Source: Geosiphon pyriformis
Taxonomy: Eukaryota; Glomeromycota; Glomeromycetes; Archaeosporales; Geosiphonaceae
Direction of reading: 5' to 3'
Assembly: GCA_016748015.1 (NCBI GenBank)
Contig: JAAOMT010000226.1
Location: forward strand, 912,604-976,603
Length of the DNA: 64,000 bases
The position numbers and the translations under genes were made by a program. Below are positions 1-64,000 of the stretch, in pieces (the stretch's first letter is position 1; each line of letters starts with the position of its first letter). The notes below the pieces were generated by a model. It saw only the letters and a list, made by a program, of their open reading frames with translations, had not been told where the DNA came from and searched no databases.

Positions 1-1000
1 AAAAAACTTAATATTATCTTTAATTATTAATTATAAATCAAAAAAAAACTATATAAAAACTAAAATATAGTTTTAACATAAATTATTTTAATCTTTGCAA
101 TTTTATTAAATATTAAAATAAATATTATTAGAAACAGTATTTTTAAAAAACAAAAAAATGCTTTAGTATTCTAATTAATTTAATTTTTAAAATTAGATAA
201 TTTAATAAATTAATTATTTAAAGTTATATAAAACAACATAATTTGTTTAATTTTTAAAACTAAAAATGATTAACTAAAATTTAATAGATTAAGCAATTCA
301 ATTATGTATTAATTAAAACTAGTTTTAACAAATATATTATTGCTATTAATATTTAAAAAAAATAACTGTTGTTTATAACGAAATTTAAATTGAATATTAT
401 AATTGATATAATTATAAAATCGATATAAATATTAAAAAAACCAAGTAAAGTTAATATTTTATTTTTTATAAAAAGAAACAAACTTTAAAATATAAATAAT
501 ACTCTAAAAATACCAAAAAATAACTTTTTTTAAGTATTTTAAAAAATTAATAATTTTAAAAAAAGAAAAAAAGTTGTTTCTTTACTCTTTTAATTTTTTT
601 GGTTATTTAAATAAATATAAAAAAAATAATAAAAGAAAGCTTGTTAAAAATTCTAAATTTTTTATAGAAATAACAACTATATAAAAACTAGTTTTAATTA
701 GCTATTTAAAAAAAATTATAAAAAAAATTTTTAACCAAAAACAAAATTAGTTTATTACTATTTTATTTAAAAATTATTCTTATAGAATATTATTAAACAA
801 TTTTAACAATTATAAATGCTTTATTAATAAAAATATTATTAAATATTTTAGAAAATAAAAGAATTGCAATTTTTTTACTCTTTGTTTTAAATGTAATTAT
901 AAAATACAAAAAAAAAAGCTTTTTTTTTAATTATTTTAAAACTTTTATTAATTTTATAAATATTTAAAAAATAATATTAAATTAACAATTATAAGATCAT
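1..1000 (+). repeat. AT-rich dispersed repeat, copy 1
   Basis: No coding signal is visible. By eye the stretch aligns along much of its length with 10,700-11,423: both have an 'actaaaatatagttttaa'-like start, a shared 'aacaaaaaa' block followed by a run of 'attaatt' words, and a shared 'aataaaaatattattaaat' block near the end. It is therefore a diverged copy of one interspersed repeat, possibly an old LTR. The left end runs off the window, so boundaries are approximate. Confidence 0.45.
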
Positions 1001-1690
1001 ATTTGTTTATAAATTTTTTTTTATGTTTTTATAATTATAAGTAAAACAAAAAATAAAAAAAGGCAAAATTTTTTTTATTGCTGCTTAAATAATTAAAAAA
1101 ACAAAAAAACAAAATCTTTTTTTTTCAAACTTAAAACAAACAACTTTTTTGAATTATTAATAAAAATATTTTTTAATGTTTTTTAAAATAGTATTTTGTT
1201 TTAAAATCTGTCTTTTTTTTTATAAAAAATGAAACATTAACTTTTTTTGCTATTTTTACCAATTTTGTTATAATTACTGTAATTATAATTTCTATTATTA
1301 ATTTGTTTATAAATAATTATTTTTTTAATTTAAATAATATTATTAATAATATATTATTGAAGTTAGTTTTAATTAATATATAATTAAATTGCTTAATATT
1401 TTAAATTTTAGTTAATTATTATTAATTTTAAAGCAAAACAAGATATATTTTTATATATAATTTTTATCAATTAATTTATTAAGTTATTTAATTTCAAAAA
1501 TTAAATTAATTAAATAGAAATAAATTTTTTTTTTGTTTTTTAAAAATATTGCTAGTTTTATTAATATTTAAAAAAAAGTTATTAATTAATAAAAGTTTTA
1601 TTAATAGATAGTTTTTATTTAATATTTAATAAAATTATTAAAATTAAATTAATTTATGTTAAAACTATTATTACAAATAATATAACTTTT
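1000..1690 (-). repeat. AT-rich dispersed repeat, copy 2, inverted
   Basis: Read on the minus strand, this resembles the repeat at 1-1000 and 10,700-11,423, including the poly-T 'ttttttgttttt' block at about 1530 that mirrors 'aaaaacaaaaaa' in the other copies. It sits head-to-head with copy 1. Sequence just to its right (about 2490-2640) resembles about 38,335-38,440, beside another inverted copy, so the repeat seems to carry a common flank, as an LTR with adjoining internal sequence would. Confidence 0.35.
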
Positions 1691-3912
1691 AGTGTTTAAT
1701 TATGTAATATTAAACTTTAAAAGTTTTGGTATTTTGAAGATTTTTATAGTATTAAAAAATTTTAAGAATTTTTTCTAAGTAATTTATTTGTAAAAATATT
1801 TTTTATAAAAAATAAAATATTTAAGTTTTTTTTTATGAAATAATATTATTAATAGTTAATAATTAATTGGTTTATTATAATTTTTAATTGAATTTAATTT
1901 ATATTATTCAATTATAATTAATAAAATCTATTTAAAATTAATTCTAAAGTGTATTTTCTCTTTTATTTAACTATTATAATATAAAATTACTTATTAATCA
2001 GTTGAATTAAATTGTTTATAAATTATTTCTTGCTTTTTTAAATTAATTACATTTGGCTTTAAATAAAAAAAGTTAAGTATATTTTAATAATAAAAATAGA
2101 AAAAACAATTCATAGATTTTGAAATAAAAAAATATTTTATTAAAATTCAAAAAATAAAAAAATAAACAAATTTAGTTCTTCTTAAAAAATAATATCTTAA
2201 TTTGAAAATATATTTTTTTAAGCTAAAATTACTTATATATATACATATTTTTAGTTTTATAAAATAGTTTTTAAAAACTTAATATCTACTATTATTATTA
2301 TATTATTTAATATTATTAAATATAATTTGTTATTTTATATTATTATTAATTATTTTATGTTATTTTATATTATTGTATAATATTACATATTAATTATGTT
2401 TTTTTGTATTTGGTTAGTTTTTTATTCTGATAATACTATATTTTATTTATTATGTAATTTTTTTGGTTTTAAAATTAATTATTAAAAACAATATTTGACT
2501 TTTTTATATAAAGTTTATATATTAGGTTTTTTAGATATTGTTACTTATATTAAATTTATTAATTTAATATTTTTTATTACTTTTAAGATTATAAAATTTT
2601 TTATAATATCTAAATTTGTTTTGTTTTTATTGTTATTATTGTTGTTTTTTTATTAAATATAACTTATAAATTTTCTATATATAATTAAATATAAGTTTAA
2701 TTTAAATTATATTAAATTTAATAAAAAAAATTCATTTTAAAAAAATATTTTGTATATATAAACAATTAATATATTATTATTTTAAATTATATTACTTATT
2801 TATTTGGCAGTTTATGTTTTTAACTTAATATTAAATATTTAATATTTTTTTATTAATTTTAATATTTAGAATATTTATATTATTATGTTTAATTCTATAT
2901 TTTATTTTAAGTTTAACAATTTTTTTATTTAATTTATTAACAATTTTTTTAAAAACAATAATTTTATTTTAAAAGACATAATATTTTTTTAACTTTATAT
3001 ACATAAAACAGAAGAAATATTAATTAATTTTATTATTATAAAAACTAAAATATTAATAAATTTAACAATAAATTTAATTAACAAAGCCAGTTTAAATTTC
3101 AAAAAAACTAATTTAAGACTAATTACAAATTAATAAAAACAGTAACAACAATAACAAAAAAGACTAAAAAAACAAAAATTTTGACATAAGATTTAATACC
3201 AATAAAATAAAGCTTAAAAATATTATAAATTTGAAAAGTAACTTTAAAAAAAAATTATTTTGTTAAAACCAGATAATTTGAATCTTAATATTTAAAATAA
3301 TACTAATATTTAAAAATTTTTTATTAAAAATAATATCTTTTTAAAATATTAGTTTAAATAATTATAATATTCGAATTTTTTTAATAATTAAAAATAATAA
3401 TTGTATCTTTTAATTCCTAAACAAAATTAAAAAACAAAAAATTAAATTAATATAATTATAAATTTGAAAATCTAACTTATTAATCTTAAAAGCTGTGTAA
3501 TCAAAAAAAAAGATTAATTAACTTAGTTTTAAATATATTATAAGAAACAATAATTTTTTATTAATTAAAAAAAATTTAATATTATCATTTATTATTAAAA
3601 TTAACCAAAAAATAAAAGATGTTTTAATAGTTTTAAAACTTTTAAAATATATAATAATATATTGTTATTGATTAATAAGTTTTAAATTAATTCTAAAAAC
3701 TTTACTAAAAATATTTATAGTATTTTTAATATTATTAAAAAAGATTTAAAAAAGAATATTATGCAAAAAAATAACAAAACAAAAATAACAACAAATATTA
3801 TAAAAAATTTAACAATTTTTATCTTAAAAAAAATATAAAATTACCAAACTAAATTCAAATAATAGTATTTAAAAAAATTAAAATATACACTTTATATAAA
3901 ACAGATTAATAT
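1690..3912. other. AT desert without recognisable genes
   Basis: Almost purely A and T with no long open frame on either strand. Part of it (about 2490-2640) resembles about 38,335-38,440, so at least some is decayed repeat DNA. Nothing else can be supported. Confidence 0.6.
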
Positions 3913-4044
3913 TGTTTTTATTTTATTTTATTTTTATTTTTATTATTTAATGAGTGAAATCCAAACACTGCCTAGAATTATACATTATGTAAATAATCTA
4001 AACTAAGTGTAAATTATGCACTTTCTACACGTAACCAGCCATTC

Positions 4045-7000
4045 AAACCAATCAAAACAATACTAAGTACTTATATGAACCAAAACCACATTATTTATAC
4101 CTAAGAAAAATAAGCAGGGCTTATGAAACTTGAAACCAACACCAATTGTCTTGGCAATGCTCAATAACTCAACTATGTCAGCTGAAAGCACCAAAGGAAG
4201 TCCAAGAATTGAGAGAAAAGCAGACCCATTATACAGAATAAGCCCATTTTTTTTCATAAACATGTAGTGTTTGGCACAAACCAACCAAATGTCCTTCCAA
4301 AATGCAAAACTAAACTCGTGCACAAAGGCCACAATATTTTGACCCACTATTTTGAAATCTTTAAAAATAGAAACAAACTTATGAAACCAATCTCTGAAGA
4401 CAAAACTTTTACACAGCATCATGCTAACCAAAATGTCAGAGACACAAGTAGACAATAGCTGTAAGATACCCAAGGAGGAGTGAATCAGACTGGAGCATAC
4501 TCTCCAAACAGATACATGAATGTCCAACAATTAAGCACAACTAGCAGCATCAAACAAACAAGAAAAAGCATGGTCTGAAATCTCGACATCACCATAGAAC
4601 AGACACACTACATTAAGGTAATGCCTATTATAAAACTGCTTATGCACAGTGACAGAAAGCTAATAGTACAACACTTTCATAAAATATGTCTGGAAGCCAG
4701 CTGTCTACTTGCTAGTAAAGCCAGTGGCCATGTGAGAATTCAGATGCCAAACTAGAGACAACTTAAGCCAGTCAATATCTGCATGTAAACAGTCTGCTAT
4801 TATTTGAGAACTGGAACTGACTTCCTATTGTGCATAATGAACAGACCAAAAAACATCCTGAACAAAATGCCTAGAATTACTAGAAACAGTTGCACCACCA
4901 GCTCTAAGGTAGTATTCATTAACCAAGTGGAACAAATGCCAATTAGAAAGGACAACAGTCTTGGCCAACTCATTAGCATGCTCATTGCCTGAAACTCCCA
5001 AGTGATTTTTAATCTTATGCCAAATAATATTCAAATTTTTATGATGAATAACACTGGTAATGTGGTGGCATTCAATCCAACACTTATTTTTGAAATCTGG
5101 GTAAGCCAGTTCCAACTCTGACTTGTATGCATCCAAACCAGCTTAACTGTCTGAGAACAACTCAACTGAGCAAAAAGAAAGAACACACTCAAGAGCCAGA
5201 GCAATGACCTGTAATTCCATCATGGTAGAGAACATCAAACCAGACACTTCTACACCCAAACCCATACCTATGTTCTCAAAGAAAATGGCAGCTCCAGTTT
5301 TCATATCAAGAGTTCCTAAACTGCTCAAAGACCTATCCATATAGACAAAAAGATGATCAACATTAGCACACAACAACTTATCACTAATGAGACCAAAATT
5401 ATGAGACTGGAACACATCCAAAAAGCCACAATTGTCTGAAGATGAAGAATGAATAGACAGAGAAGACACACTGCCAAGAAACTGAACAGAAAAGTTAAAC
5501 CAGATAGGAACTGGACCATATGGGTTCAACCACTTCTAATGTTTAAAGGTCTTCCAATTAAATATAGCACTACTCCAGTCACATAGTTGGTCTACAAAGA
5601 CAATTCTATAATACCAAAGTGAAGAGACATATCTGAGATAATTTGACTCACTAAGAACAAGAGACATTGGGGTTCTACCATAATGACGAAAAGCACTGGA
5701 CGGAGAACCACTCAAAGACAAATTGCTTCTAAAAAAAATACACATTATACCTGCCAAAAAGTTATTTAAAGAGTTGATCTTGATATGAATTAGATACTGT
5801 AAAGGGTGAAGTGAATACCAACAAAAAACCTGAAGATTATGTGACTGGTGAGAAAACAGTCTATCCAAAATTCCAACAGAGTTCATAAAAGAAACAACTG
5901 AGGCCACTTTGCTTTCAGCCTGAATCTGCTTAAAGGTTTTTAAACTGTATAGGAAAGGATAATGAATAGCATCATTAGGAAAATCTTGCAGCAAGCCAGA
6001 CTTAGACTTCAAGCCCTTATAGATTAAAGTGTTCTACTTATTGTACACACTGGTAGGAACAAAACTGAATTGCATTCTATAGCCAATAATAGGATACAGG
6101 ATTGCCAAGACCAAATATGAAAACTGCTTATCAAAAACCACCTTTTTTAGGACTAGGTTAGCAAAAAACTGGACATTAGAATTTGCCTTAGCCAAGCTAA
6201 GCTTAGAAAAACCCTCAGTGGACAAAAAGATTCTCAGATAGTGATACAATTCCCCTTTTTTGGCAACAAAAATAAGTAACCCACTGATCAACAGAGAGGG
6301 ATTTATTACTTTATAGTTGATGGGTATGGTCACAGTTTTGTTATTATTAATAGAAATATCATTGATGTCAAAAAATTCATTAGCAACATTGAGAATGTGC
6401 TGCATAGCACTTTGACTGCTATCAACCTATATAGTATTATCAACAAAAGCACTTGCAGCAAAAAAAGAAAAGAAACCAGCCCAAGATTTAGCATGACCAC
6501 ATTTAAAAATAAAGTAAGAATTCAACTTATATCTACATCCATTTGCTTGTCTTTTGATCTCATACAGAAGAGGATCATAAAATATGTGCCAAAAAAGCAG
6601 TGAAAACATCTCTCCCTGGTCTAAGTCATTATGTACCCTGTACTCATTTGACAAACCAAAATCTGTCATAATCCTATTAATACAACCATTATAAATGTTC
6701 TTAAAAAATCTAATAAACCTGTTGCACATTTTTATCCTAACCAAACTGCTTCAAAAATGTTCCCATCCAACAGAATTATAAGCTTTCTGCATGTCCTACA
6801 AGACCAACCAGAGTTTATAATTCTTTTTTAAAGCATTCTCAATAACCAAACCAATGGCAAAAATAAGAGACTATGTTGTTGTACCCCTCAAAACTGAAAA
6901 ATTGTTTCCACACAAAACATCATAAGTATTACATGCCAATGAGATCTTATCTAAGAGAATCTTGGAAAAAATTTTACAGGCAGTCTCAATCAAGGTGATA

Positions 7001-8790
7001 GGATAGGTGTTTGTAAAAACTCCCTTCCATTCATATGGCTTGGAAATTATCAAAACCCAAGCTTCTTTCCAGGCACTGGGTATTAACTTATGGATCAGAC
7101 AAGAATTTAAAAGCATTAAAAGCATATTCAAGACTAATTTGTCACAATGCTTCCAAAGCTCATTCAAAATTCCAGAAAGACCAGCAGCTTTGCCCTCAGG
7201 TAGATTAAAAACTACAACAAGCAATTTGTCAAAGATAACAAGACACATTATACCCAAAAAGGCATCATTGAAAACATACTCCAAAAGCTGGTATTGTCAT
7301 GACCAATTATCTGAAATATCAGACACCATTCTGTGTTTTCTGGTCCAACCTTCTATAATTTCATTTACTCCAGATTTAACTAAGCTGGGCTCTAATACCA
7401 ACTCATCTTTCACAATCAGATGGTCCAATACCACTTTGTAAAAAGACTGCTCCAAAACACTTCTGATGATGTGTTCCTTGTCAGATTTAAAACTCTCTAT
7501 CCTTCTATTAACAGTTGTCTTGACATGTGATTTCTCAATGTGTCTGGATTCCAGCAACTTAGAAGAGCAGTAAAATTTTTTCATCTTAGCCAAGACTGAC
7601 CAAATTACGTCAAAATTGGAACCTGATAAAAATAAAGATTTTATCACCAATGCACCAACAGCATCAAACTTGATCTATGTATTCAACAATGATGCAAATT
7701 TTACACTAGAAATCAAATAGGAGGCTTTAATTAGCTTAGACACCAACAACTCCAGCTTATAAAATCTAGAAGACTCTTTGGTGAAAGCTTCATCATAACC
7801 CTTAAACCATTTCTTTTTGAATGTTCCACTTGCTGAGAGACACATTATTTTGTGAACAGCATCCCACATAGTGTCCAAATTCAAAAATACTGCAGAAGTG
7901 GCAAAATCACTTGAGAACATTACAGCATTGGCTGATGTAACACCCTTAAAATTGTTCTATTCCTTTTTTCCAGCATGTTTAAAATTGAATTTCAACAGTT
8001 TTTATTTGCCTGTTTGCGAAGAGAGTTTAAATACATATCCAAAAGCCCACCCAAATCTATAGACACAAAAACAGCCTGGTGATCTGTGTTAAAATGCTCA
8101 TCAACTCCAAAAATGTTATGATGTATTATTGTGCTGGCCAGATTTGAAGAAACCAACACATAATCAATTATTTTCATGATGTTTTTAGAGTTTTTTCAAG
8201 TAGGCTTCTTCAACATTACACTCCTAACTAAAAAATTAACCAGACCAAGATCAAGATATCTTTTGAAACTTGTACTTTTGTGCAAATCGTTTTCATTGAA
8301 GTTACTATCAAGAATAATAAAAGAAGATTTGTTTACAGCCTTTGCAATGAAAGAGTTGATTTCATCAGTCTGAAAGAAGCAAACTGCATGAGAAGCACTA
8401 GCATATAGTTCTAAAACTGAAACTGAAAGTTTATTCTTGAAAAGCAACTTGATAGACAGGAGCCAACCAGGCACTTCTGAAACTCTATACACATGTCTCA
8501 CCAAAGAAGAGTTCATAATGACCACAACACCAGCACCCAGATGACCAGATTCCAAACCAGAGGTAAACACCCAAACACCATCAAATTTGTTGACTATCCA
8601 GGAGCAAACTTTCTCTCTCAACTTTAATTCTATAAAAATAGAAACTAAATTGTTTTTGTCTTTGTGCCAATGAATGACATCATCTTGTTTCGCAGGATTG
8701 TTTAATCCTTTAACATTGCACATGACAAACTTTTAAACCAGACTGGTCATTGAGAAGAGGGTTTGGAAAATGCACCATCAGCCAAAATTG
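4045..8790 (-). pseudogene. LINE copy 1 ORF2 relic (endonuclease, reverse transcriptase, RNase H)
   Basis: Remains of the polyprotein that nicks the target and copies the element RNA. From the N-terminus come an AP-endonuclease block (8723-7992, with a decayed 'GDFNED' motif reading DSNFNEN and an intact TDHQAV), a linker (7920-7297), reverse transcriptase (7284-6427) and a post-RT block (6405-5536). RNase H follows (5529-4825, reading YMDRSL and MELQ), then a C-terminal domain to 4063. The RT motif usually written with two aspartates reads FVDNTI followed by a stop, so the second aspartate is lost and a tryptophan codon has become TAG. Many other stops sit at W, Q or R positions. Non-functional. 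Confidence 0.85.
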
Positions 8791-8949
8791 AATCATTAAA
8801 TCTTGTTATCAGACTTAGAACTGAAGCAGAAAGTTCTTTCAACATGTTTTCTAATTTTTTACTTTAGAAGAGGCAGAAGAGTCCAAATTTGCAGCAGTCT
8901 TACTACTTGTGGTCCCACCTAAACTCTCTCTCATCACTATATCACCCAC

Positions 8950-10546
8950 TTAATCCTGTGATGAAAGGGTCATTGGCAGCTGACATCCAGGGCTAGGCTG
9001 GAAAACTGCCAGCACGAATGAGTTCAACCTCTTAGCCAACTCACTAATCTGTCCCGCAAGACTGATAAGACTGCTTTCCAAAACTGCAAATTTTTTCTCA
9101 ATGTCAAATGTAACAGAAAGGGTAGGCTTCATCTCCAAAGAGGAGCCAGGATTAACTAAACCATTCTTTACAGGGAAGAGAAGGAACAAAAATTCACTAG
9201 CTATCTTTGCCCATAACATTCCATTAAAAGCAACAAAATGAGCAATAGGAGCTGAACACTTGGAATAGATAGCAGCCAATCTGCTTTTATCTACATCTAA
9301 AAGTGACATATGAGATAGTCTGCCAGAATACAAACTCTTACTCACAGAACAGTCCAATGATGTATGTCCTGTTTTCTCACACTTGGCACACTTAGAAAAA
9401 CCCAGACAAGACCACTGCAAATTGACCCCTTTCAACACAAGTGTGGTTCCCATAACAGCATTCAAAGACTCAGCCAAATCAAAACAAACAATGGCACACC
9501 TGGCCTGGGCATATGTAATAGGATGCTGGTTAATTACACACATTTTTCCACTCACAGAACCAATAAAATCCCAAATGTCATGAGCATTTGTTTCCACAAA
9601 AAAGAGTATAGAGCAGTGCCCTATGATTGTCTTTCACATCCCATAATTCTTTGTTTATATTAAACCTAGCAACATGCACCACATCTTTTCTGATTAAGAT
9701 AGACCATCTTGCTGCGACCAAATCAGCATGATCTATTTGGTCAAACTTAATTATTGTTTTCTGTTACAGCCTCACTAATTGCATTTTGATCAACTTAATT
9801 GACCCAAATTCAGACAGTGCAGCATGTACAGCCTTAACTGATGGCTCAACTGGAATTTCTTTTAACATTACAGCCTGATCTGAATGCCCAGTAGATTTTT
9901 TGAGATTGGCATTAACTAAGATTTTTGTATCAATAGCCTTTTTAGTGGCTTTTATTAAACCCAATTTAGAAGTAAATGTTGCTCGGATGATCCCAGAAAA
10001 TTTTGAAGAAGTAAAGGCCCTCTCAAAACCATTGATTCCTGAAAATAATTTCCTGATCATTGAAAGCTTATTCTAAGAAGACTTTCTAGTTACTTCATCC
10101 AGTCCAATGTTCAAAGCAAAAGATTTCCGAACAGAGACATTAACCAAATTCTTCAAAGTAGGGGGAAGTTCTAAAGAACTATCTAACAGAATATTATTCA
10201 TACCACCATAATCTGTGAAATCTATTTTCCCTAATAGCTTGCTTAATGCTTTCTTAGTCTTGATTCCTGGTCTTTTAGGCATCTGATTAGGATCCCCATT
10301 AGTAAGAACACTATTTTCTTCATAGTCAAAGCTGGTTTCTTCAACCAAACATTTTTCTTCCATGTCAATACTATCAGACTCAGTGGTATTGTCAATTTCA
10401 GACCCCCATGAATGACCACTTGGCTCCTTAGCAGATCTTCTTTTGTCTCCAACATTCTCTTCTAAAGCATCACCCTTCCTTTTCTTCCTTGGCAAAACAG
10501 GTTTAAAACCTCCACCAAAGCCAGAATCTTTAACAATCTTTTTCAT
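8950..10546 (-). pseudogene. LINE copy 1 ORF1 relic (nucleic-acid binding protein)
   Basis: Broken ORF1 of the LINE, which would coat the element RNA. The start at 10,546 gives a lysine/arginine-rich, acidic-patch N-terminus (MKKIVKDSGFGGGFKPVLPR). The frame stops near 10,073, resumes in the same frame to 9764 and crosses a W-to-stop position. It then needs one frameshift near 9600 to enter the next block (9597-8950). That block has an intact CX2CX4HX4C zinc knuckle (CAKCEKTGHTSLDC, 9349-9390 on the plus strand). A homologous N-terminal part is present at 20.4-21.1 kb, so copies 1 and 3 are one subfamily. The ORF1 of the LINE at 11.4 kb is related but clearly different. Confidence 0.8.
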
Positions 10547-10699
10547 AATAACAATACTGGGGCCAACTATGGCCTTGAAATCAAAAAAAAGTTAGGATTT
10601 ATCGTACTAAATTGTAAAAAACTTCTTTTAGAAAAAACTTTTGACTCTTTTTTGGGGATTTAGGATGAAAGAGAGAAAAAAGTTTTTTTTTAATATTGT

Positions 10700-11423
10700 T
10701 TTTAAAATTATATAAAGATTAAAAAATAGTTTTAATATAAATTAACTTAATTTTAAAAAATATTAAACAATAAAATTAATATTATTTATTCAAAAAATTT
10801 TTAATGATTATTAATTATTTTTTAAATATTATTAAAAACAATATTACCAAAAAACAAAAAAAAATTCTTAAGTTTTTATTTAATTATTTTAATTTTTGAA
10901 ATTAAATAACTTAATAGACTAATTAATTAAAATTATATATAAAAACATAACTTGTTTTGTTTATAAAACTGGTAAAAATTAATTAAAAATCAATATATTA
11001 AATAATACAGCCAAAGATTAATTTAAACCAAAATTAATTAATATGTTTCTATTACTGTTCAAAATAAAACTTTTTTCTATTTACAATCAATAAAACTAAA
11101 TATTATAATTAATATATATAATATAAAATTAATAAAAAAACTGGCTTTAAAATATTAAGGTTAAAATCAAAAACATTAAAAAATATTTTATTATTATTTC
11201 AAAAGAATTATAACTAAATATAATAAAGACTAAAAAAATTGTTTTGGTTTTTTTAGTTATTTAAATAACAATAAAAAAAATATTTTTATAAAAAATTATT
11301 AAATAGTTTTAATAATTGTAAATACTTTACTAATAAAAATATTATTAAATATTTTAAAAAATAAAAGGTTTACAATATTTTACTTTTTGTTTTAGTTGTA
11401 ATTATAAAAAAATAAATAAAAAA
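10700..11423 (+). repeat. AT-rich dispersed repeat, copy 3, between two LINE 5' ends
   Basis: This lies exactly between the 5' ends of the two divergent LINE copies. It aligns by eye with 1-1000 and, on the opposite strand, with 37,780-38,310. No open frame is present. Shared words include 'atagttttaatataaatta' and 'aaaacataacttgttt'. Either both LINEs inserted beside the same older repeat, or it provides sequence linked to their 5' ends. Confidence 0.5.
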
Positions 11424-11573
11424 AACTTCTTTTTCTCTTTTGTCCAAATTCTCCAAAGAGCAATTTTTGAAAAAAAAGTTTTTTTGTTTTTATCTTGCTT
11501 GCTTTATTACTCTCACCATTTCTCAAGCTAATAACCCATTTGTAGTGGACTTGGAAGCTGCTTTAAGTAGCAG

Positions 11574-13380
11574 TATGTCTAAGAAAAAGACTCTAAAGGG
11601 TGCTTTTCATGGTTCTGTTGGTAGAACTTTCTCTCAAAAAAAAAAGGTCTCTGTTAACAATATTAAACACTTTGGTAATAAAAGAAAAATCTTTCTGACT
11701 AAACCTGATATTAATAAGAGCATATATTTAGATATAAACAGTGAGTTCAGTAACAATAAGCTTGGTAATATCACAATGGGTTCAAATAGTGCTTTTTTTC
11801 TCAGTTCAGCTGTGACAACTTCTAAAGCTAAAAAGATCAATGTTGATTTAATTAGTAGTTCTCTTATTGGTACTATTGATTTTGGAATAGATAAGGATCT
11901 AAGTTACCTTTTTCCTTCTCTCAATATCTCTCTTGAAAAAAAGTAAATAAATTCTAAAGTGGTGAAAACTCAGGTTAAAGTGCCTATCAGGCAGTTTTTT
12001 GCTTTAGATATCAATCTCTTAGCTGTGGAAAAGAAATTAGTAACAGCAAAAACTTAGTTTGTTAAGAAAATTTTTTCAGTTGTTAATGGTTTTAGAAGAG
12101 CCACTACCCTTTTAAAATTTGAAGAGATTATCTGATCTACCTTCACATTAGAGAGCAGCATGGAAAAGGCTGTGACATTGGCCAAAAAAAATAGAATTGC
12201 CATAAACACTGATTTTAAGAAACAAAGAGTGCATTCAGATTGGGCCATAGTAATCAAAAAAATTCTCATGAATACACCAAAAAAGATAATTGTTATTACA
12301 ATCACCAAATTTGGAAAAATTAAATCAATCAAAATTCAACTAATCAGATTATGGCAAAAGACTGTGATAAAATTCACTGAATTAGATCAAGCTGATCTGT
12401 TGGCCTCAAGATAATCATTTTTGATTGAGAAAGATTCAGTATACATGACCAAAGCTGTGAGTAATTGGGAGATCTGGGTGTCTAGAGATTGGTACAGAGC
12501 ACTTTTGTTTACACTGCCAATGGAAACTATGGCTCATGATTTGGGTAATCTTTTGGAAGAGACTGGTGAGAAAACTTGCTTTATTAATCATTCACTGGAA
12601 ACTGGCAACAGAATCCACTGTGTTGTTGTTTGTTTTGAATCTAATATGACATTGGAATCTACATTTTATATGGAGCCAATTTTTAGTAGTATTAAACTTT
12701 TTTGGGCAAGGATAGATTTGGTTCAGTATAAGAAATGTGAAAGATTTGGTTATTCTGCTTTGAAATGTGATGCACCAGTTGCATCCACTTTTAAGTCTTT
12801 AAGAACATTTAAAAAGATTGTTTTTGATGAATGTCATTTTCAGTTAGCAAAGTTGTATAAGAAGAAAAGTGTTCTAATATTTTGCTCTGCTACCTTTGGT
12901 GGCAAATCTTGGGCCCAGGTGGTCTCATTTGTTGGTTCTCCTGATGGTTTTTACTTTATTTCTGGTTCTGGTTCCCCTTTTTCTAATGCTTTGGGTTTGA
13001 ATGGTGGTCTCTCTCTTGTTTCAGCTAATAATTCATCATTAGATGCTCATTTGGTCTCTTTGAAATAATTCTTAAAGCTATTGACTAATCAAGTTTTTAG
13101 TATTATGTGCAAGCTTGACAACATGGAATTGGTGTCACAGGTTCTATCTCTCTTCTCTAAAGTCTCGGCTATTTTAATTGCCACCAAAATGAATTTGGCT
13201 TCAAATATAATTGTAGACAGTTCTAAGTTGGTACTTTCACCTCTCTTTTTTGCTTTTTCTAACATTTTAACTTTGGGTTTAAGTAGTTTAAAAGTCTTGA
13301 TGACCAAAGTTGGCAGTTTAGAATCTAAGTTGATAACTCTTGAGGCTTCTGTTAGTTCAGTTTTGGCAAAGTTAAATTAG
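11574..13380 (+). pseudogene. LINE copy 2 ORF1 relic
   Basis: Likely start at ATG 11,574 (MSKKKTLKGAFHGSVGRTFS); the open frame extends upstream without another good start. The frame continues through several stops as blocks at 11,574-11,946, 12,160-12,414, 12,421-13,068 and 13,081-13,380. The zinc knuckle near 12,727-12,768 is damaged: it reads YKKCERFGYSALKC, with a cysteine and the histidine both replaced by tyrosine. Both fit single G-to-A or C-to-T changes. A hydrophobic, serine-rich C-terminus ends just before ORF2. The intact protein would bind the element RNA; this copy cannot be functional. Confidence 0.8.
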
Positions 13381-13382
13381 TT

Positions 13383-16300
13383 GTGTGTTGGTTCAGGTTT
13401 TTTGTTATCTTTTTCATCTTAATGAGTAGTTTGATCTGGAAAATAGCTATGTACAATATTTGGGATATCAATGTTTCTGCCAAGCAAAAAGATGTTGTTC
13501 ATTGGTATAAGGATATGAACAACTTGATTTTGATCATTACTGAGACTAAATTGAAAAATAAAGTCTGTCCATGGATTGCTGGCAAGTTTAAAGGTATCCA
13601 CATATTTACTTCTGGTTTAGATTCAGAATATCTGGGAGTTGGTGTTGTGATCATCATGAACTTTTTTTTGGCAAAACATGTGTACAAAGTTTCTGAGATG
13701 TCTGGTCAGCTTCTATCCATTAGATTGCTTTTTAAAAATAAACTTTCTGTGTCAGTCTTGGGGTTTTATGCTAGTGCTTTATCTGTGGTTTGGTTTTTAC
13801 AGACTAGTAAAATTAACTTTCTTATTGCGAAGACTGTTAATGAATCTTTTTTTATCATTCTTGGTGGTGACTTTAATGAAGATGATTTGCAAAAATGTAC
13901 TAGTTTTAAGAAGTGTATCAATTTGGCGCTGGTCAATTCTTTGGTGAGTAGTTTGATCATAAAGAGTCCTACATAGAGAAATTCAAGAGATGTAGAAAAA
14001 ACAATTGATTATGTATTGGTTTCATCAAATTTAATTAGTATGGTGGTGGATCATAATATCATAGACATTAGTAATCACTTTGACACTAATTATCAAGCTG
14101 TTTCTGTGTTAATGGGTCTGGGCAGTTTGCTGAACACTTAGTTGAACTCTTTTTGCAGACAAGCAAATAAAAATTGCTAGAAGTTTGATTTTAAGAGTGC
14201 TAACAATACAAAGTAAAGCAAGTTTAAAGATGCTATGGCAGCCAATGCTGTCATGCTCTCTGATAATTTTATCACTTCTGAGCAATTTTTGGACTTGGAT
14301 ACAATGTGAAATGCAGTTCACAAGATTATTATGCTATTAGCAAATGAAATATTCAGAAAAAAATGGTTTAAAAGTTTTGATGGTATTTTTACTAAGAACT
14401 CTTTTAGGTTTCATAAGCTAGAGCTTTTGGTCTCAAAAATTGCTAAGGCCTCTTATAAGGAGAATGTTGATAGGTTTGCTTTCCTTATGAAACACTGGAA
14501 TTCTTTGGACAATGTTAGAGCTTTGATTGTACAAAATATTGTGAACTTTGGTGCAGGTTTTAATTGTGTGCACTCAGCTTTTTTCAGTGTACAAAAGTCA
14601 TATCATGTCTCCAAGCTTGTTGAGTTTTTGCAAGCTGAGAAGTCAAAAATAAGATTGGCTATTAATAGACAGATAGAGAATTTTGCAGTTAATAAAGGTC
14701 ACATGATTAGAAGCGTGCTAGAGCATTCTTTTTAAAAGATGGTTTTGAACCATTTGGTAGTTGAAAATAAACTGATTCTGAAACTTGACCTAGTTAAAAC
14801 CAAGATTAATATTATTATGGAAAGCTGAACCAGAAAGCATAATGTGGTGAAAGATTTTTTTGATGATTGGTCTCATCAATATTAGTCTTTGGAGTATGTT
14901 TTTGATGATGCTTTTTCAAATATAATGTGCTCAGTTAGTCTTAATAAATTACTCGAAGTGGTTTTTAATCTGTCTGATAGCAAAGCTGCTGGTCTTTTTA
15001 AAGTGTTAAATGAGCTTTAGAAGCATTATGACAAATTGGTCTTGAATATGCTTTTAGTGCTTTTGAACTTCTATTTGTCTCATGAGTCAGTGTTTGGTGC
15101 TTGGAAGGAAGTTTGGGTCTCAATGATTTCAAAATTATATGAGTGGAAGAGAGTTCTTACAAACACCCAACCTATTGCTTTGATTGAAACCACCCACAAA
15201 ATATTTTCCAAGATTCTCTTGGACAGGACTTCTTTAGCATACAGCACTTTTGATGTCTTATGTGGAAACAATTTCTTAGTTCTAAAGGGTATAACAATTC
15301 AATCTCCCATTTTTGCCATTAATTCAGTTATTGAGGATGCTTTGAAAAAGAACCATGAACTTTGGTTGGTCTTACAAGACATGCAAAAGACTTATAATTC
15401 TGTTGAGTGGGAACATCTTAGAAACAGTTTGGTCAAAATAAAAATGTATAACAAGTTTATTAGATTTTTTGGTAATATTTACAATAGTTACATTAATAAG
15501 ATAATGACAGATTTTGGTTTGATAATTGAATATCAGATGCATAATGGCTTAGATCAGAAAGAAATGTTCTTACTGCTTCTTTGGTGCATATTTTATGATC
15601 CTCTTTTGTGTGAAGTCAAGAGACAGGAAAACATATGTAAATATAAGCTGAACTTTTATTATGTTGTCAAGACTGGTCATTTGGAATCTCAAGCTGAATT
15701 GACATCTTTTTTTGCTGTTGGCACTTTTGTTGATAACACAATCTAAATTGATAACAGCCAAGCTGCAATCCAACACATTTTCAATGTTGCTAGTGAATTT
15801 TTTTGGATTAATAACATTTCTATTAATAGTAACAAGACAATGGCAATTTCTATTAATTGCAAAGTTGTAAGTCCTAATTTGTCTATTAGTAGTTTACCTA
15901 TATCTATTGCCAAGAAAGAAGAGTCTCATCACTATCTAGGGATTTTTTTGTCAACTAAGAGTTTATCAAAGCCTAGTCTGGCTAAAGCAGATTTTGATGT
16001 CCAATTTTTTGCCAATCTGGTTCTAAGAAAAGCCATTTCTGATAAACAGTTTTTGTATCTGGTGTTAGCAGTTTTCTATTTCATTGTTAGCTACAAAATG
16101 CAGTTCAGTTTTGTTCCTATTAGTGTATATAATAAGTAAGATTCTTTGATTTATAAAGGCTTAAAGCTAAAGTTTGGTCTTTCTCTTGATTTTCCCAATA
16201 ATGCACTTTGTCATCTTTTATTGTATAGTTTGAAAACTTTCAAGCAAGTCTAGGCTGAAAGCAAAATTGCCTTCATTGTGTACTTTGTAAACTCTGTTGA

Positions 16301-18109
16301 GATTTTGGGTCAGTTGTTTTTACACAGGTTTCATGACTTGCAGATTCTGTCTTGGAGTTTACTTCACCCTTTGGTCTCTCCAGTTCACATTAAAGTCAGT
16401 GTTTCTAATAATTTTTTGACAGATGTGGTTTGTATTTTTCTTAAGTACAATCTGTTTCTAAGTGGCCATGTAAATAACTCTTTCTATTTTCATGGTAGAA
16501 CTTCTATATTATTTGTTCTTAACAAGACTAATTATTTTAAGTTTTTTCTGTCTCTTTAGTGATATGGTATTGCTTTTGTTGAACAGCTTTGTAATAAGAA
16601 TAGAGTCGTTTTTAATTGAAAAGCCTTCAAGCATTGAAAAAACTAGACCTATGTGGCCTTATTTCTGATTGGTTTAGGCTTTCTGTTGACTTTTTTGATG
16701 ATATAGCTTTTTTTTCTGCCTGTTTTTCTCCCATGAGTATCATTGAACCTTCAAATATTTTGGTATTTAGTAAGTTTGGATTGATTTGCAATCAGTTGCT
16801 GAGTCTTAAAACTGACAGTCTTTTTGTCAATATGGATGGATTTCTGAAGGGCTTGGGGAGTATTGACATGAGAGCTGGTACTGTGGTCTTTTTTGAGAAT
16901 ATAAGCTTGAGTTTAGGAATCAAGATTTTTGGTCTGATGTCTTTTACTTTGGCTGAATTGCAGGCCATTGCATTGGCTTTTGAGTGTGTTCTTTTTTTTA
17001 GCTTAGTTAGCATTTTTACAGACAGTCAGACTGTCTTGAATACGTGCAAATTAGAATTAGGTTTAATTTATCCAAATTTTCAGAATTGCTGTTGAGTCAA
17101 GTGTTAGCACATTGTGAACATTATTAGAAAAAAAAATTTAAGTGTTAGCTGACACAAGATAAAGAGTCATTTAGATGTTATGGGTAATAAACATGCTGAT
17201 ACACTTGCTGATACAGCTTCTCTTTCTCTCTGGTGTCTTTTTTTTTATGTGAAAGAATGTTGTATTTTAGCTAAAGAAAATGTCATTTCTAGTAATTTTA
17301 GATATTTTGTTTGTAGGGTCTTTCAGTCTATTTATCATGCATGCTAAAAAGTCAGTTCAGATTCTAGGGTTTTGGATAATAATTTGCATTCAGACATTAA
17401 TTGGTTTAGCTTATCATTGGTGTGGCATCCAAACTTGTATATGGCTTCTGGCTTTACTAATAAATTTATGGCTAGTGCTTACACATATTTTATGAAAACT
17501 TTATACTATCAGCTGCTGGTTGCTGTTTGAAAGTGCCTGTATGACAAATGTTACCTCAGTATACTGTGTTTGTATTGTGGTAAAGTAGAGGTTTCTAATC
17601 ATGTCTTTTCTTGCATAGTTAATAATTTTGTTTATTGTTGCTTGTTGAATGTTTATGTCACTGCTTGGAGTGTGCTTTCTGGTCTTTCTGTCTTCTCTTT
17701 AAGTGTTTCTTAATTACTGTCCTCTTGTATTTCAAATATTGCAGTTTGCACAGCTTTTTGCAAGGACTTTGTTTTTAAAAAGTGGCTTCAGAAAGCTATT
17801 TTTGTCTTCAAAGGTTCCAAAATAGCTGGTCAGAAGATTATAGAATTTGTGTGTAACTTATGTCTTGTCTTTAAAGATGAGATTTAGTTGGTCCATACTA
17901 AGTATTATGTCTATATAGAGAAGAGTAGGATGATACCATGTGATGATTCGGCTTTGGTTTTAGTTTTTAGACTGTTTACAGTGCTTTCTGCAGGTGTAGT
18001 TAAATTGCTGAGTATTGCTGAGACATTTGGTATTGGTTTTGAACTTTATAGGTCTTGTTTGTTTTTTTCAGGTGTTAAAGACTCAGTTTTGGTACATATA
18101 GGTACTTAG
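13383..18109 (+). pseudogene. LINE copy 2 ORF2 relic (endonuclease, reverse transcriptase, RNase H)
   Basis: ORF2 polyprotein relic. Endonuclease: an intact ILGGDFNED motif near 13,858-13,884 and ITETKL near 13,535, but the usual 'TDH' reads TNY. Reverse transcriptase: motif A reads LQDMQKTYNSV (about 15,370) and the catalytic box reads FVDNTI then TAA (15,724-15,747), the same aspartate loss as in copy 1. RNase H: MDGF, AELQ and TDSQ triads remain (16,616-17,095), followed by a GNKHADTLADTA block at about 17,180. A C-terminal CLYCGKVEVSNHVFSC zinc-binding motif lies near 17,570. At least a dozen stops occur, mostly at W, Q or R codons, plus one frameshift in an A run near 16,640. Confidence 0.85.
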
Positions 18110-18336
18110 TGTGATTTTGTTTAGTCCAAGTGACTAGTCATGTATAGAAAATACATGATTTATGCCTAGTTTAGATTAGTTATTTAATGTATTGTACTAG
18201 GTAGTGTTTGGACCTTACTCATAAAATGTAAAAAAAAAAAAAATTATAAAAATATAAAAAAAAAAAATTATTGTTTTTTGTAATTTTTTTTTAAATAATA
18301 TTATGTATTTAAATTTAATGTATTTTTAGATTTTGT

Positions 18337-19261
18337 TGTTACTAAAGATTTTTGGTCTCTTTTTTTTAATGTTGTTAGTGACTATTTGTTGTAAATTCAT
18401 ATTTCCTAAAAGTTATTGAACCTCTGATAACTAAATTTATCTTCTATAATTTAAACTACTGAGCTTATAATTAGAATAACCAATTTTGTGCCAATTACTT
18501 TATATAATTATATAGTAAACATCAACTCTTTCTTAAGAATTACTTGTCTGGAAGCTTACTAAAAAATATGTAATTACTTTGCTGTAAAAGTCAACTCTTT
18601 TACAAAATTCTCGTTTGTAAATTACTTTAATAATTATAATAAAAAAATAAAAAAAATGTAAAAAAAATAGAATTTTGTTAAAAAATTGTTTTCTGTTCAT
18701 ACTTGAAATTATTAATAAATTACTAAAATTGGTAGTTAATTAATTTTAAAATATTAGTTACATTTTAAAGAATTTTAAGTGTAATTATTAAAGAAATTGG
18801 GTTTTTAAAGTATATTTTTATTTGAATTTTAATACTGAAAATGAATCAAAAAATGAGTTTTTAATTTTTTAATAAGATATATTTTCTTGAAAAAAAAAGC
18901 TTTTCTTTTATACAATTTGTTATAGTATTAATTATAAATTTACATTTTTTTTTTGCTATAATTTTGACAAACTAAAGATATATTTTAACAAACTATAAAT
19001 AATTTCAGTAAATTATTAAGATATTTTGCAAATTTCTACAAATTTTGGCAAATTCTTGAATATTATAGAGTTCAGGGTATTGTATGATCTAATTATTATA
19101 ATTGTGTATTATACAAATTGAATTATTAATTGAATAATAATATTTAATAATTTAATTAACTAATAAGCAATAATTGAAATAATAATAATATATGCTAATT
19201 AATAATAGAAATTATAAAAGTAATTTTATGTTAATTACTAACTAAAATTCTACTGATAACA
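18337..19261 (-). repeat. LTR copy A of an LTR retrotransposon
   Basis: About 925 bp that aligns with 30,151-31,069 in the same orientation over its whole length: shared 'tagtgactatttgttgtaaatt', 'aaaaatatgtaattactttg', 'gaaaaaaaagcttttcttttatacaa' and others. Read on the minus strand it begins TGTTATC and ends TAGTAACA, the TG...CA ends of an LTR. Orientation is taken from copy B, where a primer-binding-like sequence follows on the minus strand. No clear target-site duplication is seen. It starts just after the A-rich tail of LINE copy 2. Confidence 0.65.
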
Positions 19262-20317
19262 TAATTTTTTCTTTAAAACTAAGCTTTATTAAAATTCAAG
19301 TATTATCTGTAATATCAAAATAGTAATTCAAAATAATTGAAGTGATTTGGTCTGAAAATTGTTAAAATTTCAGTTTTTTAAGTTTGCTAATATATTAAAT
19401 CTTTATTGGTTAAAGTATTGGGTTCTATAAAATATTTTCACAAGTATTGAATAAGTTATAATGTTTATAAACTGCTTTAAGTTTGTAATAAATGTTTATT
19501 GGTCCAGCTATTATCTTAAATTTGTTTTTATATAGCTTCAAAAGTAAAGATTTGTTGTTTCAAGTTCCAGTTTTTATTTATAAAGTGTTTTTTCAATATG
19601 AAAATATCTAAATATAGAAGTATATTTATGGCTTTGTTTATTAAAAAACAGTTGAAGTTTTTGTTGAATTGTAATATTTGGTAAAATGTTAATAGAAACA
19701 AATAAAAAGTTTTCTTTTAAAGCTTGCTTCAAAAGTTTTGGTAATTAAATTTCAAAATAATTTTTTGTGTTTCTTCTATATGGGTAATAATTCTAAGAAT
19801 TATTTACTATTAGTGTTATAGGTTTTTTTTGAATATTATTAATTTAACTTCTATTAATTGTTATAAATAAATCAGAGTGTGTTTTCAAAGCTAACATTAA
19901 TTTTTGGAACATTTGTTAAATGTTTTGGAAAATAATCATGATAAAAGTAAGTAAATTAAGAATAAATTTTGAAAAAATTTTGAAAAATAAAGAAATATTT
20001 TTGGGTATAAAGTTTTATATATTTTTGGTTTTAGGTTTTTATTGTAAATATTTATTATTTTTGTTTTTATATTTGTGTATTATTAAAAAAAATATTATGA
20101 TAACATTAAATTAAATATTCAGGTTTGGTTGTTGTTTTATAATAATTATTAGTACTAAATTTTGGAAAATATTTTCAGAATTAATTAAAAAAAATGTGTA
20201 CTAATTTGTAAAATTAATGATTCAAGATTGTTTCTAAAATAATAGTGTTTCTATTGATTTTTATGTGTAGCTTTTGCTAAAACTTTGTTATTAAGTCTTA
20301 ATTTATATATATTAAAA
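19262..20317. other. AT-rich non-coding stretch
   Basis: No convincing coding signal on either strand; the one open frame at 19,920 is low-complexity. It could be 3' internal sequence of the element whose LTR lies at 18,337-19,261, but no pol motif could be read. Confidence 0.4.
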
Positions 20318-21121
20318 AAACTTTCTTTCTCTCCTTCATTCCAAATTCCTAAAAAAGAGTTAAAAGTTTTTTGAAAAAAGTTTTTTACAATTCAGTATGA
20401 TAAATCAAAACCATTTCTGCTTGACTACGAGACCATTGTTGGTCCCAGTGTAGCTATGATGAAGAAATCTGTTAAGGGCTTTAGTGTAGATACTGTTAGC
20501 AAAGATGTTGCCTCTAGAAAAAAAAGAAAAGGGGGTGTTCTGAAAGATGGTATTGTTCATGATATGGTTTTATCTGGTAAACCAGTTGGTGGTTTTTGAG
20601 GGTCTGAAGCTGATAATATCACTGAATTTGACAGTGTAGATATGGAGAAAGAGTTTTTGATTGAAGAAACTAGTGTAGATTATGGAAAGGGAGATGTTCT
20701 TAAAGGAAAAGACAGTAATCAAATGCCAAAGGGTCTGAGATTGGTTACCAAGCAGGCTCTGGACAAATCTTTGGGCAAAATCAACTTTCTGGACAACAAT
20801 AATGATAATGACATTTTTCTGAATAAACCTGTAGTGCTTTTCTCTCCTCTCAAAAAATTAGTTGATGTGTCTGCTAGGAAGTCTTTTGCTTTGGATATTG
20901 ATTTGGTCAATGTTTCTGAAAAATCTGCTCAGAACAAGCTGGCTGTGGTCAGGAAATTATTTTCGAAAATCAATGGTTTTGGGGGGGTCTCTACCCCTTC
21001 AAAATTTTCTGGGATCATTCGGGCAATGTTCACTTTCAAATCTAGCTTAATGAAAGCTACCAAATTAGCTGCTGATACAAAAATCTTAGTGAACACTGAT
21101 CTTAAAAAATCAACTGGTTGC
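20318..21121 (+). mobile_element. LINE fragment, copy 3: 5' leader and N-terminal ORF1, cut by an LTR element
   Basis: The 5' leader (20,318-20,400) matches the starts of LINE copies 1 and 2. ORF1 then reads, with stops, as the same subfamily as copy 1 (shared 'MPKG', 'LFSKINGFGG' and 'STPSKFSGIIRA' blocks). The open part runs 20,642-21,118 and ends within an LKKSTG block. There the sequence switches abruptly to an LTR beginning TGTTACTCATA at 21,122. The downstream remainder of the LINE was not found in the window. Confidence 0.75.
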
Positions 21122-21999
21122 TGTTACTCATAGAAATATAAAAAATATATTAGCATGATTATTAGCCAATCAGAAGTAGGCATAGTAAATGTGGAATTCC
21201 AGGATTCTTCTTAAGAATTGCAGGATTCCAGGAATTTCAGGATTCCCCAATGAGAAATCGCAGGATTCCAGAATTCCAGGATTTCTCTTAAAGGAATCAC
21301 AGGATTCCAGGAATTCCAGAATTCCTGTCGTGAAGAATCAAGGAATTGAGGAATCTCAATTATGTATATATAGCAGCAGGATTAGAAGCTAAAAAGACAG
21401 ATTTCTTAGTTTTAGATTTAATCTAAGCAACTTTTCAAATTACAATCATCTAATAAATAACTATTTGTTATTTCAAACTCATTTTCACTATTAACACTTT
21501 ATGTTGATAGTAATTGATACTTAACCATACTGAAACAATAGCTCTTGATCATGGTTATTGACGAAATACTAACTTGCAAATCGCCTTGGCTTATTTATTT
21601 TTTTTCTTTATGTTATTTTCTTTTCTTTATTTTCTTGCTTTGATTTTATTGTTGTTTACTAACTCTATTGAAGATTAACGTACAAGGCACTGACATCAGG
21701 ATAAATGTGACTGGTAAAAAACCCAGAAATAAGGGTAGAACATTCGATTGAGGATAGCTTATCAGGAGGAATACTGGCCATCAAGCTGAGAAAGAAATTG
21801 ACAAAACTGCAGTTTCAGAAAGCTACAGATAAAACTATCACTATTGAATCTCTGTCCATTATACAAAAAACTCAACCAAACTCTTTAGATACAAAACTTT
21901 CAGATACCAAACCTTCAGATTATCGACAACAAGAATAGCTTTGAGCACCAAGTTATGGATTTGTATTTAATTTAACACCAAAAATTGTCACCTATAACA
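21122..21999 (+). repeat. 5' LTR of a gag-bearing LTR retrotransposon
   Basis: It begins TGTTACTCATA and ends CTATAACA, then at once TTTGGTGCTTCCTGTGAGG, a primer-binding-like sequence. It is paired by sequence with the solo copy at 25,610-26,414. Internal promoter signals are a CCAAT box (21,166-21,170) and a TATATATA box (21,365-21,372) followed by AGCAGCAGG. Between them lies a dense array of GGAATTCC/GGATTCC words (about 21,191-21,350). Confidence 0.8.
21191..21350 (+). promoter_or_regulatory. Array of GGATTCC / GGAATTCC words between CCAAT and TATA boxes
   Basis: More than ten near-copies of the heptamer GGATTCC or the palindrome GGAATTCC, spaced mostly 8-20 bp apart, fill the interval between the LTR's CCAAT and TATA boxes. 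The solo LTR at 25,610 keeps only a few. The position suggests a transcription-factor binding array; the spacing does not fit the canonical heat-shock element (GAAnnTTC). An open frame across it is an artefact of the repeat. Confidence 0.5.
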
Positions 22000-24228
22000 T
22001 TTGGTGCTTCCTGTGAGGTATAATCTTACAGAGAACCAGCACCAACAAACACCATCCAAAAGTGGCAGAATCAGAAAACATAGAAGCAAACCATTTAAGA
22101 TTCACGAAATCCCTATTTCAACACTATTGTCAACACTTGAGATTAAATCATAATCATATATTCACCGAATCAGCCTTTAATTTCTATGTCAACAAAAAGA
22201 TTTCTTTTTTGTTAGGAACACCAGTGAATACTGAATCAGCCAGAGAAACTTTTTACAGAAAATTAATTCAAAATACCAACCTACCAACAAATCACAATTT
22301 TGCCTCCATCATTACTGAGATCAACAAAGAAATTGAACATCACACTCAACAAAGATATCCAATTACTTATGCCAGTAAAGGCAAAGGAAAACTACAAACA
22401 CCAGCGGTAACACCCAAAAAGATACAACTACTCACTTGGAAGAAAACAAGAGTTGAATCACCAACTGCTCCATCCTATCACTACACACTAGGAAGCGCCA
22501 TTAATATAACATCAGCAAGCGCATCCACATCAAATGTGATATCAACATTCGGACAATTCTCATTCCAAAGTAAACAAAGAAAAACAGATCTACTAGAACC
22601 ATACAGTGAATATTTTGAAGGATTTAAGTCACAATTACCAACACCATCAGGAATTCAATCACCACCACCTCAACCATACTTTAGAACCACTACCCCATAG
22701 GAACTATCTGAAAAAAAAGAGGAAAAAGAATCAGAAAATCAAGAATTTACTTACCAAAACCCGATCCTTGAAAACCTGGAATTTGGAACTCCAAACATTC
22801 AAACTTAGCAAGAAAATCCAGAAATTGAAACTTCAAATATTCAAGCATTACAAAATTAAAACCCTGAAGTAATTAATCAATACTTACCTCCAGTTATTGT
22901 CATCGATCAACCACCAGTTGAACCAATTGGTCAGCTCATCCAAATACTGAACCAACAAACTCAACAACCACCCCCAGTACCACCTCAACAACAACAACAA
23001 CAACTTCCATCACAGCAACAACAACAAATGGCATACACACCAATCACAAAGCTCGACAAATTCACCAATGAAGAGGATGATACACAAGTTTGGCTAAACG
23101 ATGTAGAAAAAACCATCACAGCCAATGGATGGAATGACACCAGAATCATGCAAGCCATACTTTATTTTCTCAAGGATACAGCAGATTCATGGTATCAAAG
23201 CCTGGTCGACAAACTCCAAGATTTCAATGCCTTCAAATTAGAATTTTTGAGATACTTTAGCAATAACAACAGCATTAACAGATTAGTCAACACTTTTACT
23301 ATAATTAAACAAGGAGAAACTAAAGCAGTTACCACATATCTGGAATGCTTCTATAGAAATCTGCAACAAATCCAAGCAATTAATGCTAATTATTTCACAG
23401 TACCACAAATTCTCAATCAATTCATCCATGGCCTGTACAGTAGCATCCTGCAATACATATGCTCATTACATCCAGCCACTCTCCAGGACACAGTCACACA
23501 TGCCAGAGATTTCGAATCTGCCAAATTAGAAGCCAATCATGCTCATGCTGTGAATCTAGTGATGAATGGATTATCTGAATTGGATTCTAAATTGAAATGA
23601 TTCAGTGATTCAATTAATCAGAAGTTAGAGGGATACTTAGCTGACAATCATGCAATTTATTAACCATCACAATGACACAATAATCCAGGAAATGCAAATT
23701 GTTTCCAAAATCAGTTGTGTTCATTATTATTATCAGCAGCACCTAATCAGCCGTGGTAGCCAGAAATGCATGTTTGCCACAACTGTGGTAAACAAGGACA
23801 CATAAGAGCAGACTGCAGATTTTATAGCAACAATTCACAATCAGAAAATCAATATTGAAATCTCAATCACAGATTTCAAACTCTAAATCATTACCCAAAT
23901 CAAGATCAAACTACTTACCTGCCAACAACACAGCCACCAATCTATCAACCACCAGTATATTAACCTCAAATTTATCAATCACAGCCACCAATAATCTATC
24001 AGCCACAATCCCAAATAATTTATCAACCCCAATCAATTCAGACACCACCCCAAAATTCAGTTAATATGACATCAGGCCATCCCAGACCTAGAATCACACA
24101 AAACTGGAGATCAGTGATGGTTGTCTATCAACTGATCCCCAGTTCTTCCAACTTACTATCAGGATTGCATTCTCGGAATTTAGGTACCAGTGCCACCCAA
24201 AACCCGAATTCCCAGAACTATTTAAGTC
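22000..24228 (+). mobile_element. Internal region of the LTR retrotransposon, truncated after gag
   Basis: Internal sequence starting with the primer-binding-like TTTGGTGCTTCC directly after the LTR. It contains only gag: it stops abruptly at about 24,228 inside a conserved 'NYLSLL' peptide, where hAT terminal sequence begins. Protease, reverse transcriptase, integrase and the 3' LTR are all missing from the window. Confidence 0.7.
22062..24228 (+). pseudogene. LTR retrotransposon gag with zinc knuckle (degenerate)
   Basis: A single reading frame runs about 2.1 kb with several stops (near 22,698, 22,807, 22,857, 23,598 and 23,660) but no frameshift. The presumed start reads GTG where an ATG is expected. 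Order: an N-terminal region (AESENIEANHLRF), a proline/glutamine-rich linker (near 22,900-23,030), and the gag capsid-like block 23,028-23,597 (FTNEEDDTQVWL, TIIKQGETKAVTTYLECF, QILNQFIHGL). A CX2CX4HX4C knuckle (CHNCGKQGHIRADC, 23,774-23,815) and a Pro/Gln/Tyr-rich tail follow. Gag would assemble particles and bind RNA. It matches a family I remember as very common in Rhizophagus. Confidence 0.8.
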
Positions 24229-24985
24229 TCCTAATCTGGTTTGATTTAAGTTTAATTAAACTACTGAATCAAACCAAACTTAAACAGAAAATTTGGAAAA
24301 AATTTGAACTTAAATTTGAACCAAACTTAAAATTACTGAACTTGAACTAAACCTAAACACATGTAACAAATCTGGTTTAAGTTTAGTTCAAAGTTTATGA
24401 ATATGTTTAGATTCAACTATTAAAAACATTATATTATACTATATTATTATTTAATTTTCTTTTTAATAGTTTCTGTATTTATAATTAAAAACATTGTACT
24501 GCTTTTATAATTTTAGGCACTAAACAAGACTTTATATCTATAATTATATTCTCATCTATAGAAAAAACATGTTCAAAAACAACAGATAATTTTGAATTGC
24601 CAAATAATTATAAGCCATATATATAAGATGAAAAAATTGTATTTGATGTGTTTAAATATTAAATTATTAATAAAATATTAATTTAAATAAATATTTTTTG
24701 TAATATATCTTCTACTATGCTATTATATTTATTTTTTTATTAGTTATCTTTTCAGAAATATAATAATCAATTTTGTTAAGTTTTTTTTCTTATTATTGTT
24801 AAAGTTTAATATAGATTATATAACTAATGTTATAATATTATTAAAATTGCCATTTAACAAAAAACTGTTATTTGATATTGGTATAATATTTAATATGTAT
24901 TCTGTTTCAAAAAAAGTATGCATTTTAAAGGGTTTATTTATCATGTAAAAGTTGGAAAATAAAACTATTTAAATAAATTAATAAC

Positions 24986-25252
24986 TTATAATTCTTTTGT
25001 TTTATTAATATTGTTATTCGAAAATTCTCTTTTTGTGAAATAATAGAATTTTTTCCTTAAATCTAATACAGTACAGAGCATTATAGTTGTATTTGTTTTA
25101 GAGTAATATTTAACCAACTTTTTTCTTGCTGTCTTAGTTACTACAATAAATAATAGATCTAATATTAAATGTATTAAATAAATAATTAAATAAATACAAT
25201 CAAAATTATAATGTTTTATCAAATTTATTATCATTAATTGTGTTTTTAACAT
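24986..25252 (-). pseudogene. hAT transposase fragment
   Basis: A minus-strand open stretch of 88 codons with the peptide KLVKYYSKTNTTIMLCTVLD followed by a basic-aromatic RKKFYYF. This resembles the part of hAT transposases where 'L..YY..T' leads into 'ILDPR.K..YF'. Upstream and downstream coding is lost to stops and to the nested LTR. It lies between the two hAT-like subterminal repeat regions, which supports the call. Confidence 0.55.
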
Positions 25253-25609
25253 GATTAAAAATAATACTAAAGAAGAAAATAATTAAAAAAGCAGTATTAT
25301 TTAAATTGATTGATATTTTGACTATAATATTCTTAAATAGTTTAAGAAATTTAGCAATTTTATCGAAAACAATTCACTAATTATATGAAATGACATATTG
25401 ATAAAGATTAATATAAGTGCTAATAAAAATGTTTAATGCTTATAAATTTACAGTTAGAATTTTTGTATTTAAAATATATAGAATCAGAAATAAATAACTT
25501 GTTAATTTAAGAAATAAACTATTTTTAATCATATTATAAATAAAATTCTACTAAATAAGACAATTTAGAATAAGTTTATAGTATTTAATTTAACATATAT
25601 TACAGATAT

Positions 25610-26414
25610 TGTTACTCATAAAAATTAAAAATTATAATAATAGATAAAATAGCCAATCAGAAATAGGTATAATAAAATGGGGAATTCCAGGATTTTCTTA
25701 GAAAATTGCAAAATTGCAAAATTTTTTTGGGGAATTACAAGATTCTTCAGGAATTTCATATAACACAAATTATGTATATATAGCAAAAGTGTTAAAAGCA
25801 AAAAAGTATTTAAAATTTAATAAAGTTTAGAACTTCAATACTTTTTCTTCAAAAGATAGTTTTTTATAACTTAAAATAGAAACACATTCATATTAATAAA
25901 AATATCTAATTATTATCTAATTTATGTTATTATTGCTTAATTAAGAATATTAATCACTTATTTATTATTAACATTCTATGTTGATAGAATCCAATACTTA
26001 ATTTTATTGAACCAATAGCTCTTGATTACAATTATTAATAAAATATTAATTTCTTATTTTTTTTAATTTTTTAATTTTTTTTTGTTTCGTTTTTTTGTTG
26101 TTTACTAATTAATTAAAGAGATTAAGCACTGAATAATTAACATCAAAAATAATCTAGTAAAAAATCTGAAAATAAAGATAAAAATTTAAGAATAACTTAC
26201 CAAAAAGACATGATTGCCAAAATAAACTGGCTATCATACTAAAAAAAAAAATTCACAAAAAAAATTATCAATTAAATTTCTGTCTATTATATAAAAAACT
26301 CAACTAAAACCTTTAAACTTTAAAATCTTTAGAAATTACTAATATTACTAACTATTGAGCACCAAGTTACAAATTTGCTATTTGTTCTAATATACCAAAT
26401 AATTATCTGTAACA
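25610..26414 (+). repeat. Solo LTR nested in the hAT element
   Basis: It begins TGTTACTCATA and ends CTGTAACA, and aligns with the LTR at 21,122-21,999. CCAAT (25,653-25,657) and TATATATA (25,775-25,782) boxes are conserved. It is flanked by ATAT on both sides (25,606-25,609 and 26,415-26,418), a short target duplication. No internal sequence adjoins it, so it is a solo LTR left by recombination. Confidence 0.75.
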
Positions 26415-26838
26415 ATATGTTTAAAAAACTCAAAACATTGGGATAAAATACGAAATGCAGAGTTAAGTTCCTTAATCTTTAATTTATATAAAGTTTAAAT
26501 TAAAAAAATTTTAGGTAAATATATTTAGTTTAGGTTTTTAACAAATATTTTGAAAATATTATTTTTTATTTTATTTAGAGTCATCTGTACTGTCAAGTTT
26601 AGAATATGAATAAAGCATCAAAATTGAAAATTCTTCAAGTTTATTGAATGTTTTTTTTTTTTAATTTTTTGCTAACTCTTTTACAAAAGTACTATTATTT
26701 ATAATGTTATTAAAAGTAATAGCAAAAAGCTATTAAAAAAAATTAGATTATAATTAATAAAATTAATAGTAAACTTATTTAAAAAAGTGTGAATATAACT
26801 TTTTTTTAAACTTTTTTGGCTGAAAATTTGGCTTAAAA

Positions 26839-27050
26839 CAATAATAAAAACCATTTAAGCTAATATTAAGAAAACGTGGTTTTCAATAATATAAGCATTG
26901 TAATAACTCTGAGTCTTAAATAATATTAATGCCAAAAATTCAGCTCTAGAGCAATAATAAAAACCAATTTAAATTAATATTAAAAAAATACAATTTTTAA
27001 TAATATAAGCACTATAATAACTCTGAATCTTAAATAATACTAATATGCTG
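26839..27050 (+). repeat. Tandem duplication, two units of about 113 bp
   Basis: Two direct copies start at 26,839 and 26,952, each opening 'caataataaaaacca' and closing 'aataactctga(g/a)tcttaaataat'. They differ mostly by transitions. They lie inside the hAT remains; no coding signal is visible. Confidence 0.7.
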
Positions 27051-28349
27051 TATGATATGTCGATCTTATTATTGGCCATCAACTAATCCAAATTTATGCA
27101 AAAATATATATATGTATTTTTGATATAATTCTATAATCTTTTACTACTTTAAAAAATTTGTTTACAATATTTATTTTATTATATTGTTTATTTATTAATC
27201 CAAAATTAATTATTGTTTATTAAAGATTTTAATGATTATTAATATAATAAGCAGTAATAGAAACAAAGACTTTGTTATTAACAAATATCCAAAAATTTAA
27301 TGTAAAAAAAATTTTGAACTTAATAATAATTAAGTATACTTATTATATTATAAATATAAGTAAAAGAAAAAAAATATTTCATAATAAAAGTAGTGCTTAC
27401 TCTTAATTTTTGTCTACTTAAGACATAGAATTTTATAATTCTATTTTTAATTGTATCAGCACAAATAAATTAAGAAGTGTAATTTAAATATTAAAATATT
27501 TTAATTAATTTAAGATCTTTTACTATAAGAAGTAGTTACTAGTAGTTAATAAGCCAAATAGTAATTATGTCACAAAGTTTTTTATTATAAATGTTAATAA
27601 CAGTTATTACAGAAAACTAGAGCAGTTTTTTAGTTAGATTGGCCAAAAATTATAAAAAAAATAACAATTTTACTTATTAAAACATTTTTTTAATTGATTT
27701 GTAATCTTTCTAAATATTTTGTCTTTTTTATGATATTCTTCTATTGTAACATATATTGTTTAATAAAAAACTTTTAAATAGTACTATAAAAGTTTGGTAA
27801 TACCTTTAATTACACAAAAAAATAATTTATGTACACATTTTGAGATTATACATTTGGTTATTTTTTTTTGTTTACTCAAACTTATTAAAATAGTTCTATA
27901 CTTTATTCTAAAAACTAAATTTACCAAATATATTAATATTTGGACTATTTAAGTTATTAAATTCTATTATTTCAAATTTTAAATTTTTAGTAATATTGAA
28001 TAATATTAACAAATAAATTTATTTTAGTAGATTGAAAAGTAGAGTTGTTATACATGCATAGTTTTATATATTTCTTTAGCTGATTATAGTAATTAAACAA
28101 AGTAATAATTAATAAACAAATAGTACAAGTTATATTTTTTTTTAATTCTATTAAACTTAAACAAGTTTATAAACTTTGAACCAAACTCAGACTTGATAAA
28201 AAAATTCAATGCCAAATTTAAACTAAATTTACTTTGAAAAATTGGTTCAGTTTAAGTTTGGTTTATAATTCAAACCAAACTTGAACAACATTCAAAGTTC
28301 AGTTTGATTTGGTTTAATTGGAACTCTATTTTAAGGAACTAATTAGTTG

Positions 28350-29760
28350 TTAAAATTAAATTTGTTGTTGTTTATTGCAAATTGGTTTTAAGATGTAAAT
28401 TAGTTTTGTTGAACTAATTTTTAAGCAGATACTTGATATTATTATATAAGTAGTGATTAATATTGTTGTTGTATTGGTTGAAAAACAGACTAATAATAGT
28501 TGGTTTGATATTGAGGTTTGAATAAATAGTACAATAGTAGTAAAGATTGATAATAAAATAACTGTAATTAAGAATAATATTAATTATTTTTGTTTTGTAA
28601 TCTTTTTGCATTTTTTATAATCTTGTTTTATTGATTTTTTTGTATTTTTTATAATCTTGTTTTTAGTATTTTGGAATTTTACAATAATAATAGCTTTGGT
28701 TTTAATTGTTTAATAATAGAAAGTTGTTTGGATTTTGTTATTATGATAGTTGATATTTTTGTTATTGCTATTTTTATTGGTTAGTAAAATAGTTTTTAAC
28801 TTTTTTAGTTAATTAGTCGATTTTTTTTCAGCTGCTGAATTGGTTTTTCTAATAGTTAAGTTAACAAGTTTTGTGTAATTGGCTTTTTTTATTGTTATTT
28901 CATAAATCTTGGCATGTTAAATAATAATGACTAAGTCTTTTAAAGCATATAGTTAAACTTTTTTAATAAGTTTGTTTTTTAATCCTACAATAAATTGATT
29001 CAAAATCTGGGTATTAAAATAGTAATTGTTAATTTCTAATTGTCAAATTTGTCAAAAAAGTTTGTTGAACTTTTCAAGATAAGTTATAACAAATTCAAAT
29101 GGTTTTTGTTTGATATTGTAGAACTGATTTTAAAAAATAATGGATATATTGTTGTCAATAAATTGTTCTAAGAAAACATTTTTGAATGCTTACCAGTTTT
29201 TATATAATTTAGCCAAATTTTCAAATCATTTTTTAGCTATTTTTTATAGAAAGTAAAAAATTGTTTTTAACATTTTGAGTGTATTCTATCTATTTGTTTT
29301 TTCTGTTTTTGAAACTTTGTTAAGCCATTTTTGAAAACTAATATTAGTATTTTTGTCAGTAAATTCAGTGATTTTTGTAATATAAGTAGTTGCCATGTCT
29401 TTAATATCTTTGTTTCCAGTAGGTTTTTTCTCTGTAAATTCAGAAATGTCTTTATTGTTATTAAAGTAATTACTTTGGTTCTTTGCTAAGAAATTGAAAA
29501 AATTAGTATTAATAGATATTGTTTCTGGTTGTTGAGTAAGACTTTTTGGTAAAATAAAATCTTTTGGTCTTAAAAACCAAATATGAAATAAATTGAGTGT
29601 TTGTGGTTAAGCAAATAAAATTAGAAATAATGTAATAAAAAATAATAATTGAATACTAATTCCTTGTTTGGGTATTTGCAAGTATTTGGCCATTATTTCT
29701 GGTGTGTTGTGAATTGTTTTTGGGTTTTATTTTTGTTTTTGTTTTTTTTGTTGTTATTTT
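28350..29760 (-). pseudogene. Heavily decayed LTR retrotransposon gag (minus strand)
   Basis: The reverse complement reads as a gag capsid relic with many stops. Recognisable pieces at about 28,900-29,230 include NIKQKPFEFVITYLEKFNKL, then QILNQFIVGLKNKLIKKV, then an 'ALKDLV' block. These are the '(I/L)KQ..E.V..YL..F..L' and 'FI.GL...L...V' signatures of fungal gag proteins. Downstream on the minus strand (28,350-28,900) are Lys/Asn-rich remnants. Upstream lies a leader (about 29,760-30,150) and then the LTR at 30,151-31,069, the expected order for a minus-strand element. Confidence 0.6.
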
Positions 29761-30120
29761 TAGGTTTTGATTCTATGTTTAAAGAAAATTTGAATTATAT
29801 TGGGTATTTTTTTTACAATATTAAATAATATTAAAGTTGAGTTTCTAAAAATAGATATCAAGTATTTCATTATTAAAGTTTTTTGTTTCTAAGCAGAAAT
29901 AGTATAGTAAATTTTTATAGAGATTGTTTCTGACTTTTGAAATATTGTAGTTTTCAAAAAAATAATTGTTAATATAGTTTTTAATATATTAGTATAATAA
30001 TTTTTTAAAAACTTCAATTCTGTTTTGGATGTTAAATTTTTGCTTGTAGTAAGTGTAAATTGACTGTTAATACTTTAGAATTGTTATGTTAAATGTGATT
30101 GCCACTTTAAAGTTATTGTT

Positions 30121-30150
30121 ACTGTATTATTTTTATAAGAAAACACCAAA
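30121..30150 (-). other. Primer-binding-like site of the minus-strand LTR element
   Basis: On the minus strand, immediately after the LTR end, the sequence reads TTTGGTGTTTTCTTATAAAA. It aligns with TTTGGTGCTTCCTGTGAGGT after the LTR at 21,999. The match between two different LTR families at the same place supports a shared primer-binding site. Confidence 0.55.
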
Positions 30151-31069
30151 TATTACCAGAAATTTTTGGTTTCTTTTCGTTAATATTATTAGTGACTATT
30201 TGTTGTAAATTTACATTTTCTGAAAGCTATTGAATCTCTGATAACTGAATTTATCTTTAAATTATCTTCTATAATTTGAACTGCTGGGCTTATAAGTGAA
30301 ATGACTAATTCTGTACCAGTTATTTTGTATAGTTATATTGTAATAAATGCCAATCTTTTTCCAAAAATTACTTATCTGAAAGCTCACTAAAAAATATGTA
30401 GTTACTTTGTTATAAAAGTCAACTTTTCTACAGAATTCTTGTCTGTAAATTATTTTAATGATTATAATAAAAAAAATAAAAAAAATGTAAAAGAAATAGA
30501 ATTTTATTAAAGAAATTGTTTTCTATTTAAGCCTAGAATTACTAACAAATTACTGAACTTAGTAGCTAATTAATTTCAAAATATTAGTTGAATTCTGGAA
30601 AATTTTAAGTATAATTACTAAAGAAATTGGTTTTTTAAAGTATATTTTTATTTAAATTGTAATACCGAAAATGAATCAAAAAATAAGTTTTTTATTCTTT
30701 AATAAAATAAATTTTTTCGAAAAAAAAAGCTTTTCTTTTATACAACTTGTTGTAGTACTAGTCTATAAACTTGCACTTTTTTTTTGTTATAATTTTGACA
30801 AACTAAAGATAAATTTCGACAAACTATGAATAATTTTTGTGAACTATTAAAATATTTTGCAAATTTCTACAAATTTTGGTAAATTCTTAAATATTACAGA
30901 GTTCGAGATATTGCATAATTTGATTATTATAATTGTGTATCATACAAATTAGGTTATTAATTAGATAATAATATTCGAAAATTTAATTAACTAATAAATA
31001 ATAATTAAAATAATAAGAATTATAAGAGTAATTTTATGTTAATTACTAATTAAAATTTTATTGATAATA
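30151..31069 (-). repeat. LTR copy B, 5' LTR of the minus-strand gag element
   Basis: About 919 bp, homologous along its length to 18,337-19,261. It stands directly upstream (minus strand) of the primer-binding-like site and decayed gag, so here it is the 5' LTR. Minus-strand ends read TATTATC...GGTAATA, decayed from TGTTATC...AGTAACA. Confidence 0.7.
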
Positions 31070-33070
31070 CTGTTTTAATTTATTAATTAATTTTAATAAA
31101 AAAAAATCTTAAAATTTTTAAAAACAATTTTAATATATATTTTTTAATTTTATTGTTTTTAATATTTTTTATTATAATAATACTTATTTTATTTTTAAGC
31201 TTTTAGATTTTACTTAATAATTAATAAATATTATTAATGTTTTTAATTTTTAAATATTGTTGTAATTAAAATTAATACTTTAAAAAATTCATATTTTTTG
31301 TTTGTTAATATTGTTTTAAATATTAAAATTTGAATTATTTGGTTTTTAAATGTAAAGTATCTTTATTTTATTTATTAAAGTTGGTGTTTAAGTTTATATT
31401 AAATTTCAAAGTTTTTAAAAATTAATTTATTAATATTAGATTAAATATAAAAGCTGCTGTTTTTTTACTTTTTTTTGTTATTATTAATTTTGCAATTGGT
31501 TTTAAATTAGTTTCTTTAAAATTTAAGTTAATAAAATTAGTTTTTTAATCAAATTTATTATTAAATTTGTTAAATTTTTGTTTATTGTAAATGTTAAAAT
31601 AAAAAATGTTTTTATAATTAAAAAAGAAATTGGTATTTTTGACAAAATTATTGGTAATTTAAGTAAAAAATAATTAATTTTAAGATAAAATATAATGAAT
31701 ATAGTTTTTTTAATAATATAGATAATAATAATTTAAGTTTTTTTTATTAGTAAAATATTTTTTGTTGAAATAATAGTTTTATAAAAGTTTTAAGCTTTAA
31801 ATATTTAATTTAATATAAGTAAAACCATTAAATAAATAACTAATTTGGTTTTTAATAACAATAATTTAATTATAATTATGTATAAAATAACAATTTTAAA
31901 TAATTTTTTTTTAAAATTCAATATAATAAGATTTTAACTAATTTGAATAACTAATTATATATAATAATACATAAATTATACTTATTTTAAAGTTTTATAG
32001 CTATATAAATAAAATAAAATTTGTTTATTTTTTATTTTAATTAAAATTATTAAAATACCAAAAAAAGTTTTTTAATTTATTTATTATATAAGTAATGTTT
32101 TATATTAAGTTATCTAAAATTAATTATCAAAATTATTAATTTTTAAAAAAATAACATGTTACATAAATTTATAGCTTAATTAATATATTTAAAATAATAT
32201 TAATATAATATATAATTTTTATATAAATAGCTTTTTTGTAATTTAAAAAAAGTATTAATTTATATTATATTTATTTTTAATTATGGTTTTATAATAAATA
32301 TTAAATTTTGTAAAATTTTAATTAATAATAAAGCTTATTTTTTTTGGTTATATAATTCATTTTTTTATTGTTTATTAAAAACAAGCTCAAAATTAAAATT
32401 TTTTTAAAAAAATCTCAGTTGTAAATTATTGTGTATTAATAGCTAGTTTTATTAAAAGCTTTATTGAAATTTAAGAAATATATATATGTGTTTTTTAAAT
32501 AATAATATAATAAATAGCAATAAGTTTTTAATAAGTAATAATATATTAAATTATTTAAGATTTTTAATCTTTTAAAGAAGTTTATTTATTTACGGTAATA
32601 AAACTTTAAATTATTTTATTGATAATATAAATTCAAAAAAATTGTTTTTAATATTTTATATAGTATAATTTTAATGTAAATTTAAAGTCTTAAAATTTTA
32701 CTTTGTTAAAACAAATAAAAAAATAAAAAATTATTTTAAACAATATAAACAGTTAATCAAATATAAAACATGTATAAATCACATTTACTTTGGTTTTTAA
32801 TTTTTAAAATATAAATAAAAATATAATTTAATGTAATTCTAAACAAATAATGATAATAATAATTAAATTTATATTACTTTTTATACTATTTTTTTAAATA
32901 ATATTTTTATTCCATAATTGGCCACTATTTAAAATTTTAGGGCTAAATAGCTAATAATTTAACCTTTTAAATTTAAATTTTATATAAATTAATTTTGAGC
33001 TGAGAAAAAAATTAACACAATATCAAACTACAAAATTTAAAAAGCATTCCTGCATTTTCCCGCCTAGAAA
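31070..33070. other. AT desert
   Basis: No open frame or motif could be read. Base composition switches sharply at about 33,000 to that of a gene island. Confidence 0.6.
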
Positions 33071-33513
33071 TTACACCTTCCCGTTTATAGAAGGATTAGC
33101 CTCAATGTTCTGAATGACTTTTTTTGGGAGAAATTCGTACATAGTGAGATAGCTGTGAAATATTTTGAGTTTAGCCTTGGTTACCAACATAGGGAATGAC
33201 CATCCTTGTAATGGAGATTGGTAATTGAGACCTGATAAAAGATAAGGTTTTGCAAATAGCATGCAGTTAACGAGTTTTTAGACGAAGAGAATTTATTTTG
33301 ATTCGATAAACTTGAAGGGAAATGGGATAAATGCTATTTAAGCACTGTTCGTCTTAACGAAAATTAATATTGAAGGCTAATACCTCTAATGTTGAAAGAT
33401 AACAAAAAATGATTGTTTCAAACGAAATAAAAATGTTCTTGAGTAGAGCAAAAATAGGCCATATAAACCAAAATTGTTATCGCCTGAAAACCAAAACCAG
33501 ATTCTGATGGCAC

Positions 33514-35587
33514 TCATATCTGGGGCGTGCTCGTTTGGGAAGCGGATTTTGGATTGGACTGATCAAAAGAGGTGTTAGCTTGGGGTGATGACGATGAAGA
33601 TTTGATAACATTAACTAAGTCTTCTTTACGAGAGGGATTGTCTAAATCCATTACATCAGAATTTGAATCCAAATTCATTGGTGTGGTAGATGATACTTCC
33701 CGTGGATGGTTCTCAAAAAATTTGGCAGATAAGGTATGAGAGTATTTTCCTCGTCTAGGCCGATAATCACTGGTGTATTTCGCGCGGTACATATCAAGAG
33801 CTTTTTGAAGCAGCAATTTTTTCTCCCCAAGTTTTGTAGAATTCAAATAAGCCTTTTGATCGAATAAAAAAACATAATAAAAAATCTGCCAAAAAATGAT
33901 TTGATTGGGAGTTCCAGAGTAGGTTTAATCTTACCAATTTCCAACCTAGCTCATTGCACCAATTTTCAAGGTCCCAATTAGTCCCTTTATAATTGTTTCG
34001 ATCGCAAAAAGCTCGAGGATAAACGCAATTCTTTTTCCTAAATTCATCAGGTATATCTGTCATGTTAACAGATTCAATGTCGGCTCGAACTCGAACTCTG
34101 GTCGAAACACCTTTAACAACTGAATCAATTGATAATTGCTTTGCTGCTCCTCGCTGCCTTTTGACAGAAAGATTGAGATCAGCATTTCCATCAAAAGCAT
34201 CGCCATCACGGGCAGCCCTTTTACGTAATGTTCCATTTAATATTTTTTCATTTCTGACAACTCGTCTGGACCTCATATTCGGATCGCGATTTCGATAACT
34301 GTCAACTGCTCGCTGAAGTAATCCCCTTTTTCCGGAAATATCAGCGGAATTGAGCCATGCTAGTTTCCAGCCTAATATATTACATTCGTTCTCATATGCC
34401 CATCGATTTCCTTGATATTTATCTTCTGAACAATTTGCACGGGGATATAGGCAATTATCGTTTTTGAATTCTTCACTTATATCATTAAGATTAACGTGGT
34501 CCACATCAATGCGTATTCGATATTCTTTATTGTTGCCCTTCACGGAATAAGTAAATACCACAAATTGCACACCCTCGCGCGTCTCGATAATAGGATCAGT
34601 GGCGGGTAATGCATGATTTGGGGAAGGATTAGAAATCAGAGGTTCGGGTTGTTTAAGAGCACCCAGTGATTGTTGTTGATTTGGAGATGGAGAAGGGATT
34701 TGATGCTTAGTCAACTGATCTTGTAATTTTGGTGATTTTTGTTGCTTTGGCTGTAAAGATTGTGTTAATATTGGTAATAAATTTTGAGGATGTTCTTGTT
34801 GTTGTTGAATGTCAGGATGTTCATGATGTTCAGGAAGTTTTTCATGTTGATCTTGATTTTGTGTTGTTTCAACATTAATATTGGAAGTTGATGAGTTGTC
34901 GTTGTTCACATTTGTTTGTGCAGATGACGGCGATGATGATGATGATGACGATGATGATGATGTTATGGAATTAATAGTTTTTTTTTTAATTAGCTGTGGG
35001 TTGCTAATAGGTTTTGTTATCATTGTGGAGACATTTGGTGATGGGGAAACTGTTCTGTGTGGGAGCAAGTTATTACTACCAAAAAGGACACCAGTATTAT
35101 TGGTAATATTAGTATTATTACTATTGATAATCTTTTTCTGTTCTTTAGCCTTTTTCTTTTTCGCTCTTTGTATTGTCCTTTCGAGTGATAAAAATTGTTC
35201 AATTGAAATTGTCGTAAGAAGTTCTTCGGTGTGTTGGTCTGGTCTAATGAGAGACGCTAGTGTGATATGAGGAATAGGAGGTTGAACAGTTTGGGGATTC
35301 GAGGTAGTTGCGACGTTTTCAGGTGGATAGCGTAAAACATTTTGAGCACTTGATAAAGAGGAAGTTTGAGAAGCTGGTTGAATTTGAGTTTGTGGAATGT
35401 TTGAGGACTTATCACTTAAATTGACCCAAGTTAATGCCTCAGTAGGAGACTTGGTTTTTTCGGTGCTCGTAGGAGTTACACTAGAGAGAGGATCAGCCTT
35501 AGGTGGAGAGGAAAGTGAGGTTGTTAGTCTTTCCGTTTGTAAGTTTGATCCGTTCTTTCGAGTTTCGCGTTGGGAAGGTTGTTGCAT
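33514..35587 (-). CDS. Two-exon protein with two DUF8032-like domains
   Basis: Model: exon 1 35,587-33,935, an 82-nt intron (GTAAGA...AAAG), exon 2 33,852-33,514; about 663 residues. The N-terminal third is a low-complexity Ser/Thr/Pro/Gln region with a 10-serine run (34,930-34,965). Two related domains follow: residues about 337-440 (DVDHVNLNDISEEFKNDNC, CNILGWKLAWLNS, LLQRAVDSYRNR) and about 480-600 (DIESVNMTDIPDEFRKKNC, CNELGWKL). The second is completed only by splicing, since exon 2 supplies AYLNSTKLGEKKLLLQKALD. They resemble the fungal family I recall as DUF8032; its function is unknown to me. Basic stretches (RSRRVVRNEK, VKRQRG) suggest a nuclear protein, but that is inference. Intron phase is 0. 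CpG is common here, unlike in the flanking repeats. Confidence 0.8.
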
Positions 35588-36240
35588 TTTTCTTTTTGTT
35601 CAACTATCGGTTTATCGCGACAGGGGGTCTATATCCCTAACAAACTTCGCGAGAATTCACCAAATTATATTGTAACCCCTGAGTGTTTCTAAGTTTGGTT
35701 TTTTGACGAGGGTGTAGTATTTACCCAGTTGTTTGTTGGACATTGAATCAACTCCCAGGAGTTCTCCCACCCCATGGCATGCATAAGGAATTGCATGTCA
35801 TCCTGATCAATTTTAATTGGTCCTACGGTCAATTCCTAAAAAATCTGACAAGACTTCCAATTTTGGTTTTGAAGTAATGATAAATTTAATCATTCCCTCT
35901 TATGAACGGCGATGCCAACAGGAGGCGATGATACCTAAATCACTTCAAAAAGGAGTTTTTTTGCCGGTGCAGAAAAAATGCGAGTAAATAGGATGCAGCC
36001 TGTGAAAATCTTTTTTCGCAGAAACATCTTTGTAATAATAAATAAAGAAATTCAATAAAAACAGGTAAAAGTCGAGTTCTGAAATAATAGCTAACAAATA
36101 AACTTTTTTAATCAAACTTGATAAATTTTTTCGACTCCTTATTATGATCAGGAATAATCTTTTTGAAAAAATGATAATTATGAGTGACAACAACAACAAT
36201 AATAATAATAATAATTTAAAATTACAAGTGTTCGAAAATC
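35588..36240. other. Upstream region of the DUF8032-like gene
   Basis: Moderate-GC sequence 5' of the minus-strand gene, which probably contains its promoter and 5' leader. No TATA box could be assigned with confidence. The short open frame at 35,945-36,199 is low-complexity and not supported. Confidence 0.35.
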
Positions 36241-37779
36241 TCTCCTAATAGATATTATGTCTATGAAATAATAGATTTAGAACAATTTTGAGGTTTGAAA
36301 TGAAAATTGGTTCAAGTCTATTATCATCTCAAGCTTGCTTACATTTGCAATAAATGTAAAAATTACTTAGGAAAAACTTTTTAATTAAGTGGCGTTTTGT
36401 GCAATGGGAAATTTTCAAAATTCGGACTTCTGAAAGAAAAGTAAAAAAATTAAACAAGACCCAAAAACAATTTTTTGGGAATTCTTCATTTGTTTTTTTT
36501 CAATTGCAAAAAGATTTTCCTATCAATTTAGAAATGAGGCAAAATTATTTAGCGTGAGCATATTTCATGAATGAAACCAATTTAAAAGTGAAATTTTCCA
36601 AAATGCACATATCTTTATTAGCTGACTTAAATGACCTTCTGTTTTAGAATCAAATAAATTATTGTAAATGAAACTAAATTGAAACATAAATAACAGTAAT
36701 TTGAAAAATTAAAAAATTCACACTAATAATTAATAGCAAAACAAACCTTTCTTATTAATATCTGATCTTAGTTTAAAATTTATTCTTAATAAGAAGCTTA
36801 AAATTTTGTTCTTTTTGAGATGCTTGGAATAATTGAGAAAACAACAAATTGGCTTGTCCAATTTTAAATCATTTCAAACGTTATTTGTAAACACAATTAT
36901 TAATACGAGAGAAAGAAAAGATTTAAAACAAACAAAATCTTTTTTTTGCAATTAAGTTCTATTGTAAGAAATAATAAAGGAAATTTAAAATAAATGTGAT
37001 TTGTTTTAATGATAACTTTTTTCAAAGAACATTATATAATAATTTAACATCAGTTAATAAAAGAAAATTAATTCAATTTTTTATTTTTACAAAGTTAGCA
37101 TGCTTAATTAAACCAAATAAGAAAAAAGAAATTTTAAAATTGGTTGAATTGATTATTTTAAAATGTATTATTTTAAATTATTATATCATATTTTAAATTA
37201 TTTAAAAATACAAAATATAACTGTTATATTAAATTCTTAAACAATTTTTTATTTATTGATTTATAGCTTTCGATTACATATTTTAATATTACATAAAATT
37301 CATTTTTATTATATTTTTAGTTTTTGTTAGCAAATTTGTTACTTTTTTAAACCATATTATTTGTAAAATATTTTAAATTGTAATCCAAAAATCAAATGTT
37401 TAAAAATTTGCAAAAAGTTCATAATATTTAAATTTTAATAATAATAAATCTAATTTTAAGTTATTTTCAAGTTAATTAATTTAGGTTTTTAAAGTTTAAT
37501 TACAATAGTATTATGTTTAAAAATTAAAAAGTAAATTTTGTTGTGTTTAAAATATATAGAAAAAATGAAGTTTAATTAACTTAATAGCTAATTAACTTTA
37601 GAAAATTAATTTATAATGCAATAAAATATATTAAAAAATGGTTTAATAAATTATTGTTTTTTTAAAAAGTTGAATTTTTTATTTATTGTAAAAGATATTT
37701 TGAAAAAAATAAGTTTTTTAAATAATTTTATTTTAAATTTTATTATTATTAGTTTTAAAAAACAATAAAAATAATACTA
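36241..37779. other. Non-coding transition into AT desert
   Basis: Composition falls gradually from gene-island to desert level. No coding signal above background on either strand. Confidence 0.5.
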
Positions 37780-38310
37780 AAACTTTTTTTTTCTATTTTT
37801 ATAATTATAACCAAAGCAAATAGTAAAATAGTTATAATTTTTTTATTGTCTAAAACAACTGGTAATATTTTTATTAGTAAAACATTTATAACTATAAAAA
37901 CTATTTAATAACACTCTGTAAAAATGTTTTTTTTTAAATAATAATAATAATAATAATATATTTACTAAGATTAATTTTAATTAATTTTTGGCTATATTGT
38001 TTAATGTATTAATATTTAATTAATCTTTAACAGTTATAAAAGCATGACAAAACATGTTTTTATATGTGTTTTTAATTAATTAATATATTAAATTATTTAA
38101 TTTTAAAGATTAAACTAATTAAATAAAAACCAAATTATTCTTTTTTTGTTTTTTGATACTGTTTCTGGTAATGTTTAAAAAACAACTATTAATTATCAAA
38201 AATTTGCTAAATAAGTAGTTTTTACTTTAATGTTTAATAAAACTATTAAATTAAAATAGTTTATATTAAAGCTGTATTTTAGTTTTTGTATAGTTTTTTT
38301 AAATTGAATT
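37780..38310 (-). repeat. AT-rich dispersed repeat, copy 4, inverted
   Basis: The reverse complement aligns with 10,700-11,423 (shared blocks 'attaccagaaacagtatcaaa', 'aaaaaacaaaaaaagaat' and 'taataaaaatatta'). The sequence to its right, 38,335-38,440, resembles about 2490-2640, next to another inverted copy. Confidence 0.5.
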
Positions 38311-40912
38311 TAATTATAAAAAACAATATTAAATTTATTATATAAAGTTTATATTTAAATTTTTTTAAATATTACTATATAAATTAAATTTTTTTTTTAT
38401 TAATCAAAGAAAATTTATTACTTTTTAAGATATTTTCAAAACTATATTGATTAATTTTTTTTAATTATATAGTTTTTAAAATTAAAAAATTGGTTTTTTA
38501 AGTTAATAATTATATTTGTTTTATTTTTTACTTTTTTAACTTTTTTTGTTAATTAAAATATGTAATTATTATTTTTGGTTTTAAAAAATATTATAATTAT
38601 TAAAACTAAGTAAAAAAACTTTTGAATATTAATACTGTTTAAAGATATTAATATTTAGATTATTTAATAATAAATTATAAAAATTTTTTACTTCTATTTC
38701 TTAAGTTTTTATTTAAATTTACTAGATTTTTAATTCTTAGTTTGTTAATATTAAGACTTTTATTTTATTAGTTTTTTTTGTTATTATATTTTTAATTGTT
38801 CTTATTATTATTATTATTAATTTTGTAATTAATTTTAAGTTGAATTTTTTGGAATTTTAAATCTTTGATTTAACTGTATTAATAAAATTTATTGTTAAAC
38901 TAATTGGTTTTTTAATTGTTTTAATAATTTTTTTAGTTAAAAATAAACATAAAAATCTGTAAATTTATAAGTATTATATTTAATAATAAAAACAGTTTTC
39001 TAACAACTTTTAGATCTATTTTTACTTGTTAAAATTTAGTAATTAAATTAATATTAAAAAAATAGTATTATTAAATTAGTTTAATATTTTATTAATATTG
39101 AAAAATAAGATATATATTTTTTAATGATAATATTTAATAACTAATAATTAATATAAAAGCATAAAATTTTATCTTTTTAAAAAATTATTTTTATTAACTT
39201 ATTTATTTTTAGTTTTTTGTATAAATTTAAGTTTTTTATTTGGGGGTTTTTTTTAATAAATTTATTATTATAATAATTAACAAATATATTTTTAAATAAA
39301 TAAAATAAATTTTTCTGGTAAAATAATATAATATAATATATTGGTTTATTTAAAAAGTTATTTTTTTAAATATTATTAGATTAATAAATTTTTAATGAAA
39401 AAATTTTTAAAAATTTTATTTTCAAAAAACCTCCTTATTTTTTTATTTTTTTTAAAAATATCAAACTAATAAGTTTTTAATTTTGGTAATAAATTCAATA
39501 AAACATATATTTATTATAAAGAAAATACAATTTATTAATTTTAAACACAAAAATTATATAATTAATATTTGTATTTGGTTTTTTTGCCAAATTTTTTATT
39601 AAAAATTTTTTGAAAATATTATAATAAAACCAGCAAATTAACTTGTTATTAACTATAATTTTTTTTGTTAACTTTAATATTGTTTAAAAAATTTTTATTA
39701 TTAGTAAAAATAATATAAATAAATTTATTAAATTTTCTATATTTTTTTATTTTTTTACTATTTTTTTAACTTTGTTTTTAACTTTGGTAAAATTGCTTTG
39801 TAATAATACTTAATTACAATAAGCTTTTTATTATATTTAATAATACATTAATATAATTTATAATTAAATTTAGATTTTAACTTTTTTAAGATACTTATTG
39901 TTAATAATAATAATATATTACTTGGTTTTGATATTAATTTTAATACAAATATTATTAATATAAACAAAAATAGCTTTAATATATTAAAATTTTATTATTA
40001 TTATTAACAAATTAGCTTGGCAAAAACATTTATTAATTTTAAATTTTTTTTTTAAGATTAAAATTTTTATTAAATAAATTATTATTTTGCCAAAAATAAT
40101 ATATATTAAATTTTTTTTATTTTGGTTGTTTATTATTTTTAATAACAAAATTAAAAATTTGATTTAATTTGGTTTTAAAGTAAAATTTATTTTGGTTTGT
40201 TTTTTTTTCTTTTAAAATTAAAAAAATTAATAACCAGTTTATTTATTTTATAATTATTGTTAATTAAATTAAATACATATTAAATTTTTTGGTTAATTTG
40301 TATTTTATTGTTATGATTATATTAATAAGTTAATAATAAAAAAAAACAATATTATATAGTAATAAAATAATTAAAAGAATAATTTAACTTTAATAAGTAA
40401 ATTAAATTAATAAAATTCAATATGTGAAATTAATTTTATGAATATTTTAATTGCTATTCTTTTCGAAAAATAACAAGAAAATTTGAAAATAGAAAGATAA
40501 TCTATACTATTAATAAAAGATAATATATTAATATAATTTTATGCTTTATATTAATGCTTTTAGAACTTAATATTAAGTATTAACTGTATTTTTTAGTAAT
40601 TATTTTTTTAATTATTTTTTACTTATTAAATTATAAAAACAAGGAAACACTTTTTTAAATTAATTCTAACAATATAAATCAAGAAAATAAAATATGTAAA
40701 TACTAACAAATAATTTTTTATTTATTAAATACTTAATAAAAAATTAAAAAAAATAAACAATATATAAAAAGTTTAAATATGTTTTTATTATATTTAATAT
40801 TTAGTTTTTATTATTTAAATTTCATATTTTTTTACAATTAAACAATTTATTTATATAATTACAAAAAAGAGTTAATAACCAAATTAATAATTATTATTTA
40901 AAAATAAAACAA
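38311..40912 (+). other. AT desert with possible retrotransposon protease trace
   Basis: Mostly unreadable. At 39,905-39,990 (plus strand) one frame reads VNNNNILLGFDINFNTNIIN, which resembles the C-terminal 'ILG.D.L' segment of retropepsins. No catalytic DTG/DSG was found upstream, so this is only a hint that the desert is decayed LTR-element DNA. Confidence 0.3.
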
Positions 40913-40920
40913 CTAATTAT

Positions 40921-41091
40921 TATTTTTTTATTATCATTTTACGAGTGAGGTCCAAACGCTACCTAGCACTATACATCATACAAATGATCTAAACTAGGTG
41001 CGAATCATGCACTTTCTACACGTGACCAGCCACTCGGGCCAGTCAGGACAACACTACACACCTATATGCACAGAGACTGTGTCCCCAATAC
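40921..41091 (-). mobile_element. Young 5'-truncated LINE 3' end
   Basis: About 170 bp matching the 3' ends of LINE copies 1 and 2 on the minus strand, starting within the last ORF2 codons. It keeps many CpGs that are CA/TG or TA in the old copies. An A-rich tail lies at the low-coordinate side (40,921-40,935). A perfect 8-bp target duplication, CTAATTAT, flanks it (40,913-40,920 and 41,092-41,099). This is the normal product of 5'-truncated target-primed reverse transcription. Confidence 0.85.
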
Positions 41092-41099
41092 CTAATTAT

Positions 41100-42295
41100 A
41101 TGATAACAAATAGTTAATATATGTAATATTAATAAAAACTATGGCTTTTAATTATAAAAATAATATTGCACTTAGATATATAAAAAAAAAGCTTTTTTAA
41201 AAAGATTTTAATTTAATTTAAAATTAATTGATTATTATAAAGCAACAAAATAAATCTTTATATTAAAAAACCAAATTATTTCTTAATTATTTATTTAAAA
41301 ATGAAGTGTTTTTATATAATACTTTAAAATTTTTTCGTTATTAAATTTAACAAACTAAATTAATCAAATTAAATTTAAAGCAAAATATTGTTATCTAAAT
41401 AAAAAAACCAATTAATTACAAAAAAAACTATAACAAAAATATAATAATATAAAATAATATACAATAAATAATAATAACACAAAATAATTTAAAATAATAT
41501 ATAATAATAAATTATAATTAGCAATAGTAAAATAATATAAGAAATAATAAAAAATAGCAAGCTTTTAGAATTACGTTATAAAACAAAAAAATATGTATAT
41601 ATATAAATAGGTTTAACTCAAAAAAAAACATCTTAAAATAGTTTTAATTATAATTAAAAAAATTTTAATTAAATTATTTCTTATTTTTATTTTTCTAATT
41701 AAATAAAAATATTTTTTATTTTAATAAATTATGAATTGAAATATTTTAATTGTATTTAATAGTATCTTATAAATTATTTTATTAATGTTAGATACAATTA
41801 ATATAATCATGTTCTAATAATTTAAAAAAATTGCTTTTAATTATAGCAATTGATAAAAATTCTAATTATTTTATTTTAGAAATTATTAGTAGTTTAAAAA
41901 AGTTCAAAAAAGTACAAAAGTATTTTAATTATTGTAACAACATAATTTGACATCATAACAAGTAATTTAACTGTTATAAATGAGTAATTTGATATCATAA
42001 TTGCTTAATAAAAGACAGAAGTATATTATAAATTTTAATTTTACAACAAATTTATTAGTTTATTAAAAGAGCAAAAAACCAAATACTAAGTGTAATTAAA
42101 TAGCATAAAATAAACTGAAAATTATTCCAATTAACTATTGTATTAAAATTAACAATATTGTTACCAAAACACTTTAATTTTTTTGTTTATTATAAAAAAA
42201 CATCTACAAATAAAACATAACAGCAAATTTAAAATAAATAGTGCTATTAAAAGTAATTATTCTGTTATTTTAAATGTTACTAAAAAGTTTTTATA
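41100..42295. other. AT desert
   Basis: No readable motif or open frame on either strand. Confidence 0.5.
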
Positions 42296-43150
42296 TATTT
42301 TTAATTATCGTTAAAAGTTGTTGAATCTTTGACAATGTATTTATCTCCAAAGTATCTTTTTATACTTTGAACTGTGTATGCTATTGGGCTTATGGAATGG
42401 CCAATTCTATGCCAATAATCTTTATGTAGTTATTTTGTGTTAAAAGTTAACTTTTCTACAAGAATCTTCCTTCTGTAGGATTTCTAAAATGAGTTACTTT
42501 GCAGTAAAGTCAACTCTTCTACAGGAATTCTTCTTCTGTAGGCTCTTCAAAAATTATAAAAATAAAAATAAAATGTGTTTTTCCAATATGAATTTCAAAC
42601 TAGTTTCGCGAGTTGTCATTTTTCTAATTATGAAATCTCAGTTTAAATCAGAGCTTAAAACGAAGTTTCAAAATTTAAAATTCAAAAATTAATCTAGCAG
42701 AGATTAATTTTATTGTCTATTAGTATCGAGAAGAAACTTATTGCAAGGTATTTATTGCCTGATTTCTATTGTCCGATTTCTATTGTCAGATTCTATTTAA
42801 AGATTACATTTCTTGAAAGAGAAAAAGCTTTTCTTTTATACAAGTTTTCGTTGTACTATTCTATGTTTGAACTTTTTGTTTTTACTAGAATATTTGTTAA
42901 TTTTTGTAAATAAATATGAATTTTAATAAACTATTCATTATTTCGAAAAACTTTGGTTGATTTACTTGAAATCTACCTAAAATACATACTTTCTGTAGAT
43001 CAATGCTAATTTTGTTTAATATTATTAACTAATAGTAATTATTAATTTCAAAATAAATAATTAAATAACTAAATTAAAATATTAGATAATTGAATAACTG
43101 GGTAATAAATAATTGAATAAATAAATAAAGTAACTGATAAATAGTAAATA
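42296..43150 (-). repeat. Diverged LTR related to copies A and B
   Basis: It shows block similarity to 18,337-19,261 and 30,151-31,069 in the same orientation ('ttgaatctttgac', 'gggcttat...aatggccaattctatgcc', 'agttactttgcagtaaagtcaactctt'). It holds a duplicated hairpin: CTACAAGAATCTTCCTTCTGTAG (42,456-42,478) and CTACAGGAATTCTTCTTCTGTAG (42,519-42,541), with complementary 5-6 bp arms. The region is less AT-decayed than A and B. The ends are uncertain and the short open frames inside are not genes. Confidence 0.5.
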
Positions 43151-43869
43151 ATATATTATAAGAAATTAAAATATTTTTTTAATCTTTTGTATTCTTATTT
43201 TTTTACAAATAATACTAATTGTTAAAAACAAATACTATACTTAATTAAAAGTTACAAGAATTTTAACTTATTTATCATGATTAGCATACTTAAATATCAG
43301 CAATTTGTAATTACTTTAAAATAATTATTTCCTAAAAACAATTTTTTATTAAATTTAAAGATTTAATTAAATAGTCTTTGAAATAGTTTTATAAAAAAAA
43401 ATACAATACAATTAACTTAAAATAACTTGTCATTTATTAAACAATACAAAATTAAAAACACTATTTTTGTTAACTATTTAATTTTTACATTAATTACAAA
43501 AAATTTATATAGTTAATTAACAAAATACTATTAAATAAAATACTTGTTTTTAACAGTTTACTTTTAAGATTTATTATAAAAAAACCAAAAACACAAATAT
43601 TAACAGTTTGTTAAAAATAAAACAAATATAATTTATTGTTTATAAATTATTAAATTTATTAATATTTAATATAATATTTATTTATTTATTTATAAGTTTG
43701 AGAAAAAATAATGTCAAAAAAACAAAGCATTATTTATAAATAATTAAGAAATTATTTTATTCAAAACAAAATTTTATATTATCAAAATTATTAAAACCAA
43801 AATAACAAAATTACTAAAAATTATTTTAATTAAAAATTTATTAAATAAAATAGAAATAAACTTAATAAA
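43151..43869. other. AT desert upstream of the integrase relic
   Basis: Probably pol sequence of the same decayed element as the integrase core that follows, but no reverse transcriptase or zinc-binding motif could be read. Confidence 0.35.
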
Positions 43870-44160
43870 ATTTCTATTAATTATCTTTAAAAAAATCAAT
43901 ATATTGCAATAATAATTGATTATTTTACTAAATAGTTTAAAGCCAGAATAATTTAAGTAGTTAATATTAAATAAATAATCAATTTATATATTAAAAACTA
44001 ATTTATTAACATAGATGTTTCAAAAAACTATTATTAAATTAAGAAACTTATTTTGTTAACAATGTTTTATCAAAATTAAGTTAATATTTTAAAATTAAAA
44101 AATCATTATTATTATTTTAACACAAATTATAGTTTATTATTTGTTTTAATTTAATATTAA
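43870..44160 (+). pseudogene. Gypsy-type integrase core relic
   Basis: One plus-strand frame (caa at 43,897) reads NQYIAIIIDYFTK, stop, FKARII, the integrase signature 'YI..(A/V)..DYFTKW..A..' with TGG turned into TAG. It continues in frame through further stops to FINIDVSKNY, corresponding to the 'hG.P..I.SD.G' region. The first catalytic aspartate (43,918-43,920) is kept. Most G and C have been lost at silent sites. This shows that at least part of the AT desert is decayed LTR retrotransposon. Confidence 0.6.
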
Positions 44161-46119
44161 TTATTTAAATTACTAATTAATAGTATTATTATTTTATTTA
44201 AAATATTGCAATCTTTGTATTAATTTTATTAAGTAAAAAATTTTATAATGGTTTTATGTTTTCAAAAATTTTCAGCATTGTTTTTTTAAAAAATTTATTG
44301 AGTTTTAATTTTATTTTCCAATTTTTTGTTTTATTTTCATATTTAAATTTAATTTTTTATTTAATTAATTTATTATTATTTTTTAATAAAAATAAATAAC
44401 TTTTTAATTTTAAATAGCTGTAAAAGCTTTTAAAACTATTGTTTGTTTGTTTTTAAAATAATTATATAATAATTTAAATATTAATTGTTTTGTTTTTATT
44501 TAAATGGTGCAAATACTTCATTTTTTAATAAATAATTATTGTAATTATTGTTTTGTTAAGTCAATATAATAATCAAATTTTTTATACTAATAAAAATTTA
44601 AATTATTAATTTTAGTTATTAGTTAAACATTTAAAATTTTGAAATTTGCTAATATATATTTTTTATAATATTTATTATAAAAACCAGATTTTAATTTCTT
44701 AGTAAATTGTTACAAACTTAAAGTTATTATTAATTAGTACTAAAATATTTTTTGCTTAATAATTATTACAATATTAATTGGTTTTATTATTATTATTATT
44801 ATTTTTTGCAAATTAATTTGCTGGTTGATATATTCTTTTATCATCTTTCTAATTTTTGTTTTGAGTTTTTTAACTTAGAGTTATTCAATAAAAAATTATT
44901 ATATTAAATTAACTATTATATAATTAATATAGTAATTAATTAAATTAATATGAATTTATGTAAATAATCTTATTTGCTACATATTCGATTATTTATATTG
45001 TTGTTTTTTAAAATTAAGAAAATAGGTTTGACTTTTAAAAAAAAAGTATTTTTATATTAAATTATTTTAAATTTATAATAATTTGTTATTTGGGAAATAA
45101 AAGTATTTTGACAAATACAAATTTTAATATCAAATTTTTATTAATTTATAGTTGTTTAATTAATTATTATAATTAATCTTGGCAATTGGAGTTTTTGTAG
45201 TTTTTGGCAATTAAAGTTTTTTAGTATTTTGGATAATTTGATTGAAAAAAAATTAATTTAAAAGTAAAAAATTGTCAATAATCAAAAAAGAATTAATAAA
45301 GATGCAAAAGTATTTAGCAATTTAAAATAAAAAACATTTAAATAAAATTTTTTTAATAGTTTCAATAATTTATTGGCAGATGCCAAAATATAATTATTGT
45401 TAATTTTTTTCAAAATTCTGAAAATATTGGTTGATTTTTAATTTTTTTATAGGTAACTTATTCAAGTTCTTTAAAAATATTATTAAAAAATATATTCGAG
45501 TCAAACAATATTTTTTGCAACAATTTCTAAGTGAAAAAAAGTTGTTATAATAAAAATATTTAATAATTATTACTATGTATATTTTACAAATTTAATAGAA
45601 AAAAAATTCTATTAAACTATTTCTTTATGACAACTGGCTTAAATAATAATACTAATAAAAAATTTGGGACAAAAAAATAGAAATGATTCTTTTTATATGA
45701 TAAACAATTATTTAAAAATCTAAATATATGTTTTATATCTAAAAAATAAACGTATTTATTATTATGTCTGAATATTTTTTCTAATAAATTTGTCTTGATA
45801 ATAATGTATAATAAAAAATTTATATATTTTATAAAAAGTTTAATTATTTGTAAAATCAATATATATTTTAAAATAAAATAAAAATAAAAATATTTTTAAT
45901 ATGAATTATATGTTATTATGCTAAATTTTATTATTATTATAATAATTTATTGAGTTTTTTATTAATATATTTATTTTTTAGTCTTTATAAAATTATAAAT
46001 AATATTGTATATATTTATTATTATTATTTTAATGCTTTTTATATTTTGACATCGTTAAAAATTTTATTATTTTAAAATTCGATATTTTAATTATATATTT
46101 CAATTTAATAGATAATATT
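44161..46119. other. AT desert
   Basis: No supported gene. The 80-codon open frame at 45,617-45,859 is low-complexity AT sequence without motifs. Confidence 0.5.
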
Positions 46120-46235
46120 CCGAATGGCTGGTCACATGTAGAAAGCGTGTGAGCTACTCCTAATACGTAATATTCCCTGTTACGTACTTTTAGGTTGTAG
46201 TTGGATCACACTCAGTTGAAGCATATAAAATATTT
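46120..46235 (+). mobile_element. LINE 3'-end fragment, family X
   Basis: An island of normal composition with the LINE 3' box GGCTGGTCACATGTAGAAAG (46,126-46,145). A perfect 7-bp inverted repeat TACGTAA/TTACGTA (46,164-46,170 and 46,180-46,186) follows, inside an outer CCTA/TAGG pair. It ends GTTGGATCACACTC, like GTTTGGACCTCACTC at the end of the 40.9-kb fragment. Beyond those blocks it differs from the other copies, so it belongs to another LINE family. Confidence 0.6.
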
Positions 46236-46647
46236 TTTGAAAACTAATTTTATTTTATTTCTAAAAATTTTATTTTGTTTTAATAAATTTTATTAAAATT
46301 ATAAATTAAACAAAAATTAAAATTAATATTTTATTATACTAAATAATAATGAATTATTTAAAAAAATTTAAAGCAAATACAAACAATAAAAATAATATTT
46401 AACATATATATATACACATTAAAAAAACATATTATATTATTTAAATTTTTCATTTTCGCAATACATTTAAATAGAATATTTAAAACCAAAAGTAAAAAAT
46501 AAATGAGTAAAATTATAAAAAACAGTTAAATAAAAATTAATTATTTAAATTTTAATAATTTACCAAAAAAAATCAGAAAAATCATGTAAATATAAATATA
46601 TAATTTCTGAATACAAATAGAAAATATAAAGTCTTAATGAATAATTA

Positions 46648-46757
46648 CCGGTGTCTGGTCACGTGTGGAAAACGCATGATTCACATCTATGGTAGATTTT
46701 GCCACTGGTGTATGTAGTCAAAGGACTACATTTTGTTAAAGTACGATAAAAAAAAAT
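46648..46757 (+). mobile_element. LINE 3'-end fragment, family Y
   Basis: This carries the box CTGGTCACGTGTGGAAAACG followed by CATGATTCAC (46,655-46,684). A perfect hairpin TGTAGTC-AAAG-GACTACA (46,713-46,730) follows, then an A-rich tail from about 46,746. Strongly similar to the LINE 3' ends at 40.9 kb and 18.1 kb only in the first 35 bases. Confidence 0.6.
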
Positions 46758-46987
46758 AATATAAAAAAACCAAAAAGACACAATAAAATTTATTAAATAT
46801 TTAAATTTAATTTAATTTTATTAAAATTGGTTGAAAAAAAATATTATTAATTATTTAAAGCATTAAGTTGGCAGTACCAAGACTTATTTATAAATATAGG
46901 ATAGTTCCATGTGGATGATTAGCTGTATTTGAGAGAATTTCAGATTATTAAAAATCCCCCGTTTTATCAAACATAACCAATGCCTAA

Positions 46988-48526
46988 ATGGCCAATCAAA
47001 TTAAGCTCTATTCTTCGAATAATATAACAATGAGAACATCAGACAGGAGGCTTAACTTCGTCACTTTTGAAACTTTGGCATTTCCTATATGTGCCATGCT
47101 ACCTATGGACTATGGCAAAATTGTTATAGCGATCGCTTGGGCTCTAAGCTCCTGGACTAAAGGTTTTTCTTCTATATTTCTACTGTTTAACATTGCAAAT
47201 TATGCTAACCTGATTGACTGCTTTTTGTTACAATCAGCTTATTTGGTTATGCACAGTGCTCGTGGGGGAGCACCTCTACTTTTTCGCAAAAGGCTCGCAG
47301 AGGATGAGAAAAAGTTTATAGCTTTAACACATATGATGGTAAGTCATCAACTGTGCTATTCTTTTATTTCAAAACCCGCTAGAACTCCCGCATGGTCCTT
47401 CTCTTGTACGCGTTGCCAAATCGGTTTCTAGAACTGGAAAAAGGAAAGGAGCAATCAGCCAGTGAGGAAAGTAAAGATTATTGAATAGACTGCTAGAAAA
47501 AAATTTGAATTCAATATGAATTGACATCGCAAAGGTCTAGAGTATAGTGTTCATATTTCGTATGTCCTAATGGCTATATGGAGTAGCTAGTAAAAGAATT
47601 GTTGATGTAGAAGATCAGGCCGAGGAATTTTTCTGAAAAATTGAGCGAGTAGTGGTATGTGTTTGATTTAACTCATATATTCCTTCTCATTTTTGTTTTA
47701 AAGATTGTATATGTACTATTGAAATGGCTCAATGTGAAGGTGAGGTAAATTTGTTACAGGTTGATTGAAAATGCCATTAGAAGTACTAACCAGTCCTTTT
47801 TAACTTTCACTCTAGCGACTTCCTTCGCCACAAACCACCAGACTTCCTTCCTTTTTTTCTTTCATCCCAAATCTGTTTTGCCTTTATTTTCCTACACTTA
47901 TCATCGAAGAGTTCGTGCACTTTTTGCTTTTAAGACATTTCTTCAATATACGTAATGCAAATAGTTTTACTATCAGGGGACGTTCACCACCACCAGAAGC
48001 AAAAGACGAAGATTGTTGTGTATGCTATGGTGTTGGCATAGGCTCTCTAACTACAACATTTCTTACTGAAATTGATGAAGAAGAACATACCGACGAAGAA
48101 TATCTAGGGATTTTGGAAAATTATTGTAATATATCACATCACGTTGCTCATCGGCCCTGCATGTTTAAATGGTTCACTCTTGGCCTTACGAGGACTTCAG
48201 GAGTTTTTCAGGATTTTAACCAAAGGTTGAATCAGATGCCTTTCTTAAGACAAGCTCCAACTTGTCCTTCTTGTCGCGGAGATTTGGCAATAGATCTTAT
48301 TACTAAAGATTCTCCCGAAATCTTTCCGCGAGTTGGTCATAATTGGAGAGAAAGAGCTGCATGGGAATCAAAAATAAATGGATTAGCCAAAGATTGGAAA
48401 AAAGTCATGAATTGGAGATGGATATTCGCACGAGGCGAATTAACAATGGCCTATATTATAATTGTTTGGAAAATTCTAAAATGGAGAGAAAAGATACAAG
48501 ATAAATTGTTGAGGCGTTCAACATAA
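46988..48526 (+). CDS. RING-finger membrane protein, probable E3 ubiquitin ligase
   Basis: Model: exon 1 46,988-47,338, exon 2 47,704-47,744, exon 3 47,977-48,526. Introns start GTAAGT and GTAAAT and end AAAG and TCAG. This gives one frame of about 313 residues. The N-terminal half is hydrophobic with likely membrane segments near residues 45-65 and 80-90 and another around exon 2 (IVYVLLKWLNVKV). The RING domain spans about 144-230: C144-x2-C147, C181, H185/H186, H189, C192, C227-x2-C230, an H2-type pattern with a long second loop. A C-terminal hydrophobic stretch reads MAYIIIVWKIL. RING proteins of this kind transfer ubiquitin at membranes; the substrate is unknown. Exon 3 has no ATG before the RING, so upstream exons are required. 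The first two exons are the least certain part. Confidence 0.6.
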
Positions 48527-49591
48527 TTTAGATTCTTGATCAAAAATAGATTTCGAAAATCCTCACCGAAAAGACTCACAAAGGATCGTAAGCCATCAAT
48601 ATCTGATCATTTGCTCCCCCAGCAAACTATAAAAATTAATTTGGAAAGAATATGAAGGTGTGGGTAAATCAAAATTACGAATGCAATGCGGCAGTGAGGT
48701 GTGGCTCAGAAGCCAAACATAAAAATTATTTGTTTGTATGCCATTGAAAATTTTGGATTGGCAGTTTATCACGCATGATATTATTCGGTCTATAACGATA
48801 AATTATAATCCCTAATCATAACAAGTTTTAATTACAGTAGTATAAAAAGCCTGACTATCTTCGGGAACTTCCAAGTTTATCTGCACACGGAAAAAAAGTA
48901 TTTCATGTTGAATACAGAAATCTTCAAGGAAAGAAAAAAATTGCTCATCACATCCGTTAACGATGTACTCGTGTAAACTTCAAAAAATGGCAAGAAAGCA
49001 GCAGCTTCAACAGGGTGCTAAATATTATTTTAATTAATAGCGATCTAATCGCTATAAAAATTCCAAGTTATTCTTATCAGGAGTAGCCGAAACTCACGGT
49101 TATAAACTCGTGTTTGATTTTACGCTTTAGCCTTGATCTACAACGTGTGGATTTCATTTATTTGTTGTTACATTGTTCATCAATACCCTAGCACGAATAG
49201 ACTGAATATGCTCATATTTCCACATGCCTATTGGTCACACTCAAATTTTTATATATCAACGGATCTTACTACTTTCGCCTAGTGTTTGCTTAGTCGACGA
49301 ATGGTATATTATAAACAAGTGGAGTTGTCCAGCATTCGCCTTCCAACCTCCTCCTCTAACTGTCCAATCAGAGACGGTGGTGGAATTTTTGCTCAACATC
49401 TAACTACTGGCAGTAGTCTTATGAAAACTACTTTCTTATTAGCAACAGCAGCAAAGAGTCACTTTTAAAGTAACTCACTTATCGGTCCAAATTTCTACGT
49501 GGATAGATTTTAAAGGCCTCAAAAATTTTTCTTTTTCACGTTTCTATCATACACCTACACCAACTTCCATTTTCATAACGCAAAAATAAAA
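48527..49591. other. Intergenic region between the RING and bHLH genes
   Basis: Gene-like composition but no convincing coding exon. It probably contains the 3' end of the RING gene and the promoter and 5' leader of the bHLH gene. The open frame at 49,286-49,468 has no recognisable features. Confidence 0.4.
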
Positions 49592-50803
49592 ATGCTTCAC
49601 CAACAATTTAACGCTACTTATGTATTTCCTTCGGAAACAACTCATACAACTGCAACAAGCTCAGGTAGGTTTATTTAAGAGGATGTTAAATGGGTGGAGT
49701 TACGCGTGCAGAAAGTGACGTGTCACCTTGAATAAATAAGTTAAAAAGTATAAATGGATGGAAATTATGAAAGAATATTTTATCAATATTGTCTAATTAA
49801 AGTAAAATTACACATGTTTACAGAGCCACACTTCGATTGTCTTCTAGTACCTTTAAGCGCGTTAGGAGAAAACCCGCCTTCACAGTTGCTCTCTCCCGCC
49901 CCTTCTTCACCCATGTCTACACTTGAGCTACGCGATTCTCCAACTGCTGACGAACTGGACGTTCCTGAATTTTTTCAGTACAGTAAAGAAAAATATGAAA
50001 GTGCAAAATCAGGAAGTCGTAAACGACGTAAATCTGCACGTGATGATTGTGATACAGCATCATCTTTAGATGGTGATGAAGGGGATGACCCAAATAGGCG
50101 AGTCTTTAATAAATTGTTGGTGGATTTTCTCCAGTCCTTTACCATGTGAAATTTATGAATTAATGAAGTTCGTAATCTTGGACGCGAAATTTATATCCTA
50201 ACGCGCATTCAAAGCGCAAGATTAGCTTACACGCGATTAATATCTCATTTAATATATGTATGTTTTATAGTGGTGTCTCCCATGCTGAATATCGACGACA
50301 AGTGCATATTCAATCTGAGCAGAAAAGGCGCGCAGAAATTAAAGACGGGTTTGAAGAACTGCGTAGGCAATTGCCAATCGGCTCTAATGGTCGTAAAATG
50401 AGTAAAGCTGCCTTGCTTCAAAGAAGTATGTGTCCATATTTTTAATAACGTTATATGGTTGACCACGCGTCTTATGAATGATTGTGAAAATCCAACTTGA
50501 TAATAAATTCCACATGTTAACGTTATCTGGCTGTTCCTTTTTGCTCACTTATCATAGCCGTGACTCATCTTAAAAACATAAAGAACAGGGAAGCGTTCCT
50601 TGTTGATGAAGTCACTCGTCTCCATCAATATTGTACTTATTTGAATAATGAACTTGACAAGGAGAAAAAGTACTTATTAATTTGATTTGCAAAATTTGAA
50701 AATTATTGGTCTTGATGCTCATAACCTCTTTAAATTTTTTAGAATGAATGCTGTCTATCGACAAAAAGAAACGCTTGATAAGATTTATGCGATTGGACTT
50801 TGA
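49592..50803 (+). CDS. Basic helix-loop-helix transcription factor
   Basis: Five-exon model: 49,592-49,664, 49,824-50,115, 50,271-50,425, 50,558-50,669, 50,743-50,803; 693 nt, 230 residues. Four of the joins restore frame at GT-AG borders, ending in TGA at 50,801. The exon 2 donor (GTTGGT at 50,116) is weak and could be misplaced. Residues 25-121 are Ser/Pro-rich with acidic stretches and a basic patch (SRKRRKSARDD), a likely nuclear signal. The bHLH lies at about 130-190: basic region HIQSEQKRRAEIKDGFEELR, loop near 157-163, second helix KMSKAALLQRTVTHLKNI. H134, E138 and R142 occupy the positions known to read the E-box CACGTG. A heptad-like helix (EVTRLHQYCTYLNNELDKE) follows helix 2, so dimerisation through a zipper is possible. 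Confidence 0.8.
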
Positions 50804-53800
50804 ATTACTTAATCGCATAGTTTCAAAATTCTGCCAGGTTTTAAACAGGAGGCCAAGGAATTTAAAAAATCAAGTACCTATTGTTTCTTTCGTGATCTCT
50901 TTGTACACATTATAGCCACTTCTTTTATAGGCAATGTGTGTTGCCATTTCGCTGTTTATACGAGCACCCTCTCATAAATTTCCAGCACATGCCCGAAAAA
51001 TTCACAAAAAAATTAATTTGTCGACCGCCTTTAGTAACCCTTTTATAGTTTTCTTTTCTTTTTTTTTTGGATCCCGCTGATTTTCTTTGCGATCTTTCAC
51101 TTTGAATATTGACCGAAACGTACTTATCGCTCTTTCTTATCATGTTCATTTGGCTTTTTCAGATTTCCCGTAGTGTGTTGATGTTTGTTTCAGAAATGGC
51201 CATTGCCTTTGGGTCCTTGATTGGCAAGGTCGGTGTGCAATTTGGTCTCGATTTTCTTTTTCTTATATCGTTTCTGTTGTCTATATTTTTTCCTTTCCCT
51301 CTTTGGTTTCGTTTCGTACATTTGTAGATTTTTTCACATTATTTTCTTTTTTTTTCTATTCCCTTTTTATAAGATTGGGTGACTAAAAAGTTTATTAGGC
51401 TTTCTGTAGTGATGGAATGTTTGGGATATTTCAATTTGTCGGCACCAAAAATATGTTGCTGGAAAAGACAAAGCGTTGCCGAATCATCTTGCACCGTGTA
51501 TATGTCTAATGTTCTACCTTTCAAATTCGTTTGAAATTGGTTTTTTTTGCAAAAGGATCTTGCCAACTTACTATAGTTTTGCTGAAATCTGTCAACCTAT
51601 TGACTCCTTGAAACAATCTAAGAAAGGAAAATCTTTTGAATCATCGCCTAATCAGAGACCCTAGCTGATAAATTAAAAGGGCCCCGACATTTCATTGTTC
51701 TAAGCTTTTTACTTTTTGGAGGCAAAACCCAGAGGACTCATGATTTTGCCCTCTTTACAGCCGAGATTCGATAAGCGTTATCGACTTCCTCAGCTGGGCA
51801 GTTCACAGCGCGTCCTCAAATTTGAGTTTCGATGATTCCAAATAAAACAGATTTTTCCGACCAATCAAACAGTATTAAAAACGTGCCAAATGTTGTAATA
51901 CGGTGGCGTCACATCACGCGATCTTTCAAAAACTAAGCTAACATTTGATAGTGGTACCGAAATAAACGAAACCCAGGAAAGAGCTTGGCGATCTAAGATG
52001 TTGATCTTCAAACATATCAAAGTTCAATGGCCAATCGTGTGCCAGCTTTGGATGTGCAAAAAAAGATTCATTTCGGAAAAATCTACATTGGTCACCTTCC
52101 ATTTCGGTCTACGTGCATTTTTTTTGTCATTTCAAGAAACATACGTGCATCACCACGTTTTTTGGCGGTCACATTCCCAATATAATCATTCGGCGGTCGA
52201 TCATTGATATTTCAATAATTCGTATCGCCACTAAAAGAATTACACGTTTTTTGGAGCACGTTAATTTAATGTTCAGCACCTAGAAAATCGAACAGAATCT
52301 GGTGTTATTACAATGGAAGCTCGAGGTTTCTGAAAGTTGTATATGTAAACCATTCACATAATTTTTTAAAGTTGATTGGGGCTTTTTGTTATGTTTCTTG
52401 AAATTGTCTATCGGTAATATAACAAAATTCCCATTATTACGAGTTTTTACAAGAGCAAGTGGTACATGTACATAAAATTATATATCAAAAGAGGAAATTT
52501 ACATGAGATTTTCAATTTTATACCAGCTTTGGGTTAGTTAATTCCCATGGTTTCACTATTCGGGAACAATTGAACATCAGGAAAATTTTTAGAGGTACAT
52601 TTTTGCTAAATTCAAAAATTTATAAATTCTATGCCTAATCTAAACTTGACTATTTTAAGGTAAGTTCAAATTTATGTTTGTTGTTACAATTAACTGGAAT
52701 TTGAGGATCCTCTACTTAGCGCCAGATAAATAGAAGGCAACTCAGAAGACTAGAAGGTCTTTGTTTCTTGATGATTTTATATTTATTTGTTTCTGTTGAT
52801 GCAAATTATTAAGGCTCGGTTTTTTGCGAGATTTTTTCCAAGTTTTCATTTGATGTGATGTAGATGATTGTCAATGTATGATCAAACCAACGGCGTATTA
52901 TTATTTAACTAAGACAAAAACCATTATTGGTATGACAAGGGAGGACGTTGTACAGGCACAACAAAGAAAAACCGACTATTTCACAAAGAGTACAGTTAAT
53001 ATAAGGTTTATTACATATTCAAGCTTTAGCCACTTCCTTGTACACCTATGTGAAATGCCAAAATTTTTTATTTACCTTGCAGTTCAGTTAAAAGAAAAGA
53101 TCAACGTGGTAACAAAATTTTCTGTTTTCAGAACCACGAGTTTGAATTTAATGATAATATTTATTGTCAAGTTTTATCTTGAAAAAGTATAAAGAATATG
53201 AGTCCTCTATGACTTAATATTGCCTGGTTAACTTAGAAAAAAGTTAATAAGATTATGACATTGTATAGATGTAATATTTTGAGCAAAGCAATTAGGATCA
53301 AGACTAACCCTAAATAAATCATCTTCATCGATGAGAAGGTTTCACCAAACAATTTTACCTTGGACCCTTGATCATTTTTATTTAATAAAAAAGGATAAGT
53401 TTTTAAAACATTTGCGGCTTATGACCAATGCTTCGAAAAATAGATTTTCAACATCTCAAATTTTGGAAGATTTTTATGATCAGAATGTATTTCAATTAAA
53501 TGATGCTGTTTAGGTAACGATCAAATATAAAGACTTGGTTTACTTTGCCTATTTTTGATAGATGAATCATAGTCTCTTTAATTTAGGGAGAGAATATTTT
53601 CTATAAGCTGAGACTTGAAAAGATATTATTGAAATTTGACGATATCTGCGAGAGGTCATGTGGAATTTGAAATTAAGGTTTCATAGACTACTTCAGGGTC
53701 AGCTGGTTATTATTATTATGATCTAGAAATTGAAACCAATTCCAAATTTAAACTAAATAAAAATTTGTTAAGCTATAATATGGAATGAAATCAAATTGTA

Positions 53801-56115
53801 TTATTTGTTAATTTCCTTTTTAATCTATTATTAATAATTGGGGATTCAAATTATATAGTTCTGACAAAAAGAGAATTGGTAGTACTCTGTACGAGTCAGG
53901 AGATAACTTATTGAATCAGAATATTCTCAAGAAATCCTGTAAGGGCCTGAATTGATGGAAAATCAAAGATCTTGAAGACCCAAATATTTACTCAATTTAA
54001 ATGACCCAACAATTTTTTTTGTATACTAGGTACAAAGTCAGATTCTGAATCTAGCATGACATTTAGAGGTTAAAGAAATAATTTTTCTTTGAATAAATAA
54101 ATTTACTAAAGAACATTGTGAGCATTATAAACCTTTTCAAAAAATAGAATACATGAGGTTTTAAGTGCACATATCATTTCCAAGATTTTTGATTCGATAT
54201 TCTTGGGGTTTTGAAAAGCAAATTTAAACGCACTTTGTATTGCCATTTAACAGAAATGGAAAAAATTTAAATATAAAATTAGTTACTTTGACTGAGGCTC
54301 TAATGATTCCGCTTGGATAAAAGGTTTATAATAATTACAATATCTTTCATGGAACGTCCAATTGTATAAATCACCTCTTCTTAATGGTGACTATTCTATA
54401 TTGTTTATCTAAAATTAGAATTCTTTGAGAAAATAGGGCTTTCTCGAGTTTTAATAAATTCTTCATGTCGTTTTTTAAGAAGAATGAGGTCAAGTCTAGC
54501 TATCTAAAACTTGTCTAAAGACTTATGAGGCCATACTTTCCTGTTGTAACTCCACATCATCACACTTTTTTCAACTCAAACACATCGGGTAGCATGAATT
54601 ACTTGCTCATTTCGGAAATTCTTAACAAGTTCGAGTGCTATCAAAGAATTGACATTTCTTATTTTAAGTGATAAAAATTCAATCGAATCTTCAAAATTGA
54701 TGGGATTTCAAGGACAAACTCTCAACAATATCAGATCAACGAGCTCTACCGAGTAATAAGCCTTCATTGATTCGAGAAAATTCGAACCATCTCAACCCCA
54801 TGCTTGACCTAAAGTCAAAAATATAAATATGGAAGTTTATTTCACCTATAAATTAAAAAATATTGGAAGCTCAAACTTTCATGTGAATTGATCAAAATAA
54901 TATAATAAACGCTTCACATTGTTCAAATTCTTAAGTATTTGCAAAAGCTGCCAAGAAAACCTCATTAAAAGAAGTGAGACTAAAACCATGTTAAAATATA
55001 TTGCCATTTGTGTTAATTTCTTTTTCTTGTCTTTGTTAAAAGAAACTTATCCGTTGACAAATTGTAAAGTCTCTAGAAATTTAAATTTTTCTTTAGGGTT
55101 TGTTCCAACAAATGGAACACTGAAAAAACGATACTGCATAGTAATTTTAAAGGATTTCTCAAACTAGCGAGCTTGTTAATGGTCTCGTGGTGGCCGAAAA
55201 GATGGAATCTGACAAAATATTATCACGAACTCTCGGTTTCTTCTGAGCGTGCAGTATTCTCAGCACATGGGCTTTCATATTTGGACAATCTGATTATTAA
55301 CAATTTGGGTTTACATTTTTTCTAGATTTCTAAATTATGAAAACTCTTCGGTGACGTCCAAGTTTTCGCATTTGATTACTTTATGTAGTGAAATTTCCAC
55401 CGATAAGTACTATTGCGACCCTTGATAAATGGTGCATACTTTTTAAAGCAGGGTTCAATATCAGCGATTTCTTGAATACCTTTAGTAACAGGAAAAATTA
55501 TTAAACAATTTTTCTTTTCAACAGTCAGAAAATTAAAAAATCCCAAAAGCAATGGGGTCTTGTAATTTATAATCAATAAACAAGATTAACGTTCTTTGAT
55601 TTTTGAATTAAAAGACTTTAATAAGGATAAAAAAGATTTTGAAAAATGTTTCAAAGTATTTGGCTGATATTTTATTTTCCCAATTTTGTATCGTGGCAAA
55701 GGTTCAAAGATAAAAGCGTTATTTTCCCGTACAATATCATTCCAGATAAACTGTCCAAAAATTCGATAATGATTATATTACACTGAAAATGCTGATTAAA
55801 AATAAAGGAACATTTTTTAGGAGTCAACAAGTAAAAAATTGATTACATTAGTGAGAGAGTTCCTCACTTTAGAACTTTATGTATGATGAACAAGGGATGA
55901 TTTAAGAAAAATCCCGAAGACATTAATGGAAATAACTTTTATTTAGACAAAGGACACGATATTTATAAAAGCACGATCGTCTGGCTTCCCGAAGAAACAA
56001 TCTAAACATCTGAAAATTCAAACAGCACAGCTTGGGTAAAAAAATTCAAATCTAACATTCAATAATCAAACTGAAACCAATTATAAGCATTAAATACATT
56101 TCAAAGTGAATCGAG
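50804..56115. other. Intergenic stretch without supported genes
   Basis: Composition is between gene island and desert, with several CpGs near 51-52.3 kb. Open frames of 60-104 codons exist (for example 51,109, 52,878, 54,919), but none shows a family motif, a splice-joined extension or a good start context. An unrecognised small or non-coding gene at 51-52.3 kb cannot be excluded. Confidence 0.4.
55962..55971 (+). promoter_or_regulatory. TATA box of paralog 1
   Basis: TTTATAAAAG about 150 bp before the ATG at 56,116, followed 17-21 bp later by CTTCC. The other two paralogs have the same arrangement. Confidence 0.55.
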
Positions 56116-57468
56116 ATGTCTGCTTTTGAAACCCCTAAATTTAATCTTGTCACTGTCAACATTTCGAATGACGACAGCAAAATTCCTCGAATGAAGGCTC
56201 AGACCCATCAGAAAGCTGATTGTGGCTTGGGTCCAGAAATCCGGTTTAGCGAAACCATGAAGCAAGCGAACTCCGTCTTGACCGAAAATTTTTTACCTCT
56301 CGCTTACTTTGGTTTAGTTTCTGCGACCCCTATCGAAGGTGGCGATTATTGCCACGAAATTAAATGCGAGTTTGGGGAAGCTTGGGCAAGAGCTCCTATT
56401 AAGTCTGCTTTTAAATGGAAGAAATTTGATTCTAAAGCTCAATCGCATAATCATAAGTGTGACCAGGAGCTGGTTCAGAATCCTAGAACAATAGCAAAAA
56501 ATGGCGCAAAAAGTGTCAGCGAAATTGTTCAATTTTTCGAAAAATTGGCGAATGACGTATCTAAGCAGAATATAGAGAAACTCCATCAACAGAAAACCGA
56601 TATTGTGATTCTCCTAGAATCGGAAATTAAAGTAGAAATAAAACCCCACATTTCTACAATCAATGAAGACGATCCCGTAGCCAATATTGTCGACAAAGTC
56701 TTTTATGTTCCTCAAGAATTTCAACTTGAAGCTGGTATAGACTTTGTCACCAACAATCATAAACAAATTAAATTAGAAAATGCTGAATGTAACGAAAATG
56801 AAGATACGATGCTTGCTGAAAAGTGCTCAGTAAATGAGATTGACAACCTTGACGAGAATGTACTCACCAGAGCCCAATTAATCGAGAAAATTACTGAGCT
56901 TGAATCTGAGAATATTCACCTCGAGGCTAAACATAAAGTCATTCAAAAGAAAATGAATTCAAAAAAGAGCCTCAAAAATTTCAAACAAAAAGGACTTTCC
57001 AAATCGCTCAAAAAAAAAATTGATGATTTTAATATCGAAGAGTGAGTAAAAATTTGTTTGACTATTTTGTCTCATTTAAGCGTTTAAATTAATGAAACTA
57101 TTCGTCGGTGGAACATTAGGACTGAAGGATGGGCTAATATTGAAGCTTTCAACAAAGCAATCAATAAAACAAATCCTAAAAATATTGGTATTCTTTCTGA
57201 TATTGATTTTTATGTGGAAGAGTAAGTTATATTATTATGCCACCTTTTTAAAAATCTTGTACTAACTATAACTCCACTTTTTTCTAGACTTGAAGGATGG
57301 GACAAAATTGATGCTTTTCATAAGACGTTAAACAAAATTACCAATACCGATTCGTTTATCGCCTCAGCAAAAATAGAAAACAAGAATACTTATAATTTCA
57401 GGCCACTTTTGACCTTTTCTGCTATTTGCTGTTGCTCTTTGTTTTTGGCCTATCAATATGTTTTTTAA
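56116..57468 (+). CDS. Unrecognised family, paralog 1: predicted tail-anchored protein
   Basis: I do not recognise this family. Model: exon 1 56,116-57,041, exon 2 57,120-57,221, exon 3 57,288-57,468; introns GTGAGT...TTAG and GTAAGT...CTAG; 402 residues. The N-terminal 85 residues are polar. A conserved motif follows: AWARAPIKSAFKWKKF (89-104). The middle is acidic. A charged helical segment RAQLIEKITELESENIHLEA begins at about 252, then a Lys-rich stretch. Exon 2 encodes TEGWANIEAFNKAINKT...DIDFYVEE and exon 3 repeats the theme as LEGWDKIDAFHKTLNK. The last 20 residues are hydrophobic (LLTFSAICCCSLFLAYQYVF), so the protein probably inserts into a membrane by its C-terminus with the rest in the cytosol. 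There is no signal peptide. The exon 1 frame alone would end one codon past the donor, so the tail depends on splicing. Confidence 0.8.
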
Positions 57469-59105
57469 TTGTGAAAGGTTTGAAGCTTGAAGCTTTCTTT
57501 ACACATTTAAATTTGAGGTTATGCAAATTTTTTCATTCTCAAGTTTTTTACCCATTTTTTAAACCATGACAAAGTTTTCATTTAAATCTATTCAACTTTC
57601 CTCCCAAAATTTACACTATGATTCAAATTTTCCACAAACTTTCTAAGATTTAGTTTAACTCTTTGAATTGGAATAATACAATTAACATTCAAACTTCCAA
57701 GTTATTGTAGATATTGTAAATAAAAACATGTTTCAAAATCTCTTAAATTATGTCTCATATTTTCAATTTTGAGAATTTTAAAACAATAAATTGTTGATTC
57801 ATGATATTAGCAAGATTTATATTATAAATTCAACTTAATGGAATATAAAAATTAAATATTTTGGAAAATCTATCAGTTCTAAAAATTAGCAAAAAATCTA
57901 GACTTATATGTAAAAATCATTTGTTTTCATATATAAGCAATTTTTTTAATTTTAATTTTTACCACTAATTGCAATTTAGTTTTAATTATTATTATTATTA
58001 TTATTAAGAATCACAACATTTAAGATTTTTAGCATTATAAAAATCTTATCTTTTTACATAATATTAAACTGTTAACTAAAAATATTCGACTTTTGGTAAC
58101 CAATTTAATATATAACAAATTATTACTACCAATTAATTAATAAAAAAGTATTAAATCCAATATTTGTATTTAAATTAAAAATAATTATTTATAACCAATA
58201 TAATAATATAAATAAAATTTAAATAACTCATTTATTTGGTTTGATTGAATGAGAAATTACTTGTAAAAAAAAAATACATTTTATCTTAATTCTTTGTAAT
58301 TATACATTATTAAAACACAGATTTTATTAAATAAATGATATATTAAATCAATATTTCAACAATCAATTGGTTTACATTAAAAAAATTACTATGAAAATTA
58401 AAAATTAAAATTAAAACTTAATCTTGAAATTTACAAGGTTTTTTATTAATTTAACATTTTTTAATGAACTTATTATAATATAAAAATTTATTATTTTGGC
58501 ATAAATAACTTGCTAATTCCAGTGGTACAATATAAATTGAACTTTTAAATTAAGAACAAATCTTTTCAAAAGCCATAAAGACAATCTAGCAGCAATTATT
58601 ATGATCAATTAATAGTAATATTAATGATATAAACATTAGATAATATGAAAAACCCTTTTATTGTTCGGAATGTCAAATTATTTTACTGCCTTGTGATCAA
58701 TCTTGAATAAATCATAATATACAAAATAAAAAGTCTGTATTATTAAAATAACATTTTTGCTATACGCTTTCAATAATTAGTCATTTTGTAACGAAAATTT
58801 TATTTATCTTGGGGTTCCACAAAATTTACCAACATAATTTTTTAAGTAATGAAAACCTTTTGTATAAAACCTGGACTATTGTTGAAAATTTACTAAAGTG
58901 TTTTGATATGTACATTATCTACAAGCAAGAAGCGTAAGGAAAAGAAGACTTAGATTTCAATCTTCAATCTTCAATCTTAAATGGAAATTTTGGGAATTGA
59001 GTTTTGGTGAAAGCTTTTAAAGATCATCAGAGAGTATACCGGCAAAGTTAGAAAAAGAAGGCGCTTAATAAAACATATAAGTCTACAGAAAATTTTGTAG
59101 AATTC
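57469..59105. other. AT-rich intergenic region between convergent paralogs 1 and 2
   Basis: It contains the 3' ends of both genes. No further coding signal. A short direct repeat of 'caatctt' lies near 58,960-58,980. Confidence 0.5.
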
Positions 59106-60347
59106 TTAAGCCCAAAAAAAGGAATAAATTAAAACTGCAGATATAGCCAATACATTTCCGATGACATTGGACTCTATGGTTGATGTAATTGCTTCAGAAG
59201 GAAAAATTAAGGGACCAGTGAAAATTTTATCTACAGACTCATGTAAAGTGTTCATTCTTTCATAGTTGTTATTTCTAATTTGAGGTCAATATCAGAAATC
59301 AATATTGAATTAACCATGTTTTTTGAAGGGTTGAAAAAACAATCGATAGCTTAGCTTACTCTTCGGAAAAGCATTCAACTGGTGCAAGATACTTGATGTT
59401 TTTATCTGTCTTTCTAACGATATTTTTGTGAACCTCTTGGACCTCAGACGAGACTTTTCTTCTATAAAGAAAAATTTGCATTATCAGTTGAGTTTCTTAA
59501 ATGAATCATAGGTCTTTTAATTTACTTACTCTTGAATAATTTCGTCCATACTTTGCTTTTTTGTTTTCTTTTTTGCTTTTTTCATAGTAGATTTTGATTC
59601 AACTTTTTTCTGCAAAGCCTTAATCCTGGTTTCGAGATAAATTTTTTCACATTCAAGTTCCATGATTCTCTGGAGTAATTGCTTTCTGCTGGGAACCCCA
59701 TAAATTGAAAGATAATTCTCATTGGTTTCAAAGAGGCCTTGTTTCTTTGGGACAGTTAAGGTGATTAATTCGTTGTTTTTAGTATTCGTGTCGAGATTTA
59801 CAGGGATACCGGATGGCTGTTGAAGTATCTCCTCAAATTTCTGTTCATGAAGCTCCACATTGTCAGATTTTTTGATCATGAAATTCTCACTTGAGGTATT
59901 AACGTGAATACATTTAGATTCTTGAACCTTGGCGATACCCTTAAGCTGACGAAATTGAGCTTCAGGGGCAAATCCTTTCCATTTTAACGCAATTTTAAGA
60001 GGAGCTCTCGCCCAAGCGTCTTTTGGCTGATTCTTAATTTCTTGGCGACGTTGATGGCTGAAGGTGGGAGTTGCAACAGCAAGACCAAGGTAAAAATTAA
60101 ATGTTGGTAAAGCTTTATGTTGATTTTGCTTTGTTGGTAAAGCTTTATGTTGATTTTGCTTTTTTGGTAAAGCTTTATGTTGATTTTGCTTTATCGGCAC
60201 GATATTCTCGAGAGTGCAGACCTTTTCTTCAAATCTTAAATTAGCTGTCTTTTGATTTTTAAGAGTTCTAGGAATTTTACTTGCAGATCTAAGATTGGTC
60301 TGGGAAGAGATGGTAGAATTAACATTGATTCTTCCTTGCGAAGACAT
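59106..60347 (-). CDS. Unrecognised family, paralog 2: predicted tail-anchored protein
   Basis: Model on the minus strand: exon 1 60,347-59,530, exon 2 59,461-59,360 (102 nt), exon 3 59,274-59,106; introns begin GTAAGT and GTAAGC; 362 residues. Residues 53-82 are three tandem copies of KQNQHKALPT-like decapeptides. Then comes the family motif AWARAPLKIALKWKGFAPEA (111-130), a low-conservation middle, and the charged helix RKQLLQRIMELECEKIYLET. Exon 2 keeps length and phase but has lost the GW...AINKT theme found in the other two genes. The C-terminus is hydrophobic (IGNVLAISAVLIYSFFWA), so tail anchoring is again likely. Convergent with paralog 1, divergent from paralog 3. Confidence 0.8.
60103..60192 (-). 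repeat. Three tandem 30-bp units inside paralog 2
   Basis: Three near-identical 30-bp repeats encode three KQNQHKALPx decapeptides. They differ by only a few bases, implying recent expansion. Neither of the other paralogs has them. Confidence 0.9.
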
Positions 60348-60462
60348 TTTTAAGTACTTTAATAAGGTTTCAGTTGATAGTTGTTGAATTAAGAGTTTTC
60401 TTTGCTCTTTCTTAGAATCCTATCAATTCAGATCTTGCTTTTTTTGCAGTCAGGAAGTTGCC

Positions 60463-60470
60463 TTTTTATA
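60463..60470 (-). promoter_or_regulatory. TATA box of paralog 2
   Basis: On the minus strand GTATAAAAAGG lies about 120 bp before the ATG at 60,347, with CTTCC about 10 bp further on. Confidence 0.55.
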
Positions 60471-62456
60471 CACATCACTTTCTTAATCTTCAAGAATAAA
60501 TGCAACAGATTGGTTATCAGCAAAAACTTTAGCTTTGTTACAATTCTTTGAATTTGAATAACATTATTACCATATCACGAGTATTTGTGATTGTTATTGT
60601 GATAATGCTAGTGTATTGTGTGATTTATTCCAATGTAATCATTTAAATAGACAGTAGAAGTGAATGCTTTTTTTGGAATAATGAATCAAGTTTGTTTTTT
60701 GTAACTCTAATTTTGGTACGTGTTCTTAATGCTTTTGATCAGGTATATAAAATGATAAAAATTAAGGTTTGTATTCAAAAGAATTTTTAAGCTTGAAAAA
60801 CAATACATGATCTCAGATTTCAAGACAAATAAATAATACATGATGGTATTGAATATTAAGAAAAAAAGAGTATAATGAAATAATTGATCGATTGATTTAA
60901 TTATATAGGTAGCTTGGTAAATACTTTTTTAGTTACTATAATAGAAGTTATAAAATTTCAAAATAGAATTGTTTTTCAAAAAAAGGAATATTAAAATTTT
61001 AAATGTTTTCCTTCACAAAATTTGAAAGACAATTTTTCTAATGAGAAATAAAAATTGGTTCATTAATTGTAAAAAAATTTATTCACCAAAAAAAATAATT
61101 TTAATCTAATTTTGGAAACACCAAAATTAAATAATAATGAATTATATTAATAAATTATAAATAAAAATCGAAAATACTTGGCTAGAAAACAGAAAAAAAA
61201 AAGGAAATTTTCTATATAGTAAAATTTTATATGTAAAATAAAGGAAATGGATTTAAAAATCTGTACAATCTTGTGCAAATCAAATTTTAAGATTCAACAC
61301 TTATAAGTTGGTTTCAATCCTGTTTATCCTGTTTATAAGATATTATGGATTGACAAGTCTTAAAATATATTTTATTTATATTTAATACCTCTACAAATTT
61401 AATGATAAAAAAAATTTTTATTCTCCAAAGCAAAATTTCTAGAAACATGATTGTTTTATTTAATATAAAGTCACTTGAAATTTTTTGAAAATGATTATAA
61501 AGCTCTGTTGTTTTGACCATTCATTGTAATTAGTTCAAAATTAGGGTAAACGTTTATTTTTTAAAATTTATTTACCATTCATATTTTAAATGGTGGCAAG
61601 TTTATTGAATAAATAGTCTATGAGAAATTCGTAAAGAAACAATTAAGAGGGAAAAGTGAATTTCTAAGAAAATAGGTACAATTCGAAATTGTTGACAATC
61701 TTGATACTAATGGTTTCTCAAAAAAGTATTTTTTATTCAAGTTTCTAAAAGTAGAAATGATATTCTTTTTCCAGTTTTCAAAAGTTTGTTACTTTGAACA
61801 AAACTCAAAAGTGTAATTCAATAAAACATTTCCTAATGTGATCAAAAATCTTAAGCTCCTTTAGATTTTTGAAAAAAAAAAATGAATCATGGGATTTTAA
61901 TCATTCTAAGATATTCTTGACGCGTTATGTCATTATTTGGTTTTTTCTATTTTGAGGGATGAATGCATAGTATTATTGATCAAGTTGGAATTTTTTTTCT
62001 ATTTCATCAATGGAAGAAGAATTTTCTACGCATTTTGTTAACATATTTTTGCAATATAGATGAGTCAAATAGAAAGAAAATTCAATGCAAAATTTAATTG
62101 CATATCATTGTAAACTAATTCGAAGTTTAACATTTTGACAACAATAAGATAATATCCCTACATTAAACAATACATTAAAAGATACATGAAAAATTAATAC
62201 ATCACGCGTTCACACTCCTTTGAACCTAGAATGGACATACCAAAACAATACATTATAATTTTTCGATATGATTGAAAGTGTGATAGGAATCTTTGGAAAT
62301 TTACATTCTAATGCAACTGACTACATTTAAAAAAAAAATTTGAAAAACCTTAAAGTTTCTGGTAGCCAGCTGAACAAAAACTGTATTGTTTTTCATGTAT
62401 AGATGCACGAAGGGATTTGACACCTAGAAATAGCATCAAAATACTTGACTAAAATG
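60471..62456. other. Intergenic region between divergent paralogs 2 and 3
   Basis: AT-rich, with no supported coding signal; short open frames (for example 61,314-61,520) have no motifs. Upstream regulatory sequence of both genes should lie here. Confidence 0.45.
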
Positions 62457-62463
62457 TATAAAA
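62457..62463 (+). promoter_or_regulatory. TATA box of paralog 3
   Basis: TATAAAA about 165 bp before the ATG at 62,625, followed by TGATTTGCTCC. The spacing to the pyrimidine block is like that of paralogs 1 and 2. Confidence 0.55.
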
Positions 62464-62624
62464 TGATTTGCTCCTCGGGGCATTTCAAAAAAATCAGAAA
62501 TCCAAAACACAAAGTTAATACAAGTGTATTTGAGATACTAATCACCCAGTTCACAAGCATACTACTGTTAAAGAACCAATTAAAAACTTTTTTTTTTCCA
62601 AAAAAATTTTTAAATTTCAACAAG

Positions 62625-63833
62625 ATGTCTCTTGCAGCAATAAATACTCCTATTCAAAGCTCCTTTAATTCCCAGAAATCACCTTCTAGTACAAAAATCT
62701 TAAAGCCCAAACCAAGTAAGGTTCACAAAAAACGTGATTCAGGTTTCAGTGAAGAAATCACTCTAGGCTTGAATCCTGAAGCTCAAACTTTTAGTGGTAA
62801 TTTGAAAGAGATCTCCTACTCTTCAAATCTCACCTTGACTGCAATTGGCAATGGTACTACTTTTAAAAATCGTCAAGAACTTCTCAATCGTGCTAAAACT
62901 CCATGGGAAATTGCTCCTCTTCATATCGCGTTGAAATGGAAAGGTTTTTCACCAGAAGCACAATTCCGTAAACTTAAACCAACCAAAAAGGATTTCGCTA
63001 CTCCCTTAAAAAAATGGTTGAAGCCTAAAGATTGCAAATCAGTGGCCGTTTTACCCAAAGAATCCAAACCTAATCATATTATTGAAGCAAAAGAAACCAT
63101 AAAAGTTGATGTTATTCAAACTCCAATCCTTAATTTCATCTTCCAAGAGGTTGCGCCCAAAGATCTTGAGGTTCAAGATGAAATTAATCTGCGAAATTTA
63201 TATATTGAAAAAATAGTTCAAATTAATTGTGAAAACCTTTACCTTCGAACAAAGAAAAGAGTCTTGAAAACCAAGGCGTTTACAAAATCCAATTCTCGAA
63301 AGAAATCGGTCTCTAGTAATGAAAAATTGATTAGAGGAAAACCTGATTTTGAACATGAAGAGTAAGTTTTAATTCAATTAACAATTTTTTTTAAATTATG
63401 ACTATAAAATGAACCAATTATTATTTTTTTTAATTAGACGAGAAGGATGGAAAAAGATCAAGGCCTTTAAGGATGCAATTAACAAAACTACAGCCTCAAC
63501 TTCAAGAATCCTCGATGATATCGATTTTTATTTAGAAGAGTAAGCAATTAGTTTGATTAGTCAAACTTGTACTTTTTTTGAAATTGAAACCAAATATGCT
63601 AACTTTTTTTAAAACTTGAAACTAGAACACGAGGTTGGGACAAAATTGATGAATTTTATGCAAATTCATCCAAAATTTTTCAGGAATCCTTTGAATATCA
63701 ACCTGAACCTACTGAGAAATCTCCGAAAGTCTCCAAAACTTCAATTTTGAAAATAATTGCCTATTCCTCTTTTTTGATAGGTTCTTATTTTTTTGTTCAA
63801 GCACTTCAACCAGCCATTTTCTCTCTTTCTTAG
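62625..63833 (+). CDS. Unrecognised family, paralog 3: predicted tail-anchored protein
   Basis: Model: exon 1 62,625-63,361, exon 2 63,438-63,539 (102 nt), exon 3 63,626-63,833; introns GTAAGT...TTAG and GTAAGC...CTAG; 348 residues. The start at 62,625 (MSLAAINTPIQ) is preferred over an in-frame upstream extension to 62,445. The extension overlaps the TATA box, and the other paralogs also begin with 'MS'. Family motif: PWEIAPLHIALKWKGFSPEA (93-112). A helical, charged segment (YIEKIVQINCENLYLRTKKR) follows. Exon 2 encodes REGWKKIKAFKDAINKT...ILDDIDFYLEE and exon 3 TRGWDKIDEFYANSSKIF. The C-terminus is hydrophobic (ILKIIAYSSFLIGSYFFVQA and ten more residues), a likely tail anchor. Function unknown. 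Confidence 0.8.
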
Positions 63834-64000
63834 TTACCTCTTAAACGTAAAAAAAAATTACTTTTCCTTTTCCTTTTCCTTTTCCAAGTGTTTTGAAACA
63901 CCTTTATGCCAATTTCAAGTCAACCTTACCCATTTGACTCGTCTAAACAAAAATATCCTTAAATCACATAAGCTCTGTATTTTTCCATTGAAAATGTCTA
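63834..64000. other. 3' flank of paralog 3
   Basis: Contains a run of four 'ccttttc'-like hexamers (about 63,860-63,885) after the stop codon; otherwise nothing is recognised. Confidence 0.4.

Follow-up and report, generated by a model that had tools for sequence, protein, structure and literature searches.

Three neighbouring paralogs of Geosiphon pyriformis encoding predicted tail-anchored coiled-coil proteins with a repeated amphipathic helix module

Mff, the mitochondrial fission factor, is a tail-anchored adaptor in which a mostly disordered cytosolic part bearing short conserved motifs is followed by a coiled coil and then, at the C terminus, by a single membrane segment. SNARE proteins likewise join a coiled-coil helix to a C-terminal anchor, and in members of the Bcl-2 family a helix bearing GW lies a short distance ahead of a hydrophobic C-terminal segment. 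Features of each of these systems recur in the predicted products of three clustered genes in a 64,000-nucleotide stretch of Geosiphon pyriformis DNA (hereafter the window; unless a contig or locus is named, positions are counted within it). The three proteins have the same overall layout as Mff, but they give no Pfam match at the cut-off and carry two helix modules between coil and anchor, one of them on an apparently duplicated exon; as an analogy, the resemblance to Mff is one of architecture only and not of membership. They depart from SNARE proteins in that the helix modules lie between their coil, of about four heptads, and the anchor. Neither a SNARE model nor a Bcl-2 model is among the Pfam matches listed up to E 10 for the three proteins, although HMMER filters can drop weak matches, and there is no Bcl-2 chain among the PDB profile matches.

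The genes lie next to one another on alternating strands (+, -, +) and comprise 402, 362 and 348 codons: paralog 1 (p1) at 56116-57468 (+), paralog 2 (p2) at 60347-59106 (-), and paralog 3 (p3) at 62625-63833 (+). All three have a common three-exon layout, as follows.

56116..57041, + strand, p1 exon 1
57120..57221, + strand, p1 exon 2, 102 nt, with a GW helix module
57288..57468, + strand, p1 exon 3 including the stop
59530..60347, - strand, p2 exon 1
59360..59461, - strand, p2 exon 2, 102 nt, with a module lacking the W
59106..59274, - strand, p2 exon 3 including the stop
62625..63361, + strand, p3 exon 1
63438..63539, + strand, p3 exon 2, 102 nt, with a GW helix module
63626..63833, + strand, p3 exon 3 including the stop

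After splicing, the frames are intact across all exons. The six introns are all GT-AG and 66-86 nt long, each splits a codon after its second base, and exon 2 has the same length of 102 nt in every paralog, which leaves the splice models of the three predicted genes well supported. In coordinates and lengths they agree with a first-pass annotation of this DNA, which had described three genes of 348-402 residues with one three-exon layout.

Local alignment scores between the proteins (242 for p1-p2, 249 for p1-p3, and 222 for p2-p3) are far above the maxima from 1000 shuffles per pair (89, 79, and 80, respectively), and we therefore regard the three genes, on the strength of these alignments, as a real paralog family. 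Nei-Gojobori estimates for the three pairs, which are rough given few sequences and many gaps, were 1.64, 2.24, and 2.07 for dS and 0.70, 0.73, and 0.84 for dN, with dN/dS at ∼0.33-0.43. Synonymous sites are near saturation, so the paralogs are old, and on average they are under loose purifying selection. The first-pass annotation had called the family fast-evolving, which is half right: dN is 0.70-0.84, the copies are old, and their dN/dS is on average that of loose purifying selection.

We searched the 124.7-Mb assembly (406 contigs) in six frames with each spliced protein. The exons of p1-p3 were recovered, and every other match had an E of at least 0.077; no fourth copy was found in this assembly, which has gaps, so its absence is not proven. 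A profile search of the rest of the window and 10 kb beyond it likewise gave no further copy, the next matches having E values of at least 1.2. A DNA pattern for AP...A.KWK had three matches assembly-wide, one in each gene, and its reversed control had none. The corresponding pattern for EGW..I..F had eight matches, three of them in paralog exons and one elsewhere on the same contig (C318:893882; L004). We rejected the latter as a fourth paralog, taking it as chance, since no open frame of at least 40 codons reads the motif. The other four matches are at L003, L008, L009, and L010, the last three with an in-frame stop inside the matched letters. Two further candidates from the six-frame searches were also set aside: matches to p1 residues 137-184 on C126, C314, and C327 (E 0.69-1.4) all belong to a single Ty3-like retroelement, whose copies there share 82-85% identity, and the p2 match on C398 (E 0.077) contains three stops. 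A p1 match on C282 had E 2.57.

The family had also been reported as matching no named family, with profile hits in a well-known family as the finding that would overturn this. No Pfam model reached its cut-off for the whole p1-p3 proteins or for pieces of them, and the PDB profile matches were weak (best E 0.027) and mostly on the coiled coil; that claim holds in both collections. The best Pfam match, DUF7653 on p1, fell below its cut-off (E 0.00067; 20.2 bits versus 27) and was absent in p2 and p3, and we did not accept it. In viral contigs 246 stretches fitted a peptide pattern of the family, and in bacterial and archaeal contigs 367 did so; none was confirmed in either collection, both of which are without fungi by design. 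Among the matches listed from open-licence papers, no title concerns this three-paralog family. By sequence comparison, then, the three paralogs are an orphan family with respect to Pfam, PDB profiles, and viral and prokaryotic contigs.

Exon 1 encodes two recognizable elements, a tryptophan-containing block (W-block) and a coiled-coil-like helix.

56383..56457, + strand, W-block of p1, by DNA pattern
59940..60014, - strand, W-block of p2, by DNA pattern
62904..62978, + strand, W-block of p3, by DNA pattern; helices predicted at low confidence
56869..56955, + strand, coiled-coil-like helix of p1, by heptad spacing
59601..59687, - strand, coiled-coil-like helix of p2, by heptad spacing
63192..63278, + strand, coiled-coil-like helix of p3, by heptad spacing and AlphaFold2 model

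Of all parts of exon 1, the W-block is best preserved. We found it in all three proteins, together with a charged helix and a hydrophobic C terminus, as the first-pass annotation had proposed for a shared W..AP...A.[FL]KWK.F block and these two companions. An AlphaFold2 model of p3 exon 1, a weak one built from three sequences (mean pLDDT 47.7, pTM 0.20), places three short helices within residues 80-113 (block means 41-61) and one long helix spanning 183-226, in which residues 191-210 have block means of 79-81. The model suggests that the short W-block is probably helical. In the long helix, hydrophobic residues are spaced 4-3 through about four heptads, some core positions being polar, and a basic stretch comes after it. 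In p2, exon 1 also holds a 30-nt unit repeated three times in frame and in tandem (60102-60191; 94-97% alike), which encodes a 10-residue repeat.

A coiled coil followed by a basic stretch would suit a nuclear-envelope or cytoskeleton linker, whose coil and basic residues would bind filaments or microtubules and whose tail would sit in the nuclear envelope. p1 does have a subthreshold match to the Pfam model Cep57_MT_bd (E 0.12), but its 13.3 bits are far below the cut-off of 31.3, it is absent in p2 and p3, and such matches are frequent for coiled coils; we consider a linker of this kind unlikely.

Downstream of the coil, each paralog carries two copies of a second element, the first encoded by exon 2 and the other by the beginning of exon 3. 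The exon 3 copies are located as follows.

57295..57339, + strand, second helix module of p1 (exon 3), by hydrophobic spacing
59223..59267, - strand, second helix module of p2 (exon 3), with Y replacing W, by hydrophobic spacing
63633..63677, + strand, second helix module of p3 (exon 3), by hydrophobic spacing

The GW..I..F signature reported earlier as occurring twice in p1 and p3 is indeed there, and both copies were found in each; it is the conspicuous portion of an amphipathic helix module, and p2 keeps the hydrophobic spacing of that module without the W. We compared the six modules (two per paralog) gap-free over 18 offsets at equal distance from the splice sites. At offsets 0, 3, 6, 10, and 13, one of V/I/L/M/F/W/Y is present in 5/6, 6/6, 6/6, 5/6, and 3/6 modules, and at every other offset in at most two of the six. 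The summed helical moment of the six was reached by none of 5000 shuffles, a statistic in which modules of shared ancestry do not count as independent, and that of a single module was reached by 129-610 of 5000 and is thus not striking alone. In both p2 modules the W is replaced, by S and by Y, and the hydrophobic spacing is kept. As far as the six sequences tell, because the spacing persists in p2 despite these replacements, the conserved entity is an amphipathic helix, in which W is one option at the first position and not required. An AlphaFold2 model of p1 exon 3, again weak and from three sequences (mean pLDDT 64.9, pTM 0.26), gives a helix at 2-24 over the GW module and another at 37-58 over the hydrophobic end.

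The core of an Atg8-interacting motif is [WFY]xx[LIV], and in p1 and in p3 there are two W-x-x-I cores apiece, after glutamates and near the predicted anchor. The proteins could on this basis be selective-autophagy receptors, in which the GWxxI modules and the acidic residues before them would serve as such motifs and the tail anchor would mark an organelle for degradation. The core is kept in four of the six modules, but p2 has lost it in both (S-x-x-V and Y-x-x-M) while keeping the helix spacing, so that it is not a family-wide feature. Furthermore, the spacing runs beyond the core to offsets 6 and 10 in a helix-like manner, and the AlphaFold2 model shows the module of exon 3 as a helix, whereas Atg8-interacting motifs bind as extended strands. 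We judge an autophagy receptor improbable.

A repeat search showed that, besides the recurring GW part, in p1 and p3 the exon 1 end resembles that of exon 2. Among in-frame exon 1 controls, 0 of 292 reach this likeness for p1, against 4 of 229 for p3 and 21 of 256 for p2, and the likeness between the starts of exons 2 and 3 is reached by 0 of 293, 1 of 230, and 86 of 257 controls, respectively; the signature of an exon duplication is thus clear in p1, weaker in p3, and undetectable in p2. Exon 2 resembles a fusion of the exon 3 start with the exon 1 end. It may have arisen by tandem duplication of a stretch that began in the last part of exon 1, spanned the intron and reached into the first part of the GW exon, with the phase kept; the order of events is inferred. 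Since exon 2 is present in all three genes at the same length and phase, the duplication is probably older than their separation.

One frame of p2 intron 2 (59275-59359) reads ILISDIDLKLE and resembles the exon 2 end of p1 and p3. We rejected it as an exon 2 relic: its best p value was 0.012 among 18 comparisons, which is not significant after correction, and we take it as a hint only. Together with the loss of both W residues and the 30-nt in-frame repeat in p2, this readable intron might indicate that p2, or the cluster as a whole, is decaying and no longer functional. Against this, the three reading frames are uninterrupted over their three exons, dN/dS is ∼0.33-0.43, and the intron likeness did not survive correction; decay is in our view quite unlikely.

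Each protein ends in, or very close to, a hydrophobic segment.

57406..57462, + strand, C-terminal hydrophobic segment of p1, by hydropathy
59109..59165, - strand, C-terminal hydrophobic segment of p2, by hydropathy
63741..63797, + strand, C-terminal hydrophobic segment of p3, by hydropathy

The most hydrophobic 19-residue window of p1, p2, and p3 lies 1, 0, and 11 residues from the C terminus, in line with the lone C-terminal segment proposed earlier. Its mean is 1.69, 1.95, and 1.57, a moderate hydrophobicity, against 1.03, 0.95, and 0.95 for the next-best window elsewhere. An equally hydrophobic window within 12 residues of the end arose in 12, 2, and 16 of 3000 shuffles, and one anywhere in the protein in 326, 54, and 261 of 2000. 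Because shuffles reach such hydrophobicity somewhere in the protein, the shared C-terminal place is a stronger argument than the strength of the segment. Unweighted insertion sums (2.00, 1.31, and 3.51) are all above zero and count against an anchor. No hydrophobic stretch was seen at the N terminus, where the best 19-residue mean in the first 40 residues is 0.00, -0.24, and -0.16. Judged by hydropathy alone, all three proteins have a single segment at or near the C terminus and no N-terminal signal peptide, as tail-anchored proteins do.

Orphan, diverged, and clustered genes in a presumed mycorrhizal fungus (an assumption of the first-pass annotation) could also encode proteins delivered to the plant host in symbiosis without a classical signal peptide. 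There is no hydrophobic N-terminal stretch in them, and a hydrophobic C-terminal segment suits retention in the fungal cell; we regard delivery to the host as very unlikely.

Tail-anchored proteins of the yeast ER are described in PMC5450235 as having a segment hydropathy above 1.75 and a low tail charge, and mammalian peroxisomal ones as having a strongly basic tail (mean +6.03). Measured against these figures (PMC5450235), p2 alone exceeds the yeast ER boundary of 1.75, p1 and p3 lying below it, and none of the three proteins has a basic residue after the segment as the peroxisomal ones do. The residues that follow the segment are F in p1, none in p2, and QALQPAIFSLS in p3, none of them charged. 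These uncharged tails speak against a peroxisomal target, and the ER and the mitochondrial outer membrane are both candidate destinations of the predicted anchor.

Taken from N to C terminus, the predicted order is a disordered region, the W-block, a variable linker, the coiled coil of about four heptads, the basic stretch, the helix module of exon 2, that of the exon 3 start, a linker, and the single hydrophobic segment. We put the probability of this anatomy with a tail anchor at about 0.8; the remainder of the protein would face the cytosol. The C-terminal segment would anchor the protein in an internal membrane, the coiled coil would pair two copies, the juxtamembrane helices may pack against one another or against the membrane, and a soluble partner would be recruited by the distal W-block. 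Such an order, running from distal motif through linker, coiled coil, and helix modules to tail anchor, suggests a membrane adaptor or tether, a role to which we give a probability of about 0.4. More tentatively still, the proteins may represent an undescribed tail-anchored family in which the W-block is a small binding domain of a new helical kind, the juxtamembrane stalk lengthened through tandem duplication of an amphipathic helix module carried on one exon, and three old, functionally diverged copies have been kept side by side. If this is true, the cluster would add a family of organelle-surface proteins that has no known profile and, in this genome, is covered by no Pfam model; it would also be a compact case of an exon created by cross-intron duplication, with its phase kept and a repeated helix built. 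Orphan families are common in such fungi, which limits the surprise.

Several other features were observed around the cluster. The AT-richness of the DNA and a neighbouring kinase of the tyrosine-kinase-like type make the assignment to Glomeromycotina plausible, kinases of this type being linked to these fungi. The first 4000 nt of the window (1-4000) are extremely AT-rich (G+C 0.10) and contain many short imperfect tandem repeats. They are followed by two retroelement-like sets of open frames on opposite strands and less than 1 kb apart (4063-10591, -; 11416-17095, +), which are reverse-transcriptase-like and endonuclease-like by eye; two pieces of them were scanned without a Pfam match at E 0.01. 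A 601-codon open frame at 33797-35599 (-) contains, by eye, a repeated stretch ending CxYPRAxC...LGWKL, and it had no Pfam match at E 0.01. A retrotransposon gag is encoded at 22860-23597 (Pfam Retrotrans_gag, E 5e-10). Downstream of the cluster, at L001 3055-3984 (-), lies a protein kinase of the tyrosine-kinase-like type (Pfam PK_Tyr_Ser-Thr, E 8.3e-35).
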